DNA of 64,000 bases from Saccharomonospora sp. NB11. Lineage in GTDB: Bacteria; Actinomycetota; Actinomycetes; Mycobacteriales; Pseudonocardiaceae. Below the pieces are notes generated by a model. It had not been told where the DNA came from. It worked only from the letters and a program-made list of their open reading frames with translations, and ran no database searches. The translations under genes and the position numbers were made by a program. Positions 1-64,000 of the stretch are shown in pieces. How positions within the stretch are numbered: the first letter of the stretch is position 1; every line of letters starts with the position of its first letter. The stretch covers positions 248,001 through 312,000 of the forward strand of contig NZ_JACBJG010000005.1 in the NCBI RefSeq assembly GCF_015910535.1, in the 5' to 3' direction.

Positions 1-1
1 G

Positions 2-394
2 AAGGGCCGGGAGCAGTTCCGTCCGGTGGCGCCGATGGTGCTTGCCGACCGCGCACCCGAGTTGTTCTCGCGAGGACCGTTGCCCAGCCCGTACATGCTG
101 TTCGTGCACGACGTCGCTCCACAGTGGCGTGATCGCATCCCCGCGGTGACGCATGTGGACGGTACCGCGCGCATCCAGACGGTGGCCGCCGACGACGAGC
201 CGTTGCTGGCGCGGATGCTCACGGCGTTCGAGCGACGCACCGGGCTGCCCACCGTGGTCAACACCAGTCTGAACACGGCGGGTCGGCCGATGGTGGACGA
301 CCCCCGCGACGCCCTGGAGTGCTTCGGGGCGGCCCCGATCGACCTGCTTGCCCTCGGCCCGTTCGCGGTGTGGCGCCGGGAGGCCACGGCATGA
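2..394 (+). CDS. Carbamoyltransferase, C-terminal part (5' end outside window)
   Basis: The reading frame is open from the window edge, so only the last 130 residues are present. They contain FRPVAPMVL near the start and NTSLN near residue 89 of the visible part, both characteristic of the C-terminal domain of NodU/CmcH/TobZ-type O-carbamoyltransferases. These enzymes use carbamoyl phosphate and ATP to carbamoylate a sugar or an antibiotic scaffold. The stop overlaps the next gene by ATGA, so it is translationally coupled to the GT2-phosphatase fusion. That suggests it decorates the glycan or metabolite made by this cluster. The acceptor cannot be inferred because the N-terminal domain is missing. 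Confidence 0.85.
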   Translation, partial: KGREQFRPVAPMVLADRAPELFSRGPLPSPYMLFVHDVAPQWRDRIPAVTHVDGTARIQTVAADDEPLLARMLTAFERRTGLPTVVNTSLNTAGRPMVDDPRDALECFGAAPIDLLALGPFAVWRREATA

Positions 395-1869
395 GCGGAC
401 GGCCCGACTACACGGTCGTCGTGCCCACCACGGGACGCGACGCCCTCTCCGCCCTGCTGCGCGGCCTCGCGCTCGGCGACGGTCCCGCCCCCGCCGAGAT
501 CGTGGTGGTCGACGACCGCCCCGGTGCGCCCCCGCCGTTGGCGGTGCCCGATCTCGCGCCCGTACGTGTGCTGACCTCGGGCGGTCGAGGGCCTGCGGCG
601 GCGCGCAACATCGGCTGGCGCGCGGCCTCCACCGAGTGGATCGCCTTCCTCGACGACGACGTGCTGACCTCCCGCGACTGGCCCGCCCGGCTGGCCGACG
701 ACCTCGCCGGGCTGGGCGAGAACGTGGCCGCCTCCGTCGCCCGCATCGAGGTCCCGCTCCCCGACACCCGTCGACCGACCGACGACGAACGCGACACACT
801 CGCACTGACTCGCGCCCGATGGATCACCGCCGACATGGCGTACCGGAGAGCGGCGCTCGTGGAGGTCGGCGGCTTCGACGAACGGTTCCCGCGCGCCTAT
901 CGGGAGGACGCCGACCTCGCGCTGCGCGTACGGCGGCTGGGATGGCGCATCGTGCAGGGCGACCGGGTGACGACCCACCCGCCCAAGTCCGGCGGGTTCC
1001 TCGCCAGCGTGCGTCGGCAGCGCGGCAACGCCGACAACGCGCTGATGCGCGCCAAGCACGGTCCCCGGTGGCGGGACGAGGCGGGCGAGGGCCCCGGACG
1101 GCTCGGCAGACACGCGCTGACGAGCGTCGCCGGGCTCGCCGCCGCCGGGCTCGCCGCCGCACGCCTGCCCCGTCCCGCAGCCCTCGCCGCGGGCCTGTGG
1201 ACGGGGTTGACCGCCGAGTTCGCGACCCGGCGGATCGCGCCGGGACCGCGCACCCCGCGCGAGGTGGCGCGGATGCTCGTCACGAGTGCGGTGATCCCGC
1301 CGGTGGCCTGTGCCCACCGGCTCGCCGGTGAGTGGCGCGTCCGGCGGGGACGAGCGGTGCTGTTCGACCGGGACGACACGCTCATCGAGGACGTGCCCTA
1401 CCTGTCGGACCCGGAGAAGGTCCGGCCCATGCCGGGCGCCGCCGAGGCGCTCGCCCTGCTGCGGGCCGAGGGAGTGCCGGTGGGCGTGGTGAGCAACCAG
1501 TCCGGCATCGCGCGTGGTGACATCACACCCGAGGAACTGCGCGCCGTCACACATCGCGTGGACGAATTGCTGGGACCGTTCTCCACCTGGCAGTTCTGCC
1601 CGCACGCCCCCGACGACGGCTGCGCGTGCCGCAAGCCGCGACCGGCGATGGTGCTGCGGGCGGCCGACGAACTCGGCGTGGACGTGCGTCGCTGCGTCGT
1701 CGTCGGTGACATCGGCTCCGACGTGGAGGCCGCGCTGACCGCGGGGGCGCGGGCGATCCTCGTGCCCACCGCGCGCACCCTGCCCGACGAGGTGGATCTC
1801 GCGCGCCGACACGCCGTCGTGGCTCCCGACATCCTGACGGCGGCGAGACTCGCGCTGGAGCTCCCATGA
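391..1869 (+). CDS. GT2 glycosyltransferase fused to a GmhB-like HAD phosphatase
   Basis: The protein has 492 residues and two domains. Residues about 5-230 are a GT-A glycosyltransferase family 2 domain, with VVVPTTGR at the N-terminus and the metal-binding FLDDDV near residue 87. A linker rich in Ala and Arg follows. From about residue 320 there is a HAD phosphatase with the nucleophile motif DRDDTLIED and the zinc-binding CPHAPDDGCACRK, the signature of D-glycero-D-manno-heptose 1,7-bisphosphate 7-phosphatase (GmhB). The domain would supply heptose 1-phosphate for the HldE encoded downstream. The start was chosen at the ATG overlapping the previous stop, where the GT2 core begins. It also overlaps the next gene by ATGA. 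GmhB is normally a separate protein of about 190 residues, so the fusion is notable. Confidence 0.88.
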   Translation: MSGRPDYTVVVPTTGRDALSALLRGLALGDGPAPAEIVVVDDRPGAPPPLAVPDLAPVRVLTSGGRGPAAARNIGWRAASTEWIAFLDDDVLTSRDWPARLADDLAGLGENVAASVARIEVPLPDTRRPTDDERDTLALTRARWITADMAYRRAALVEVGGFDERFPRAYREDADLALRVRRLGWRIVQGDRVTTHPPKSGGFLASVRRQRGNADNALMRAKHGPRWRDEAGEGPGRLGRHALTSVAGLAAAGLAAARLPRPAALAAGLWTGLTAEFATRRIAPGPRTPREVARMLVTSAVIPPVACAHRLAGEWRVRRGRAVLFDRDDTLIEDVPYLSDPEKVRPMPGAAEALALLRAEGVPVGVVSNQSGIARGDITPEELRAVTHRVDELLGPFSTWQFCPHAPDDGCACRKPRPAMVLRAADELGVDVRRCVVVGDIGSDVEAALTAGARAILVPTARTLPDEVDLARRHAVVAPDILTAARLALELP

Positions 1870-2975
1870 CGGGCCGGGTCCTCGTCGCGCGCCTGGACAA
1901 CCTCGGCGACGTGCTCCTGGCCGGTCCCGCCGTGCGGGCCGTGGCGGCACACGCCGACCACGTGGTCCTGCTCGCCGGTCCTCGCGGCCGGGCCGCGGCC
2001 GAGCTCCTCCCCGGCGTGGACGAGGTCCTGGAGTGGTGCGCGCCGTGGATCGACCCCGAGCCGCCCGCGCTCACGGAGACGTCCGTGGCCGCCCTCGTCA
2101 AACAGGTGCGGGAGCTGCGACTGGACGCCGCATTCGTCCTGACCTCGTTCCACCAGTCCGCGCTGCCGCTCGCGCTGCTCCTGCGTCTCGCCGGGGTGCC
2201 GTGGATCGGCGCGATCAGCGACGACTACCCCGGCTCGCTGCTCGACCTGCGCCACCGGGTCACCGGTGACCCACCGGAGTCCGAGCGGGCGCTGTCGCTC
2301 GTCGCGGCGGGCGGATTCCCGTTGCCCGAGGGCGACGACGGGACACTCGCCGTCCGCCGTCCGCTTCCGGACACCACGACGATGACCGGTCCGGACCCGT
2401 TCGTCGTCGTCCACCCGGCAGCCTCGGTCCCGGCCCGACAACCGACGGTGGAGACCACGGCCTCCGTCGTGGCGGCCCTCATTCGCGGCGGCCATCGGGT
2501 GGTGCTCACGGGGGGTCCCTCCGAGCGCGACCTCACCGCGCGCATCGCGGGCACCGTGGGCTCCGTAGGCACCGTCGGCTCGGAGCGCCTCGTCGACCTC
2601 GGCGGCGCCACGACACTGCCCGAACTCGCCTCCGTGCTGGCCGCCGCCCGCGTGGTGGTGGCTCCCAACACGGGCCCGGCGCACCTCGCCGCGGCCGTGG
2701 GCACCCCCGTGGTGTCCCTGTTCGCGCCCGTGGTCCCGGCAGCGCGGTGGGCGCCCCACGGCGTGCCCCGCGTGGTGCTCGGCGACCAGGGCGCACCATG
2801 CAAGAACACCAGGGCCCGGACCTGCCCCGTCCCGGGACACCCGTGTCTGGCGATCGACGCGGCGGAGGTCGTCGCGGCCGTCCAGGCCATGGAACTCCTG
2901 ACGGCGACCGCGACGGCACCCGGCAGGGACACCGCTCCCCGCGTCGGCACGAGATCCCCTGGAGGTGTGTCGTGA
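1866..2975 (+). CDS. Glycosyltransferase family 9 (heptosyltransferase-like)
   Basis: This is a 369-residue GT-B protein of the ADP-heptose:LPS heptosyltransferase family. The N-terminus VLVARLDNLGDVLLAGP is the standard GT9 opening. The C-terminal half has the nucleotide-sugar site (VVHPAAS; VVLTGGPSE; VVVAPNTGPAHLAAAVGTP; VSLFAPVVPAARW). In Gram-negatives such enzymes build the LPS inner core. An actinobacterium has no LPS, so the product is probably another surface glycan or a glycosylated metabolite. It is coupled at both ends by 4-base overlaps and lies directly before gmhA, which fits heptose as donor sugar. It could also use a different ADP- or GDP-sugar. Confidence 0.85.
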   Translation: MTGRVLVARLDNLGDVLLAGPAVRAVAAHADHVVLLAGPRGRAAAELLPGVDEVLEWCAPWIDPEPPALTETSVAALVKQVRELRLDAAFVLTSFHQSALPLALLLRLAGVPWIGAISDDYPGSLLDLRHRVTGDPPESERALSLVAAGGFPLPEGDDGTLAVRRPLPDTTTMTGPDPFVVVHPAASVPARQPTVETTASVVAALIRGGHRVVLTGGPSERDLTARIAGTVGSVGTVGSERLVDLGGATTLPELASVLAAARVVVAPNTGPAHLAAAVGTPVVSLFAPVVPAARWAPHGVPRVVLGDQGAPCKNTRARTCPVPGHPCLAIDAAEVVAAVQAMELLTATATAPGRDTAPRVGTRSPGGVS

Positions 2976-3535
2976 TCGAAGAGCATTTCCGCGCGTTGGA
3001 GGGTGCTCTGCGCCGGATGCGGTCGGCGGCGCCGACCATCGAGGCGTGGGCCGTGCACCTCACCGGGGTGCTGACGGGCGGGGGACGACTGCTCGCGTGC
3101 GGCAACGGCGGGAGCGCGGCCGAGGCCCAGCACCTCACGGGCGAGCTGGTGGGCAGGTTCCGGCACGACCGGCAACCGTTGTCGGCCATCGCGCTGCACG
3201 CCGACACTTCCGCGACCACCGCGATCGTCAACGACTACGGCGAGCACGAGCTGTTCGCCCGGCAGGTGCGGGCACACGGCAGGCCGGGCGACGTCCTGAT
3301 CGCGCTGTCCACGAGCGGGCGCAGCCAGAACGTCGTCACGGCCGCGAAGGTGGCACACGAGATCGGCATGGTGACGTGGGCGTTGACGGGGCCCGACCCG
3401 AACCCGCTGACGGCCCTGTGCGACGACGCGATCGCCGTCGACGCCGACCACGTCGCGACGGTGCAGGAGATGCACCTCGCCATCGTGCACGCCCTGTGCG
3501 CCCACCTGGACCGCACGCTGGGAGTGGCCGCGTGA
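2972..3535 (+). CDS. gmhA: Sedoheptulose 7-phosphate isomerase GmhA (SIS domain)
   Basis: The gene encodes 187 residues, close to the usual 190 for GmhA. The SIS fold shows in GNGGSAAEAQHLTGELVGRF near residues 43-62 and in LIALSTSGRSQNVV. GmhA converts sedoheptulose 7-phosphate to D-glycero-D-manno-heptose 7-phosphate, the first step to ADP- or GDP-heptose. The GTG start overlaps the stop of the GT9 gene (GTGA) and is preceded by GGAGG at 2961-2965. A longer open frame upstream was rejected because family similarity begins at this GTG. Neighbours supply the kinase, phosphatase and adenylyltransferase steps. Confidence 0.93.
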   Translation: MIEEHFRALEGALRRMRSAAPTIEAWAVHLTGVLTGGGRLLACGNGGSAAEAQHLTGELVGRFRHDRQPLSAIALHADTSATTAIVNDYGEHELFARQVRAHGRPGDVLIALSTSGRSQNVVTAAKVAHEIGMVTWALTGPDPNPLTALCDDAIAVDADHVATVQEMHLAIVHALCAHLDRTLGVAA

Positions 3536-4899
3536 CGTCGCTCGTGGTGGTCGGCGACGCACTGCTCGACGTCGACGTGGAGGGCACCGCGACCCGGCTG
3601 TGCCCGGAGGCGCCGGTACCGGTCGTGGACGTCGACGGCGAGTGGGTGCGTCCGGGCGGCGCGGGACTCGCGGCGACCCTGCTGGCCAACCACGCCGCCG
3701 CGGAGGTGTCGTTCGTGACCGCGCTGGGCACCGACGACACCGGCCACCGGCTCGCCACGCTGCTCGCCCGCGACGTCGAGGTGTTGCGGCTGCCCCTGTC
3801 GGGCAGCACCGTCCGCAAGACGCGAGTCAGGGTGTCCGGTCAGTCGGTGACCCGGCTGGACGCCGGGGACGGCAGGGCCGCGGACGCCCCGCTGCCGGAG
3901 CGGGTACGACACACGTTGCGCGGGGCGGGCGCGATCCTCGTCTCCGACTACGGCCGGGGAGTCGCCGCCCACCCGGAACTGCGTCGGCTGCTCACCGAGA
4001 CGGCGCGAACGGTGCCGGTGGTGTGGGACCCGCACCCTCGGGGTCCCGCCCCCGTCCCGGGGGTCACGCTCGCCACGCCCAACGAGGCGGAGGCCAGGGC
4101 GCTGCTGTCGGCCGAGCACGGCGACGTCGGCGACATCGCGGCGGCGGTCCGGCGGCGGTGGGACTGCCGCAACACGGCGGTCACGGTCGGGGCGCGGGGC
4201 GCGGTGCTCGCGACCGAGGACGACAGGACACTCTCGATACCCGTGCCCACCGGCGTCGGGTGGCAGAAGCTCGACACGTGCGGTGCGGGCGACCGCTTCG
4301 CCTCCGCCGCGCTGACCGCGCTCGCCGAGGGCTCCGGCCCCGTCGACGCGGTGACCGCCGCCGTGTCCTCGGCCTCCCGCTTCGTCGCCGCGGGTGGGGC
4401 CGCCGCGCTGTCGGTGCGCGACGGTGCACCCGACGGCGGCACGGACGACTCCCCGTCGCCGTTCGCGTTCGCCGATGCCGTGCGCCGACGGGGCGGACGG
4501 CTCGTGGCCACCGGTGGGTGCTTCGACCTGCTGCACACCGGGCACGTGAGTCTGCTGCGACACGCGCGGTCGCTGGGTGACGCGCTCGTGGTCTGTCTCA
4601 ACTCCGACGACTCGGTACGGCGGCTGAAGGGCCCGGGACGCCCCGTCGTGGCGGCGCAGGACCGTGCTCGCCTGCTGACCGAACTGTCCTGTGTGGATCA
4701 CGTGGTCGTGTTCGACGAGTCGTCGCCGTCCGCCGTGCTCGACCGGTTGCGGCCCGACGTGTGGGTCAAGGGCGGCGACTACGAGGGCACCGAACTTCCC
4801 GAGGCCGAGGTCGTCCGGCGACACGGCGGCGAGATCGTCCTCGTGCCCACGGTCGAGGGCTACTCCACCACCCGCTTGCTCCAGACGGTCATCCGGTGA
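3532..4899 (+). CDS. hldE: Bifunctional heptose 7-phosphate kinase / heptose 1-phosphate adenylyltransferase
   Basis: This 455-residue protein has two domains. Residues 1 to about 300 are a PfkB/ribokinase-type sugar kinase (VVVGDALLDVDVEG; PGGAGLAATLLAN; DTCGAGDRFASA with the catalytic Asp). Residues from about 320 are a cytidylyltransferase-like nucleotidyltransferase with GCFDLLHTGHVSLL (HxGH) and WVKGGDY. This is the HldE/RfaE layout, which phosphorylates D,D-heptose 7-phosphate at C1 and later adenylylates the 1-phosphate to give ADP-heptose. The 7-phosphatase needed between the two steps is the GmhB domain at the start of the cluster. The length is slightly below the roughly 475 residues of the E. 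coli protein. The GTG start overlaps the gmhA stop. Confidence 0.93.
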   Translation: MTSLVVVGDALLDVDVEGTATRLCPEAPVPVVDVDGEWVRPGGAGLAATLLANHAAAEVSFVTALGTDDTGHRLATLLARDVEVLRLPLSGSTVRKTRVRVSGQSVTRLDAGDGRAADAPLPERVRHTLRGAGAILVSDYGRGVAAHPELRRLLTETARTVPVVWDPHPRGPAPVPGVTLATPNEAEARALLSAEHGDVGDIAAAVRRRWDCRNTAVTVGARGAVLATEDDRTLSIPVPTGVGWQKLDTCGAGDRFASAALTALAEGSGPVDAVTAAVSSASRFVAAGGAAALSVRDGAPDGGTDDSPSPFAFADAVRRRGGRLVATGGCFDLLHTGHVSLLRHARSLGDALVVCLNSDDSVRRLKGPGRPVVAAQDRARLLTELSCVDHVVVFDESSPSAVLDRLRPDVWVKGGDYEGTELPEAEVVRRHGGEIVLVPTVEGYSTTRLLQTVIR

Positions 4900-4916
4900 A
4901 TCAGCGAGGAGACACG

Positions 4917-5594
4917 ATGAAGGTTCTGATCAGTGGCGGCTCGTCGGGGCTCGGCGCCGCGACGGTGCAGGAGGTCCTCGACGCGGGTGGCACCCCGCTC
5001 GTGCTCGACCGCAAGCCACCCGAGGCCGGGGGCGTGGACTACGTGCTCGCCGACCTCGCCGACACCCCGGCCACCGAGGCCGCCGTCCGCGAGCTGGCCG
5101 ACCGCGCAGGAGGGCTCGACGCCGTGTTCACCGCGGCGGGCATCGACGTCCCGGGACGGCTGGACACGGTGTCCACGCAGGACTGGGAACGCGTCGTCCG
5201 CGTGAACCTGCTCGGCACGGCGGCGGTGGTCCGGGCCGCGCTGCCCTACCTCGAACGCTCCCGGGGCACCGTCGTCACCTGCTCGTCCACGCTCGGGGTG
5301 CGCTCGGTGTCGGACGCCACGGCCTACTGCGCGTCGAAGGCGGGCGTCGTCGCGTTCACCCGCGCGCTGGCCGCCGAGACAGCCGGGCGCGTCGGGGTGA
5401 CGCTGCTCGTTCCCGGCGGCATGCACACCGCGTTCTTCGACGACCGGGACGAGCAGTACAAGCCGCCGCCGGACGCCAAGCTCAACGACCCGCGCAACGT
5501 CGCCAGGGCCGTCCTGCACGCGCTGCGGCAGCCTGCGGGATGCGAGATCCGGGAGCTCGTCGTCTGCCACTCGGAAGAGGGCTCATGGCCGTGA
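4917..5594 (+). CDS. Short-chain dehydrogenase/reductase (SDR)
   Basis: This is a classical SDR of 225 residues. The N-terminal Rossmann motif is GGSSGLGAATVQEV, the NAG-type position reads FTAAGID, the active-site Ser lies in TCSSTLG, and YCASK supplies the Tyr-Lys pair. A short AGGAG lies 7-11 bases before the ATG. It is much shorter than HldD (ADP-heptose 6-epimerase, about 310 residues) and lacks the extended-SDR C-terminus, so it is unlikely to be the missing epimerase. It may oxidise or reduce a sugar nucleotide or the aglycone. The stop overlaps the start of the next GT9 gene. Confidence 0.85.
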   Translation: MKVLISGGSSGLGAATVQEVLDAGGTPLVLDRKPPEAGGVDYVLADLADTPATEAAVRELADRAGGLDAVFTAAGIDVPGRLDTVSTQDWERVVRVNLLGTAAVVRAALPYLERSRGTVVTCSSTLGVRSVSDATAYCASKAGVVAFTRALAAETAGRVGVTLLVPGGMHTAFFDDRDEQYKPPPDAKLNDPRNVARAVLHALRQPAGCEIRELVVCHSEEGSWP

Positions 5595-6586
5595 TCCTGG
5601 TGTTGCGCGCGCTCGGGCTCGGCGACCTGCTCACCGCCGTGCCCGCGTTGCGCGCGCTGCGCCGGGCGCGACCGGCGGACCGGCTGCTGCTGGCCGCGCC
5701 CGAGGCCCTGGCTCCGCTCGTGCCGCTGGTCGACGCCGACGTCGAGCTGGTGCCCACCCCGGGGCTGGCGGCCCTGCCCACGGTGCCCGGCATGCCCGCC
5801 GTGGACCTCGCCGTGAACCTCCACGGCAGCGGCCCCGAGAGCATCGACGACCTGCGGGCCCTTCGGCCTCGACGGCTGCTCACCCACCGGCATCCGGCCC
5901 ACCCGGACCTCGACGGACCCGAGTGGACGGCCGACTCCCACGAGGTCGAACGCTGGTGTGACCTGCTCGCCTGGTACGGCGTCCCGGCCGACCCGCGTGA
6001 CCTCACGCTGGCCGTCCCGACCGTGCCGAATCCCGTCCCCGACGCGGTGGTCGTCCATCCCGGGGCCGCCTCGGCCGCGCGCCGATGGCCGCCCGACCGG
6101 TTCGCCGCCGTCGCCCGGACGCTCGCCGCGGAGACGTCGTCGCGTGTGATCGTCACCGGCGGCGCCGCCGAGCGGGAGCTGGCCACCACGGTGGCCACCG
6201 ACGCCGGTCTGGGTTCCGACGCCGTGTTCGTCGGCCACGACCTCGCCGACCTGGCGGCCCTGGTGGCCGGGGCGCCCCTCGTCGTCTGCGGCGACACGGG
6301 CGTCGGCCACCTCGCCACGGCCTTCGGAACGCCGTCGGTCCTGCTGTTCGGCCCCACGCCGCCCAACCGGTGGGGACCGCCTGCCGACCGGCCCCACCAC
6401 GTCGTGCTGTGGGCGGGCACGACGGGCGACCCGCACGCCTCGACCCCGGACGCAGGACTGCTGCGCATCACCACGTCCAGCGTCCTCGACGCCGCGCGGA
6501 CGCTGCTCGCCGGAGGTGACCCATGTCGGATCACGACCGAGACCGCTGCACGGTCGGTGTCGTCGGCACCGGCTACGTCGGACTGA
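5585..6586 (+). CDS. Second GT9 family glycosyltransferase (heptosyltransferase-like)
   Basis: A 333-residue GT-B enzyme of the GT9 family. The N-terminus VILVLRALGLGDLLTAVPAL matches the heptosyltransferase opening. The C-terminal half has VVHPGAASAARRWPPDRF, VIVTGGAAERELA and VVCGDTGVGHLATAFGTPSV, the donor-binding region. It overlaps the SDR stop by 10 bases and runs 64 bases into the next gene, so the series is tightly coupled. Two GT9 enzymes in one cluster suggest that two heptose (or related) units are transferred, or that the two act on different acceptors. Confidence 0.85.
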   Translation: MAVILVLRALGLGDLLTAVPALRALRRARPADRLLLAAPEALAPLVPLVDADVELVPTPGLAALPTVPGMPAVDLAVNLHGSGPESIDDLRALRPRRLLTHRHPAHPDLDGPEWTADSHEVERWCDLLAWYGVPADPRDLTLAVPTVPNPVPDAVVVHPGAASAARRWPPDRFAAVARTLAAETSSRVIVTGGAAERELATTVATDAGLGSDAVFVGHDLADLAALVAGAPLVVCGDTGVGHLATAFGTPSVLLFGPTPPNRWGPPADRPHHVVLWAGTTGDPHASTPDAGLLRITTSSVLDAARTLLAGGDPCRITTETAARSVSSAPATSD

Positions 6587-7827
6587 CCACGGCCGCCTGC
6601 CTGGCGCACCTGGGCCACCGGGTGACCGGTGTGGACATCGACGCACGGAAGGTCGCCGTGCTGCGCCGCGGTGACGTGCCCATCGCGGAACCGGGCCTCG
6701 ACACGCTGGTCGCCGACGGACTCGCCACGCGCCGCCTCACCTTCACCACCGACCTCACCGCCCTCGCCGAGGCCGACGTGGTGGTGCTGTGCGTCCCGAC
6801 ACCCACCGGACCGGACGGCACGGCTGACCTGCGCGCGTACGACGCCGCCGTCGACGCGGCCGCCCCCGTCCTCGCCGCACACTGCGTCGTCGCGGTGAAG
6901 TCCACTGTCCCGGTCGGCACGACCACACGCACGGCGCGGCGGCTCGGTCGCCCCGCGGTGAGCAACCCGGAGTTCCTCCGCGAGGGCCACGCCGCCCACG
7001 ACTTCCTGCACCCCGACCGCATCGTGGTCGGCGGCAGCGACCCCGACGCGGCCAGTCGCGTCGCCTCGCTCTACGACGGCCTGACCGCTCCGGTGGTGCA
7101 CACCGACCCGGTGAGTTCCGAGCTGGCGAAGTACGCGAGCAACGCCTTCCTCGCGCTCAAGGTGTCCTACGTCAACGTGCTCGCCGACCTGTGCGAGCGC
7201 CTCGGCGCCGACGTCGTCGACGTCACCGACGTCATGCGCCTCGACCCGCGCATCGGGTCGACGTTCCTCTCCCCCGGACCCGGGTGGGGCGGCTCGTGCC
7301 TGCCCAAGGACACCCGCGCCCTGCTGCACACCGCCACGGAGGCGGGAGCCGACGTCGCGCTCCTCGCCGACGCCGTCGCAGCCAACGAGCGCCAGCACGA
7401 GCGCATGGCGCGCAAGGTGCGCCAGGCCGTCACCGGCTCGCCGGAGGGCTCACTGCACGGCGTACGACTGGGTCTGCTCGGGGTGACGTTCAAAGCAGGC
7501 ACGGACGACGTCCGCGACTCCCCCGCGCTCGCCGTGGCGCAGCGGCTGGCGGCGGCCGGGGCGGTGCTCACCGGCTACGACCCGGGTGTCGACCGCGACG
7601 GCTGTCCCGGCACGCACGGCCTCGTCCAGCTCGTCGACGACGTCACGCTCGTCGCGAAGGACGCGGCCGGGCTCGTCCTGCTCACCGAGTGGCCGCAATT
7701 CCGCGACCTCGATTGGGCCCACCTGGCCGAGCTGACCGACCGGGCCACGATCGTGGACACCCGGAACCTGCTCGATCCTCCGACGTTGACGCGAGCGGGG
7801 TTCACCTATTTCGGGTTGGGCCGTTGA
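6523..7827 (+). CDS. UDP-glucose/GDP-mannose dehydrogenase family protein (UDP-glucose 6-dehydrogenase-like)
   Basis: A 434-residue protein with the full three-domain layout: N-terminal NAD domain (VGVVGTGYVGLTTAACLA), central dimerisation domain with NPEFLREG, and catalytic Cys in GWGGSCLPKD near residue 255. The C-terminal UDP-binding domain contains GVTFKAGTDDVRDSPAL. The family makes a 4-electron oxidation of a nucleotide sugar to a uronic acid, most often UDP-glucose to UDP-glucuronate. UDP-ManNAc and GDP-mannose dehydrogenases share the fold and cannot be excluded. GGAGGTGAC precedes the ATG. It is the last gene of the glycan cluster; the following 136 bases hold no recognisable gene. 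Confidence 0.87.
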   Translation: MSDHDRDRCTVGVVGTGYVGLTTAACLAHLGHRVTGVDIDARKVAVLRRGDVPIAEPGLDTLVADGLATRRLTFTTDLTALAEADVVVLCVPTPTGPDGTADLRAYDAAVDAAAPVLAAHCVVAVKSTVPVGTTTRTARRLGRPAVSNPEFLREGHAAHDFLHPDRIVVGGSDPDAASRVASLYDGLTAPVVHTDPVSSELAKYASNAFLALKVSYVNVLADLCERLGADVVDVTDVMRLDPRIGSTFLSPGPGWGGSCLPKDTRALLHTATEAGADVALLADAVAANERQHERMARKVRQAVTGSPEGSLHGVRLGLLGVTFKAGTDDVRDSPALAVAQRLAAAGAVLTGYDPGVDRDGCPGTHGLVQLVDDVTLVAKDAAGLVLLTEWPQFRDLDWAHLAELTDRATIVDTRNLLDPPTLTRAGFTYFGLGR

Positions 7828-7963
7828 ACCACGCGCGGTAACTATTCCCGCATTCCGGTCACCCTCGGCAAAACTGTCCGGTGGCTACATTCCCCGATTT
7901 CGTGAACTAGCCGACGGCACTTTTCTTCGACCGACGACGGCGACGCCGGTGAATTCCACTCGA

Positions 7964-8380
7964 TCAGTCGTGTGAGATACCTTTCACCACACCGGCGACG
8001 TCGGCGTCGGAAAGCTCCCTCGCGACGTCGGCCTGCGCCACGATCCCCACCAGTTCGTCGCCGTCCACGACGGGCAGTCGCCGCACTTGATGACGCGCCA
8101 TCAGCCGCAGCGCCTCGGCCGCGTCGTCGCCGGGCCGCACCGCCACGACCTCGCCCTGAGCCAGCTCCCCGACGTGCACGGCCATGGGGTCCTTGCCCTC
8201 GGCCAGCACTTTCACCACCACGTCCCGGTCGGTGAGCATGCCCTTGAGCTTGTGGTCCTCACCCTGGATGGGCAACGCACCGACCTCGTCGGCGGCCATG
8301 GTGCGCGCCGCGCGCGTGACGGTCTCGCTGGTCTCCACGTAGGTCGGGTCGGTCGTCATGACGTCGCGAACACGAGTCAT
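7964..8380 (-). CDS. CBS-domain-pair protein
   Basis: The 138-residue product consists almost entirely of two CBS domains. The first is around residues 5-62 (VRDVMTTDPTYVETSETV, then LKGMLTDRDVVVKVLAEG) and the second around 70-125 (VAVRPGDDAAEALRLMARH, then LVGIVAQADVAREL). Stand-alone CBS pairs bind adenine nucleotides and usually act as energy or stress sensors; actinobacterial relatives are often dormancy- or stress-induced. The start is the ATG at 8380, with AAGGAG nine bases upstream; a TTG immediately before it is also possible. It is divergent from the STAS gene, across about 217 bases. Confidence 0.85.
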   Translation of the reverse strand: MTRVRDVMTTDPTYVETSETVTRAARTMAADEVGALPIQGEDHKLKGMLTDRDVVVKVLAEGKDPMAVHVGELAQGEVVAVRPGDDAAEALRLMARHQVRRLPVVDGDELVGIVAQADVARELSDADVAGVVKGISHD

Positions 8381-8597
8381 CAAAAGTCACTCCTTCTCCA
8401 TCGGAAAAATCCTCCGAATGGGGAGTGTCCAACGAATCCGCCCTTTGCACGTTGGGCCGTCCGGGCTAGTCTTTGGGGCAGTCGGGCGGTTGAGCCGACA
8501 GCAGACAGAGAGGGCCCAGCGCGGGCCGGACAAAGCCAGACACTGGCCAGACGTGAATTCGACCTATTTGGTTGACGTGGACACCGCTGGAGGTGCC

Positions 8598-9029
8598 GTG
8601 TCCGAGCTAGCAATACCCACTTCCTTGTTGGAAGTAACCACCGATTGTCACGAGACGGGAGTCGTGGTCACCGTGAGTGGCGAGGTGGACCTCAGCACGA
8701 GGGACATCCTCGCCGAGAACTTGGACGCAGCGATCGAGCTCGTGTCGCCGCCCCAGCACCTGATCGTCGACCTGGAACAGGTGACGTTCTTGGGCTCGGC
8801 GGGGCTGGCACTCCTGCTCGACACACAGGACGTCGCCGTCCGACGCGGAGTCACTCTGCGCATCGTGGCGACACAACGCGCGGTCACCAGGCCCGTCGAG
8901 GCGGTCGGCCTCGCCGAGGCGCTGCCGTTGCACACGACGGTGGACTCGGCGCTGTCGGCGCTGCCCACGCCGCGCCGAGGTGACGAGCCGATCGAACTGC
9001 CCTTCCAGGCGGGCTCGACGGTTCACTGA
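8598..9029 (+). CDS. STAS-domain anti-sigma factor antagonist
   Basis: The 143-residue product has a STAS fold: VVVTVSGEVDLSTRDILAEN followed by LIVDLEQVTFLGSAGLALLL. The Ser of GSAGL corresponds to the residue phosphorylated by anti-sigma kinases in SpoIIAA/RsbV proteins. Such proteins release an alternative sigma factor by binding its anti-sigma factor; no kinase or sigma gene is adjacent. GGAGG lies at 8589-8593, only four bases before the chosen GTG; an in-frame GTG at 8577 is an alternative. A possible promoter, TTGCAC (8445) - 16 bases - TAGTCT (8467), lies upstream. A strong hairpin follows the stop. Confidence 0.83.
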   Translation: MSELAIPTSLLEVTTDCHETGVVVTVSGEVDLSTRDILAENLDAAIELVSPPQHLIVDLEQVTFLGSAGLALLLDTQDVAVRRGVTLRIVATQRAVTRPVEAVGLAEALPLHTTVDSALSALPTPRRGDEPIELPFQAGSTVH

Positions 9030-9033
9030 GACC

Positions 9034-9076
9034 GAGGGCCGCATCCGGCGCAGCGTGGTCGGCGGATGCGGCCCTC
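9034..9076 (+). terminator. Hairpin terminator after the STAS gene
   Basis: A perfect 14-base-pair inverted repeat (GAGGGCCGCATCCG at 9034-9047 with its complement at 9063-9076) encloses a 15-base loop. It begins five bases after the STAS stop. There is no T-tract, as is common in high-GC actinobacteria. Confidence 0.65.
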
Positions 9077-9099
9077 ACCCTTGCCCACCCCTCAATCAC

Positions 9100-9115
9100 T
9101 CGAACAGGTGTTCGA
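9100..9115 (+). promoter_or_regulatory. LexA (SOS) box
   Basis: The 16-base sequence TCGAACAGGTGTTCGA matches the mycobacterial/actinobacterial LexA operator consensus TCGAAC-N4-GTTCGA in all 12 fixed positions. It ends nine bases before a TAGGCT -10 hexamer (9124-9129), covering the -35 region of the gene that starts at 9136. Binding of LexA here should block that promoter. Confidence 0.8.
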
Positions 9116-9123
9116 TCGAGTGG

Positions 9124-9129
9124 TAGGCT
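9124..9129 (+). promoter_or_regulatory. -10 element of a near-leaderless promoter
   Basis: TAGGCT matches the actinobacterial -10 consensus TAnnnT. Only six bases separate it from the ATG at 9136, so transcription would begin at or next to the start codon. This agrees with the absence of a Shine-Dalgarno sequence. Confidence 0.5.
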
Positions 9130-9135
9130 TCCGCC

Positions 9136-10035
9136 ATGCCGTCTGAGACCGTCGCCGCATCCGCTTCGTCGTTCCTCACCGGACACGCCCGCCTGCTCGA
9201 CCGACAGCGGTACCGACTGCTGACAAGCCACGGTGACCCACAGGCGACGTTGTCCGCGCTCGCCGCGTACCGCAATCCCGACGGCGGCTACGGCCACGGA
9301 CTCGAACCCGATCTGCGCTCGCCGGAGAGCCAACCAGCCGCCGCGCTGCACGCCTTCGAGGTGCTCGCCGAGGTCGCGCCGGTGACGAGCGCGCAGGCCG
9401 AACGACTCTGCGATTGGCTGCTCACGGTCACGCTGCCCGACGGGGGACTTCCCTTCGCGCTGCCGGTCACCGAGCCGGAGCATTGCGCACCGTTCTGGGT
9501 GCAGGCCGATTCGACGACGTCGTCCCTGCAGATCACGGCGGTCGTGGCGCTGCACGCCCACCGCGTCGCCGAACACGACCGCGCGGTGGCCACGCATCCC
9601 TGGCTGGGCCGGGCCACCGAGTACTGCGTCACCGCCATCCACCGACTGCGCGACGAGCAACGCACTCCCCATGCCATCGAGTTGGCCTTCGCCGTGCGTT
9701 TCGCCGACACGCTGAGCGCCGATCATCCCGAGACCGGTCGCGAACTGCTCGACGTGCTGCGCGCCTTCGTACCCGCCGACGGCATGGTCCACGTCCAAGG
9801 CGGCGCCGACGACGAGTACATGCGACCGCTCGACTTCGCGCCCCAGCCGGGACCGGCGCAGGCGCTGCTGTCGCCCGACGCCGTCGAGGCCGACCTCCGC
9901 CGCCTGAGGTCGGACCAGGCGGCGGACGGCGGCTGGACCGTCGACTTCGCCAGCTACTCCCCCGCCGCCGCACTGGAGTGGCGCGGCTACACCACGGTCA
10001 ACGCCCTGCGCACGCTGCGCGCGTACGGCGACTGA
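9136..10035 (+). CDS. Prenyltransferase/squalene-cyclase-like alpha/alpha-toroid protein, SOS-controlled
   Basis: The 299-residue protein resembles the prenyltransferase and squalene oxidase repeat superfamily. Two copies of the aromatic/Gly-rich turn typical of the toroid are visible: NPDGGYGHGLEPD near residue 50 and AADGGWTVDF near residue 260. It has neither the DxDD motif of terpene cyclases nor an obvious zinc site, so the activity is unknown. There is no signal peptide or membrane segment, so it is probably cytosolic. The ATG has no Shine-Dalgarno sequence and follows a -10 box and a perfect LexA operator, implying induction by DNA damage. It appears monocistronic. Confidence 0.75.
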   Translation: MPSETVAASASSFLTGHARLLDRQRYRLLTSHGDPQATLSALAAYRNPDGGYGHGLEPDLRSPESQPAAALHAFEVLAEVAPVTSAQAERLCDWLLTVTLPDGGLPFALPVTEPEHCAPFWVQADSTTSSLQITAVVALHAHRVAEHDRAVATHPWLGRATEYCVTAIHRLRDEQRTPHAIELAFAVRFADTLSADHPETGRELLDVLRAFVPADGMVHVQGGADDEYMRPLDFAPQPGPAQALLSPDAVEADLRRLRSDQAADGGWTVDFASYSPAAALEWRGYTTVNALRTLRAYGD

Positions 10036-10100
10036 TGGAGAACGGCGTCGCCTCCTGGCAGAGGACCACATCATCGGGCTGAACTGCTACGACTCCCGAT

Positions 10101-10138
10101 AGACGAACAAAACGAAAGGTGTTATGTTGCGTTCGTCT
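10101..10138 (+). promoter_or_regulatory. Inverted-repeat operator flanking the antitoxin promoter
   Basis: The arms AGACGAAC (10101-10108) and GTTCGTCT (10131-10138) are perfect 8-base inverted repeats separated by 22 bases. A -10-like TATGTT (10123-10128) lies between them, and a TAGACG -35-like element overlaps the left arm with a 17-base spacer. The layout suits autorepression by the HTH protein that begins at 10152. Confidence 0.55.
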
Positions 10139-10151
10139 GAGGGGAGGGGCC

Positions 10152-10676
10152 ATGAACGCGGCGTTGCACCAGGAGACCTACCTACCCGAAGGTGCCGGCG
10201 ACAAGCAGTTGGCAGAGGTGCACGACTTCCTGCGTGCGCTGGAGGCGGGACGGGAGCGTCCCGAACCAGCCTACTTCCTCAGTGGGGCCGAACCGGGCGA
10301 ACGTGTGGAGCTTCCCGAAGAGCTGTACCGGGTGCTTCGACAGGTGGTCGATGCGCTCCGCAATGGTCTGGCCGTGACCGTCGCCCCGCAGACGCAGACC
10401 CTGACGACCCAGCAAGCCGCGGACCTTCTGGGAGTCAGCCGACCCACCGTGATCAGGCTGCTCGACAGCGGCGAGATCCCGTTCGAGCGCGTGAACACCC
10501 ACCGCAGGATCGAACTGCGCGAGCTGCTGGCGTATCGCGAGCGACGCCGGGCCGCCCAGTACGCCGCGCTCGCCGCCACCGCCATCGACGAGGACGAGGA
10601 CGTGGACGACGTCTTGCCTCGTCTCAAGCGGGCTCGCAAAGAATTGGCCGAGCGGAGACGCCGACGCACCGATTGA
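10152..10676 (+). CDS. Excisionase-type helix-turn-helix protein, probable antitoxin of a PIN toxin
   Basis: The 174-residue protein carries a MerR/excisionase-like winged helix at about residues 90-128 (LTTQQAADLLGVSRPTVIRL, then GEIPFERVNTHRRI). An acidic stretch (DEDEDVDDV) and a basic C-terminus rich in Arg follow. This architecture is typical of antitoxins that sit in front of PIN-domain toxins in actinobacteria. GAGGGGAGGGG precedes the ATG. The toxin gene that should follow is present only as a 41-codon fragment 27 bases downstream. The antitoxin itself looks intact. Confidence 0.8.
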   Translation: MNAALHQETYLPEGAGDKQLAEVHDFLRALEAGRERPEPAYFLSGAEPGERVELPEELYRVLRQVVDALRNGLAVTVAPQTQTLTTQQAADLLGVSRPTVIRLLDSGEIPFERVNTHRRIELRELLAYRERRRAAQYAALAATAIDEDEDVDDVLPRLKRARKELAERRRRRTD

Positions 10677-10703
10677 GTGAGCAGGGCCTGGCATGATGAT
10701 CTC

Positions 10704-10829
10704 GTGTTCACGGCCCTGCTCGACACGTGCGTTCTCTGGCCGAACCGGCAACGTGACTTCCTGCTGTCCTTGGCCGCCGAAGGGGCCTATCGGCCGGTGT
10801 GGAGCGCAGCGCCGTCGTCCCGGTCGTGA
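10704..10829 (+). pseudogene. Truncated PIN-domain toxin (N-terminal remnant)
   Basis: A 41-codon GTG-initiated frame reads [20 protein letters not shown], the first strand and helix of a PIN ribonuclease, including the first catalytic Asp (residue 7). After the sequence for AYRPVWS the similarity stops, and the frame runs through a few unrelated residues to TGA. The remaining three acidic residues of the PIN active site are absent, so no ribonuclease activity is expected. It is the expected partner of the upstream HTH antitoxin. Length and order argue for a 3' deletion rather than a frameshift, since I see no continuation in the other frames before the convergent gene at 10871. Confidence 0.75.
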
Positions 10830-10870
10830 GCGGTGCGGGCACCACCCACGACCGGACGACTACTCGAACC

Positions 10871-11728
10871 TCAGAACCGCAGGTCCACCAAGTAGTCGTA
10901 TCCCACCTTGGCGGTGTCGAGCGGGTCGGCCGGGTCGTCGTGTTCGACGATGTACTGCTTCATCGGTCCGGCCCACGTGCGGCGGAACAGGCTGGCCCAG
11001 TCGATGGTTCCGGTGCCGACATCGGCCCAGGCGCCGTCCTCCCCACGGTCCTTGACGTGGAACTGCTGCACCCGACCGAATCGGCGGTAGTACTCCTCCA
11101 CCGGGTCGGCTCCGCCTTCCACCACCCAGTACAGGTCGTACTCCAGGTGCACGTTGCGGGGGCTGGTGTGCTCGGCGATGACGTCGATCGGGCGCACTCC
11201 GTCGACGGCCCGGAACTCGTGGTCGTGGTTGTGGTAGCCGTAGGAGATCCCGGCTCTGCGGAACGCCGCCGCGGCCTTGTCGAGACGGTCCGCGAACGCC
11301 CGCCACTCCGCCAGCGTCGAATAGTTGGCGTAGGCGCAGGCGGCCTTGCGGTAGCCGAGGATCTTCGCGTCCTCGATGAGCGCGTCGACGTCCTCACCGT
11401 CGAAGGAGACGTGCGCGGACGTCGCCCGCAGGTGGTAGCGGTCGAGCAGCCTGCGGAACTCCGCCGCCGAACGCCCATACGTGCCCGCGAGCTCCACCGA
11501 CCGGTACCCGATGTCGGCGAGCGCCTCCAGCGTGCCTTCCAGGTCGGCTTCGAACAGGTTCCGGAGCGTGTAGAGCTGGATGCTGAGCTGCTGTCGGGGA
11601 ATCCGTCTGCCTCGCCGGCCCCAATCGGCGTGCGCGGTACCGCTCATCGCGCCCGCGAGCCCGACGGCGGCCACGGCACCCGCCGCAGTGCGGAACATCG
11701 CTCTCCGGGAAAGCTTCGTGTCACTCAT
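10871..11728 (-). CDS. Tat-exported sugar phosphate isomerase/epimerase-like TIM barrel
   Basis: The 285-residue protein begins with a twin-arginine signal: [20 protein letters not shown], followed by a likely cleavage site near AHA-D (about residue 35). The mature part is a xylose isomerase-like TIM barrel ([62 protein letters not shown]), with the His/Glu/Asp pattern of metal-binding members. Such secreted barrels are found with 3-keto-glycoside and Gfo/Idh/MocA systems. The start overlaps the stop of the preceding barrel gene by ATGA. It is the last gene of the ten-gene operon. The substrate is unknown; it probably acts outside the membrane. Confidence 0.85.
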
Positions 11729-12747
11729 GGCGTGTACGTGTCGTCCTTCCCTGTGCTGAACGCGGCGTCGAAAGCCGCCTCGGGCTTGTCGAACAACTGG
11801 CTGCGGATGTAGGTGACGGCCTCGGCGGCACCGCGCAGGCGGTCCATGCCCGCGTCCTCCCACTCCACTGAGATGGGCCCGGTGTAGCCGATGGCGTTCA
11901 GCGCCCGGAATGCGCTCTCCCAGTCCACGTCGCCGTGTCCGGTGGAGACGAAGTCCCAGCCCCGGCGAGGATCGGCCCACGGCAGGTGCGAACCGAGCCT
12001 GCCGTTGCGGCCGTCGAACCGCTTCTTCGTGTCCTTGCAGTCCACGTGGTAGATGCGGTCGGCGAAGTCGAGGATGAAACCCACCGGGTCGAGGTCCTGC
12101 CACACGAAGTGCGACGGGTCCCAGTTCAGGCCGAAGGCGGGCCGGTTGTCCACGGCCTCCAGAGCCCGCTTGGTGGTCCAGTAGTCGTAGGCGATCTCGC
12201 TGGGGTGCACCTCGTGTGCGAACCGCACGCCCACCTCGTCGAAGACGTCGAGGATCGGGTTCCAGCGGCGGGCGAAGTCGGCGTAGCCGTCCTCGATCAG
12301 CTCGGCGGGCACCGGCGGGAACATCGCGACGTACTTCCAGATCTTCGACCCGGTGAAGCCGATGACGGTGTCGACACCGAGTTTCGCGGCGGCCCTCGCG
12401 GTGTCGGCCATCTCCGCCGCGGCCCGCTGCCGGACGCCCTCCGGCTCGCCGTCGCCCCAGATGCGGGCGGGCAGGATGTTGCGGTGTCGCTGGTCGATCG
12501 GGTCGTCGCACACCGCCTGGCCGACGAGGTGGTTGGAGATCGCCCACACCTTCAGCCCGTGGGAGTCGAGCAGCTCCAACCGGTCGGCGACGTAGTTTTC
12601 CTCGGACAGCGCCCGGTCCACTTCGAAATGGTCGCCCGAACAGGCGATCTCCAGGCCGTCGTATCCCCAACTCGATGCGAGCCGGCAGACCTCCTCGAAC
12701 GGCAGGTCGGCCCACTGGCCCGTGAACAGCGTTACCGGTCGACTCAT
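11725..12747 (-). CDS. Sugar phosphate isomerase/epimerase-like TIM barrel (cytosolic)
   Basis: A 340-residue xylose isomerase-like TIM barrel without a signal peptide. Motifs include [42 protein letters not shown] (metal-binding Glu/His region), [28 protein letters not shown] and [12 protein letters not shown], all in the order seen in metal-dependent ketose isomerase/epimerases. The start ATG overlaps the stop of the phosphodiesterase gene, and the stop overlaps the start of the Tat-exported paralogue. The pair suggests that related reactions run on both sides of the membrane. The substrate is not known. Confidence 0.85.
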
Positions 12748-14144
12748 CGGTGAGCGTCCTCTCGGATTCCGTGGAGTTGCAGGAGCAGATGACGGACGTC
12801 GGTGGCGGCGAGGCGACCTCCGGACTCCACCACCGCCGGCACGGCGGGGTCGGAGCAGAGGAGCATCGGGCCGTGGTCGGGCGAGTCGGGCAACCGCCCG
12901 TGTGAACCGCGGACCCATCGCGGGTCGGTGGGCACCACGTTCATGGCGTATCGCAGCCCGAACTTCTTGCGGACGAGGTTGAGCCCGGCCTTGGCCTTGG
13001 CGAACCGGTCGGTCGGGTCGAAGAACAGCTCCGCCGGGTCGTAGCCGGGCTTGCGGTGGATCTCGACACCGCGCGCGAAGTCGGGTGCGAGGTCGTCGTC
13101 GAACCAGTAGTAGTAGGTGAACCACGCGCGGGGCTCGGCCACCGCGACGAACTCGCCGGCGCGCTCGTGGTCGAGCCCGTACCGGGACTGGGCCTCGCGG
13201 TCGAGCACCTCGTCGACGCCCGGCAGCGTCTCGACGATCTTGCGGACCCGGGGCAGGTCGGCGTCGTCGGCGACGTAGACGTGCGCGACCTGGTGGTCGG
13301 CCACCGCGAACGCCCGGGACGTCCACGGGTCCAGGTACTCCATGCCGTCCTGGGTGTAGACCTCCAGCAACCCCTCCCGGCGCAACGCCCGGTTGACGTC
13401 CACCGGTGTGTCGACCGACGTGATGCCGTACTCCGACAACGCGACCACCGTGATCCCCGACCGCTCGGCGTCGGCGAGCAGCGGGCCCAGCACCGCGTCG
13501 ACCTCCCGGGCGGCGTGGGCGGCTCGTGGCGAGTCGGGGCCGTACCGCTGGAGGTCGTAGTCGAGGTGCGGCACGTAGGCCATCGTCAGGTCGGGGTTGT
13601 CCGTACGCAGGATGCGCCGCGTCGCCTCCACGATCCACCGCGACGACGTGATCGACGCCGTGGGTCCCCAGTACTGGAAGAGCGGGAACGGGCCGAGTTC
13701 GGCCGTCAGCGCGTCGTGCAGGTGTGGCGGTCGCACGTAGCAGTCGGGGGACTTCCGCCCGTCGGCGTGATAGATGGGGCGCGGGGTGACCGTGATGTCG
13801 GTGGTCATGCCCATCGCGTACCACCAGCAGACGTTCGCGGCGGTGTAGTCGGGATGCGCCGCCCGCGCGGTCTCCCACACCTTCGGCCGTTGCACGAGGC
13901 GGTTGTGCTGCCGCCACAGGTAGATCTCCCCGAGGTCGCGGAAGTACCACCCGTTGCCGACGATGCCATGCTCGACCGGCATCGTCCCGGTCAGCAGGGT
14001 CGACTGCACGCTGCACGTGACCGCGGGCAGCACGGTGCCCAGTTCGGCCCGCCAACCCCGGTCGGCGACCTTCGACAGGTTCGGCATGTGCCGCAGCAGC
14101 GCCGGGGTCATCCCCACGACGTCGAGCATCAGCACTTTCCTCAT
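12744..14144 (-). CDS. Alkaline phosphatase superfamily phosphodiesterase/nucleotide pyrophosphatase (EboF-like)
   Basis: The 466-residue protein belongs to the type I phosphodiesterase/nucleotide pyrophosphatase branch of the alkaline phosphatase superfamily. It has [11 protein letters not shown] at the N-terminus (metal-binding Asp), [15 protein letters not shown] with the nucleophilic Thr/Ser region, [13 protein letters not shown] (metal His/Asp) and [13 protein letters not shown]. No signal peptide is visible, so it appears cytosolic. In Ebo clusters the equivalent gene is called EboF. The start was placed at the ATG overlapping the EboE stop; a longer upstream frame has no family similarity. 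It probably hydrolyses a phosphodiester or pyrophosphate of the pathway product. Confidence 0.85.
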
Positions 14145-15241
14145 GCGGCGACCTCCGTCCGTGCCCAGCGCAGTTCGTCGGCGATTCCGTCGGCGAGGTC
14201 GACGTGGTCGGCGTCGGGCAGCACCGTCCACGTGTACGTCTCGACCTCGACGTGGGGCAGCGGCCGACCGCTCGTCGCGAGCGCGGCCACGGCGTCGGTG
14301 AGGACGTCCGTCGTCGACGTCAACGGCGCGCGGGGCCGGGCGTGCAGCGGCACGTGGAAGTGCACGCGCCACGGCCCCTCCCCCGGCAGTTCCGCGAGGG
14401 CGTCGTCCAGGTCGTCGGCGGCCAGCACCTCTCCCGTCGCCGAGCGCTCACGCACCTGGTGCAGGTACCGGGGTTCACAGAAGTCGGCCAGCGCCCGGCG
14501 CGCGTCGGGGTCGCGCGGCTGGTCCACGTGCAGCGCGGCCGACGCCTGCACCTTGACGACGTCGAGCCCGGCGGCATGAATGCGTCGGACCTCCGCGCCG
14601 GGGTCGGCGAACGACACGGCGAGGTGGCAGGTGTCCAGGCACACGCCCACGTGCTCGGCGTCCACGCGGCCCGAGAGCCACGACACCGCGTCGGCGACCG
14701 TGTCGAGCACGCAGCCGGGTTCGGGTTCCACCGCGAGCCGCAACGGCCGCCCGCCGTGGTCGGAGAGCCGTCGCGCGTGCACGACCACCTCGTCGAACGC
14801 GGCGACGGCACGGTCGTCGTCGGCACGGCTCCACGGCTCGCGCCACGCCAGCGGCAGCGTCGAGATGCTGCCGTACTCGGCGTCGGGGTGCAGCAGGTCG
14901 GCGAGCACCGTCAGACAGTCGCGCGTGTACGCGACCCGACGCGGATCGGTCCATTGTGGAACGTAGACCGCGTGTTTGACCACCGCGTCGTGGAACCCGC
15001 CGTAGGGAAAGGCGTTGAGCGTCTGCACGCCCAGGCCCCGGGCCGACAGCTCACGGGCGAGCCGGGACCGGGCACCGGCGTCCGTCGCCAACGCCGAGGC
15101 CACGTCCGCCGCGAGCCACAGCCCCACTCCGAGGAGGTCGACGTCGAGCCGCTTGCGGATCACGGCCGCGTAGGTGTCGAGCTGCGCCACGATCCCGTCG
15201 AGATCCTGGGCCGGGTGCACGTTGGTGCAGTAGGAGAGCAC
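14141..15241 (-). CDS. eboE: EboE-family metabolite traffic protein (TIM barrel)
   Basis: The 366-residue protein opens with [16 protein letters not shown], the conserved EboE start. It continues as an AP-endonuclease-2-like TIM barrel ([70 protein letters not shown]). EboE is one of the defining proteins of the Ebo (eustigmatophyte-bacteria operon) clusters, which have been linked to export or trafficking of prenylated metabolites and to scytonemin in cyanobacteria. Its biochemical reaction is unknown. The GTG start lies three bases after the TatD stop and the stop overlaps the next gene. Confidence 0.9.
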
Positions 15242-15244
15242 GGG

Positions 15245-16108
15245 TCACTTCCTCGCGCCACGGAGCACGGAGTTGCCCTCGAACGTCTCCGCCGTCGGTG
15301 CCGACCCCGGCACGGGATCGAGCATCAGCTTGCCGCTCTGCCCGTAGAAGGCCACCGGGTTGTCCCACAACACCTTGTCCACATCAGACTGAGTGAATCC
15401 CGCGTCGAGCATCGCGGTTCCGGTGTGCAGTGTCTTCAGCGGATCGGAGCGACCCCAGTCGGCGGCGGAGTTCACCAGCATCCGGTCGGTGCCGTACTCC
15501 TTCAGGATCGCCACCATGCGGTGCTCGTCCATTTTCGTGTCGGGGTAGACGGAGAAGCCCATCCAACACCCGGAGTCGGCTACGAAACCGACCGTGACCT
15601 CGTTGAGGTGGTCCACCACCACGCGTGCCGGGTCGATACCGGACTCGCGGACGACGTCGAGGGTGCGCCGGGTCCCCGACAGCTTGTCGCGGTGCGGGGT
15701 GTGGACGAGCACGGGAAGGTCGTGCTCGATCGCGAGGCCGAGCTGGTGGGTGAACGCCTTCTCCTCGGCCTCCGTCATCGAGTCGTAGCCCACCTCGCCG
15801 ACGGCCACCACGCCGTCCTTGGCGAGGTAGCGCGGGAGGACATCGAGCACCTCGACGCACCGCGGGTCGTTGGCCTCCTTCGGATTCAGCGCGATCGTGC
15901 AGTGGTGGCGGATGCCGAACTGGGAGGCCCGGAACCGCTCCCACCCGATCAGGGAGTCGAAGTAGTCGGTGAACGAACCGACGTTCGTGCGCGGCTGGCC
16001 GAGCCAGAACGCCGGCTCGACGAGCGCGCGGACCCCGGCCGCGTACATGGCCTCGTAGTCGTCGGTGGTGCGCGACGTCATGTGGATGTGCGGGTCGAAG
16101 ATCTTCAT
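15245..16108 (-). CDS. TatD-family metal-dependent hydrolase (EboB-like)
   Basis: The 287-residue protein is a TatD-like amidohydrolase-fold hydrolase. The metal site begins with FDPHIHM (residues 4-10), followed by GVVAVGEVGYDSM with the bridging Glu, VLVHTPHRDK, VVVDHLNEVTV and LVNSAADWGRSDP with the final Asp. TatD proteins are generally nucleases or phosphoesterases. The version in Ebo clusters (EboB) has an unknown substrate. The ATG overlaps the stop of the TIM-EboA fusion (ATGA). Confidence 0.88.
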   Translation of the reverse strand: MKIFDPHIHMTSRTTDDYEAMYAAGVRALVEPAFWLGQPRTNVGSFTDYFDSLIGWERFRASQFGIRHHCTIALNPKEANDPRCVEVLDVLPRYLAKDGVVAVGEVGYDSMTEAEEKAFTHQLGLAIEHDLPVLVHTPHRDKLSGTRRTLDVVRESGIDPARVVVDHLNEVTVGFVADSGCWMGFSVYPDTKMDEHRMVAILKEYGTDRMLVNSAADWGRSDPLKTLHTGTAMLDAGFTQSDVDKVLWDNPVAFYGQSGKLMLDPVPGSAPTAETFEGNSVLRGARK

Positions 16109-17532
16109 CGGGCGACCTCCTCGTCGGTGGTGCCGAGGGCCAGGATCGCCTCGGCGTCGGGCGGCACGGGGCGGCCTGCGGCTCGGCGTTCGGCCGCGAA
16201 ATCGGAGACCATGCGGACCAGTTCCGCGTCGCGACGTCGGTCCAGGTCGACGACGGCGGCCGTGGGCACGCCGGTGAACAGGCACTTCAGCACGCCGTGC
16301 CGCCAGGCGTGGTCGTCGAGGTGGTCCGCCGCGAACCGACCGAGCGCGGCGGCCACGAGGCCGGTGTCGTTGGCCCGCAGCGCGTCGGTGACCAGGCGGA
16401 CTCCCAGTTCGACGACGTGAGGGTCGTCGGTGGGAAGAACGTGGAGGTTGCGCAGGACACCGCGTCGCTCGGCGCCGTCGCCGTAGCGGTAGAGCTCCTC
16501 CACCTCCTTGACGAGCGTGTCGGTGTCCAGGGCGGACGCGAGCGCCGCGAGCAGTCGGCCGCGCGCGCGGTCGTCGAGCGTGCCGTGCACGAGCCCGTCC
16601 GGGTCGACGTCGGGGCGGACCGCGGTGCGGCCGACCTTGCGGCCCACGGCGGGGAAGGACGTGCGGACGCGCGACGGCTCCGACCGGATGGCGGTCTCGG
16701 TGTCGACCACCCACTCCGCCGCCGCCAGTGCCGCCCTCGCCCGCCGCGCGACGTCGGGAGCGGCGTGGCTGTGCCGGGGCAGCTCCACCGCCGCCAGCCC
16801 CGCGTACCCGACGTCGGCCAGCGCGGCCAGGGTGTCGGCGAGGTCGAGCTGTCCCTCCCCGAACTCCAGGTGTTCGTGCACCCCGGGACGCATGTCGTCG
16901 AGCTGGACGTTGAGCAGCAGCGGAGCGGCCCGCCTGACGCACTCGGCGGCGCTGACCGGCTCCACCGCCACACAGTGGCCGACGTCGAGGGTGATGCCGA
17001 GGTTGTCGGGACGCCCCAGCTCCTCGTACAGGCGCAGTGCTTGATCGAGGTGCTGCACGTGGTGACCCGGCTCGGGTTCCAGCGCGAAGCGGGCCTCGGT
17101 GTGCTCCAGCACCGTCGCCACCCCCGCACTCAGCCGCCGCCACGCCGTCTCGTCGTCCACCCCCGGATCGGCGACGCCCGACCAGAACGACACGCACTCG
17201 GCCCCGAGGTCGACGGCGATGTCGGCCGCGCGGCGGAGGAAGTCGAGCCGCAGCGCGGGGTCGTCGGAGAGCAGCGTCGGCTGGTGCTTGCGCCAGGGGT
17301 CCAGCAGGAAGCGCGCCCCGGTCTCGACCACAACCCCGAGTCCCAGCTCGGCCAGGCGGGCGGCGACCCGCTCGGTCTGCGCGACCACGTCGTCGGCGAA
17401 CGGGTCGAGGTGGGCGTGGTCCAGTGTCAGCGCCACCCCGGAGTAGCCGAGGTCGGCGATGATGGCCAACGCGTCGTCGAGCCGGTGGTTGGCGAATCCG
17501 TTGGTGCCGTAGCCGAATCGCAGTGTGCTCAC
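16105..17532 (-). CDS. Sugar phosphate isomerase/epimerase TIM barrel fused to an EboA domain
   Basis: The 475-residue product has two parts. Residues 1 to about 265 form an AP-endonuclease-2/xylose isomerase-type TIM barrel (LRFGYGTNGFANHRLDDAL; GYSGVALTLDHAHLDP; FALEPEPGHHVQHL; LGITLDVGHCVAVEPVS; VQLDDMRPGVHEHLEFG; AAVELPRHSHAAPD). The rest is an EboA domain (SFPAVGRKVGRTAV; LYRYGDGAERRGVLRNLHVL; FLFTGVP-like KCLFTGVPTAAVVDLDRR). In most Ebo clusters the barrel and EboA are, to my knowledge, separate neighbouring genes; here no stop or start separates them. The fusion implies that the two act on the same substrate or complex. The GTG start overlaps the EboC stop. Confidence 0.85.
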   Translation of the reverse strand: MSTLRFGYGTNGFANHRLDDALAIIADLGYSGVALTLDHAHLDPFADDVVAQTERVAARLAELGLGVVVETGARFLLDPWRKHQPTLLSDDPALRLDFLRRAADIAVDLGAECVSFWSGVADPGVDDETAWRRLSAGVATVLEHTEARFALEPEPGHHVQHLDQALRLYEELGRPDNLGITLDVGHCVAVEPVSAAECVRRAAPLLLNVQLDDMRPGVHEHLEFGEGQLDLADTLAALADVGYAGLAAVELPRHSHAAPDVARRARAALAAAEWVVDTETAIRSEPSRVRTSFPAVGRKVGRTAVRPDVDPDGLVHGTLDDRARGRLLAALASALDTDTLVKEVEELYRYGDGAERRGVLRNLHVLPTDDPHVVELGVRLVTDALRANDTGLVAAALGRFAADHLDDHAWRHGVLKCLFTGVPTAAVVDLDRRRDAELVRMVSDFAAERRAAGRPVPPDAEAILALGTTDEEVAR

Positions 17533-18392
17533 GTGGGGCTCACCTTCCTCGCGAGTCGCCGCGCCAGGGGCAGCGCGGTCACCAGCACGCTCGCCGCACG
17601 CACGGCGCCGTGGCGGGCCGCGAGCGTGGCCTGCAGCGGGACCATGCCGTGGATTCCGGCCTTCGTCGCCTCCCGCACCCGCCGCGCCGTCGGTTCCCGC
17701 AACGCCGCGCACTGGGCTCGGCCCACCGACGAGACGTACGTGCCGGAGAACACCGCCGTGGCAGCCCTGCGGAGTCGACCACCACCGCGCACCGCCGGAC
17801 GCTGCCTCGTCGCGAGGACGGCGGAGCCCGCCGTCGCGGCGAGGGCACCGCCCGCAATCCGGGTCGACGTGCCGTGCACCTCGCCGGTCGACAACGCGGT
17901 GACCCCGAGCGTGTGCAGTCCCAGTGCCGACGCGGCGGGCAGTGCCGCTCGCTCCCGGCCGGGCGCGCCGAGCAGCACGTCGAGTGCGCGGCAGGCCGCC
18001 ATGCCCACCGGGCCGAACGCCGTGCCCTTGACCGTGGTGTCGTAGGCCCACACGCAGGCCGCGAGGGACAGCGCCGTGCGCCACGCCCGGCGTCCGCCGC
18101 CCACCCTGGCGAGCCCGAGGCCCACCGCCGTGAGCCCGACCCCCGTGGCGAGCGCGGCGGACGCGCTCACCCGACCCGACGGGATCGGTCGTTCGGGCCG
18201 CTCCACCGCGTCGAGTTCCCGGTCTGCCCAGTCGTTCAGGGCCATGCCCGCCCAGTAGAACGCCGCCGACGCCAACGGGAGCAGCCGTGCCCGGCCCCGC
18301 AGCCGAGTACCCGCCGCCGCGGCCCCGGCCACCGTGTCGCCGACGACGGTCAGCGCGGCGGGAGCCCGCACGAGTTCGACGTAGGCGCTCAC
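17529..18392 (-). CDS. eboC: UbiA-superfamily prenyltransferase (EboC / SCO3242 family)
   Basis: The 287-residue membrane protein is rich in Ala/Leu/Val segments and has the UbiA motifs NDWADRELDAVERPERPIPS (the first Asp-rich NDxxDxxxD motif) and AYDTTVKGTAFGP (second motif region, weaker than in canonical UbiA). It should transfer a prenyl group from a polyprenyl diphosphate to a polar acceptor at the membrane. In this operon the acceptor could be a cyclitol made by the inositol-phosphate synthase encoded immediately upstream. That is inference. The GTG start overlaps the stop of the synthase (GTGA), and its own stop overlaps the TIM-EboA start. Confidence 0.88.
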   Translation of the reverse strand: MSAYVELVRAPAALTVVGDTVAGAAAAGTRLRGRARLLPLASAAFYWAGMALNDWADRELDAVERPERPIPSGRVSASAALATGVGLTAVGLGLARVGGGRRAWRTALSLAACVWAYDTTVKGTAFGPVGMAACRALDVLLGAPGRERAALPAASALGLHTLGVTALSTGEVHGTSTRIAGGALAATAGSAVLATRQRPAVRGGGRLRRAATAVFSGTYVSSVGRAQCAALREPTARRVREATKAGIHGMVPLQATLAARHGAVRAASVLVTALPLARRLARKVSPT

Positions 18393-19681
18393 AGCGTGGC
18401 CGCCCAGTCGACGAGCGCCGAGAACTGCTGGGCGAGCCGATGTTCGTCACTGCCCAACGGGTCCTTGAAGAAGAACCCGAGTTCCCCGAGCGGGCCCGTG
18501 CTACCCGCCGCGTGGGCCGCGGCCGTGAACCGCGCCAGGTCCAGCACCAACGGAGCAGCGAGCGAGGAGTCGTAGCCCGACCACGTGAACTGCAGGCTCA
18601 TGCGCGCCCCGAGGAAACCTTCGAACGACACGTGGTCCCACGCGATCTTCTGCTCGCCGAGGTCGGGCACGTTGTCGATGTGCAGGGGCGCGGTGACCTC
18701 CCTGCCGAGCAGCGTGGCCAGCCCGCGTCCCTTCGACGCGAGTTTGCTGCCCGCGTGCTCGGCGTCGGCCAACGTCATCCCGTCGCCACCACCGAGCAGG
18801 TTCGTCCCCGCCCACGACCGCACGGTGAGAGCCCGGGTGGTGAACATGGGAGCGAGCGTGGTCCGGACCAGGGTCTCGCCGGTCTTGCCGTCGGAGCCCG
18901 CGTAGGGAATGCCACGCCGGTCGGCCAACGCCGTCAACGCGGGCAGGCGCACCCCGGTCGACGGCGTGAAGTCGACGAACGGACAGTCCGCGCGCAACGC
19001 CGCGTAGGCCGCCACCGAACTGGGCGGCAGGACCGTGCGCCCCGGCACGGCCATGGCCGCCTCCAGCGCTTCGAGACTCTCGTGTTCGGGCAGGGCGGGG
19101 AAGACGGGTTCGGTGGACGACACGTTGACCACCACGACGCGGGCGAGGTCGTGCCGCCTCGCGAACGCGGTGATGTCGGACGCCAATGCTCGGGCCGCGT
19201 CGGCCTGGGTGCCCGAGTGGGTCGCGGGGTGGTAACCCGACCGCAGTTCACCATCCACATCGGACAAGGAAGGGCGAACCGCTTCGAGGACCCGGTGCGG
19301 GATCACACCCGCGTCCGCGAGCAGTTCGGCCCGCTTCTCCAGACTCGTGTCGGTGATGTCGTGCCCGCCGACGTGGAGCTCGTCCCAGTCCGGCAACGGC
19401 ACGTCCGCGAACTCCGGCAGCGCGCTGACGCAGCCGACGGCCGGAACGACCCCCGCCCGCAACGCGAGCAGGCCCGTGATCGCCGTGGTGGCGACCGACC
19501 CCCGAGCACCGATCAACCACAACCCTGTGGGCGCCATGCTGAACCAACCCCAGTCCGTGTCGTTCGCGGTGGACTCGAACCACCGCGCCTTGCCCGACCC
19601 TTTCACGCCGTTTCGCCTGATGAGCGCATCGACGCGCTCGTCGTGGCGGCTCCCGGGCGGGTGATCGTGCCGCGCCGTCAC
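18389..19681 (-). CDS. Inositol-3-phosphate synthase family NAD-dependent cyclase
   Basis: The protein has 430 residues from the GTG chosen. The Rossmann signature is GLWLIGARGSVATTA (about residues 55-69). Family motifs follow: YAGSDGKTGETLVRTTLAP, NLLGGGDG and SFEGFLGARMSLQF. Myo-inositol-phosphate synthases cyclise glucose 6-phosphate. This branch is the one that accompanies EboC in actinobacteria, and it stands where cyanobacterial clusters have EboD, a 3-dehydroquinate-synthase-like sugar phosphate cyclase. The GTG at 19681 leaves 15 bases to the upstream stop, and the extra 48 codons have about 90% G/C in third positions. The alternative ATG at 19537 (382 residues) starts just before the Rossmann motif and matches the usual family length. 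Confidence 0.82.
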   Translation of the reverse strand: MTARHDHPPGSRHDERVDALIRRNGVKGSGKARWFESTANDTDWGWFSMAPTGLWLIGARGSVATTAITGLLALRAGVVPAVGCVSALPEFADVPLPDWDELHVGGHDITDTSLEKRAELLADAGVIPHRVLEAVRPSLSDVDGELRSGYHPATHSGTQADAARALASDITAFARRHDLARVVVVNVSSTEPVFPALPEHESLEALEAAMAVPGRTVLPPSSVAAYAALRADCPFVDFTPSTGVRLPALTALADRRGIPYAGSDGKTGETLVRTTLAPMFTTRALTVRSWAGTNLLGGGDGMTLADAEHAGSKLASKGRGLATLLGREVTAPLHIDNVPDLGEQKIAWDHVSFEGFLGARMSLQFTWSGYDSSLAAPLVLDLARFTAAAHAAGSTGPLGELGFFFKDPLGSDEHRLAQQFSALVDWAATL

Positions 19682-19696
19682 CCGCCCGGGAGAGGT

Positions 19697-22600
19697 TCAC
19701 GACTCGACGGGCAACGGTGTGCTTCCGTCGACGTGGCCGGCGAGAGCGCGACCGTCTCGCACCAGCGCGTCACGTGCTCCCGCGTCGGAAGCCCGATCCG
19801 CTCGCTCCCCGAAGGCGGCGGGCGCCGGCTCCGCCTGCTGTGGCCTGTCACGGTCGAGAGCCCGCTCCGGCGCGGTCGTGTCGAGCTCGGCGATCCGGAC
19901 GTTGCGGAACCAGACGTCGTCACCGTCGCCGTGGTTCTGAAGGCCCACGAACCCACTGGTGAGGTCGCGGTTCTCGTCGGCGTTGACGAACTCGTTGATC
20001 ACCGTCCCGTTGAGGGACACCGTGATCGTCTGGTCGCGGACCACGATCTCGTAGGAGTTCCACTCCCCCGGCGGCTTCAGCGCTGCGTCGCGCGCCTCGA
20101 TGTCCGCCGACTGGAAGTCGTAGATCGCGCCCGTGGTCTTGTCCGGGTCGTCGGTGGGGTCGATCTGGATCTCGTAGCCCTCGTTCACCGCGACCCACGG
20201 GTCGTCCCCCGGGTCGGGGAAGCCGACGAACACCCCGGAGTTGTCGTCGTCGGCCATCTTCCAGTCGAGCTTGAGGCTGTAGGCGCCGAACTCCTCGCCG
20301 AACCACAGCAGCCCCATCCCGCCGACCGACCTGATCGAGCAGTCATCCTCCAGCTCGAACGAGCCAGGTCCGGCCTGGTTCCAGGCGTCGAGCGAGGACG
20401 CGGTGCCGTCGAACAGCATCCGGTAGCCCTCCTCGGGCTGGGCGGGTTCGCATTCCGAGGGCGAGGTACCGGGCGCGGCGACTCCCTCGCCGTCGACGTG
20501 CAGGACGTCCACGTCGAACAATCCTCCGCTGCCCTCTCCGCGGAACACCAGGTACAGCGGCCCCTTCTCACCCGGATCGGTGACAGGCACGGGGCCGATC
20601 TCCGTGTACTCGTCGAATCCGCCCGTGTTGGGCACGTCCACGGTGTGGATCACCGGACCGTCGACCGCGCCGATCCGCGCCTCGATCGTGCCGCCGTCGC
20701 CGCCCGACGAGACGCGGTAGGTCACGCCGTCGACGCCGGTCAGATCGGCCGGGTCGAGCGCGATCCAGTCGCCGTCGTCGATGTGGCCGATGCGCTTGCC
20801 ACCACTGGCGCCCTCGGCCTCGACGACCTCGACACCCTCGTGCTCGGTGAAGAACTCCGCCTGCTTGATCTTCGGCTGCAGGACGACCTCGTCCGACCCT
20901 TCGAGCGCGGGCACGTCACCGGCACCGGTGTCGGTGTAGCTCGCGTTGACGACCCCGAAGATGTCCGCGTCGAGCCCATGCCCCTCGTCGGCAGGGGTCT
21001 CGATGGTTCCGTCGCACCCGGTCGCCCTCGACAACGGGTGACCGTGGTTGTCGTGGCCGAGGATGTACTCAACGGTGACCTTCGAGCAGTCGATCTCGCC
21101 GTCCTCCGGGTCCGTGACGGTCACGCGGAACGGCACGCTGTCACCGAAGCCGAAGAACCCGCCGTTCACCGGCGCCTCGATCGTCACCGTCGGAGCGGTG
21201 TTGCCGACCGTCACCACCACGCTCGCGCTGCCGGTGAGACCGCCGGAGTCGGTCACCGCGAGCCGGGCGCTGTACTGCCCATCCTGCTCGTAGACGTGGG
21301 TCACCGGACCGGCCTCGGTCGAGTCGGTCTCCCCGTCACCGTCGAAGTCCCAGGCGTAGGAGAGTTCGTCACCGTCACCGTCCTCGGTCCCCGACGGGTC
21401 GAACGTCACCTCCAGGGGCGCCTGCCCCGACGTCACGTCGGCCGACAGCGACACCTGCGGCGTGCGGTTGCCCTTCGTGTAGTCGATGCGGTAGACCGCC
21501 GAGTCGGCCGCGCCACCGAAGTAGCCGCTGCCGTAGTCCAGCACGTACAACGAGCCGTCGGGCCCGAACTCGATGTTCATCGGCCGCGTCAACTGCATGG
21601 AGTCGAAGAACGGCTCGATCGCGCCCGGCTCGCCGTTCTCCCCGATCTCGATCGTCTTGATCCAGCCGCGGTCCCATTCGTAGGCGAAGTTCTTGCCGTC
21701 GTAGTACTCGGGGAACTTCGTGTCGACGTCGAGGTCGGCGTCGAAGCGGTACACCGGGCCGCCCATCGGCGACTCGCCGCCGGTGCCGAACTCGGGCACC
21801 GAACCACCGTCGTAGGGAATCCACGCGGGCTGCACGGGCGGCAGCTCCGTGAGACCGGTGTTGTTCGGGCTGTCGTTGACGGGAGCGTCGCAGTCGAACG
21901 CCTCGCCGGACGTGCCGGTCGCGAAGTCGTGGTCGACGTAGGGTTCGTTGTCGCCCACGCAGTACGGCCAGCCGAAGTTGCCGGGCTCCTTGACGAGGTT
22001 GAACTCCACCATGCCCGCCGGGCCGCGGTTCGGGTCCGCCGCGCCCGCGTCGGGACCGTAGTCACCGACGTAGAGCCACCCGGTCTCCTTGTCGACCGCG
22101 AACCGGAACGGGTTGCGGAAGCCCATCGCGTAGATCTCGGGCCGGGTCTTCTCCGTCCCCGGCGCGAACAGGTTGCCCTCGGGGATCGTGTAGCTGCCGT
22201 CCTCCTGCACCGTGATACGCAGGATCTTGCCGCGCAGGTCGTTGGTGTTGCCCGAGGTGCGCTGCGCGTCGAACGCGGGGTTGCGGTCGGCTCGCTCGTC
22301 GATGGGTGTGAAACCGTCCGAGGCGAACGGGTTCGTGTCGTCGCCGGTCGACAACAGAAGGTTGCCGTCGGCGTCGAAGTCGATCTCACCACCGGCGTGG
22401 CAGCAGATGCCACGGTTGGCGGGCACCCGCAGAATCTGCTGTTCGCTGGCGAGGTCCAGCGTGCCGTCGTCGGTGAACCGGAACCGCGAGAGCTGGTTGT
22501 AGCCGTCGTACGGCGCGAAGTCCTCCGGCGAGCCGGTCTCGGGCGCGTCCCCGTCCGGCGTGTCCAGCGGCGGTGCGTAGTACAGGTAGACCCAGTGGTT

Positions 22601-23668
22601 GTCCTCGAAGTCCGGGTCGATCGCGATGCCCTGCAGACCGTCCTCGTCGTGGTTGTAGACGTCCAGCGTCGCGGCCACGGTCGTGTTGCCCTCGGGCGTG
22701 GTCACGAAGACCCGGCCGTCGCGGGAGGTGTGCAGCACGCGGCGGTCGGGCAGCACCGCCAGCGCGATCGGCTCGCCGGTCACCTCCTGCCCCTTGGCGA
22801 GGGTGATCTGGTCGAAGTCGTCGTCGGCGGGCGCGTCCCCGCCCGGGTCGGCCGAGGTGGAGCAGTCGGCGTCGGCGAGGCCCGCCGCGTACCGGATGCC
22901 ACCGGCGAGATGCGCGAGGAACTCCGGCTCGGCGAACGACTCGGCGGTGTGTCCGCCGCCGGTGTACCAGGCCCGTCCCCCGCTGTTCTCGTGGCACCAG
23001 GCGATCGGGTGGTCCTCACCCATCCCGCCGGAGCCCGCGTCGTAGCTGCTCTCGTCGAGCGTGGCGAGCACGCGGACGTGCTGCCGTGGGTTCTCGCGGT
23101 AGTTGTACCACTCGTCGGTGCGCACCCACTGTTCCGGAAGGTCCGCTGTGGACGGGTGATCGGCGTCCTCGACCGTCACCGTCGCCTCTTGGACGTGGGG
23201 GTGCGAGTCGAACCACGCACCCACGAGGTCGCCGTACCACGGCCAGTCGTACTCGGTGTCCGACGCGGCGTGCACACCCACGTACCCGCCGCCGCCCTGG
23301 ACGTAGCGCTCGAAAGCAGCCTGCTGCTCGTCGTTCAGGACGTCCCCGGTGGTGGACAACCACACCACGGCGTCGTAGCCCGCCAGGTTCTCGTCGGTGA
23401 AGGCCTCCGCGTCCTCCGTGGCGTCCACCGAGAAGTGGTGTTGCTCGCCGAGCCGTTCGACGGCCTCGATCCCCGCCGGGATCGAGTCGTGCCGGAAGCC
23501 CGCGGTCTTCGAGAAGACGAGAACGCTCGCTTCCTCGTGCTGGGCCTGCTGTTCCGCGGCGGCGACGACACCGCCCGACGCCAGGCCCGTGGTCAACGCC
23601 AACGCCGCGACACCGACTCTCCAGCCGCGTCGCGTCGTGGTCCCGCTGGTACTACTGCTTCGTTGCAC
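19697..23668 (-). CDS. Secreted multidomain sugar-active protein: ThuA + glucose/sorbosone dehydrogenase + PKD + CBM6-like + DUF1080
   Basis: The 1323-residue protein starts with a Sec-type signal peptide (basic N-terminus, then VGVAALALTTGLASGGVVAAA). Domains in order: ThuA-like (about 46-270; VLVFSKTAGFRHDS, YVGVHAASDTEYDW); a PQQ-type glucose/sorbosone dehydrogenase propeller (about 285-700; DEDGLQGIAIDPDFEDNHWV, GFRNPFRFAVD, GNFGWPYCVGD); a PKD domain (about 715-800; YAWDFDGDGETDSTE); a CBM6-like module; and a DUF1080/3-keto-disaccharide hydrolase-type domain near the C-terminus (RMLFDGTASSLDAWNQAG, NSYEIVVRDQTITVSLNG). AGGAG lies nine bases before the GTG. It probably oxidises or cleaves extracellular glycosides. 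Its position before the Ebo-like genes is unusual. Confidence 0.85.
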   Translation of the reverse strand: MQRSSSTSGTTTRRGWRVGVAALALTTGLASGGVVAAAEQQAQHEEASVLVFSKTAGFRHDSIPAGIEAVERLGEQHHFSVDATEDAEAFTDENLAGYDAVVWLSTTGDVLNDEQQAAFERYVQGGGGYVGVHAASDTEYDWPWYGDLVGAWFDSHPHVQEATVTVEDADHPSTADLPEQWVRTDEWYNYRENPRQHVRVLATLDESSYDAGSGGMGEDHPIAWCHENSGGRAWYTGGGHTAESFAEPEFLAHLAGGIRYAAGLADADCSTSADPGGDAPADDDFDQITLAKGQEVTGEPIALAVLPDRRVLHTSRDGRVFVTTPEGNTTVAATLDVYNHDEDGLQGIAIDPDFEDNHWVYLYYAPPLDTPDGDAPETGSPEDFAPYDGYNQLSRFRFTDDGTLDLASEQQILRVPANRGICCHAGGEIDFDADGNLLLSTGDDTNPFASDGFTPIDERADRNPAFDAQRTSGNTNDLRGKILRITVQEDGSYTIPEGNLFAPGTEKTRPEIYAMGFRNPFRFAVDKETGWLYVGDYGPDAGAADPNRGPAGMVEFNLVKEPGNFGWPYCVGDNEPYVDHDFATGTSGEAFDCDAPVNDSPNNTGLTELPPVQPAWIPYDGGSVPEFGTGGESPMGGPVYRFDADLDVDTKFPEYYDGKNFAYEWDRGWIKTIEIGENGEPGAIEPFFDSMQLTRPMNIEFGPDGSLYVLDYGSGYFGGAADSAVYRIDYTKGNRTPQVSLSADVTSGQAPLEVTFDPSGTEDGDGDELSYAWDFDGDGETDSTEAGPVTHVYEQDGQYSARLAVTDSGGLTGSASVVVTVGNTAPTVTIEAPVNGGFFGFGDSVPFRVTVTDPEDGEIDCSKVTVEYILGHDNHGHPLSRATGCDGTIETPADEGHGLDADIFGVVNASYTDTGAGDVPALEGSDEVVLQPKIKQAEFFTEHEGVEVVEAEGASGGKRIGHIDDGDWIALDPADLTGVDGVTYRVSSGGDGGTIEARIGAVDGPVIHTVDVPNTGGFDEYTEIGPVPVTDPGEKGPLYLVFRGEGSGGLFDVDVLHVDGEGVAAPGTSPSECEPAQPEEGYRMLFDGTASSLDAWNQAGPGSFELEDDCSIRSVGGMGLLWFGEEFGAYSLKLDWKMADDDNSGVFVGFPDPGDDPWVAVNEGYEIQIDPTDDPDKTTGAIYDFQSADIEARDAALKPPGEWNSYEIVVRDQTITVSLNGTVINEFVNADENRDLTSGFVGLQNHGDGDDVWFRNVRIAELDTTAPERALDRDRPQQAEPAPAAFGERADRASDAGARDALVRDGRALAGHVDGSTPLPVES

Positions 23669-23711
23669 TGGTACCTACTCCTCGTCCCCCAACACGTGGG
23701 ACCCGTGCCGA

Positions 23712-24878
23712 CTACACCTTCACGAAACTCGATCCGTTCTCCGCACTGCGTTCGACCGCCGCCAGCACGCGCTGCACGCGCAGCCCGTCGGCGAAACTCG
23801 GCTCCGGTGGCGTGCCCGACTCGATCGCGGTGAGCAGGTCCGCGAGCTCGTGGGTGAACGTGTGCTCGTACCCGAGCACGTGTCCCGGCGGCCACCAGGC
23901 GCCGACGTAGGGATGGGTGGGTTCGGTGACGACGATGCGCCGGAATCCCTCGGTCTCCGGTGCGTCGGCGCCGTCGTGGAACCACAGCTCGTTCATGGAC
24001 TCGAAGTCGAAGGCCAGGCTGCCTCGCGAGCCGTTGACCTCGATCCGCATCGCGTTCTTCCTGCCCAGCGCGTATCGGGTCGCCTCGAAGCTGCCCACCG
24101 CGCCGCCCGAGAACCGGGCCGTGAACAACGCGCAGTCGTCGACCGTGACGTCCTCCAGGCCGCCTGCGGTGTCGGACGGCCGCTGCCGCACGAACGTCTC
24201 CGTCAACCCCGACACACCCGTGATCGTCTGGCCGGTGACGAACTGTGAGGCGTCGATGATGTGCGCGCCGATGTCGCCCAGCGATCCGGACCCGGCCTGC
24301 TCCCTGCGCAGCCGCCACGTCATCGGTGCCGCGGCGTCGGCGAGCCAGTCCTGCAGGTAGGCCGCCCGCACGTGGCGGATCTCGCCCAACCGCCCCTCGG
24401 CGACCAACCGGCGGGCCAGCGCGAGCGCCGGGACCCTGCGGTAGTTGAAGGCGACCATCGAGAACACGCCGCGCTCACGAGCCTGCTCGGCGGCCCGCAC
24501 CATGCGCTCGGCCTCGTCGACCGTGTTGGCCAGCGGCTTCTCGCACAACACGTGCTTGCCGGCCTCCAGCGCGGCGATCGCGATCTCGGCGTGCGTGTCG
24601 CCCGGCGTGCAGATGTCCACGAGGTCCACGTCGTCGCGTCGCACGAGCTCTCGCCAGTCGGTGCTGGACTCCGCCCAACCCATCCGCTGCGCCGCCTGCG
24701 CGGTCCGTTCCGGGTCCCGACCGCCGAGGACGACCATGGTCGGCGACCGGGGGACGTCGAAGAAGCGCGCCACGCTCCGCCACGCCTGCGAGTGCACGGC
24801 ACCCATGAACGCGTGGCCCACCATGGCGACCCGCAGTTCGGGTCGCCTGCCGTCGTTGCTGTTCGTCTGTTCAGTCAC
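23712..24878 (-). CDS. Gfo/Idh/MocA family NAD(P)-dependent sugar oxidoreductase
   Basis: This 388-residue oxidoreductase has an N-terminal Rossmann domain (RVAMVGHAFMGAVHS, VDLVDICTPGDTHAEIA) and the family motif HVLCEKPLANTVDEAE with the catalytic Lys. The C-terminal alpha/beta domain includes GSLGDIGAHIIDASQFV, whose Asp and His match the second catalytic positions. Family members oxidise a ring or side-chain hydroxyl of a sugar or inositol, or reduce 3-keto-glycosides. It is the first gene of the operon, 43 bases before the large secreted protein. A TATAAG -10-like hexamer lies about 80 bases upstream (complement of 24963-24968) without a clear -35. The Rossmann motif GxGxxG is altered to GHAFMG. 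Confidence 0.87.
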   Translation of the reverse strand: MTEQTNSNDGRRPELRVAMVGHAFMGAVHSQAWRSVARFFDVPRSPTMVVLGGRDPERTAQAAQRMGWAESSTDWRELVRRDDVDLVDICTPGDTHAEIAIAALEAGKHVLCEKPLANTVDEAERMVRAAEQARERGVFSMVAFNYRRVPALALARRLVAEGRLGEIRHVRAAYLQDWLADAAAPMTWRLRREQAGSGSLGDIGAHIIDASQFVTGQTITGVSGLTETFVRQRPSDTAGGLEDVTVDDCALFTARFSGGAVGSFEATRYALGRKNAMRIEVNGSRGSLAFDFESMNELWFHDGADAPETEGFRRIVVTEPTHPYVGAWWPPGHVLGYEHTFTHELADLLTAIESGTPPEPSFADGLRVQRVLAAVERSAENGSSFVKV

Positions 24879-25089
24879 GAGTCGAAACCCACCACGTTCG
24901 CTTGATCCGCGGCGGAGGCGAGTCGGGGCGACGCACTCACTTGGCCGCTCGCCGCGTGCAGACTTATATCCACATCAGCCCCACTTTCTTCTCTGGCATG
25001 CAAAAGTAGGGCGACGACGGTGCAAGCGTCAAGCGTCCAGTCGGGAAGTCAGGCGGGAGTGGTAGCCGAAACAGCCGGTGACCAGCAGG

Positions 25090-26568
25090 TCACCACCACT
25101 TGAAAGTCATGTGCCGGAACGAGGGCCACAGCTCGGCCCACGACGCGGTCCGGCCCTCACACAGCCAGATGGGCGCACCCTGGTTGTCGTTGTTCACCTC
25201 GTGGCCGTTGTCCACGGTGCCCAACAACGTCACGCGCTCGAAGAACGTCGCGAGCTTCTCCCGATCGCCGCCGACGAACAGCGTCAGCGGAGCGTCCTCG
25301 GGCGGGGCTCCGAAGTACCAGTAACCCCGACCCCCACTGTGCGCCTCGGGCAGCGACGGAGCGAACTTCTCGATCGCGGCCGCCTGCCAGTAGGTCTCGG
25401 TGACGATGGTGGTCGCCGCCTGCTGCTCGGGGTCGAGGCCCGCGTACGCCGACGCGACATTGGCCGCGACCTGCGGCCACCCGAACTCCTCCAGCTCCAT
25501 GTTCATCGGGTCGTACGGTTCCCCCGCGTACGCCGAGATCGGTTTGACCGGCAACCAGCTCACCGCCACCAGGGCCGACACCGCGTAAGCCACCACCACG
25601 GCGGGCCGCCACCGCGCCGTGAGGACCCGGTCCAGCTCGACCGCCGACGCGGCGAAACACAGCGCGAACATCCCGCCGACGTAGTAGGGCCTGCCCGACG
25701 ACAACCAGAACACGGCCGTCACCCCGAGCACGGTGAGGCCCAGGAAGCGGTACGACCGCAGCCTCGGCGAGCGCAGCAACCACCACACCCCGAGCACCAC
25801 CAGCACGGCGCCGACGCCGTATCCGGCCTGTTCGAGCGCCATCGGCAGGAACGTCGCTCGCCCGCCCGCGTACGACACCTCGTCGGCGACGATGCGGTTC
25901 ATCTCCAGTTGCGGCCAGCCGTTGGCGACCTGCCACAACAGCGTCGGCACGCACGAGGCCACGGCGATCGCCGCACCGACCCACAGCAGCGGTCGGCGCA
26001 CGAGGTCCTTCGGCCCCACCAGCATGGACGCCAGCAGGGCGATCACCCAGAACACCGGGATGAGGAACTTGACCTGCAGGTCGACGGCCGTCACGAGGGT
26101 CGCGGCGAGCAGCACACGGTCGTCCCGCACCCGGACCCACCGCACCACCAGCCAGACGATGATCGTCCACAGGAACGCGTCGACCATGTGGGTGGCGAGA
26201 ATGTGGCCCGCACCTGCCAGTAGGAACGGCGAGCACGCGTAGGCCCCGGCCGCCATCACCTGCGCCCGAGTGCCACCCCGGAGTTCCCGCGCCGTCAGGG
26301 CTGCCACGACGACCCCGACACCGGTGAACAGCACCGCGGGAAGCCGGAACCCCATCACGGAATCCGGGAAGAGACTGTCCATCAGCAACGCCAGCAGCGG
26401 CAACAGCGGCGGCTGATCGGCGTAACCCCAGTCGAGATGGCGGCCCGCGGCAATGAAGTACAACTCGTCGCCGTGGTAGCCGTACCGGTCACCGAAAGCC
26501 AGCAGCACCACCATGGCGGCGCAGGCCACGAGACACACCGGAAGCCGGGCGAAGCGCGGGACGGCCAT
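25090..26568 (-). CDS. GT39/ArnT-like membrane glycosyltransferase (dolichyl-phosphate-mannose type)
   Basis: The 492-residue integral membrane protein has about ten hydrophobic segments and a soluble C-terminal part. The first loop reads GYHGDELYFIAAGRHLDWGY, with the acidic Asp-Glu pair conserved in the GT-C family (PMT/ArnT). The family transfers a sugar from a polyprenyl phosphate carrier on the outer face of the membrane. The start was taken at the ATG at 26568, directly before the first hydrophobic segment; the frame extends to a GTG at 26598. An inverted repeat (GGTGACC-AGCA-GGTCACC, 25077-25094) overlaps its stop. It appears monocistronic. Confidence 0.82.
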   Translation of the reverse strand: MAVPRFARLPVCLVACAAMVVLLAFGDRYGYHGDELYFIAAGRHLDWGYADQPPLLPLLALLMDSLFPDSVMGFRLPAVLFTGVGVVVAALTARELRGGTRAQVMAAGAYACSPFLLAGAGHILATHMVDAFLWTIIVWLVVRWVRVRDDRVLLAATLVTAVDLQVKFLIPVFWVIALLASMLVGPKDLVRRPLLWVGAAIAVASCVPTLLWQVANGWPQLEMNRIVADEVSYAGGRATFLPMALEQAGYGVGAVLVVLGVWWLLRSPRLRSYRFLGLTVLGVTAVFWLSSGRPYYVGGMFALCFAASAVELDRVLTARWRPAVVVAYAVSALVAVSWLPVKPISAYAGEPYDPMNMELEEFGWPQVAANVASAYAGLDPEQQAATTIVTETYWQAAAIEKFAPSLPEAHSGGRGYWYFGAPPEDAPLTLFVGGDREKLATFFERVTLLGTVDNGHEVNNDNQGAPIWLCEGRTASWAELWPSFRHMTFKWW

Positions 26569-26691
26569 AGACGCAAACCTTAAGGGACGAGACCACACGG
26601 ATCAGTAGTGATCTTTACCCACCCGCGCGCGACGGTGACTAGCCCGTTCGGACGTTTCGACGTGCTCCACGCGGATACGCCACCCGCGTAC

Positions 26692-26738
26692 ACGTCGTCC
26701 CCCGCGGCCGGGACCACCGACCACGGGGGACACGACGT
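26692..26738 (-). terminator. Hairpin terminator after lpdA
   Basis: ACGTCG/TCCCCCG (26692-26704) pairs with CGGGGGA/CGACGT (26724-26738), with a two-base bulge and a 19-base loop. The outer stem reaches the first base of the lpdA stop codon on the complement strand. No T-tract is present. Confidence 0.5.
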
Positions 26739-28135
26739 CACATGTTGATCATGTGGCCGGCGAGGCCGTGGATGGCCTCCTTCACGGCCTCACCCAGGGT
26801 CGGGTGCGCGTGCACGTTACGGGCGACCTCGTGCACGGTCAGGTCCCACTGCTGGGCCAGCGTCAGCTCGGGCAGCAGCTCGGTGACGTCCGGACCGATG
26901 AGGTGTCCACCCAACAGCTCGCCGTACTTGGCGTCGCTCACGATCTTGACGAACCCGACCGGCTCGGCCAGCCCGTGAGCCTTGCCGTTGGCCGTGAACG
27001 GGAACTTCGCGACCTGCACGTCATAACCCTCGGAGCGGGCCTGCTCCTCGGTGAGGCCGAAGCTCGCCACCTGCGGCTGGCAGTACGTCGCCCGCGGGAT
27101 CATGCGGAAGTCCAGCTCCATGGTCTCCACGTCGGCGATCGTCTCGGCCGCCACCATGGCCATCGACTCCGCTGCGTGAGCGAGCATGAGCTTGGCCGTC
27201 ACGTCGCCGATCGCGAAGATGTGCGGCACGTTCGTCCGGCAGCGACCGTCCACATCGATCGCACCACGCTCGGTGAGCGCGACGCCCGTGTTCTCGAGGC
27301 CGTAACCCTCCACATTGGGCGCGAAACCCATGGCCTGGAGCACCTTGTCGGCCTCCAGCACCTGCTGCTCGCCGTCCTTCGAGACGGTGACGCGCACCTT
27401 CTCGCCGGACTCGTCGATCGACTCCACGCGGGTGGAGGTGAGGACGTCGATGCCGAGCCTGCGGTAGCGCCGGGCCAGCTCGGCCGACACCTCCTCGTCC
27501 TCGGCGGGAACCATCCGGTCCATGAACTCGACGATGGTGACCTTGACGCCGTAGTTGTGCAGCACGTAGCCGAACTCGACACCGATGGCACCCGCACCGC
27601 AGATCACGATGCTCTCGGGCAGCTCGGACGACAGGATCTGCTGCTCGTACGTGACGACGCGATCGCTGACCGCCGTGCCCGGCAGCAGCTTCGGCGAGGC
27701 ACCCGCGGCGATGATGCAGTGGTCGAACGTGACCGTCTCCACGCCGTCGGCCGTCTGCACCTGGATGGACTTGTCGCTCGTGAACGTGCCGCGACCGTTG
27801 AACTGGGTGATCGCGTTCTTCTTCATCAGGTAGTGGATGCCCTTGACCCGGCCGTCCGCGACCTTGCGGCTGCGCTGGTGGGCCGCGCCGTAGTCGAAGG
27901 TCACCTCACCGTCGACCTGGATGCCGAACGTGCGCGCCTCGTGGGTGAACAGGTGCGCGAGTTCCGCGTTACGCAGCAACGCCTTCGACGGAATACACCC
28001 GACGTTGAGGCACACCCCGCCCCAGTAGCGCTCCTCGATGACGGCGGTGTCGAACCCGAGCTGGGCCGCCCGGACAGCGGCGGTGTAACCGCCGGGACCG
28101 GCACCCAGCACCACAACGTCGAAGTGTTCGCTCAT
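26738..28135 (-). CDS. lpdA: Dihydrolipoyl dehydrogenase
   Basis: The 465-residue flavoprotein has the FAD motif [18 protein letters not shown], the redox-active disulfide Cys42/Cys47 in [13 protein letters not shown], the NAD motif [14 protein letters not shown], the second FAD motif [10 protein letters not shown], and the catalytic His in [14 protein letters not shown] near the C-terminus. It reoxidises lipoyl groups of the E2 subunits of 2-oxoacid dehydrogenases, and in actinobacteria also serves peroxide defence. The ATG is at the conserved [13 protein letters not shown]; longer open sequence upstream is in an unrelated gene. It is transcribed with the acyltransferase gene, which ends 8 bases upstream. 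Confidence 0.95.
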
Positions 28136-28143
28136 GGCCGCGA

Positions 28144-28806
28144 TTATGCCCCCATCGCCTCGGCGGGTGGGGTGCGCCCACGGACCTCCACCAGCAAGTC
28201 CGTGATGGATCTCATGATGCGCTCCGTGGCTTCCCGCAACTGGCTCGCGCTGGGCCGCTCGCCCGCGAGGTCCGAGAGGTCCACGGGAGGACCCGCGACG
28301 ACGTGCAGGGTGGGTCTGCGCCACACCCTGGGTAGCCAGGCACCCACGGGCAGCAGCTCGTGAGCGCCCCAACACGCCACGGGCACCACGGGCGCCCCGG
28401 TGGTCAATGCCATACGGGCGAGTCCGGTCTTCCCCTTGCTCGGCCAGCCGTCGGCACGGTCGGTGAACCCACCCTCGGGGAACACGACCACGCACTCGCC
28501 GTCCCGCACGGCGGCCACACCGTCCCGGAACGCGTGCACGGCGCTGGCCTTGCCCCGGTGCACCGGGATGTGCCTGCCCGACGCCATCACCCGCCGGATC
28601 ACCGGGAGGTCCCACAACTCCGCCTTCGCGAAGAACCGCGGCACCCGACCCGCCGTCTGTGTGAACAACGTCACCGCGATGGGGTCGGCGAAGGACAGAT
28701 GATTGCTGGCGAGCAGCGCGCCGCCCTCACGAGGCACGTGCTCCTGTCCGGACAGCCGCCAGCGGCTCGCCAGCGCCAGCAACGGCGCGATGACCTCGAT
28801 GGCCAC
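28144..28806 (-). CDS. 1-acyl-sn-glycerol-3-phosphate acyltransferase (PlsC family)
   Basis: The PlsC motifs are clear: [12 protein letters not shown] (HX4D with Asn-His), the second region around [26 protein letters not shown] (FPEG) and [10 protein letters not shown]. The enzyme acylates lysophosphatidate or a related acceptor at the membrane. The start is uncertain. Family-like sequence ([14 protein letters not shown]) begins about 10 codons before the only nearby standard start, the GTG at 28806, which gives 220 residues. Upstream in frame there are CTG codons at 28857 and 28851, and GTG codons only deep inside the neighbouring nitroreductase gene. A CTG start or overlap with that gene (stop at 28905) should be considered. 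Confidence 0.72.
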
Positions 28807-28904
28807 CGCGAACCAGGCACCACGGCCACGTCGGGGGAATCGACGGATCAGTGTCAGTGGATGCGGTCGGCGACCGAGGCCGCCGACTTGTACACGTGTG
28901 TCGC

Positions 28905-29312
28905 TCAGACCAGCCGCTCCAGGACGACGACGGGAATCTCCCGCTCGGTCTTGCGCTGGTAGTCCTCGTAGTCGGGCCACACCTCGACCATCCGCGACCA
29001 CAGCCTCGCCCGCTCCTGCCCCGTGGCGGTGCGGGCGCGCGCGGCGAACCGGTCGGCCTTCACCTGTACCTTGACCTCGGGATTCGCGACCAGATTCTTG
29101 TACCAGTCGGGGTGGTCGGGCGCACCGCCCTTCGACGCCACGACGACGTACCGGCCGTCGTCCTCCCCGAAGATGAGCGGGGACTTGCGTTCCTTCCCGC
29201 TCTTCCGTCCTGTGGTGGTCAGGATGAGGATGGGCGCGTCGTTCCTCCAGACGTAGCCCTCCTCACCGTCGGTCTCCTCGTAACGACGCACGTGTTCGGC
29301 ACCGAACAACAC
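28905..29312 (-). CDS. Nitroreductase/deazaflavin-dependent oxidoreductase (DDN-like)
   Basis: The 135-residue protein matches the split-barrel F420-dependent nitroreductase (DDN) family. Its motifs are ILTTTGRKSGKERKSPLIF, YVVVASKGGAPDHPDWYKNL and NPEVKVQV. These proteins bind deazaflavin F420 and reduce quinones or nitro compounds; F420 is common in actinobacteria. It starts at GTG 29312, four bases after the stop of the threonine dehydratase gene, and ends about 100 bases before the acyltransferase GTG. A role in quinone reduction is family knowledge, not seen here. Confidence 0.85.
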   Translation of the reverse strand: MLFGAEHVRRYEETDGEEGYVWRNDAPILILTTTGRKSGKERKSPLIFGEDDGRYVVVASKGGAPDHPDWYKNLVANPEVKVQVKADRFAARARTATGQERARLWSRMVEVWPDYEDYQRKTEREIPVVVLERLV

Positions 29313-29316
29313 CGGG

Positions 29317-30288
29317 TCAGTCCTCCTCGTCGAGGGATCGGTCGAGCACGTCCGACAGTAGAGCCGGGTCGAGGTTGCCGCCGGACACGACCGCGACCGT
29401 GAGACCGGCGGGCAGCTCCGCCGCGTGGAAGAGGTACGCGGCGACCGACACGGCGCCGCTCGGCTCGGCGATCAATCGCGCCTTGCGCGCGAGTACCGCC
29501 ATCGCGGACCGGATCTCGTCCTCGCTCACGGTGATGACGTCGTGGACCCGCGCCTTCAGGTGCGCGAACGTCAGCTCCGAGGGCTGCGACCGAAGCCCGT
29601 CGGCGATGGTGCGGTTGCGCTTCTCGACCGGCCAGTCGACCAGCGAGCCGGTCCGCAGGCTCTCCTTGGTGTCGGACGCCAGCTCGGGCTCCACGCCGAT
29701 CACCTTGGCGTTCGGCACCAGCGCGGTGACGGCCGAGGCCACCCCGGAGGCGAGCCCGCCACCGCTGACCGGCACGAGGACGACCTCGACGTCCGGCAGG
29801 TCGTGGGCGATCTCCAACCCGAGAGTGCCCTGACCTGCGATGATGTCCGGGTGGTCGAACGGTGGCACCAGCACCGCTCCCCGCTCGGCGATGATCTGGT
29901 AGGCGACCTTCTCGCGCTCGCCCTCGCCGCAGAGCACGACCTCGGCACCGTGCGCCCGCGTGTTGTCGATTTTGATCTGCGGGGTCGACGCAGGCATGAC
30001 GATGTGGGCCGTGATGCCCGCGCGCGCCGCCGCGTAGGCAACGGCCTGCGCGTGGTTGCCGCTGGAGTAGCTCACCACCCCGCGGCGACGCTCGTCCTCC
30101 CCGAGGCGGGAGATCGCGTTGAGCGCGCCGCGGATCTTGAAGGCCCCGATGGGCTGCAACGTCTCGGGTTTCACCCACAACGGGCGTGCGGGGTCCGCCC
30201 ACAGGCACGGCACGAGAGGCGTACGAACGATCCCGTCGGAGATACGGTCGGCTGCGGCACGGATGTCGTCGAGAGTCACCAGATCCAC
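29317..30288 (-). CDS. Threonine/serine dehydratase (PLP fold type II)
   Basis: The 323-residue enzyme has the PLP-binding Lys in IGAFKIRGALNAI, the Asn-containing SYSSGNHAQAVAYAAA and the Gly-rich phosphate loop PVSGGGLASG. The length matches catabolic or IlvA catalytic domains without the C-terminal ACT regulatory domains, so it is not the full-length biosynthetic IlvA. It would deaminate threonine (or serine) to 2-oxobutyrate (or pyruvate). The GTG at 30288 was chosen as the closest start to the conserved VTLDDIRAAADRI; another GTG at 30279 is possible. No regulatory domain suggests no isoleucine feedback. Confidence 0.88.
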   Translation of the reverse strand: MDLVTLDDIRAAADRISDGIVRTPLVPCLWADPARPLWVKPETLQPIGAFKIRGALNAISRLGEDERRRGVVSYSSGNHAQAVAYAAARAGITAHIVMPASTPQIKIDNTRAHGAEVVLCGEGEREKVAYQIIAERGAVLVPPFDHPDIIAGQGTLGLEIAHDLPDVEVVLVPVSGGGLASGVASAVTALVPNAKVIGVEPELASDTKESLRTGSLVDWPVEKRNRTIADGLRSQPSELTFAHLKARVHDVITVSEDEIRSAMAVLARKARLIAEPSGAVSVAAYLFHAAELPAGLTVAVVSGGNLDPALLSDVLDRSLDEED

Positions 30289-30605
30289 GACGCCAGCGTA
30301 TGCCGGTATCGACTCACCGCAGTAGGCGGCCACCCGCGCGGAACGGGTCGACCGAGCTCGCCGACCGACCCGGCTCCGCCTGCGACGACGGCGCCGGTCG
30401 CCCTGCCGCACCGACTCCGCCGCCTCGGGACCGCACCCAGCGGGGCTGGCACTTGCCCAGCGCGTTCGCCGAGGGCGGGTCCGCCCTGTTGCACAGTTCT
30501 TCCGCTCTCGCCCTGACCCACGCCATGTCTCTTGGATACCTGCCGGGCGCCGGACGTTCCACCGAATCCGTGGAACCGAGCGTGACCGGTCGACGTCGCA
30601 CTGGA

Positions 30606-30920
30606 ATGAGCGAGAAGAAGCTGCCGTCACTCGACGACCTCTTGGCACAGTCCGACCGTGTCGACAACCGTCTTCTCGCCGACCGCAGACAGAAGAGCGG
30701 CGCGGGAGCCACCGGGCGTGGCAGGGGGACGAACTCGGACCGGCGGGTGAAGGCCCAGGACGACTGGGGACTCGTGGAGGTGACCGTCGACGCGCGAGGG
30801 CGGGTGCAGGAAGTGGCGATCAACGCCGATCTCGCCGCTCGCACCAACCTCGCGGACCTCGCCGAAGCCATGTTGCAGGCGGCACGCGCCGCGCAGTCCC
30901 GAGCCGACGCTCTGTCGTAG
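30606..30920 (+). CDS. YbaB/EbfC family protein
   Basis: The 104-residue protein has the YbaB-type beta core VEVTVDARGRVQEVAINADL followed by a helix AEAMLQAARAAQSRADAL. YbaB/EbfC proteins are small dimers, often DNA-binding. In actinobacteria, versions with a disordered N-terminus are common immediately before WXG100/ESX genes, as here. The ATG was chosen at MSEKKLPSLDDLL; the frame is open further upstream without similarity. The next gene begins 57 bases after the stop. Confidence 0.75.
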   Translation: MSEKKLPSLDDLLAQSDRVDNRLLADRRQKSGAGATGRGRGTNSDRRVKAQDDWGLVEVTVDARGRVQEVAINADLAARTNLADLAEAMLQAARAAQSRADALS

Positions 30921-30977
30921 CGGTCTTCGTCGCGAACCACAGCCGAAGTCGGCACTGCACTGGGGAGGAAGGGCAGG

Positions 30978-31427
30978 ATGTCAGCACCGATCACGATCGA
31001 CCCCGAGGTACTGCGCCAGGGGGCCGCGGAGCTGGAGGGTGTCTCGGAGGACACGCGGAACGCCGCCCAGACCGCTGAGGGGGCCGCCGGGGGCATGAGC
31101 GCGTTCGGCGCCTCCCCCGAGGCGCAGACGCTCGCCGAGGCGTGGATGGCCATGGCCAGGAACCGCGGCCAGGAGATGCAGGCACTGGCCGAGGGGGTCA
31201 AGCAGTTGGCGGACCGCGTCCACCAGGCTGCCGCCGCCTTCGAGCAGGAGGACACCGACAACGCCCACGACATGGAGCGACACGGCGAGGGCGCGGGCCG
31301 TCGCGGTGAACAGCCCAGCGAGGGCGCGGGCCGTCGCGGTGAACAGCCCGGCGAGGGCCGCGGAGCAGGTGAACAACCCGGCGAGGGCCGCGGGGCGGGC
31401 GAACCCGCCGAGTCCGAGGGCAACTGA
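30978..31427 (+). CDS. ESX/type VII secretion-associated small protein with a repetitive C-terminus
   Basis: The first 95 residues of this 149-residue protein form a helical ESX-secretion-target-like domain (ITIDPEVLRQGAAELEGVSE; LAEAWMAMARNRGQEMQAL; VHQAAAAFEQED), resembling EspC/DUF2580 proteins that leave through type VII systems. The final 45 residues are a hydrophilic tandem repeat rich in Gly, Glu, Arg and Gln. A full GGAGGAAGGG precedes the ATG. It is probably secreted with the partner encoded 21 bases downstream. No ESX core component lies nearby, so it must use a system encoded elsewhere. Confidence 0.78.
   Translation: MSAPITIDPEVLRQGAAELEGVSEDTRNAAQTAEGAAGGMSAFGASPEAQTLAEAWMAMARNRGQEMQALAEGVKQLADRVHQAAAAFEQEDTDNAHDMERHGEGAGRRGEQPSEGAGRRGEQPGEGRGAGEQPGEGRGAGEPAESEGN
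31284..31409 (+). repeat. In-frame tandem repeats, 33 and 30 bases
   Basis: Four consecutive units encode (G/S)EGAGRRGEQP twice (31284-31316, 31317-31349), then GEGRGAGEQP and GEGRGAGEPA (31350-31379, 31380-31409). All preserve the reading frame. Units of this kind are prone to slippage and length variation between strains. Confidence 0.85.
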
Positions 31428-31448
31428 CGAGGGGAACGGAGAGAACCG

Positions 31449-32006
31449 ATGAGCTTCCAGCATCCGGCACTCGCCCAGGCGGCGGACTCCGGCGAGGTCC
31501 GCCTGCTGTCCCAGGCCGCGAACACGCTCGGCGCGCCCGATCCGCTCCAGGCGATGCAATTCGTGGACTGCGACCCCGCCGGGGTGACCAAGCAGGTCGC
31601 ACAGCTCGACCGGGCGACGCAGCAGTTGACCGACGCGGCGGAACGCTTCTCGTCGGTGATCGCGCGGATCGACGCAGGCTGGTCGGGCGGCGACGGACAC
31701 GCCGCCTTCACCGAGGCCGCCGCCGACCTGACGAAGGGCTACGCCGACACCGCCCACCGGACCCAGGAGGGCGTGGACCTCGGCAAGGAGGTGGCGTCCA
31801 CACTCGACTCGGTGGCGACCACGGTCGGCCACCAGGCGACGGCCATCGCCGGTGGCGTGACCGAGGCGAGTCAACGTGTCCTGGCGGGTGAGCAGGACGC
31901 AGCGGCCGAGGAGGTCAACAAGGCGTGCCGTGACATCCTGCTCGTCGTGCAGGAGAACCTCAGGATCGTTGGTGAGCTGGCCGACCACATGAAGAGCAAG
32001 GTCTGA
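31449..32006 (+). CDS. WXG100-like ESX protein
   Basis: The 185-residue alpha-helical protein contains WSGGDGHAAF near residue 78 as the WxG turn between two helices, preceded by ATQQLTDAAERFSSVIARID and followed by helical sequence. The WXG motif defines ESAT-6-like substrates of type VII secretion, although 185 residues is longer than the classic 100. It is co-transcribed with the preceding ESX-associated gene. A strong hairpin follows. The C-terminal helix may hold the YxxxD/E-like export signal, but I do not see a canonical one. Confidence 0.75.
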   Translation: MSFQHPALAQAADSGEVRLLSQAANTLGAPDPLQAMQFVDCDPAGVTKQVAQLDRATQQLTDAAERFSSVIARIDAGWSGGDGHAAFTEAAADLTKGYADTAHRTQEGVDLGKEVASTLDSVATTVGHQATAIAGGVTEASQRVLAGEQDAAAEEVNKACRDILLVVQENLRIVGELADHMKSKV

Positions 32007-32024
32007 GGAATCCCCGACGTTCGT

Positions 32025-32063
32025 CACGCCTCCTGCCGTCCCTCCCGGAGGGCGGGAGGCGTG
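32025..32063 (+). terminator. Strong hairpin terminator after the ESX genes
   Basis: A stem of about 17 positions (CACGCCTCC... at 32025 against ...GGAGGCGTG ending at 32063) has one G-T wobble and one mismatch, closed by a five-base loop. It begins 18 bases after the WXG gene stop. No T-tract follows. Confidence 0.7.
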
Positions 32064-32116
32064 GTGACACCCACAGAAGAGCTACACCTTACTTGAGCTT
32101 CCGGTACGGTGATCTC

Positions 32117-32578
32117 GTGACGAAGCTCGCCGACCATCTCACGATCGGGCAGGTGGCCCGCCGCAGCGGCGTCGCCCACACCGCGCTGCGGTTCTACGAG
32201 GACAAGGGACTCATCTTCGCGGAACGCACGTCGGGCAACCAGCGGCGGTACCCGAGGTCGGTGCTGCGCCGCATCGCCTTCATCCGCTCCGCCCAGCGCG
32301 TGGGCCTGACGCTGGAGCAGATCAGCGAGGCACTGGCGACCCTCCCCCGCGACCACGCGCCGACGAAGGCCGACTGGGCGCGGCTGTCGCGGAACTGGCA
32401 GTCCGAATTGGACGCTCGGATCGATGCACTCCAGCGGTTGCGCGACCAACTCACCAGTTGCGTCGGGTGCGGCTGCCTGTCCCTGCGCACCTGTGCCCTC
32501 AACAACCCGGACGACCGCGCCGCCACCCGTGGTCCCGGCGCACCCGGCCTGAAGCCGAAGTCCGAGGGCGGCTACTGA
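32117..32578 (+). CDS. soxR: SoxR, redox-sensing MerR-family regulator
   Basis: The 153-residue protein has the MerR winged helix (LTIGQVARRSGVAHTALRFY, RRYPRSVLRRIAFIRSAQ). Near the C-terminus Cys115, Cys118, Cys120 and Cys126 form the C-x2-C-x-C-x5-C motif that binds the [2Fe-2S] cluster in SoxR. In actinobacteria SoxR responds to redox-cycling compounds and controls a few export or oxidoreductase genes. The GTG at 32117 gives the normal length; an in-frame TTG lies eight codons earlier. No SoxS is expected. The convergent TetR-MMPL pair next to it might be a partner in stress response, but I see no full SoxR palindrome at their promoter. Confidence 0.93.
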   Translation: MTKLADHLTIGQVARRSGVAHTALRFYEDKGLIFAERTSGNQRRYPRSVLRRIAFIRSAQRVGLTLEQISEALATLPRDHAPTKADWARLSRNWQSELDARIDALQRLRDQLTSCVGCGCLSLRTCALNNPDDRAATRGPGAPGLKPKSEGGY

Positions 32579-32605
32579 CCTCGCCCCCTCCGGCCGTTCC
32601 CGCGC

Positions 32606-33187
32606 TCAGACCTTCACGGGCCGCCGCTTGGGCCGCCCCAGCATCCGCCGTCCGATGTCGAACAGGTGCTCACGCAGCGTCTCGTCGTCGAGACTCGCCT
32701 GTTCCGGGGCTCCCCCCGCCAGGGCGAGGCCGGCCAGGAGGACGTTGACCGTCAGCGCGGCGTCCAGGCTCGGGGACGGCCCCACGAGCAGCGTCCGCAT
32801 GCGCGCGGCGAAGTTCTCGACGCCGTCGAGCGAGCGGTCGATGGCCCGCATGATGCCGGGGTCGCTGTTGAACAACGCGATCAGCGACCGGTACCGCACG
32901 ATGAGGTCGACGAACCCGCTCAGCGCATGGTCGATCTGCGCGCCGCGAGTGCGTTGCCGTTCGGCCTCGTCCATCCGCTGGATCAGTTCCTGCAACGCGG
33001 GCGCGGCGACGGCCTCGGTGATCTCGTCCTTCGTCTTGAAGTGGTAGTAGACGGCCGCCTTCGTGACCCCGAGCTCGTCGGCGATCATCTGCAGCGACGT
33101 CGCTCCCACACCGTGCTTGCTGAACAGCCGCAGTGCCGTGGCGAGCAGACGGGTCCGGGTGTCCCCGGCAGCGGTGTGGCCACTCAT
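32606..33187 (-). CDS. TetR family transcriptional regulator
   Basis: The 193-residue regulator has an N-terminal HTH (RTRLLATALRLFSKHGVGAT; LQMIADELGVTKAAVYYHF) and a helical ligand domain. AGGAGGAAGG precedes the ATG. It is divergent from the MMPL transporter gene, and the shared intergenic region contains two identical palindromes, so it very probably represses the transporter and itself. A hydrophobic or lipid-like ligand would be expected from the transporter type. Confidence 0.9.
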   Translation of the reverse strand: MSGHTAAGDTRTRLLATALRLFSKHGVGATSLQMIADELGVTKAAVYYHFKTKDEITEAVAAPALQELIQRMDEAERQRTRGAQIDHALSGFVDLIVRYRSLIALFNSDPGIMRAIDRSLDGVENFAARMRTLLVGPSPSLDAALTVNVLLAGLALAGGAPEQASLDDETLREHLFDIGRRMLGRPKRRPVKV

Positions 33188-33289
33188 CCTTCCTCCTCAC
33201 GAGCACTGGAGACCCTACGCCGTGTCGATGCGGGCACGGCGGCTCCCCACCTCCGCCGTGCCGCCGGAGGTGCCGCGCATCACATACTT

Positions 33290-33322
33290 GCCGATCGGCT
33301 TAAAAGCAACTTGCCGATCGGC
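33290..33322. promoter_or_regulatory. Tandem TetR operator palindromes
   Basis: GCCGATCGGC occurs at 33290-33299 and again at 33313-33322. Each is a perfect 10-base palindrome preceded by ACTT and followed by T, with centres 23 bases (about two helical turns) apart. The pair lies between the divergent TetR and MMPL genes. Similar CCGATCGG cores occur in other TetR operators controlling exporters. Confidence 0.7.
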
Positions 33323-33372
33323 TAGCGTGGTCGCACACCTTCCCTGAATCTCTTTCGCGTTGGGAGTTCGTC

Positions 33373-35556
33373 TTGGCCACCTTCCTCGCCAGACTCGGCC
33401 GCGCGTCCTTCCGGCGGCGCGGCCTGGTCACCAGTCTGTGGCTCGTTCTGCTCGTGGTGTTCGGCGTCGGCGCCTTCACGATGTCCGGCGAGACGTCGAA
33501 CTCGGTGACGATCCCCGGTACCGAGGCCCAGCAGGCCATCGACCGCCTGGAGGAGAAGTTCCCCGAAGCCGGCGTCGGCAAGGGCACGGTGAACGTCGCC
33601 GTCGCCCCACCCGAGGGCGAACAGCTCGACCCCAGGGTGGTGGCCGGGCTCGTCCAGGACCTCGGCGAGTCGCGCAACGTCGCGACCGTCGTCGATCCGT
33701 TCGAGGCGAAGTCGATCGCGCCGGACGGCTCGCTCGCCCTCGTCCAGGTCGTGTTCCAGCTTCCCTCGCCGGAGGTCACCGACGCCGACCGCGACGCGTT
33801 GCAGGCCGCCGCGCAGGCCACCCGCGACGCGGGCTGGACGGTCGAGTTCGGCGGTGACGCGATGCAGGGCATTCCGGTCACCCAACCCACCGAGGGCATC
33901 GGGGTCGTCGTCGCCGCGATCGTCCTCGTCATCACCTTCGGCTCGCTGCTCACGGCCGGGCTTCCGCTGCTCACGGCGTTGGTCGGCGTCGGCATCGGAA
34001 TGGCGGGCATCACGGCGCTGTCCGGGGTCGTCGACCTCAACGCCAACACCCCCGTGCTCGCGCTCATGATCGGGCTCGCGGTCGGCATCGACTACGCGTT
34101 GTTCATCGTGTCGCGCCACCGCAGCGAGCTGGAGAACGGCGCGAAGCCCGAGGACGCCGCCGCCACGGCCGTCGGCACGGCGGGCTCGGCCGTCGTGTTC
34201 GCCGGGCTGACCGTCATCATCGCCCTGGCCGGACTCACGGTGGTCGGCATCCCGATCCTCGGCCAGATGGGCCTCGCGGCCTCCGCCACCGTCGCCGTCG
34301 CCGTGCTGATCGCGATCACCCTGCTCCCGGCCGTGCTCGGCTTCGTGGGCAGCAAGGTGCTCGGCGGGAAGATCCCCGGCCTTCGCCGCTCCACGTCGTC
34401 GAAGCCGACCGCGGGCGAGCGCTGGGCGTCCTTCGTGGCGAAGCGTCGCATCGTGGTCCTGCTCGTCGCCGTCGCCGGACTCGCCGTGCTCGCCGTACCC
34501 GCGGCGGACATGCGCATGGGCCTGCCCACCGACGCCACCGCGGCACCCGACTCGACCCAGCGCAAGGCGTACGAGCTGATCAGCGAGAAGTTCGGCCCCG
34601 GCCTGAACGGTCCGCTCGTGGTCGTCCTCGACGTCGACGAGGACCCGCAGGGCAGCGCGCAGACCGCGATGCAGCGCATCGGCGCTCTCGACGACGTCGC
34701 GATGGTCACGCCGCCGCAGTTCAACAGGGCGGGCGACACGGCACTGCTGACGGTCATCCCCAAGAGCGGCCCGGAGTCGCAGGAGACCGAGGATCTCGTC
34801 ACCGAGATTCGCGAACTCGGCGACGAGATCGAGGCCCACACCGGGGCGACCACGTCGGTCACCGGCGCCACGGCCATGAACATCGACATCTCGGCGACCA
34901 TGGCCGACGCGCTGCTGCCCTACCTGTCACTCGTCGTCGGGCTGGCGTTCATCCTGCTGATGCTCGTGTTCCGCTCGATCCTCGTGCCGCTGAAGGCGAC
35001 CCTCGGGTTCCTCGGCTCGGTGGCGGCCACCTTCGGTGCGGTCGTGGCCGTGTTCCAGTGGGGCTGGCTCGCCGACGTGTTCGGCGTCGACGCCACGGGG
35101 CCGATCATGAGCGTGCTGCCGGTGCTGCTCATCGGTGTCCTCTTCGGACTCGCGATGGACTATCAGGTCTTCCTCGTGACGCGGATGCGCGAGGAGCACG
35201 TCCACGGCAGCACTCCCGACCGCGCGATGATCACCGGCTTCAGCCACGGCTCCCGTGTGGTCGTGGCCGCCGCGCTCATCATGATCAGCGTGTTCGCCGG
35301 GTTCGTGCTGGCGGAGGCGGTGCTCATCCAGTCGATCGGCTTCGCCCTGGCCGTGGGTGTCGCGGTGGACGCCTTCGTGGTGCGGATGACGATCGTGCCC
35401 GCACTGATGTCGTTGCTGGGCCGCAGCGCGTGGTGGCTCCCGCGTTGGCTCGACCGCGTCCTGCCCAACGTCGACGTCGAGGGCGAGAAGCTGACCCGCG
35501 CGTCGACGGACGGCGACTCGACCGACGACCGCGAGCCCGAACCGGCCGCGCGCTAG
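33373..35556 (+). CDS. MMPL/RND family transporter
   Basis: The 727-residue protein has the twelve-helix RND layout with two MMPL domains: one N-terminal helix, a periplasmic loop (about residues 35-170), a helix block including ALMIGLAVGIDYALFIVSRHR with the proton-relay Asp and Tyr, a second loop, and the matching block FGLAMDYQVFLVTRMREE. Such proteins export lipids or hydrophobic drugs. The TTG start has GGGAG seven bases upstream. It is controlled by the divergent TetR. Its stop overlaps, on the other strand, the stop of the small gene that follows hisB. Confidence 0.92.
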   Translation: MATFLARLGRASFRRRGLVTSLWLVLLVVFGVGAFTMSGETSNSVTIPGTEAQQAIDRLEEKFPEAGVGKGTVNVAVAPPEGEQLDPRVVAGLVQDLGESRNVATVVDPFEAKSIAPDGSLALVQVVFQLPSPEVTDADRDALQAAAQATRDAGWTVEFGGDAMQGIPVTQPTEGIGVVVAAIVLVITFGSLLTAGLPLLTALVGVGIGMAGITALSGVVDLNANTPVLALMIGLAVGIDYALFIVSRHRSELENGAKPEDAAATAVGTAGSAVVFAGLTVIIALAGLTVVGIPILGQMGLAASATVAVAVLIAITLLPAVLGFVGSKVLGGKIPGLRRSTSSKPTAGERWASFVAKRRIVVLLVAVAGLAVLAVPAADMRMGLPTDATAAPDSTQRKAYELISEKFGPGLNGPLVVVLDVDEDPQGSAQTAMQRIGALDDVAMVTPPQFNRAGDTALLTVIPKSGPESQETEDLVTEIRELGDEIEAHTGATTSVTGATAMNIDISATMADALLPYLSLVVGLAFILLMLVFRSILVPLKATLGFLGSVAATFGAVVAVFQWGWLADVFGVDATGPIMSVLPVLLIGVLFGLAMDYQVFLVTRMREEHVHGSTPDRAMITGFSHGSRVVVAAALIMISVFAGFVLAEAVLIQSIGFALAVGVAVDAFVVRMTIVPALMSLLGRSAWWLPRWLDRVLPNVDVEGEKLTRASTDGDSTDDREPEPAAR

Positions 35557-35711
35557 GACGACAGCCAGATCACGGCGCCGCCGCCCGCGAGCAGGGCGGC
35601 GGCGCCGATCGCGAGCGCCAGCCCTTTCGACTTCTTCCACAGGCTGAAGGTGCCTCCGGCGAGGAACCCGGCGAGCGCGAACAGCAGCAGCCCGACGACG
35701 TCGCTCGACAC
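35553..35711 (-). CDS. Small two-helix membrane protein directly after hisB
   Basis: A 52-residue frame starts with GTG at the base immediately following the hisB stop codon and ends at a TAG that overlaps the convergent MMPL stop. It encodes two hydrophobic segments, GLLLFALAGFLAGGTFSLW (about 7-25) and LALAIGAAALLAGGGAVIWL (about 31-50), separated by a KKSKG loop. Small proteins of this kind follow his genes in related actinobacteria, as far as I recall. The function is unknown. Near-exclusive G/C at third positions and the zero-gap junction support translation by coupling. Confidence 0.65.
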   Translation of the reverse strand: MSSDVVGLLLFALAGFLAGGTFSLWKKSKGLALAIGAAALLAGGGAVIWLSS

Positions 35712-38730
<3,019 letters not shown>

Positions 38731-38778
38731 ACCGACTAGGGTACGAGGCAGGACCGCGTCCGCGCCCGGGAGGTAGCC

Positions 38779-39588
38779 GTGCTCCGAGTCGGTTTGTGCC
38801 AGGTCACATCCAGTGCGGACCCCGAAGGGAATCTGCGCACGATACGCGAGTGGACGGCCACCGCCGCCGCCCGGGGAGCGCGTGTCGTCGTGTTCCCGGA
38901 GGCCATGTCGGCCCGCTTCGGGGTGCGCCTGACCTCCGTCGCCGAACCGCTCGACGGCCCGTGGGCTCACGGCGTCCGCGACGTCGCCGACGAGTTCGGC
39001 GTCCTCGTCGTCGCGGGCATGTTCACGCCGGACGGCGACCGGGTGCGCAACACGCTGCTGATCACCGGACTCGGCCACCACCTCGGCTACGACAAAATCC
39101 ACCTCTACGACGCGTTCGGCTTCCGCGAGTCGGACACGGTGGCGCCGGGCGACCAGCCCGTGACGGTGACGGTCGACGACGTCACCCTCGGGTTCGCGAC
39201 CTGTTACGACGTGCGTTTCCCCGAGCTCTTCCAGCACCTCGCCGAGGCGGGCAGCAGCGCGGTCGTGGTGCCCGCCTCCTGGGCCGGTGGCGAGGGCAAG
39301 CGCGAACAGTGGGAGCTGCTGGTGCGGGCCCGCGCCCTCGACTCGGGAACGTGGGTGCTCGGCTGTGATCAACCCGACCCGGCCACCGTCGGTCTCGACG
39401 TGCCTCCCACGGCTCCGAACGGCGTCGGTCACTCCACGGTCGCCGATCCCTTCGGCCGCGTCCACGCCCGACTCGGCGCGGGCCCGGAACTGCTGGTTGT
39501 GGACGTGGACCCCGCCCGAGCCGAGGCGTCCCGCGCGGCCACGGCCGTGCTCGCCAACCGGACCTGGGGCGCCGCCGCGCGCCGGTGA
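38779..39588 (+). CDS. Nitrilase-superfamily C-N hydrolase (Nit1/deaminated-glutathione amidase-like)
   Basis: The 269-residue protein has the complete Glu-Lys-Cys triad: Glu41 in [11 protein letters not shown], Lys106 in [10 protein letters not shown] and Cys142 in [12 protein letters not shown]. The [15 protein letters not shown] stretch resembles Nit1-type amidases, which repair deaminated glutathione; in actinobacteria lacking glutathione the substrate may differ. GGAGG lies five bases before the GTG. It is divergent from hisD and convergent with nadC. Confidence 0.85.
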
Positions 39589-39601
39589 CGCCCCCGCGTC
39601 G

Positions 39602-40459
39602 TCAGGCCGTCGGCAGGTCCATCCCGATGTCGAGCGCCGGTGCGGAGTGCGTGAGCGCACCGACGGCGAGGTAGTCCACGCCGGTCTCCGCGTACTCACG
39701 GGCCCGCGCGAGCGTGAGCCCTCCGGACGCCTCCAACCGCGTCTTCGGCGACAGATCGTCGCGCAGCTCGACCGCCCGTGCGCACTCGCTCGGACTCATG
39801 TTGTCGAGCAGCACCTCGTCGGCACCCGCTCGCAACGCCTCCCCGAGCTGGTCCAGGTCGTCGACCTCCACCTCACAGGGCAGACCACTCGCCCGCTCCC
39901 GTGCGAGCCGCAACGCCTCGGTCACCGAGCCCGCGGCGACCACGTGGTTGTCCTTGATGAGGACGGCGTCGCCCAGCCCCATCCGGTGGTTGACCCCGCC
40001 CCCGCACCGCACGGCGAACTTCTCCAGCATCCGAAGGCCGGGCAGCGTCTTGCGTGAGTCGCGGATCGCGCACCCGGTGCCCGCCACGGCGGTCACCCAC
40101 GCCGCCGTCGCGGTGGCCACTCCGGACAGATGACACAGCAGATTCAGCGCCGTGCGCTCGACCGTCAGCAACCCGCGCACCGGACCGCGCACCACGAGCG
40201 CGGGCTCGCCCGCGCGCAGCGTCGCGCCGTCCTCGCAGGCCCACGTCACCTCGTGTGCGTCACCCAGCACCTCGTCGAACACGGCCTTCGCCACCTCGAC
40301 ACCGGCGATCACTCCCGCCGCCCGCGGGGTCAACTGCGCGGTAACCACCTGGCCCTCGGGCACGGTCGCCTCCGTCGTGACGTCCGGCCCGTACCGCAGG
40401 TCCTCGCCCAACGCCGTGGTGACGACACGTCGCACCTCGGCGGGATCCAGCTCACTCAC
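39602..40459 (-). CDS. nadC: Nicotinate-nucleotide pyrophosphorylase (carboxylating)
   Basis: The 285-residue quinolinate phosphoribosyltransferase includes [39 protein letters not shown] with active-site Arg/Lys, [20 protein letters not shown] and [10 protein letters not shown]. It converts quinolinate and PRPP to nicotinate mononucleotide, the third step of de novo NAD synthesis. The GTG start overlaps the nadB stop by four bases, giving a nadA-nadB-nadC operon. Confidence 0.95.
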
Positions 40460-42090
40460 GCCACACCCTCCAGGATCGGATCGGCCAGGACGGGCTGTCC
40501 CGACGGGTTCAGTCGCACGGTCTGACTCCGCAACCATCGACGGTCGTCGCGCTCGGGACGGTCGTGGCGCACATGGCATCCCCGCGTCTCCTCGCGGGCA
40601 CTCGCCGCGGCCAGCACCGCGCGAGCCACCAACGTCAACGCCGCGTCCTCCACCGCCTCCACCGTCCACAACGGAACGTCCTGGGTGGAGACGTCGAGAG
40701 CGGACCCCGCGACGGCCATGCCGTCGGCGTCCCGTCCGATGGCGGCATAGCGGCTCATCAGCCGCTGCACCACGGGCCGCGACACCACGGGAGCCCTCGG
40801 CACCGGAGCAGCGATGCCCCGTTCCCTCGGCAACCGACCGGACGCGACGTCGGCGGCGACGGCCTCCACCGCCCGGCGTCCCATCACCAGTCCCTCCAGC
40901 AGGCTGTTCGAGGCGAGCCGGTTCGCACCGTGGAGTCCGGTGCGGGCCACCTCGCCCACCGCGTACAGCCCCGGGACCACGGTCCGCCCGTGCGGGTCGG
41001 TGATCACCCCGCCGCACGCGAAGTGCGCGGCCGGAACCACCGGGATCGGCTCGCGCGCCGGGTCGACCCCGGCCGCAGCACACGCCGCCGCCACGGTGGG
41101 GAACCGCTCGGCGAACCCGGCGATGCCGGTGGCGTCGAGATAGACGTGGTCGTCGACCCCGCCGGGCGCCGAGGCGAGCCGCCGGGTGATCGCCGCCGAC
41201 ACCACGTCACGCGGCGCGAGATCGCCGAGCGGGTGCACGCCCTCCATCACCCGTCGTCCCGCGGCGTCGACCAGCACGGCGCCCTCGCCCCGGACCGCTT
41301 CCGTGACCAGCGGGCAGCGGCCCTTCGCCTCGGGCGTGTAGAGCACCGTGGGGTGAAACTGCACGAACTCCAGGTCCGCCGCGGTCGCTCCCGCCCGCAG
41401 TGCCAGAGCCAGTCCGTCGCCGGTGGCTTGTTCCGGGTTCGACGTCGAGCGGTAGAGCTGACCGAGGCCGCCGGTCGCGAGGACCACCGCCCGGGCTCGC
41501 ACGACGCCGGGCGTGGCGTCCGGCCCCGCGAGCACCCGCACTCCGCACACCTGCCCGGACGGCGCGGTGAGGGCGTCCACGGCGACGTGGTGCTCCAGCA
41601 CGGCGAGCCCGTCGGCCGCGGCGCTCAGCGCCCGCTGCACCTCGGCACCCGTGGCGTCACCGCCCGCGTGGATGACGCGGAAGGAGCTGTGCCCGCCCTC
41701 CCGGGTGCGAGCGAGTCGCCCCGAATCGTCGGCGTCGAACCGGGCACCGCGGTCACGCAGGCGTCGCACGGCCTCGGGACCGTCCGCGACGATCGCGCGG
41801 ACCGCCTCCACGTCACACAGCCCGCCGCCGGCCGCGAGCGTGTCGGACACGTGCGCGTCGAGGGAGTCCCCCTCGTCCGCCTCGTCGGGGAGGACGACCG
41901 CCACCCCGCCCTGCGCCCAGCGGGTGTTGCCGTCCGACAGGTGTCCCTTCGTCACGACCAGCGTCCGGAGTCCGAGTTCGGCCGCCCGCAACGCGGCGGT
42001 GAGTCCGGCGACCCCGCTGCCGATCACGACGACGTCGGCGTCGGCCTCCCACCCAGTTTTCGACTCGTGGTCGGAAACCAGCGGGCTCAT
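40456..42090 (-). CDS. nadB: L-aspartate oxidase
   Basis: The 544-residue flavoprotein has the FAD motif [19 protein letters not shown], the substrate-binding [29 protein letters not shown], and [19 protein letters not shown] followed by [24 protein letters not shown]. It oxidises aspartate to iminoaspartate for quinolinate synthase. ATG overlaps the nadA stop. The C-terminal helical domain is complete. Confidence 0.95.
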
Positions 42091-43094
42091 TCCCCACCGC
42101 CGGGCGTACCGATCTCGACCATGCGCTGCACCGACGCCCGCGCCCGCGCGGCCACCTCCGGGTCGACGTGGACCTCGTCCAGCCCGTCCCGCAGCGAGCG
42201 GAGCAACGCGGCCGGGGTGATCATCTTCATGTAGCGGCAGGACGCCCGGTCGTTCACGGCCCGGAAGTCGATCTCCGGCGCAGCCTTGCGGAGCTGGTGC
42301 AACATACCCACCTCGGTGGCCACGAGCACCGAGGTGGCCTTCGTGTCCCGTGCCGCGGTCAACATGTCGCCTGTGGACAGGATCTTCACCCGCTCCGGCG
42401 CGACGGTGCCCTCACCGGCCAGATACAGAGCGGACGTGGCACACCCGCACTCGGGGTGGATGAACAGGTCGGCGTCGGGATTCGCCGCGGCCCGCTCGGC
42501 GAGCTCGGGTCCGTTGATCCCGGCGTGCACGTGGCACTCACCGGCCCACACGTGCAGGTTCTCCCGTCCAGTCACGCGCTTGACGTGCGCTCCGAGGAAC
42601 TGGTCCGGGCAGAAGAGGACCTCCTTGTCGGCGGGGATCGAGGCCACGACGTCCACGGCGTTGGACGACGTACAGCAGACGTCGGTCTCGGCCTTCACCT
42701 CGGCCGTCGTGTTCACGTAGGACACGACGACGGCCCCGGGGTGGCGCGCCTTCCAGTCGCGAAGCTGCTCGCCGGTGATGGAGTCGGCCAGCGAGCATCC
42801 CGCTCGCTCGTCGGGGATGAGCACCGTCTTGTCCGGAGACAGGATCTTCGCGGTCTCGGCCATGAAGTGCACACCACAGAAGACGATGGTCGAGGCCTTG
42901 CTCGACGCCGCGACACGGCTCAGGGCGAGCGAGTCGCCGGTGTGGTCGGCGATCTCCTGGATCTCGGGAAGCTGGTAGTTGTGCGCGAGGATGACGGCGT
43001 CACGCTGCCGAGCGAGCTCGCGCACCTCCTCGGCCCAGGCCGCGTCCGCCACGACCCCGTCGTACGGAGCGAGCTCGTCAGTGTGTGCCGTCAT
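42087..43094 (-). CDS. nadA: Quinolinate synthase
   Basis: The 335-residue enzyme condenses iminoaspartate with dihydroxyacetone phosphate. It contains [34 protein letters not shown] (first cluster Cys), [19 protein letters not shown] (second) and [15 protein letters not shown] (third), which together bind the [4Fe-4S] cluster. CGGAGG precedes the ATG. The promoter region between this gene and the divergent Nudix gene is only 40 bases and holds a perfect palindrome around the -10 element. Confidence 0.96.
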
Positions 43095-43110
43095 GCTGGT
43101 CCTCCGGGTA

Positions 43111-43133
43111 GTTTTCGTCTTATAATCGAAAAC
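43111..43133. promoter_or_regulatory. NrtR-type operator with bidirectional -10 elements
   Basis: GTTTTCG (43111-43117) and CGAAAAC (43127-43133) are perfect 7-base inverted repeats around a 9-base spacer. The spacer holds TATAAT (43121-43126) on the + strand and TTATAA on the complement strand, each a good -10 hexamer. One serves the Nudix gene, whose GTG lies 9 bases on (near-leaderless); the other serves nadA. It is the only AT-rich stretch nearby. Confidence 0.75.
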
Positions 43134-43134
43134 C

Positions 43135-43917
43135 GTGCGATCTCATACTATCAGCAGCACCCCCCTGGCACACGAGGTTCTCGCGGCGGTTTTTCAGGTG
43201 CGCTCCACCACACGCCCCGGCACGTTCACGGGTGGCGCCGAACCGGCCACGCTGCGTGTCCTGCTGTGGCGTCGCGCGCTCGACCCGCACATCGGCCGGT
43301 GGTCCCTCCCCGGCGGCGGACTCCGCCACGACGAGGACACCGAGACGTCGATCCGCAGGCAGCTCGCCGAGAAGGTCGACGTCAAGACGCTGACGCACGT
43401 CGAGCAGCTCGGGGTGTTCAGCGACCCGGGCCGGGTCCCGGGCCCCCGCGTCGTCGCCACCGCCTACCTCGGCCTCATGCCCTCCGACGTCGACCCGGTG
43501 GTGCCCGAGGACACCGCGTGGCACGACGTCGACGCGCTCCCCCGCACGGCGTTCGACCACGCCGAGATCGTGCTGCATGCCCGCGAACGACTCCGCGCGA
43601 AGCTCAGCTACACCAACCTCGGGTTCGCCCTCGCTCCGAAGCAGTTCACCATCTCCGCGCTGCGGGACCTCTACTCCGCGGCCCTCGGACACTCCATCTC
43701 CGCGACCAACCTGCAGCGGGTGCTGTCCCGGCGAGGCGTCCTCGTCCCCACGGGTCGCACCGCGGCGCCCGGGCGCGCGGGAGGCCGCCCCGCGGCGATG
43801 TTCCGCTTCGCGCACCGCGACATCCGGGTCACCGACCCGTTCGCGGTCTTCCGGCCTCCGGCCGCCTCGTCGAGCGCGGCCACTCGTCGCTCGCGAACGC
43901 GCGGGCAGGGCTCCTAA
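43135..43917 (+). CDS. nrtR: NrtR-like regulator of NAD synthesis (Nudix domain + winged helix)
   Basis: The 260-residue protein has an N-terminal Nudix-fold domain ([21 protein letters not shown]) and a C-terminal winged helix ([35 protein letters not shown]). The Nudix box keeps G-x5-E, but the catalytic REUxEExGU part reads [10 protein letters not shown], so hydrolase activity is probably lost. This is typical of NrtR repressors that sense ADP-ribose. It is divergent from nadA-B-C; the M. tuberculosis counterpart lies beside nadA too. The C-terminal 40 residues are low-complexity. Confidence 0.85.
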
Positions 43918-43933
43918 CCCGTAACGTGAGATC

Positions 43934-44656
43934 GTGACTCACTCGGAAGGACACGACAGCCGGCCGACTCCCCCGACCCTGCCTCTCTTTCCGCTGCACA
44001 CCGTGGCGTTGCCCGGAGTGCACCTACCGCTGCACATCTTCGAACCCCGCTACCGCCAGCTCACCATCGACCTGGTCACCGAGGTGGTCCCCGACCGCCT
44101 CTTCGGCGTGGTGGCGATCAGCAACCCGACGATCAGCGAGGTGGACGCACTCACGGACGTGCATGCCACGGGGTGCGCCGTGCGGCTGCGGGAGGCCCGA
44201 CGGTTGCCCGACGGGCGCTTCGACATCGTGGGCACGGGACACCGGCGGTTCCGCCTGCTCGATCTCGACGTCGACGGCGCGCCGTACCTGCGTGGCAGCG
44301 TGGAGTGGGTGGACGACGAGCCGCTTCCGGAGGGAGCTGAGGACGTCGCGGAGCGGCTGGCCGACACCAGCCGCGTCGCGCATCGCCGGTACTGCTCGGT
44401 GGCCTGGGAGTCCGAGGGTTGGCGGACACCGCCGCAGGACATCGAGCACTCCCTGCTGGCCTACCGCCTCGCGTCCGACTGCATCCTTCCGTTGGCCGAC
44501 CGGCAGGCCCTGCTGGAAGAACGTCATCCCCTGCGCCGGTTACGGATGATCTGTCAGCTACTGGCCCGGGAAGCCGCCTTCGTGTCCGAGTTGAGCGCCG
44601 TCCCACCGCCTCAGCACGAGGTCAACGGCACGCTGCTGCGACCGAACCTCAACTGA
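43934..44656 (+). CDS. Lon substrate-binding (LonN/ASCH-like) domain protein
   Basis: The 240-residue protein corresponds to the N-terminal domain of Lon protease without ATPase or protease parts. It begins LPLFPLHTVALPGVHLPLHIFEPRY, followed by LFGVVAISNPTI and RRLPDGRFDIVGTGHRRFRL, then a helical C-terminal part. Stand-alone LonN proteins are widespread in actinobacteria; they may bind unfolded proteins, but the function is not established. GTG start 16 bases after the previous stop, so it may be co-transcribed with nrtR. Confidence 0.85.
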   Translation: MTHSEGHDSRPTPPTLPLFPLHTVALPGVHLPLHIFEPRYRQLTIDLVTEVVPDRLFGVVAISNPTISEVDALTDVHATGCAVRLREARRLPDGRFDIVGTGHRRFRLLDLDVDGAPYLRGSVEWVDDEPLPEGAEDVAERLADTSRVAHRRYCSVAWESEGWRTPPQDIEHSLLAYRLASDCILPLADRQALLEERHPLRRLRMICQLLAREAAFVSELSAVPPPQHEVNGTLLRPNLN

Positions 44657-44662
44657 CGACGC

Positions 44663-45256
44663 TCAGCCCAGCCGTCTGCCGAGGTCGTCGCGAGCGTTCC
44701 AGGCGGCGAGCGTGCCGTAGGCGAAGGCCGTGGTGAGCGGCTGCGCGAGCAGCGCCCACCCGGTCTCCAACACGGGAGCCCGCTCCACCACGGCCCCGAG
44801 TTCCGCCGAGTCGGGGAACGGGAAACGCGCCTCGGCGAAGGCCGTGCCCATCCGCATCGCGAGCCACGCCCCGACCAGCGAGCCGAGGACGGCGCCGAGC
44901 AGCATCACGGGCCCTCGGCGGGCCCGCAACAGCCACGCCACCACGCCGACGAGCAACCCGGCAACCAGGCCGATCAGCAGGAAGACCGCGAGGTCGTCGA
45001 AGCGGTGCCAGCTCTCGGCCGTCAGGGGAACGACCTGCTGGTCGGGCGTGACAACACGCATCCGTTGCGGCGGAGCGAGCCGGGACCAGATCCAGCCGAG
45101 GGGCAGCCCCAACACCGCGACCAGCGACGCGACGCTGAACGCGGGCAGCAAATCCACGCGAACCGCCACCCTGGCCGCCGTGCCGGTCGGTTGGGCGAGC
45201 ATCGCACGGCCTCGTTCGGCGCCTGCTTGCTCGGACAACTCCACACCCTCCCCCAC
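44663..45256 (-). CDS. DUF2567 membrane protein
   Basis: The 197-residue protein has four predicted membrane segments: around FSVASLVAVLGLPLGWIW, LAVFLLIGLVAGLLVGVVAWLL, VMLLGAVLGSLVGAWLAMRM and LLAQPLTTAFAYGTLAAW. A conserved loop after segment one reads VTPDQQVVPLTAESWHRF. This matches DUF2567, which in mycobacteria lies next to bioB and its auxiliary gene (Rv1591 position), as here. Function unknown. The GTG at 45256 is the farthest plausible start; the first 25 residues are poorly constrained and a later start is possible. Confidence 0.78.
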   Translation of the reverse strand: MGEGVELSEQAGAERGRAMLAQPTGTAARVAVRVDLLPAFSVASLVAVLGLPLGWIWSRLAPPQRMRVVTPDQQVVPLTAESWHRFDDLAVFLLIGLVAGLLVGVVAWLLRARRGPVMLLGAVLGSLVGAWLAMRMGTAFAEARFPFPDSAELGAVVERAPVLETGWALLAQPLTTAFAYGTLAAWNARDDLGRRLG

Positions 45257-45284
45257 GACGGCTCGCCTTGCCTCGACAGCGAGC

Positions 45285-45494
45285 CTAGCCGGTCGGAACG
45301 GAGTCGGAGGAGGAGGTTTCGCCGTGTCGACTGCACCGCGCCGTCCACCCCGTCGGGGTCACCTGCACCACCATCCGTCGCGCGCACTGGGGACAGTAGC
45401 GCGGTGGCTCCAGGGCAGTACGAGGATTCCGACACTGCTCGTGTGTCGACGCGGACAGCAAGCCGCCACAGTGGACACAGTGGACCTGGTTCAC
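45285..45494 (-). CDS. bsaP: Biotin synthase auxiliary protein (BsaP-like)
   Basis: The 69-residue protein carries six Cys: Cys6/Cys9, Cys21, Cys34/Cys37 and Cys54, in pairs CVHC and CPQC that suggest a metal or Fe-S site. It lies 10 bases after the bioB stop with a GTGAGGTGA element before its GTG. The same small gene follows bioB in mycobacteria (Rv1590 position), where it was reported to be needed for biotin synthase activity, apparently by helping restore the auxiliary cluster that BioB consumes. Identification rests on position, size and Cys pattern. Confidence 0.82.
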   Translation of the reverse strand: MNQVHCVHCGGLLSASTHEQCRNPRTALEPPRYCPQCARRMVVQVTPTGWTARCSRHGETSSSDSVPTG

Positions 45495-45504
45495 GTCACC
45501 TCAC

Positions 45505-46521
45505 TCACAGGCTGTCGCTGAGCGCCTTGATCGGCATCTTCAACTCGTCCAGCATGTCGAGGTCCTGCTGGGCGGGACGACCGAGGTTGGTCAGGTAGTT
45601 GCCCACGATGATGGCGTTGACACCGCCGAGCATGCCCTGCTCGGCGCCCAGGTCGCCCAGCGTGAGTTCCCGGCCGCCCGCGAAGCGCAGCATCGTGCGC
45701 GGCATCGCGAGCCGGAACGCCGCGACGACCCGCAACGCGTCCTTGCCCTCCACGATCTCGAACGACTCGTACGGGGTGCCGGGCTGCGGGATGAGGAAGT
45801 TCATCGGGACCTCGTGCGGGTCCAGCTCGGCGAGCTGCACCGCGAACTCCGCACGCTGTTCCAGCGACTCGCCCATGCCGATGATGCCGCCGCAGCAGAC
45901 CTCCATGCCCGCCTCGCGCACCATGCGCAGGGTCTCCCAGCGTTCCTCCCACGTGTGCGTGGTGACGACGTTCGGGAAGTGCGACCGCGCGGTCTCCAGG
46001 TTGTGGTTGTAGCGGTGCACACCCATCTCGACGAGCTCGTCGACCTGCTCCTGCGTGAGCATGCCCAGCGAGCACGCGATCTGGATGTCGTTGCCGGACT
46101 CCCGGATCGCCTTGATGCCGTCGCGGACCTGCGACATCAGCCGCGCGTCGGGCCCGCGCACGGCCGCCACGATGCAGAACTCGGTGGCGCCGGTGGCAGC
46201 GGTCTCCGCGGCGGCCTTCACCAGGCCGGGGATGTCGAGCCAGGCGGAGCGGACGGGGGTCGGGAACCGACCGGACTGGGAGCAGAAGTGGCAGTCCTCG
46301 GGACAGCCACCGGTCTTCACGCTGACGATGCCCTCGACCTCGACCTCGGGCCCGCACCAGCGCATCCGCACCTCGTGGGCGAGCGACAGCAGGGCGGGAA
46401 TCTGGTCGTCGCCGAGCCGGAGCACCTCGACGACCTGGTCCTGCGACAACCCGGTGCCGTTCTCCAACACCTGCTGACGCGCGATCGTGAGGATCTCCGC
46501 CTCGGTGGCTGCTGCCGTCAC
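45505..46521 (-). CDS. bioB: Biotin synthase
   Basis: The 338-residue radical SAM enzyme has the cluster motif Cys73-x3-Cys77-x2-Cys80 in [13 protein letters not shown], the auxiliary [2Fe-2S] region around [21 protein letters not shown] and [12 protein letters not shown], and the C-terminal [13 protein letters not shown]. It inserts sulfur into dethiobiotin. AAGGAG lies about six bases before the GTG. It heads the bioB-bsaP pair; bioD is transcribed in the same direction, 72 bases upstream. Confidence 0.96.
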
Positions 46522-46593
46522 GGCATCTCCTTCGGCTTGCGTTCTGTCATCACGAGTCTGACGGACGGGATCGGGGTGGCACAGCGACCTACG

Positions 46594-47319
46594 TCACGTC
46601 CCGGTCGCGGCCGCCGCCCGTACGAAGAGGTCGGCGTCGAAGGACCCGCCCAGCCACGGGGCCAGGCCCTTGCGCGCCTCGTCGAGGAAGTCGTGCCCGC
46701 TCACCGCCCCGAGTCCCGCGGGCAGGGCCCCGAGCAGCGGGGCACCGGCGGCCACGGGCAGGTCCGCGGCGTTGCACCGCGCGGCCAGGTCGGGATCGGA
46801 CGGCCACGCACCGATCACCACGCCCAGCACGTCCAGACCACGTCGCGTGGCCACTTCCGCGGTCAGCGCCGTGGCGTTCAGCGTACCGAGGCCGGCCTCC
46901 GCCACGACGACCACCGGAGCCGCGAGCGCCCACGCCACGTCGGCGAGCGTGCCCCCGGTCGAGTCGAACCGCACGAGCAACCCACCCGCGCCCTCCACCA
47001 GCACCAAGTCGTGCTCGTCGTGGAGACGCGTGGCCGCTGCGGCCACGTCGGCGGGGGTCACCTCGGGGAGTCCGCTCCGGCGGGCGGCGGCCTCGGGTGA
47101 CAGCGGGTCGGAATAGCGGCGGAGTTCGCAGGTCGTCACGGCACCGGCGAGGCGACGCACGTCGGCGAGATCGCCGGGTTCTCCGGCGGCGACCCCGGTC
47201 TGCGCGGGCTTGAGCACGGCGACGCGTTGACCGTCGTTCATCGCCAGCGCGGCCACGGCCGCCGTCACGACGGTCTTGCCCACACCGGTCCCGGTTCCGG
47301 ACATCACCAGCACGGTCAC
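46594..47319 (-). CDS. bioD: Dethiobiotin synthetase
   Basis: The 241-residue enzyme has the P-loop GTGTGVGKTVVTAA (residues about 8-21), VAVLKPAQTG with the substrate-binding Lys, and the LVEGAGGLLVRF loop. It makes dethiobiotin from diaminopelargonic acid, CO2 and ATP. The GTG at 47319 gives the standard N-terminus VTVLVMSGTGTGVGKT; longer upstream frames lie in the next gene. The Shine-Dalgarno sequence is weak. Confidence 0.94.
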   Translation of the reverse strand: MTVLVMSGTGTGVGKTVVTAAVAALAMNDGQRVAVLKPAQTGVAAGEPGDLADVRRLAGAVTTCELRRYSDPLSPEAAARRSGLPEVTPADVAAAATRLHDEHDLVLVEGAGGLLVRFDSTGGTLADVAWALAAPVVVVAEAGLGTLNATALTAEVATRRGLDVLGVVIGAWPSDPDLAARCNAADLPVAAGAPLLGALPAGLGAVSGHDFLDEARKGLAPWLGGSFDADLFVRAAAATGT

Positions 47320-47354
47320 GGCAGCGACACTAATACCGAGGAGCGCATCCACTC

Positions 47355-49619
47355 TCACCCGGCCTTCACACCGGCGGGTTGGAACCCGCCGCTGTCGGGA
47401 TCGAGCAGGTACACCTGGGCGGCACCGACGTCGAAGTACATGCCGGTCAGCACGAGCGCGCCCGAGCGTTCGGCCTCCGCCACGCGGGGATCGGCTCGCA
47501 GGTGTTCGAGCTGCTGGAGCACGTTGTGCAGCGCGAGCGCGTCGGCCGGAGCCGTGGGTCTCTCGTCCGCCAGCAGCACCGGAGCCTGTGTCGCACGCCT
47601 GCGCAGCGTCGGGACTCCGTGCCGCAGCCAGCTCCGCACTGCCGGTGGCGCACCGTCTCCCCCGTCGTGGAGCGCCGCCATCGCACCGCACGACGAGTGA
47701 CCACAGACCACGATCTCGCGCACCTCCAGCACCGTCACGGCGTACTCCACCGCCGCGCTCACGGACGACTCCGCCCTGCCGTCCGACTCACCCACCGGCA
47801 CGAGGTTGCCGAGGTTGCGCACCGTGAAGAGGTCGCCCGGCCCGCTCGTGGTGATCACGTTGGGGACGAGTCGCGCGTCGCTGCACGTGATGAACAGCGT
47901 GTGCGGCGACTGTCCCGACGCCAGGCGCAGCAACGTGTCCTTCACGAGCGGAGCGGTACGCCACTGGAACTCCGAGGCACCCCGGTGCACCGGACGATGG
48001 CGCTGCTCCGGCACGACCACACCGCTCTCCTGCGCCATCCACGCCGACCACGGTGCCAGCCACCGGGGCGCCACCGTCCGCGCCTCCTGTCGACGCACCG
48101 TCGGCGACCGGGCCTTGCCGTTGGCGTACCAGGGGTGTCCGATCTCGTCGACGACCACCGTTCCCCCGGCCTGTTCGTACGCGTGTTGCCAGGTGGACAG
48201 ACAGTCGAAGGCCGCGTGGTCGAGGTAGTCGACGACGAGTTCCAACCGCACGGTGCGTTCCGCCGGGATGTTCGCGAGCACCGCCGACAGCCGGGGCACG
48301 GACAGGAACGTCAGCACGCCCTCCACCACGATGCGAGGGTGCTCCGCGTGTTCGAGCACGTGGACGCCCGACCAGATGGTGCGGCGCAACACGAACACCA
48401 ACGACGCCACGACGCCGAGGAGCACTCCGGTGAGCAGGTCGAGCACCACCACGCCGAGCAACGTCACGGAGTAGAGCGGCAGGTCGCCGTGGCCGCGCAC
48501 GGTACGGATCGTGGGCAGGTTCACCAGCTTCGCACCCACGTAGACGAGCAGACCGGCCAACGCCGCGAGCGGGATGCTCTGGATCAGCCCGGCCAGCACC
48601 ACGGTGAACAACAGCACCCAGACCCCGTGCAGCACGGCGGAGGCCCGGGTCCGGGCCCCGGCGTCGACGTTGGTGGAGCTTCGGACGATGACTCCGGTGA
48701 CCGGCAGTCCACCCAGGACACCGGAGGTGATGTTGGCGGCGCCCTGGCCGACCAGTTCCCGGTTCAGATTCGTGCGCGGCCCCGTGTGCAGCCGGTCGAC
48801 GGCCACGGCCGACAGCAGGCTCTCGACGCTGGCCACGAGCGCCACGGTCACCACCGCGAGCCCGAAGTCCAGCCCGTCCGTCGAGGGCAGGTCCGGCACG
48901 AGCGCGAGGTCGAACGACGACGCCGGGAGCTCCACCCGCTGGACCGGCAACGCCGCCACCGTGGCGACGAGGGTCACGAGCGTGATGGCCGCGAGCGGCG
49001 CCGGGATTCGGGAGACGGGTGCGGGCAGGCGTGGCCAGAGCACCAGCAACGCGATCGTCACGAGGCCGACGATCGCCGCGGCGTCGTGGTGCCCGACGAT
49101 CTGTCCCGGCAGTTCGAGCAGGTTGTCGACCGCCGAGCTCTGGGGAGCGCCGCCGAGGACGATGTGGAGCTGCCCGAGCACCAACGTGACGCCGATTCCC
49201 GCGAGCATGCCGTGCACGACGGCGGGCGCGATCGCCAGAGCGGCCCGCGCGACCCGACTCATCCCGAGCAATATCTGGATCACGCCGGCACACGCCGTGA
49301 CGGCGCACGTCACGGCCCATCCGAACGTGTCGATCGTCTCGGCCACCACCACCGTCAGCCCGGCAGCGGGACCGCTGACCTGTAGCGGAGCACCACCGAG
49401 GGCACCGGCCACCACGCCTCCGACGACGGCGGCGATCAGGCCGGCGGCGATCGGCGCGCCCGAGGCCAGCGCGATCCCGAGCGAGAGCGGAACGGCGACG
49501 AGGAAGACGACCAACGACGCCGGGACGTCGTGTCGCAGTGCCGATTGCCCGGCTCTCCATCGCGGTCCGGCGCGGACGCCCCTCCGGGAGTGACCGGCTG
49601 TGCGCGGGTTACCGGGCAT
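47355..49619 (-). CDS. SulP anion transporter fused to a beta-carbonic anhydrase
   Basis: The 754-residue protein has a SulP/SLC26 membrane domain (about residues 25-410; GLIAAVVGGVVAGALGGAP, VSGPAAGLTVVVAE, NRELVGQGAANITSGVLGGLPVTG), a STAS-like segment (about 430-520), and a beta-carbonic anhydrase from about 570. The anhydrase zinc ligands are in FITCSDARLVP (Cys, Asp) and VVCGHSSCGAM (His, Cys). Fusions of this type (the Rv3273 type in M. tuberculosis, of similar size) are thought to couple bicarbonate transport to CO2 hydration. GGAGATCGACC precedes the ATG at 49619. It lies between bioD and bioA. Confidence 0.92.
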   Translation of the reverse strand: MPGNPRTAGHSRRGVRAGPRWRAGQSALRHDVPASLVVFLVAVPLSLGIALASGAPIAAGLIAAVVGGVVAGALGGAPLQVSGPAAGLTVVVAETIDTFGWAVTCAVTACAGVIQILLGMSRVARAALAIAPAVVHGMLAGIGVTLVLGQLHIVLGGAPQSSAVDNLLELPGQIVGHHDAAAIVGLVTIALLVLWPRLPAPVSRIPAPLAAITLVTLVATVAALPVQRVELPASSFDLALVPDLPSTDGLDFGLAVVTVALVASVESLLSAVAVDRLHTGPRTNLNRELVGQGAANITSGVLGGLPVTGVIVRSSTNVDAGARTRASAVLHGVWVLLFTVVLAGLIQSIPLAALAGLLVYVGAKLVNLPTIRTVRGHGDLPLYSVTLLGVVVLDLLTGVLLGVVASLVFVLRRTIWSGVHVLEHAEHPRIVVEGVLTFLSVPRLSAVLANIPAERTVRLELVVDYLDHAAFDCLSTWQHAYEQAGGTVVVDEIGHPWYANGKARSPTVRRQEARTVAPRWLAPWSAWMAQESGVVVPEQRHRPVHRGASEFQWRTAPLVKDTLLRLASGQSPHTLFITCSDARLVPNVITTSGPGDLFTVRNLGNLVPVGESDGRAESSVSAAVEYAVTVLEVREIVVCGHSSCGAMAALHDGGDGAPPAVRSWLRHGVPTLRRRATQAPVLLADERPTAPADALALHNVLQQLEHLRADPRVAEAERSGALVLTGMYFDVGAAQVYLLDPDSGGFQPAGVKAG

Positions 49620-49920
49620 GGTCGATCTCCTTGTTCCTGGTGTGGGCTGGGGCACCAGGTAACAGCAGATCGACGACGATGTCCGCTATCCGAAACGGTT
49701 TTCATGTTCGACACCACTGCACATCGTGACGGATCGAGCGTCCCGCCGCGGCGAGCACCGGTGCCGCGTGACACCGACCTCACCCGATCCAGAACACCGC
49801 ACGGGATGCTCCTTTCGGAGCGTGTCGAAATCTCACCCCCACCGTCCGAAATCGACCGGATCGGGTGATTCTCGGCGTTCTCCGTGCCTCGGACGTGAAC
49901 GGAACCGTTCACTCACCCGA
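49620..49920. other. Intergenic region upstream of the SulP gene
   Basis: About 300 bases without a convincing gene. A 7-base-pair hairpin (CCTGGTG 49636-49642 with CACCAGG 49653-49659) lies just before the ribosome binding site of the SulP-carbonic anhydrase gene and could influence its translation. An open frame on the complement strand has no similarity and poor codon pattern. Confidence 0.4.
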
Positions 49921-51213
49921 TCAGCACACGCCCGCAGTGGCCACCATCGCGTCGGTGACTAGAGCGAGGTCGTCGTCCGACGTGACGTAGGGCGGCATGG
50001 TGTAGAGGAGATCGCGGAACGGCCGCAGCCACACACCCCGCGACGTCAGCGCCTCCGTGGCCGCCGCCATGTCCACCGGACGGTCGAGCTGGATCACGCC
50101 GATGGCACCCAGCACCCGCACGTCCACGACCCCCGGCACGGCCGTCGCCGGGGCGAGCCCCCGGGTCAACCCGCGTTCGATACGCCGCACGTCCTCCCGC
50201 CACGCCCCGTCGGACAGCAGGCCGATCGAGGCGTTGGCGACGGCCGAGGCGAGCGGATTGCCCATGAACGTCGGCCCGTGCGCCAGCACCGGCACCTCCC
50301 CTCGGGAGATCCCGTCGGCCACCTTCGGCGTGCACAACGTCGCGGCCATCGTGAGGTACCCGCCGGTCAACGCTTTGCCCACGCAGAGGACGTCCGGCGT
50401 CACACCCGCGTGCTCGGCGGCGAAGAGCGCTCCGGTTCGACCGAAGCCGGTGGCGATCTCGTCGAACACGAGCAGCACGTCGTGTCGCTCGGTGACCTCG
50501 CGCAGCACCCGCAGGTAGGCGGGATTGTGGAACCGCATGCCGCCCGCGCCCTGCACGACCGGCTCCACCACCACGGCGGCGAGCTCGTCGGCGTGTTCCT
50601 CGACCGCGCGCACCAGCGTGTCCACATAGGAGTCGTCCACCGGCGTGTCGAAACCCGACGGTGGCTCGGGGACGAAGACCTGTTCGGGCAGCACGCCCCG
50701 CCACAGGGCGTGCATGCCGCCCTCGGGGTCGCAGACGCTCATGGGGTGGAAGGTGTCGCCGTGGTAGCCGCCCCGCCACGTCAACATCCTGGTCTTGTCC
50801 GTGCGCCCCGAGGAACGCCAGTACTGCAGACACATCTTGAGCGCGACCTCGACCGACACCGAGCCCGAGTCGCACAGGAACACGTGCTCCAGCCCCTCGG
50901 GCGTGAGGTCCACGAGCGTGGTCGCCAACCGGATGGCGGGCTCGTGGGTCAGCCCGCCGAACATGACGTGGCTCATCCTCCCGGCCTGCTCACGCAACGC
51001 GGCGTCGAGCACCGGGTGCCGATAACCGTGGATGGCCGCCCACCACGACGACATGCCGTCCACCAGCTCGGTTCCGTCGGCCAACCGCAGCCGCACCCCG
51101 GACGCCTCCTCCACCAGCAGCGGCGCCACCCTCGCCGGCATGGGCCCGTACGGGTGCCACACGTGGCGGGCGTCGAGGCGGAGCAGCTCGGAGATCGGCG
51201 AGTCGGACGTCAT
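49921..51213 (-). CDS. bioA: Adenosylmethionine-8-amino-7-oxononanoate aminotransferase
   Basis: The 430-residue class III aminotransferase has [10 protein letters not shown] at the N-terminus (BioA-specific Tyr/Trp region), [58 protein letters not shown] and the PLP Lys in [17 protein letters not shown]. It uses S-adenosylmethionine to aminate KAPA. The ATG at 51213 begins the conserved [21 protein letters not shown]; the Shine-Dalgarno sequence is weak. bioF, which usually joins bioA and bioD, is not in the window. Confidence 0.94.
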
Positions 51214-51255
51214 GCCCGGCACTCTACGACGCGCGATCGCGGCTACCGTGACGTC

Positions 51256-51900
51256 ATGGCAGCCAGCGCGCGGTACCGGCCCGTCACGGTCGAACGCCTG
51301 GTGGCAGAGCTCACCGACCGTGTGGCCGACGTCGCCGTCCGTACCCGGTGGACCCGGGTGCTCGTCGACGGCGCCGACCACGCGACCGACACCGGCGCGC
51401 TCGCCGACGCCCTCGTCGACCCGCTGCGCGTCCGCGGTCACGCCGTCGAACGGGTGTCCGCCCGCGACTTCCTGCGGCCCGCGTCACTGCGCTTCGAACG
51501 AGGCAGGCACGACCCCGACGTGCGGTTCGAGGACTGGCTCGACGTCGCAGCGCTCCGCCGTGAGGTGCTCGACCCGCTGGGAGCCTCCGGCACCGGCGAG
51601 GTGCTCCCTGCCCTGTGGGACGCCCGGCGCGACCGCGCGTTCCGGTTGCCCCGACGACGCCTGCCCGACGGCGGTGTCGTGGTCGTCGACGGCGAACTGT
51701 TACTCGGGCAGGGCCTTCCGGCCGAGGTGAGCGTGCATCTGTGGCTCTCCCCCGGCGCGCTGCGACGGCGACTGCCCGACGACGTCCACTGGGCACTGCC
51801 CGCCTACGCCCGCTACGAAGACGAGGTCCGTCCGGTCGACCTCGCCGACGTCGTGGTGCGAGTGGACGATCCACGACACCCGGCGGTACGCGAGGGCTGA
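51256..51900 (+). CDS. Uridine kinase-like protein with a degenerate P-loop
   Basis: The 214-residue protein aligns with the actinobacterial uridine kinase-like family: [58 protein letters not shown]. The Walker A position, normally G-x4-GK[ST], reads [10 protein letters not shown] and lacks the Lys, so classical ATP binding is doubtful. The Asp-rich second motif DGELLL remains. Function unknown. The ATG at 51256 is the family start. It is divergent from bioA and convergent with pimB. Confidence 0.75.
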
Positions 51901-51913
51901 ACGCCGAGCGTGG

Positions 51914-53110
51914 TCAGCGCCCGGTCCGCCCGCCACGGTGGGCGCGCAGTTCCGCGGCCCGACCGAGGGTGCGCCGACCGGCGAGGAGCTCGGAGAGCCG
52001 CTGGGCGAGGACGTCCCACCGCCAGTGCTTCGTGACCCACTGGCGACCGGCCTCGCCCATCCGCCGCGCCCGGACCGGGTCGGCGAGCAACGCGGCGAGG
52101 GTGTCGACCAGCGCGGCCTGTTCCCTGCCGTCGACGACGTGTCCGGTGACCTCGTCCAACACCGTTTCCGGCGCTCCGCCCGAGTTGCCCGCCACCACGG
52201 GCAGGCCCGACGCGGACGCCTCCAGATAGACGATGCCGAGGCCCTCGACGTCGAGCCCCTTGCCTCGCGTGCGCGCGGGCATCGCGAAGACGTCACCGGC
52301 GTTGTAGTGCGCGGGCAATTCCTCCCACGGCACCGAGCCCGTGAGGATCACGTGATCGGCGACCCCGCAGTGTTCGGCGAGTTGCGTGAGGGTGCGCCGG
52401 TACGGACCACCACCGACCAGCAACAACGCCGCGTCCGGAATGCGACGCCGCAATTCCGGCAGTGCCTTCACCAACATGTCCTGGCCCTTGCGCGGCACCA
52501 ACCGCGAGACGCAGACGACCGTCGGCCGGTCACCCAGTCCGTAGCGGGCCCGCAACTCGGCACGCGCGGCGGGATCGGGACGGAAGACGGTTGGGTCCAC
52601 TCCGGACGGAAGATGCTCCAATCCGGCCAGCGGCCCGAAGGCCGACGCGAACCGACGACGGGTGTAGTGACTGACGAACGTGAGCACGTCGGTGGTCCGA
52701 CCGATGCGGCCCAGCGCCTGGCGCGCCACCGGAAGCATCGACCAGCCGACCTCGTGCCCGTGCGTGGAGGCGACCACCCGGTGGGCACCGGCCCGACGCA
52801 GGGGTTCGCCGAGGAGAGCGAGGGGCGCCGCGGCACCGAACCACACCGTCTCGCACTGCCGCGACCGCAGGAGTTGCTCCGCGCGACGGAGGACGTCGGG
52901 AGTGGGAAGCATGAGGGACGTGGGATGGCGCACGACCTCGAACGGCTGGTCGGCGTCGAAGCGCGAGTGCGAACCCGACTCCCGTTCCCAGGACGGCGCG
53001 TAGACCACCAGCTCGTCGGCGGGAAGCCGCGTGGCCAGAGCGTGCAGATAGGACTGGATGCCCCCTGGCCGAGGCGGGAAGTCGTTCGTCACCAGCAACG
53101 TGCGAGGCAT
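51914..53110 (-). CDS. pimB: GT4 mannosyltransferase PimB' (phosphatidylinositol monomannoside mannosyltransferase)
   Basis: The 398-residue GT-B enzyme opens with LLVTNDFPPRPGGIQSYLHA, the PimB' N-terminus. It has the donor-site motifs STHGHEVGWSMLP, VCVSRLVPRKGQDMLVKALP and the EX7E-type KGLDVEGLGIVYLEASASGLPVV. PimB' adds the second mannose to PIM1 from GDP-mannose in cell envelope synthesis. The gene order pimB - NlpC/P60 protein is shared with M. tuberculosis (Rv2188c-Rv2190c), although the intervening Rv2189c counterpart is missing here. Confidence 0.93.
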   Translation of the reverse strand: MPRTLLVTNDFPPRPGGIQSYLHALATRLPADELVVYAPSWERESGSHSRFDADQPFEVVRHPTSLMLPTPDVLRRAEQLLRSRQCETVWFGAAAPLALLGEPLRRAGAHRVVASTHGHEVGWSMLPVARQALGRIGRTTDVLTFVSHYTRRRFASAFGPLAGLEHLPSGVDPTVFRPDPAARAELRARYGLGDRPTVVCVSRLVPRKGQDMLVKALPELRRRIPDAALLLVGGGPYRRTLTQLAEHCGVADHVILTGSVPWEELPAHYNAGDVFAMPARTRGKGLDVEGLGIVYLEASASGLPVVAGNSGGAPETVLDEVTGHVVDGREQAALVDTLAALLADPVRARRMGEAGRQWVTKHWRWDVLAQRLSELLAGRRTLGRAAELRAHRGGRTGR

Positions 53111-53155
53111 GGTGCGAGACTATCCCGCCCCGGTGGGGTCGACGCGGCGCCGGGG

Positions 53156-54208
53156 TCAGGCGACCCGACGTGCGCCGCTGTAGTTGGCCTGCAACGGCGC
53201 GACCTTCACAACGTCGCCCTCCGTGGGCGCGTGGACCATGTTGCCGCCGCCGATGTACATGCCGACGTGGTGCACCGGCGAGCCGTAGAACACGAGGTCA
53301 CCGGGCTGGAGCTGCGACCGGGGGATCGGCGTTCCGACCGTCGCCTGAGCCGCGCTGTTGCGCGGGAGGCTGATCCCCGCCTTGCCGTAGGCCCACAGCA
53401 TCAGACCGGAGCAGTCGTAGCTGTTCGGGCCCGTCGCCCCCCACACGTACGGCTTGCCGCGCTGGCTCATGGCGGCATCCACCGCGATCTGCGCGGCCGG
53501 TCCCGGAGCCGTGATCGGGCCCGGGTCAGGACCGATGTCCTGCTGCTGAGCCCGGTCGGCGTCACTCAACAGACCGGCCTGGCGCTTGACCTCTTCGATC
53601 TGCTCGTCGAGCTTCTCCTTGCGGTCCTCCAGGTCCGCGGCAAGCTTGGCGGCCTTGTCCTTGGCCTCCTTGGCCTTCTGCCGCGCGTCGGCCGCCTCGC
53701 TCCGGCTGTTCTCCGCCTTCTCGACGGCACCTCGCAGGGCCTGCAGCGCCCGGTTCTTGTCGGTCGCGAGCAGGTCGATGGCCGAGGAACGATCGAGGAA
53801 GTTCTGCGGGGAGTCACCGGTGAGCAACGCCGACAGCTTGCTCAGCTGCGCGCCGCTGGTGAACGATGCGCCCGCGAACCGGTCGACCTCCTTGCGGAAG
53901 AGTTCCTCGTCCTCACGAGCGCTCTTCTCGGCCTTCTTGGCCTTGTCGAGCTTCTTCTCGTACTTGTCGAGTTCCTTCTTCTTCTTTTCGAGGTCTTCCT
54001 TCGCGGAGAGATACTGCTCGTTGAGCTTTTCGGCCTTGGTGGCGAGTTCCCGGTACTTCTCCAAGGCCTCAGAGGCACTCTGGGGCTGTTGTGGGGCGGG
54101 GATCGCGGGTGTCGCCGACGCAGGCGCCTCGATGAAGGTCACGGCCGCGACCACGGCGCAGGCCGCCAGCGCCCCTGACACCACGCGTTTCACGGGATGC
54201 GACTGCAC
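53156..54208 (-). CDS. Secreted NlpC/P60 peptidoglycan endopeptidase with a coiled-coil region (RipC-like)
   Basis: The 350-residue protein has a signal peptide (VKRVVSGALAACAVVAAVTF, cleavage near ASA), a long coiled coil rich in Lys/Glu/Ala (about 45-225) and a C-terminal NlpC/P60 domain. Cys266 in YDCSGLMLWAY, His314 in HHVGMYIGG and His326 in NMVHAP form the catalytic triad. It resembles mycobacterial Rv2190c/RipC, which cleaves D-Glu-mDAP bonds and is activated by FtsEX through its coiled coil. The gene has an unusually long leader (459 bases to the next gene), described separately. Confidence 0.93.
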   Translation of the reverse strand: MQSHPVKRVVSGALAACAVVAAVTFIEAPASATPAIPAPQQPQSASEALEKYRELATKAEKLNEQYLSAKEDLEKKKKELDKYEKKLDKAKKAEKSAREDEELFRKEVDRFAGASFTSGAQLSKLSALLTGDSPQNFLDRSSAIDLLATDKNRALQALRGAVEKAENSRSEAADARQKAKEAKDKAAKLAADLEDRKEKLDEQIEEVKRQAGLLSDADRAQQQDIGPDPGPITAPGPAAQIAVDAAMSQRGKPYVWGATGPNSYDCSGLMLWAYGKAGISLPRNSAAQATVGTPIPRSQLQPGDLVFYGSPVHHVGMYIGGGNMVHAPTEGDVVKVAPLQANYSGARRVA

Positions 54209-54667
54209 GTCGCGTGGGTCTCCTTTGCTCTCCGGCCGCCGGCCGGGTAGCCGTCACGACGCGGACACCGACATGCCGAAGTGCACATCGTGTTGCTTGC
54301 TTTTCGACAACCGGCGTCGCCTTCGTCGCGTCCGGTCCGGCACAGCTCCCCGACAAGCTGTTTCGGCGGCGATCCCGCGTGCCGACCTCTGGTGGAACGG
54401 CTGCCTGGCGCGAGATCTCGGCCAGATTACGAAAGAGCGTTCTAGGAGTCCACCAACCCAGCGGAGGGAATCGGTGACCGTCCGTGCGTGAGCGTTCGGA
54501 CCAGCACTTTGTCCGGCGCTGTGACCAGGGCAACACGTTGCGCTCATCAATCGACAGACCGTTCACCTGATCGGATGGACCGCTCACCGAATGACTGGCA
54601 CAGAGTGATCAAACACCGCTCTCGATCGACCCAGTCGCCCGTTGCGAAGAAATGCACCGTGGTCCCG
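54209..54667 (-). other. Long leader region of the NlpC/P60 gene
   Basis: These 459 bases separate the endopeptidase gene from the next gene on the same strand and contain no convincing gene. On the complement strand a run of complementary segments lies close to the start codon, for example CAGCT/AGCTG around 54340-54360 and GCCGG repeats near 54325-54345, suggesting a folded 5' untranslated region. Actinobacterial genes for such hydrolases often have a c-di-AMP (ydaO) riboswitch, but I could not place its conserved core here. Confidence 0.45.
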
Positions 54668-54913
54668 TCAGGCAGCCTCGTAACGCAACGGCGGCAGCAA
54701 TCCCACGTCGGCCAACAGCGCCAGGGCCCGCAGTTCCTCCGGACCCCACCGCGGCGGCCCCACCCGGTCGACCATCGCGGTCACCACGCAGTTCCCGCAG
54801 GCACGATCCCGAAGCACGCACGAATGGCAGTCGACCGTGACGTCCCCGGTATTTCGGTCGCCTTCTCCGGGAGCACGGTCGCCCTCGGCGTCGGCGGATT
54901 CGAATTCGTCCAT
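54668..54913 (-). CDS. Small Cys-rich hypothetical protein
   Basis: The 81-residue protein has an acidic N-terminus and the motif Cys29-x2-Cys32-x6-Cys39-x2-Cys42 in VDCHSCVLRDRACGNCVVTA, followed by WGPEELRALALLADVGLLPPL. The four Cys could hold a zinc ion or an Fe-S cluster; the protein is not a WhiB factor (the spacing differs and the GVWGG turn is absent). It lies 37 bases downstream of the NlpC-VanY gene on the same strand. I do not recognise a function. Confidence 0.65.
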   Translation of the reverse strand: MDEFESADAEGDRAPGEGDRNTGDVTVDCHSCVLRDRACGNCVVTAMVDRVGPPRWGPEELRALALLADVGLLPPLRYEAA

Positions 54914-54950
54914 GCCGACGACCGTACGAACGACTCCGACAATTTGCACG

Positions 54951-56159
54951 TCATTCGCGAACGTACTCCCAGTGCCACGGTTCCTCTCTCGGGCTGCCCT
55001 CCCGTGCCCAGGAGGGATGCACCCAGCCGAACTCCGCCGCGTGCCGCTGCATCCACCGGTGCTCACGACTGCCGAACCGTTCCACCCCGCCACAGAGATC
55101 CACCGCCAACCCCCAGCCGTGATTGCTCGTCCCGGGAGTGGCCGACAGTTCCGGTTTCCGACGTTGCAGATCGAGTTGCATCGCCAGAGTCCGGTAGGAA
55201 TCGGTCAGACACAACGGCTCGCCGAGATCGTCGGCGTAAGCCTCCGAAAGCGCGGAAAGGTCGTAGGCGGCGTCGCAACGCAACGCGTGTGGTTCCTCCT
55301 CCAACGGACAGAGAACGTCGCCGGGAATCAACCCGTTCGGATACCCCGCCCACCCCCGGCGAGCCGGGCCGTCACTATGCGACGGGCTCAGTCCGCCGCA
55401 CCGCCAGGCCAACGCCCCGGCGCCGTCACCGCCGTCCGCACCGGCTCCACCGGCCACCACCTGGTCCGCCGACCGGCGGCCGAGGCTCGGCCGAACCACC
55501 CCGAGCACCGTGCTCGGATCGGGCAACCTCGCCACCACCACCCTCGCCGACCGGGCGTCCGCGACCACCATCTCGTCGTCCCCGACCACGATGCCGATCG
55601 ACTGGAGGCCGTGGCGCTGCGAGCCCACGACGACGAGATCCCCCGGCACCGCGTCCTCGAAGGCCACCGGTCGCCCCGTGGCCCACTGCGCCACCGCCGA
55701 CGTCGGCACGTCGATGCCCACCCTCCGGTAGAGCGCGTGCACCAGGCCGTCGCACGAGAACGCGTGCGGCCCGTCCCCGTCGTCGGAGTACGGCTTGCCG
55801 ACCGCGTTCAACGCCCCCGACACGACAGCCGTCACCTCCCGGGGCACCACCATCGTCCCTGCCTCCGGTGCCCAGGCGACACCGTGTTGGACGGACCCGT
55901 CCGCCGCACGCGCGGGTCGCAGCCTCGGCGGGAGCCGGTCCAGGTCGAGCAGGGCGCGCCTCGGCGGTATCCGCACCCCCGCCCGTTCGAGTTCGGTGAG
56001 CCGGCTTCGCCACGACCGGACCGCCTGTGCCTCCGGCTGTGGCTCGACCACCCCGCTCACCTCGCTCCCCACGCGAGCGAGCGGCGCCGCCTGCGACGGC
56101 GAGGACGGACACACCGTCAGCAGCACGAGCATCGACAGCGACACTCCGAACACGCGCAT
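54951..56159 (-). CDS. Secreted degenerate NlpC/P60 domain fused to a VanY D,D-carboxypeptidase
   Basis: The 402-residue protein has a signal peptide (residues 1 to about 24), an NlpC/P60-like domain (about 105-225) and a VanY/DacB D-Ala-D-Ala carboxypeptidase domain (about 268-402). In the first, Cys136 (FSCDGLVHALY) is present. The position of the catalytic His is Ser187 (LQSIGIVVG) and the third residue is Val (MVVAD), so the domain is probably inactive or altered; His183 is nearby. The second is intact: SNHGWGLAVDL gives zinc ligands His347 and Asp354, and EEPWHWEY gives Glu393 and His396. The pairing suggests a peptidoglycan-binding role for the first domain. Confidence 0.85.
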   Translation of the reverse strand: MRVFGVSLSMLVLLTVCPSSPSQAAPLARVGSEVSGVVEPQPEAQAVRSWRSRLTELERAGVRIPPRRALLDLDRLPPRLRPARAADGSVQHGVAWAPEAGTMVVPREVTAVVSGALNAVGKPYSDDGDGPHAFSCDGLVHALYRRVGIDVPTSAVAQWATGRPVAFEDAVPGDLVVVGSQRHGLQSIGIVVGDDEMVVADARSARVVVARLPDPSTVLGVVRPSLGRRSADQVVAGGAGADGGDGAGALAWRCGGLSPSHSDGPARRGWAGYPNGLIPGDVLCPLEEEPHALRCDAAYDLSALSEAYADDLGEPLCLTDSYRTLAMQLDLQRRKPELSATPGTSNHGWGLAVDLCGGVERFGSREHRWMQRHAAEFGWVHPSWAREGSPREEPWHWEYVRE

Positions 56160-56233
56160 ACCGCCTCCGCGACGACGTCGACCGAGTCACCGGGGAATAC
56201 CACCTCACGAAGCGGCGGAACGCGGAGAAGGAG

Positions 56234-57637
56234 TCAGACTCGCCCGAGCCGGGTCAACAGCACCGCGGCCGGAACGGCGTGGGCCCCCGCGGCACACACC
56301 GACGTCACGACGGCCTGGTCCGACGTGGCGACCACCAGCGGACGACCGGCGGGCTCCGACCGCACGATCGTGCGGATCACGTCGTCGGCCAGCACGCCCG
56401 GGTCGGAGAACAACACCCGCACCGTGCGCGGGCCCGCCGACGCGACCGTGGTGACGTCGGCACCGTCGAACACCACGGTGATCTCGGCTCCGGTCCGGGC
56501 CTTCAGCGCGCCCAACTGCCGCACCAGTCGCTGCCGTTGCTCGGCGAGGGAGAGGTCGGGATAGCCGGTCTTCGTGACGTTGTAGCCGTCGACGATCAGG
56601 TGCACGCTCGGCAGCGACAGCAGCGTGTCGAGCGTCCTCGGCTCCGAGACCCGACCGCCCCGCCGTCCCGGGTTGGCACCGCGCACGGTGTCCGCGGGAC
56701 GGCGCGGGCTGCCGCCCACCGCCAGCTCACGACGCAACCCGTCCACTGCGCCGCTCAGCGTGTCCAACAGCATCGACAACCGCACCTCGTCGGCGTCGCG
56801 CGCCTCCCGCGCGGACTGGCGGGCTGCCTCCGCCTCCGCCATCGCCCGCTCGGCCCGAGCCCGTTCGGCTGCCGCCTTCTGCCGCTCCCGCTCGTACCGG
56901 GCGGTGATCGCCTCCACGTCGGCGTCCCGCTCCGCCTCGATGCGCTCACGCGCGGCCACGGCCTCTGCCGCCTCGTCCTTCGCTCGCCGCACCGTCACAC
57001 CCTGCTCCCGCAGGCGTCCTCGGAGCTTGACGACCTCGTCCTCCCGTTCGGCGCGGGCGCGCTCCACCTCCTGGCGTGCCTGCTCCAGCTCGGCCCGCAG
57101 CCGCTCGACCTCCGACTCCAGCCGGCGCACCCGCGCCAGCGCGGCGTCCCGCTCGGCACGCAGCGTGGACTCCTCGGTGTGCCGCGCCACCAACCGCACC
57201 CGGGAGGAGGCACTCGACTCGTTGAGCAGCACGGCGGCAGCGGCCGCGGCGACGGGGTCGGCGACGTTCGGGTCGAGGGCGTCGACCCGGTGCTCACGCA
57301 ACCACTCCAACACCGCGGTGCGGAACCGGGTCGAGTCGCGCAGCGCGGCCAACAGGGCCGAACCGCCGAGCCTCGCGCGCTTGGCCGGGGCGAACCGCGC
57401 CACCGGTCGCAGTTGTCGGGGCACGTCGTCAGCGGGCAACCGGCCCAGGGCGGCGGCGGCCAACTCCGCGACCCGGTCCCGGATCGGCTCGGGCAGCCCG
57501 AGCCAGTCGACGGGTTCGGTCACCGTCCGGTCCTCCTCCGCATCGGTGTGCCGGAGCTCGGTCGCACCGTCCGCCACGGGCGTCTCACCCGAAGGTGTCT
57601 CCCCGGGGTGCTCGGGATGCGCGGACGACGACAGCAT
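56234..57637 (-). CDS. NYN (PIN-like) domain protein with a long coiled coil
   Basis: The 467-residue protein begins with an acidic tail and a helical region (about 45-130). It continues with a long Arg/Glu/Ala coiled coil (about 155-290; LESEVERLRAELEQARQEVE), then ends in a NYN/YacP-like domain (about 340-467) with VHLIVDGYNVTKTGYPDL, ITVVFDGADVT, VLFSDPGVLADDVI and VVATSDQAVV. The conserved acidic residues (DGYN, FDGAD, DDVI, TSD) form a PIN-type nuclease site, so RNA cleavage is plausible. Such proteins are common in actinobacteria; the substrate is not known. It is divergent from the DnaQ/GIY-YIG gene. Confidence 0.82.
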   Translation of the reverse strand: MLSSSAHPEHPGETPSGETPVADGATELRHTDAEEDRTVTEPVDWLGLPEPIRDRVAELAAAALGRLPADDVPRQLRPVARFAPAKRARLGGSALLAALRDSTRFRTAVLEWLREHRVDALDPNVADPVAAAAAAVLLNESSASSRVRLVARHTEESTLRAERDAALARVRRLESEVERLRAELEQARQEVERARAEREDEVVKLRGRLREQGVTVRRAKDEAAEAVAARERIEAERDADVEAITARYERERQKAAAERARAERAMAEAEAARQSAREARDADEVRLSMLLDTLSGAVDGLRRELAVGGSPRRPADTVRGANPGRRGGRVSEPRTLDTLLSLPSVHLIVDGYNVTKTGYPDLSLAEQRQRLVRQLGALKARTGAEITVVFDGADVTTVASAGPRTVRVLFSDPGVLADDVIRTIVRSEPAGRPLVVATSDQAVVTSVCAAGAHAVPAAVLLTRLGRV

Positions 57638-57740
57638 CGGTCCAGCTTAGATTCTCGCCGTCGCCGACCGCGCCTCCGATCCGATGTCGCCGTCGATCAC
57701 ACACGCGCCACACCCGATCGAAGACTGTCGGTGTCACTGC

Positions 57741-57747
57741 CTAGGGT
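57741..57747 (+). promoter_or_regulatory. -10 element of a near-leaderless promoter
   Basis: CTAGGGT contains TAGGGT (57742-57747), a good actinobacterial -10 hexamer. It ends eight bases before the ATG at 57756, and no Shine-Dalgarno sequence precedes that ATG, so the mRNA is probably leaderless. No clear -35 element is visible. Confidence 0.4.
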
Positions 57748-57755
57748 GTCCGCTC

Positions 57756-59450
57756 ATGCAGCTTGCGTTCGACGAGCTGGGCACTCCCCTGCGCGACGTG
57801 ACCTTCGTGATCGTGGATCTCGAAACCACCGGTGGCGCGCCCGACGGCGGCAACATCACGGAGATCGGTGCCGTGAAGGTCCGTGGCGGCGAGGTGCTCG
57901 GCGAGTTCGCGACGCTCGTCGACCCGGGAGCTCCCATTCCTCCCCAGGTGGTGGCCCTCACCGGGATCACCACGGCGATGGTCCGGTCCGCGCCCCGCAT
58001 CGAACGGGTGCTGCCCGCCTTCCTGGAGTTCGCCGAGGGAGCGGTGCTCGTGGCCCACAACGCCGGGTTCGACACCTCGTTCCTCAAGGCCGCGTGCCGC
58101 GAACACGGCTACGACTGGCCGAGGCCGGTGGTGCTCTGCACCCTCAAACTCTCCCGGCGGGTGCTGCGGCACGAGGTGCGAAGCCACCGACTGTCCGCCC
58201 TGGCCGCCCTGTTCGGCTCGGCCACCACACCGACCCACCGAGCGCTGGACGACGCCAGGGCCACGGTCGACGTCCTGCACGGCCTGCTCGAACGCGTCGG
58301 CTCGCTCGGCGTGCAGTCCCTGGAGGAACTACTCGACTACCTGCCCGACGTCACACCGACCCAACGACGCAAACGCGAGCTCGCGAAGGACCTCCCCGAA
58401 CGCCCCGGCGTGTACCTGTTCCGAGGACCGTCGGACGAGGTGCTCTACGTGGGCACCGCGAGCAACCTGCGCCGCCGGGTGAGGCAGTACTTCACGTCCT
58501 CCGAGAGCCGAGGGCGGATCAAGGAGATGGTGACGCTCGCCGAGCGGGTCGACACCGTGGAGTGTGCCCACGCGCTGGAGGCGTCCGTGCGGGAACTGCG
58601 CCTGTTGGCCGCGCACCGCCCGGCCTACAACCGCCGGTCGAAGAACCCCGGCAAGGCCTGGTGGGTCGCACTCACCGACGAGCCCTTCCCCCGCCTGTCC
58701 GTGGTGCGCCGACCCCGCGACGGCGCGCTCGGGCCGTTCAGTTCCCACCCTCGTGCCCGGACGGCCGCCGAGACCCTCGCCGACATCGCCTCCCTGCGGA
58801 CCTGCACGATGCGCATCCCGGCGTCGGGCGCCTCGGGCAGCCCCTGCATGCTCGCGGAGCTGGGCCGCTGCGGTGCGCCCTGCACGGGAGCCCAGACGGT
58901 GGAGCAGTACCGCCCCGCCGTCCGCGCGGTGTCGGATCTCGTGGAGGGCGTGGACGCCGGACTGCTGCACCGGGCGCGCGACCGGCTCGACGAACTCTCG
59001 GCGGCCCACCGCTTCGAACGCGCCGCCCGCCACCGCGACGACCTCGCGGCCCTGCTCCGCGCCGTCGACAGGCGACATCGGCTCACCGCGCTGGCGTCCG
59101 TGGCGGAGCTGGTCGCCGCCGCACCCGACGGCTCGGGAGGTTGGGAGTTCGCCGTCGTGCGGTACGGCAGGCTGGCCTCGGCCGGGCTCGCCCGCCGAGG
59201 CGTGCCCCCGATGCCGGTGGTCGACGCCCTCGTCGTCTCGGCCGAGACCGTCCTCCCCGGCCCGGGTCCACTGCGAGGAGCCAATCCGGAGGAGACCGCG
59301 CTGCTGTGGCGCTGGCTGACTCGGCCGGGCGTCCGATTGGTGCGCACCTCCTCACCGTGGGCAGAACCGCTCCACGGTGCCGGAGGGTGGCGGTCGTGGC
59401 TCGACGCCGTCGACACCGCCACCGCACTGGAGAACGCGGGAACACCGTGA
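57756..59450 (+). CDS. DEDD exonuclease domain fused to a GIY-YIG/UvrC-like region
   Basis: The 564-residue protein has an N-terminal DnaQ-like DEDD 3'-5' exonuclease (VIVDLETTGGAPDGGNITEI; LVAHNAGFDTSFL; HRALDDARATVDVL). From about residue 205 there is a GIY-YIG nuclease domain as in UvrC and Cho (ERPGVYLFRGPSDEVLYVGTASNLRRRVRQYF). The C-terminus resembles the UvrC middle region, including the four-Cys-like LRTC...CMLAELGRCGAPCTG. The combination is known in actinobacteria (Rv2191 type) and points to nucleotide excision or proofreading-type DNA repair. The ATG at 57756 matches the family start MQLAFDELG; an ATG 24 codons upstream is in frame but reads unlike family members. Confidence 0.9.
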   Translation: MQLAFDELGTPLRDVTFVIVDLETTGGAPDGGNITEIGAVKVRGGEVLGEFATLVDPGAPIPPQVVALTGITTAMVRSAPRIERVLPAFLEFAEGAVLVAHNAGFDTSFLKAACREHGYDWPRPVVLCTLKLSRRVLRHEVRSHRLSALAALFGSATTPTHRALDDARATVDVLHGLLERVGSLGVQSLEELLDYLPDVTPTQRRKRELAKDLPERPGVYLFRGPSDEVLYVGTASNLRRRVRQYFTSSESRGRIKEMVTLAERVDTVECAHALEASVRELRLLAAHRPAYNRRSKNPGKAWWVALTDEPFPRLSVVRRPRDGALGPFSSHPRARTAAETLADIASLRTCTMRIPASGASGSPCMLAELGRCGAPCTGAQTVEQYRPAVRAVSDLVEGVDAGLLHRARDRLDELSAAHRFERAARHRDDLAALLRAVDRRHRLTALASVAELVAAAPDGSGGWEFAVVRYGRLASAGLARRGVPPMPVVDALVVSAETVLPGPGPLRGANPEETALLWRWLTRPGVRLVRTSSPWAEPLHGAGGWRSWLDAVDTATALENAGTP

Positions 59451-59531
59451 GCCCCGCGCGGCGCGTCCCCGTACGCTCGAAGGCCACGAAGCAGTCCGAC
59501 CAGCGAGTCGTCAGACCACAAGGAGGCCGTG

Positions 59532-59816
59532 TTGGTTACCGCGATCGTGCTCATCAACGCCGCGACGGACAGCATCCCGGAGACCGCGCAGGCGATCGCG
59601 GACATCGACGGGGTGTCCGAGGTGTACTCGTGTGCCGGTGACGTCGACCTCGTCGCCGTCCTCCGGGTCGCCAACCACGAACAGTTGGCCGAGGTCATCC
59701 CCGCCCGCATCGGCAAGGTGCCGGGTGTGCTCGACACCGTCACCCACATCGCGTTCCGGTCGTACTCCCGCGCCGACACCGACACCGCGTTCGACATCGG
59801 CCTCGACGACGACTGA
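59532..59816 (+). CDS. Stand-alone Lrp/AsnC ligand-binding (RAM) domain protein
   Basis: The 94-residue protein consists only of a RAM domain: VTAIVLINAATDSIPETAQA, VSEVYSCAGDVDLVAVLRVA and VPGVLDTVTHIAFRSYS. It lacks the N-terminal HTH of Lrp/AsnC, so it cannot bind DNA alone; such proteins bind amino acids and may modulate Lrp partners. AAGGAGG (59520-59526) favours the TTG at 59532, with a five-base spacer; a GTG three bases earlier is possible. In M. tuberculosis the trpD gene occupies this place next to the qcr genes. Confidence 0.82.
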   Translation: MVTAIVLINAATDSIPETAQAIADIDGVSEVYSCAGDVDLVAVLRVANHEQLAEVIPARIGKVPGVLDTVTHIAFRSYSRADTDTAFDIGLDDD

Positions 59817-59883
59817 CACCGCCTGACACCGACTACGCCGTCCGGGCGGAGTCAAGCGGAGTCGGCTCTCACCCGCGGCACGC

Positions 59884-59930
59884 ACGACGAAGGCCCCCAC
59901 CACCGAGGTCGGTGGTGGGGGCCTCGTCGT
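59884..59930. terminator. Bidirectional terminator between the RAM gene and qcrB
   Basis: AGGCCCCCACCACCGA pairs perfectly with TCGGTGGTGGGGGCCT around a two-base loop (GG), and ACGACGA/TCGTCGT extends the stem across one bulged base. The two flanking genes converge on it. Confidence 0.8.
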
Positions 59931-59952
59931 CTCGAGAACGGCTGGCTTCCGC

Positions 59953-61614
59953 CTACTTGGTGCCGGAGGAACCCGTCTGCTCCGGCTGCGGCGCTTCCAG
60001 CTCGCCGTCGGCGTGGTCGCCCTGCTGGGCCCGCGCCCGCTCCAGCGCAGCGGTCTCCTCCGCCGGGTCCGGCGACCACATCGAACCGGCCACCGGCTTG
60101 CCCGCGCTGCCGAGCTGGTTCATCTTCTTCGGCACCGTGGCGCCCTGGTACTCCAGCGGGACCGGGTGGCCGTGCTCGTCCACCGGGCCGAGCGGCTGGT
60201 GCACCTCGATGAACTCACCGTGCGGGAGCCGCTTGATGATGCCGGTCTCGACACCGTGCTCCAGCACCTCACGGTCGGAGCGCTGCAAGCCGAGGCAGAT
60301 CCGGTACGTGATGTAGTACGCCAACGGCGGCAGCACCAGGAGACCGATCCGGCCCGCCCACGTCATCGCGTTCAGCGAGATGTCGTACTTGAACGCGATG
60401 ATGTCGTTGAAGCCGGAGATCTCCAGCACCATGAAGAACGTCAACGCCATCACACCGAGACTGGTGCGTACCGGTGCGTCACGCGGACGCTGCAAGAGGT
60501 TGTGGTGCGCGGTGTCCTTCGACAGCTTCCGTTCGATGAACGGGTAGCCGATGAGCATCGTGAACAGGATGCCCATACCGATCGCACCGGCGAAGAACAC
60601 CGGGGGAACGGTGTAGTTGCCCAGGTACAGCTCCCAGGCCGGGTAGATACGAAGGATGCCGTCGGCCCACGCCATGTACCAGTCGGGCTGCGACCCCGCC
60701 GACACCTGCGACGGGTTGTACGGCCCGATGTGCCAGACCGAGTTGATCTGGAACAGACCCGACATCAGGGCGATGAAGCCGGTCACCAGGGCGAAGAACG
60801 TCCCGGCCTTCAGGGCGAACACCGGCATGATGCGGACGCCGACGACGTTGGTCTCCTTGCGACGCGCACCCGGGAACTGGGTGTGCTTCTGGTACCAGAC
60901 CAGCGCGAGGTGCGCCGCCACCAGCGCGAGCATGATGCCCGGAATGATCAGAATGTGCAGCGCGTACATACGCGGCACGATCATCGTCCCGGGGAACTCG
61001 CCACCGAAGAGCGCCCAGTGCAGCCACGTGCCGACCACCGGCACCGAGAGCACGATGCCGGACAGCGTCGCGCGGATACCCGTACCGGAGAGCAGGTCGT
61101 CCGGGAGCGAGTAGCCGAAGAAGCCCTCGAACATGCCCAGGATCAGCAGCAGCGCGCCGATGACCCAGTTGGCCTCACGCGGCCTGCGGAACGCTCCGGT
61201 GAAGAAGATCCGGAACATGTGCACGAACATGGACGCGACGAAGATCAGCGCCGCCCAGTGGTGCACCTGGCGGATGAAGAGTCCGCCGCGGACCTCGAAC
61301 GAGATCTGCAGCGTCGACTCGAACGCCCGCGACATCTCGACGCCCTGCAGGTTCGTGTACGGGCCGTCGTAGACGACTTCCGCCATCGAGGGGTCGAAGA
61401 ACAGCGTCAGGTAGATCCCCGAGAGGATCAGGATGATGAAGCTGTAAAGGGCCACCTCGCCCAGCAGGAACGACCAGTGGGTCGGGAACACCTTGTTCAG
61501 CTGGTGCCGAATCCCCTTGGCCATCACGTACCGCTGGTCGGCATTGTTCGCCGCCGCAGCGGCCTGCTTCGCCAGCAAGCCGGAGCCCTTCGTCGGCGTG
61601 GTGAGTGAGCTCAT
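59953..61614 (-). CDS. qcrB: Cytochrome bc1 complex cytochrome b subunit
   Basis: The 553-residue membrane protein binds the two b hemes (His pairs in [19 protein letters not shown] and [20 protein letters not shown]) and carries the conserved Qo-site [10 protein letters not shown] and FIER-type motif. The long C-terminal extension (residues about 430-553) is typical of actinobacterial QcrB. Together with QcrA, QcrC and the aa3 oxidase it forms a supercomplex that passes electrons from menaquinol to O2. The ATG overlaps the qcrA stop. Confidence 0.95.
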
Positions 61615-62759
61615 GACTTGCGCTCCCAGAAACCCGGTCCGATCGGCTCGATGAAGTCGTGCCGAGCAATGAAGTAGCCGTCCTCGTGCACCGTGATGGG
61701 CAGCTGCGGCAGCGCGCGAGTCGCCGGGCCGAACACGGGCTTGGCGTACTGCAGCATGTCGAACTGCGACTGGTGGCACGGGCACAGCAGCCGGTTGGTC
61801 TGCTGCTCGTACAACGACGCCGGGCAACCCACGTGCGTACAGATCTTCGAGTACGCGTAGTAGGTGCCGTAGTTGAAGTCTTCCTGCCCCTTGCGCTTGA
61901 CGACCCGCTCGGCGTCCTCGGTGCGGAGCCGGATCAGCATCACGGGGTTGTCGGAGCGCTTGAGCGCCACCGACAGCGCGTGCGAGTCGCCCCGCTCGGA
62001 CTCACGGAACGGGAACACCGTCTCCATGCCGCCCGCGTCCAGGTCCTCCGGTCGCACGAGCGAGATCTCGTGCGGGTCGCCGGTGTTGCGACGCAGGTAG
62101 ACGATCTCGCCCGGGTACTGCGGCATCCATCCGGTGTGGGCCAGCGAGTCGGGGCTGTTCGGGTTCTCCCACGGGTTCTTGATGAAACCCGCGACCGGCA
62201 GCGCCACGGTGCCCAGACCGAGCACACCGGCGCCGAGCCCGGCGGTCCGCTTGATCATGGACCGGCGACCGATCGTGCTGCGCTCGCCCGCGTCAGCGAG
62301 CTGCGCGACCAGCGTCTGCCGGTCGATCTCGGCCGAGCCCTTGCCCATGTTGTCGGTGCGCTCCTGCACGGCGAGCTCGTTCGGGATGAACCGCTTCGTG
62401 TAGAGCAGGATGCCGATCGACAACGCGAGCACCGACACACCGAGCGAGATGCCCAGCACCGGCGTGTACAGGCTGTACCAGAAGTGACCGCTCTCGTCGT
62501 CCGCCGGAACGTACTCCGACGGCCACCAGATCAACGCGCCGATGAAGCCGAGACCCGCCAGCGTGGCGATGAGGAACCACAACGCCACCACTCGCTGGGC
62601 CCGGCGCTCGGCCTTGGTGCCCTTGACCGGCCAGGGGTCGGGGTAGTTGACGATCTCGACCCCGTCCAGCTTCGCACCGAGCCGGACGAGTTCGTCACGG
62701 CTCATACCCGCGAGCTCCTCGTCGCTCGGCCGCTGCTCCGGCCCGTTACCGCTACTCAT
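61611..62759 (-). CDS. qcrA: Cytochrome bc1 complex Rieske iron-sulfur subunit
   Basis: The 382-residue protein has the actinobacterial QcrA layout with three N-terminal membrane segments ([40 protein letters not shown]; the third, after [10 protein letters not shown], near [18 protein letters not shown]) and a C-terminal Rieske domain. The cluster ligands are in [13 protein letters not shown] and [12 protein letters not shown] (Cys/His pairs). The region around RRSMIKRT resembles a Tat-type signal for membrane insertion of the folded domain. ATG start; 104 bases lie between it and qcrC. Confidence 0.94.
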
Positions 62760-62863
62760 GCTGTCTGAACCTGCCTCGCTGTGCTCCGCGTGCAGGGCGT
62801 AAGCCCCTCACCCTTGGCCTTCCCGGCTGAACGCCGCCGTGGCTCGACTGGCGTGTGCATGCC

Positions 62864-63688
62864 TTACGCCCTCGATCCGATCCACAGAGTCGCGCCGATC
62901 AGCGCACCGATGCCGACAATCCAGGCGATCACACCTTCCGACGCCGGGCCGAGGCCACCGAGCGGGTTACCGCCGGGGGCGTTGTTGGTGCCCGAGACCG
63001 ACTTCAGGTAGGCGATGATGTCCTGCTTCTCCTCGGGGGAGAGCTGACGGTCGGAGAACTTCGGCATGTTCTGCGGCCCGGTCAACATCGCGGTGTAGAT
63101 CTCTTCCTCGGTGGCGGGTTCGAGCGGCGGCGCGTACTTGCCCGCCGACAGGGCGCCACCCTGCCCGGTGAAGTTGTGGCACGACGCGCAGTTCAGGCGG
63201 AACAGCTCCGCGCCACGCGCGGGGTTCTCGCCACGCAGCTCCGCGCCCTTCTCGGCGGGACGCTGCGGCCCACCGCCGTTGGCCTGGATGTAGGCGCCGA
63301 CCGCGTCGATCTCCTCGGGGGAGAGCCTCGGCGGCTTGCGCGACGCCTGAGCCTCCTGCCGGACCATCGGCATACGACCGCTCGCGGTCTGGAAGTACAC
63401 CGACGCCTCGCCGACACCGATGAGGCTCGGGCCGCGGTCCTCGACACCCTGCAGGTTCTCGCCGTGGCAGCTGATGCAGCTGTTGTTGTAGACCTCCTCA
63501 CCCTTGCGGATGAGGGCCGGGTCCTCCTGCGCCTGCGCCGTCTGCGGCTCCGGCGCGAACACCGTGTACAGACCGCCCGCGCTCAACAACGCCACGCCGA
63601 GGGCCAGCGTGCTGGCCATGCGACGACGGAATTTCGTGCGACGAGCCGATCGCCTCTCCGCGGCGACGGGCTTCTTCTTGAAGAACAT
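62864..63688 (-). CDS. qcrC: Cytochrome bc1 complex diheme cytochrome c subunit
   Basis: The 274-residue protein has an N-terminal membrane anchor/signal ([20 protein letters not shown]) and two heme c motifs, [11 protein letters not shown] and [13 protein letters not shown]-terminal membrane segment is [21 protein letters not shown]. The diheme QcrC replaces soluble cytochrome c in actinobacteria, linking the bc1 complex to the aa3 oxidase. The ATG at 63688 (MFFKKKP) was chosen; a TTG four codons earlier is possible. ctaE lies upstream on the same strand. Confidence 0.94.
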
Positions 63689-63732
63689 CTTCTGCGGCAA
63701 CCCTTGCTGTCAGTTCGGCCGAATACTCGAGA

Positions 63733-64000
63733 TCAAGGAACGATGTAGATCACCGCGAACAGGCCGATCCACACGATGTCGACGAAGTGCCAGTAGTAGG
63801 ACACCACGATCGCCGAGGTCGCCTGAGCCGGTGTGAACTTGCTCAGCTTCGTCCGCGCCAACAGCAGGACGAACGCGATCAGACCACCGATGACGTGCAG
63901 ACCGTGGAAGCCCGTCGTAATGAAGAACACCGAACCCCAGGGACCTGACGGAATGGTCACGCCCTCGCTGATGAGCATGGCGTACTCGCCCGCCTGCCCC
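63733..64000 (-). CDS. ctaE: Cytochrome c oxidase subunit III, C-terminal part (5' end outside window)
   Basis: About 88 C-terminal residues are visible. They include [23 protein letters not shown] and [21 protein letters not shown], the conserved HGLHV and WHFVDxxW elements of subunit III of aa3 oxidases. The frame stays open to the window end. The order ctaE-qcrC-qcrA-qcrB is the standard actinobacterial arrangement. Confidence 0.94.

Follow-up and report, generated by a model that had tools for sequence, protein, structure and literature searches.

An ebo-like core with a myo-inositol-phosphate synthase among genes resembling 3-keto-glycoside enzymes in Saccharomonospora sp. NB11

The ebo operon (eboA-F), named in 2016, has been proposed to serve isoprenoid-cyclitol synthesis (PMC5133447), and in Nostoc its genes are required for a precursor of scytonemin to reach the periplasm (PMC6282210). 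The available text of the ebo papers (PMC5133447; PMC6282210; PMC9235831) gives its product as still unknown and mentions TIM-EboA hybrids in Actinobacteria, with a Saccharomonospora example in PMC9235831. In the 64-kb window of Saccharomonospora sp. NB11, the whole stretch of DNA analysed here, ebo-like genes lie inside a putative sugar module, between Gfo and TIM1 (Table 1). Why are they found there, and do the two groups of genes work together? A literature search on the combined gene set returned only the ebo papers as relevant, and a search joining two of 3-keto-glucoside, DUF1080 and other terms found no paper.

A sequence-only reading had recognised ten genes of these families, and gene coordinates and profile matches confirm them, all on the minus strand between 24878 and 10871. 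The chaining that it described between MIPS and TIM2, by overlaps or gaps of at most three bases, holds at all seven junctions (six 4-base overlaps and a 3-base gap between TatD and EboE), as does its gap of 43 bases between Gfo and ThuA.

Table 1. Genes and inverted repeats of the locus (positions in the window)
Feature	Coordinates	Strand	Remarks
Gfo/Idh/MocA oxidoreductase (Gfo)	23712..24878	-	Levoglucosan dehydrogenase is the closest NCBIfam model (361 bits, cut-off 650)
ThuA/glucose-sorbosone dehydrogenase (GSDH)/PKD/CBM6/3-keto-disaccharide hydrolase (DUF1080) protein, 1323 aa (ThuA)	19697..23668	-	Domain matches
Perfect 15-bp hairpin, just 3' of the ThuA stop	19650..19692	-	Probable transcript end between modules
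MIPS, myo-inositol-phosphate synthase of archaeal type (382 aa with the ATG start)	18389..19537	-	
EboC-like UbiA prenyltransferase, SCO3242 family	17529..18392	-	NF045897, 368.6 bits, cut-off 260
TIM-EboA, TIM barrel and EboA domain fusion	16105..17532	-	
TatD-like metallo-hydrolase (EboB-like)	15245..16108	-	
EboE	14141..15241	-	NF035939, 432.2 bits, cut-off 250
Type I phosphodiesterase PF01663 (EboF-like)	12744..14144	-	
TIM1, relative of 2-hydroxy-3-keto-glucal hydratase 8ro4	11725..12747	-	
TIM2, relative of 3-keto-O-glycoside beta-eliminase AtOGE (8bvk)	10871..11728	-	Apparent twin-arginine signal
Inverted repeat just 3' of the TIM2 stop (88% complementarity between 17-nt arms)	10820..10855	-	Possible transcript end

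The EboA domain of the TIM-EboA fusion scores 164.4 bits with NF035938 (cut-off 50), and both EboE and the EboC-like protein exceed the cut-offs of the models listed in Table 1; with the EboC model itself (NF035940) the latter reaches 150 bits, below the cut-off of 250. The in vitro substrates given for a relative of EboC in the available text of PMC9235831 are aromatic, the best being a quinoline acid. The EboB-like and EboF-like proteins match the Pfam superfamilies TatD_DNase and PF01663, an assignment at superfamily level only. An EboD sugar phosphate cyclase (PF01761) is absent from the cluster, and the one PF01761 gene of the genome, presumably AroB, lies on another contig. Since the cluster has a MIPS instead, it is a MIPS-type ebo set rather than one of the six-gene type, with the archaeal-type MIPS standing in the place expected for EboD. 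This protein carries both Pfam domains, PF07994 and PF01658, and retains the active-site residues N255, K274, K278, K306 and K367 of the Archaeoglobus enzyme (1u1i). A role as the housekeeping mycothiol enzyme was rejected: the protein scores 20.7 bits with TIGR03450 against a cut-off of 638, which two other genes of the genome exceed (705.5 and 694.1 bits).

The cluster thus resembles eboA-F, as far as the available descriptions go, in grouping an EboA domain, an EboC-like protein, EboE, a TatD-like protein and a PF01663 phosphodiesterase, and differs in having MIPS and no EboD, in its order MIPS-C-A-B-E-F and in being embedded in a glycoside module. Of the 49 EboC genomes in the class sample, 48 have a cluster-type MIPS, which in 47 lies within 20 kb (a second MIPS row at 41% identity is omitted from this linkage count). 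Such co-occurrence is consistent with a cyclitol intermediate whose ring is closed by a different enzyme. The core was seen without a cluster-type MIPS nearby in six Lentzea loci and in G028. The string 'inositol' is absent from the available text of PMC5133447 and, as a word start, from that of PMC9235831 and PMC6282210. There is a parallel in Streptomyces coelicolor (PMC3610822, in the excerpt available), where the putative transferase SCO3242, namesake of the prenyltransferase family, is followed in numbering by a myo-inositol phosphate synthase, SCO3243; unlike the genes described here, however, these are listed in the CDA antibiotic cluster; the comparison covers these two genes.

Of the remaining proteins, Gfo, TIM1 and TIM2 resemble enzymes for the oxidation and cleavage of 3-keto-glycosides, in line with the glycoside module that had been suggested. 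Gfo scores 361.5 bits with the levoglucosan dehydrogenase (LgdA) model NF052479 (cut-off 650) and is a relative of that family, not a member by this model. TIM1 matches 2-hydroxy-3-keto-glucal hydratase with 161 bits. In TIM2, H166, H168, D198, H224 and E262 align with H132, H134, D163, H189 and E233 of AtOGE, all five being accounted for (H134 is catalytic and the others are metal ligands). The N-terminus of TIM2 (SRRAMF...AHA-DW) has an apparent twin-arginine signal, as we read this motif, and the protein is therefore probably exported rather than intracellular; the Pfam TAT_signal model gave no TIM2 match at E 0.001. By eye, the N-terminus of the ThuA/GSDH/DUF1080 protein also resembles a secretion signal.

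A different role for these enzymes would be the tailoring of a cyclitol: Gfo and the TIM barrels would act on the inositol made by MIPS, giving an inosose that is then dehydrated or isomerised before prenylation by EboC. It could draw on the 235 bits of Gfo to a scyllo-inositol dehydrogenase structure, on weak model matches, in which Gfo scores 120 bits for inositol 2-dehydrogenase and TIM1 and TIM2 score 42 and 60 bits for the inosose dehydratase IolE, and on one locus (L115) with a second MIPS after TIM1 and no EboC in the locus sequence examined. The model matches, however, are all below the cut-offs (355 bits for inositol 2-dehydrogenase, 290 for IolE), all three proteins match glycoside enzymes more strongly, TIM2 looks exported and Gfo and TIM1 are found paired in many genomes that lack a cluster-type MIPS. 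We regard this role as unlikely.

Two known systems are close to the glycoside module, as judged from the available parts of their descriptions. The levoglucosan operon lgdA-lgdB1-lgdB2-lgdC with its ABC transporter (PMC7676230, PMC10066097) similarly contains TIM-barrel 'sugar phosphate isomerases' beside a dehydrogenase of the Gfo type, and relatives of the window share its importer together with a ROK gene. In contrast, the window has a Gfo below the LgdA cut-off, a large secreted-looking ThuA/GSDH/DUF1080 protein, an apparently exported TIM barrel, an ebo core inside the module and no importer at the locus. The Agrobacterium AtOGE/AtHYD glucoside pathway (PMC10628242) is alike, by sequence, in the AtOGE metal ligands and catalytic His aligned in TIM2 and in the relation of TIM1 to the hydratase 8ro4; it is unlike in its set of oxidoreductases and in that TIM2 of the window looks exported.

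The sequence-only reading placed all ten genes in one operon, with 15 bases between ThuA and MIPS. This gap requires a GTG start at 19681, inside the stem of the inverted repeat 19650-19692; measured from the conserved ATG at 19537, it is 159 bases long. In the nearest relatives the frame upstream of this ATG is broken by stops (32, 5, 25, 35 and 42 codons before it in L001, L002, L003, L004 and L007), and 38 of the 66 MIPS loci examined have an in-frame stop at most 48 codons upstream. Against this, the longer frame is open in the window itself, and tblastn similarity to it begins ahead of the ATG at residue 11 in L002, at residue 6 in L007 and, in part, at residue 30 in L026, although in L002 and L026 it runs across a stop located 5 codons upstream of the start. 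A GTG start in the hairpin and the upstream stops of the nearest relatives led us to reject one operon with a 15-base gap.

The boundary hairpin has a folding energy of -40.5 kcal/mol, as low a value being reached in 0 of 200 shuffles, and it has no T-run. Strong hairpins are present in 24 of 29 ThuA-MIPS gaps of at least 40 bases in relatives, with 1.0 expected (loci L001-L100 without the window, with genes called by a custom program and each gap given five mononucleotide shuffles). They are not unique to this gap, being also found in SBP-Gfo (14/44), PERM-SBP (6/35), Gfo-ThuA (5/17), ROK-ROKb (5/12), PDE-ThuA (4/9), XylA-ThuA (4/5) and Gfo-MIPS (2/12) gaps. Covariation among five sequences only, weak by itself, gave a score reached in 28 of 500 shuffles; the count of pairs with both partners changed was reached in 196 of 500. 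A sigma-70 promoter scan found no site, and a scan for T-run terminators gave two candidate sites where 4.3 would be expected, none being at the module boundary. The hairpin is a probable transcript end, and there are probably two transcripts, one of two genes (24878-19697) and one of eight (19537-10871).

Do the modules belong together all the same? Co-occurrence of the families in other actinobacteria had been proposed as a check, and EboC and TIM1 indeed lie within 20 kb of each other in 31 of 43 sampled genomes holding both, from 9 genera, and EboC is equally close to Gfo in 28 of 38 (58 of 61 Gfo genomes are counted, the three at 41-46% identity being omitted). In the remaining 12 EboC-TIM1 genomes the genes are unlinked or on separate contigs, and several of these have their matches at contig ends, so that linkage may be undercounted. 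The linked loci show several gene orders, with the core between Gfo and TIM1 in many, and the repeated changes of linkage on a TIM1 tree, at least 14, also speak for a recurrent association. Loci were taken as the best 80 of at least 491 EboC relatives and near relatives are therefore over-represented.

A less likely reading is that the modules are neighbours only: an ebo operon would have inserted repeatedly into, or next to, a locus for sugar catabolism, and the two may share regulation or a habitat, with no metabolite in common. Each module occurs alone, EboC being missing from 22 of 65 TIM1 genomes, TIM1 from 6 of 49 EboC genomes, and Gfo, TIM1, ThuA and importer together from 14 of 65 EboC loci with at least 20 kb of sequence (the ThuA label here having no identity floor). 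The hairpin parts the two units, and linked loci group by descent on the TIM1 tree, the 14 changes comparing with 25.4 in shuffles (this tree combines the class sample with loci chosen through EboC, and linkage is scored as a phosphodiesterase gene in the locus sequence). Mere proximity is nevertheless at odds with linkage so frequent and in several arrangements, with the core so often placed between Gfo and TIM1 and with six Lentzea loci in which the core follows the gene of an importer binding protein at a median gap of 6 bases.

In relatives this locus also has a ROK gene and, often, an ABC sugar importer, which weakens the view that export is the direction of flow. No importer lies beside the window genes, and one relocated elsewhere was rejected on a search for its binding protein only, whose best match in this genome, at 30%, is not a close one; no exporter was identified among the minority of flanking genes searched. 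A single ten-gene operon making an exported prenylated cyclitol agrees with the gene set and order and, in the available text, with the proposal of isoprenoid-cyclitol synthesis (PMC5133447) and the transport of the scytonemin precursor in Nostoc (PMC6282210). With the boundary hairpin, a gap of 159 rather than 15 bases and relatives carrying importer rather than exporter genes, it is very unlikely.

The explanation we prefer, at about even chances, is that a MIPS-type ebo core (MIPS, EboC, TIM-EboA, EboB-like, EboE and EboF-like) is joined to a 3-keto-glycoside module (Gfo, ThuA/GSDH/DUF1080, TIM1 and TIM2) and that they work together, probably from two transcripts. The large secreted protein would oxidise or cleave a glycoside outside the cell, and exported TIM2 would split the 3-keto-glycoside by beta-elimination. 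The sugar product would be taken in, in many relatives by a dedicated importer and in this strain seemingly without one. Inside the cell, TIM1 would hydrate 2-hydroxy-3-keto-glucal, Gfo would interconvert keto and hydroxyl forms to yield glucose, and MIPS would cyclise glucose-6-phosphate to inositol phosphate; at the membrane the Ebo enzymes would then prenylate a ring acceptor, which they would also process. Gene content, the hairpin, the recurrent linkage and the conserved active-site residues of MIPS and TIM2 are observed, and the reactions, secretion, termination, direction of flow and supply of one module by the other are inferred. Against this explanation, glucose supply alone would hardly warrant a dedicated locus; the genomes and loci with the modules apart, the cores with no cluster-type MIPS nearby, the score of Gfo below the LgdA cut-off and the poor match to the importer's binding protein also count against it. 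More broadly, and doubtfully, actinobacterial ebo might form the lipid-linked part of a system that harvests glycosides rather than a free-standing export system: after 3-keto opening outside and uptake by a dedicated importer, the sugar or a freed ring would pass through MIPS, as ring-former in place of EboD, and the Ebo enzymes to a prenylated compound serving as carrier, signal or protectant.

The co-occurrence of MIPS and the tie to a sugar locus narrow the question of the ebo product, and the repeated association of the cluster with one kind of sugar uptake and cleavage points to defined substrates to feed. The proposed role of TIM1 would also suggest a function for its solved relative 2zds, deposited as a 'putative DNA-binding protein'.

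The ten genes of the locus are present, and Pfam and NCBIfam searches place them in the families given by the sequence-only reading. They comprise an ebo core (the myo-inositol-phosphate synthase MIPS, the prenyltransferase EboC, TIM-EboA, TatD, EboE and a phosphodiesterase) and a sugar module (the oxidoreductase Gfo, the large multidomain protein ThuA and the TIM barrels TIM1 and TIM2). As had been claimed, 43 bases separate Gfo from ThuA, and the genes from MIPS to TIM2 are tightly chained by 4-base overlaps throughout, except for a 3-base gap between TatD and EboE. The claimed 15-base gap between ThuA and MIPS hinges on a GTG at 19681. We set this codon aside as the MIPS start: it lies within the stem of the inverted repeat following ThuA, and the reading frame leading into the conserved ATG (19537) is broken by stops in the related loci L001, L002, L003, L004 and L007 (5 codons ahead of that ATG in L002). 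The start is therefore placed at 19537, leaving a gap of 159 bases.

Features of the locus and its surroundings (window coordinates)
Feature	Position	Strand	Location
Ten-gene locus	24878 to 10871	minus	
Perfect 15-bp inverted repeat	19650-19692	minus	immediately 3' of the ThuA stop
Further inverted repeat	10820-10855	minus	immediately 3' of TIM2
Inverted repeat	10679-10721		beyond TIM2
Region with a PMT_2-type glycosyltransferase gene	24879-26598		upstream of Gfo
Convergent gene	9136-10035		downstream of TIM2

The 61-nt stretch with the boundary hairpin has a folding energy of -40.5 kcal/mol (z -5.7; 0/200 shuffles as low). In the window, L001, L002, L004 and L007, 14/14 pairs are kept, two of them changed on both sides, a pattern statistically weak if taken alone. 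Among the loci L001-L100, 35 ThuA-MIPS junctions were found, 29 of them of at least 40 bases, and 24 of these 29 carry a strong hairpin, against an expectation of 1.0 from shuffling. Junctions within the ebo core, including MIPS-EboC, are mostly closed, and a strong hairpin occurs in one of the 18 core-internal gaps of at least 40 bases; where Gfo is followed by MIPS, as in many Amycolatopsis, the corresponding figure is 2/12. Hairpins are also found at other junctions (14/44 between binding protein and Gfo, for example). The boundary hairpin has no T-run and was not among the sites of a terminator scan, so termination there can only be proposed. From this hairpin, its recurrence in relatives and the repeats after TIM2, we infer two transcript units, 24878-19697 and 19537-10871, in place of the single ten-gene operon originally suggested.

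We read the locus as a variant of ebo that has MIPS in place of the sugar phosphate cyclase EboD and is accompanied by a glycoside module. Earlier publications describe ebo itself, TIM-EboA hybrids of actinobacteria and a Saccharomonospora cluster (PMC5133447, PMC9235831), and the portions of the open-access ebo literature consulted contain no mention of the MIPS substitution or of the glycoside module. The EboA domain and EboE both score above curated NCBIfam cut-offs, and the prenyltransferase exceeds the cut-off of the SCO3242 family while falling below that of the EboC model. The S. coelicolor CDA cluster list includes SCO3242, a putative transferase, and SCO3243, a myo-inositol phosphate synthase (PMC3610822). 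EboD was not found by a PF01761 search of the window's genome, since the sole matching gene lies on another contig and is presumably AroB.

The closest solved structure to MIPS is the Archaeoglobus enzyme (230 bits), whose active-site residues N255, K274, K278, K306 and K367 are all kept. We rejected a role for the cluster MIPS as the mycothiol enzyme: the genome, with three MIPS-type genes in total, carries two others above the mycothiol-type cut-off (C12:13455-14504, 705.5 bits; C23:281994-283043, 694.1 bits). In the class sample (197 genomes), EboC occurs in 49 and cluster-type MIPS in 48 of these, within 20 kb of EboC in 47/48; in G028, the one EboC genome lacking this MIPS, Gfo directly precedes EboC. 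Six Lentzea loci (L030, L031, L032, L033, L036, L046) have the core with no MIPS in the sequence available around it, and the core there follows the binding-protein gene of a different ABC importer (median gap 6 bases); a seventh such locus, L049, is truncated by the end of its contig. In five Herbidospora loci (L051, L060, L061, L062, L064), only EboC, a short TIM/EboA-type match and the phosphodiesterase were seen at tblastn 1e-8, with no MIPS, TatD or EboE at that threshold. Genome G136 has an importer-Gfo-ThuA-TIM1 locus (L115, 919-16490) with a MIPS gene after TIM1 and no EboC in the sequence available; the EboC of this genome, and another MIPS gene, are on a different contig.

Co-occurrence of the modules elsewhere, proposed earlier as a check on their linkage, was found in the class sample: EboC and TIM1 (in 65 genomes) occur together in 43/197, at most 20 kb apart in 31/43, representing 9 genera, and EboC and Gfo lie this close in 28/38 genomes with both. 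Sequence of at least 20 kb is available for 65 EboC loci: 49 have Gfo, TIM1 or the importer nearby, 14 lack all of these as well as ThuA, and 2 have ThuA-type matches only. Gene order varies: Gfo-ThuA-core-TIM1-TIM2 (window, L001-L004), Gfo-core-ThuA-TIM1-TIM2 (Amycolatopsis L005 and others), Gfo-TIM1-ThuA-core (L082, L084, L085), ROK-Gfo-importer-ThuA-core-TIM1 (Streptomyces L028) and core facing TIM1-Gfo (Microbacterium L065). When linkage is mapped onto a tree of 84 TIM1 proteins (53 linked to ebo, 31 unlinked), it requires at least 14 changes, at least five of them forced by starred branches, compared with 25.4 in shuffles (0/500 as low); linkage is therefore clustered by descent, yet was gained or lost many times. 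We regard this linkage as good evidence for a functional tie between the modules. We do not take it as evidence of a shared metabolite, because EboC is missing from 22 of the TIM1 genomes and TIM1 from 6 of the EboC genomes.

Within the sugar module, Gfo and TIM1 are at most 20 kb apart in 53/57 genomes of the class sample with both. The nearest NCBIfam model to Gfo is levoglucosan dehydrogenase (361 bits, below the cut-off of 650) and its best solved relative is 4h3v (546 bits, an entry without named function), followed by 6a3f (298 bits, listed as a putative dehydrogenase, which we take to be levoglucosan dehydrogenase) and scyllo-inositol dehydrogenase (235 bits). TIM1 is nearest to 2zds (592 bits, no assigned function) and then to the 2-hydroxy-3-keto-glucal hydratase 8ro4 (161 bits), while TIM2 matches 8tcd (107 bits) and AtOGE, the Agrobacterium 3-keto-O-glycoside beta-eliminase (8bvk, 91 bits). 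The AtOGE catalytic H134 and metal ligands H132, D163, H189 and E233 (PMC10628242) align with H168 and H166, D198, H224 and E262 of TIM2. ThuA includes a 3-keto-disaccharide hydrolase domain (Pfam). An oxidation-elimination-hydration-reduction route is published for levoglucosan (PMC7676230) and plant glucosides (PMC10628242).

Among TIM1 loci without adjoining ebo, the binding protein of an ABC sugar importer is nearby in 22/31 (9/11 and 13/20), a count that leaves out L113, where it lies about 7.5 kb off; the loci without it include short contigs. In Pfam searches, representative importer genes matched ABC_tran, BPD_transp_2 and Peripla_BP_4, and the regulator-like gene matched ROK. The binding protein is of the ribose type and is 86% alike between L001 and L002; it has no close relative in the window's genome (best match 30%). 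Upstream of Gfo, L001 and L002 have importer genes, whereas the window has the glycosyltransferase gene.

The most economical chain consistent with this anatomy and the conserved residues is that the large, putatively secreted ThuA protein and TIM2 would attack a glycoside outside the cell and the sugar product would be taken up; TIM1 and Gfo would convert it to glucose, MIPS would form inositol phosphate and EboC would prenylate a ring acceptor. An isoprenoid-cyclitol product has been suggested for ebo generally (PMC5133447). An aromatic aglycone is an equally plausible acceptor: flavobacterial EboC relatives farnesylated aromatics, 8-hydroxyquinoline-2-carboxylic acid best among 14 (PMC9235831). 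In Nostoc, transfer of a scytonemin precursor to the periplasm needs the ebo genes (PMC6282210). Downstream of TIM2, the convergent gene has relatives in the same place in L002, L003, L004 and L007 (cluster c40) but no Pfam match at E 0.001.
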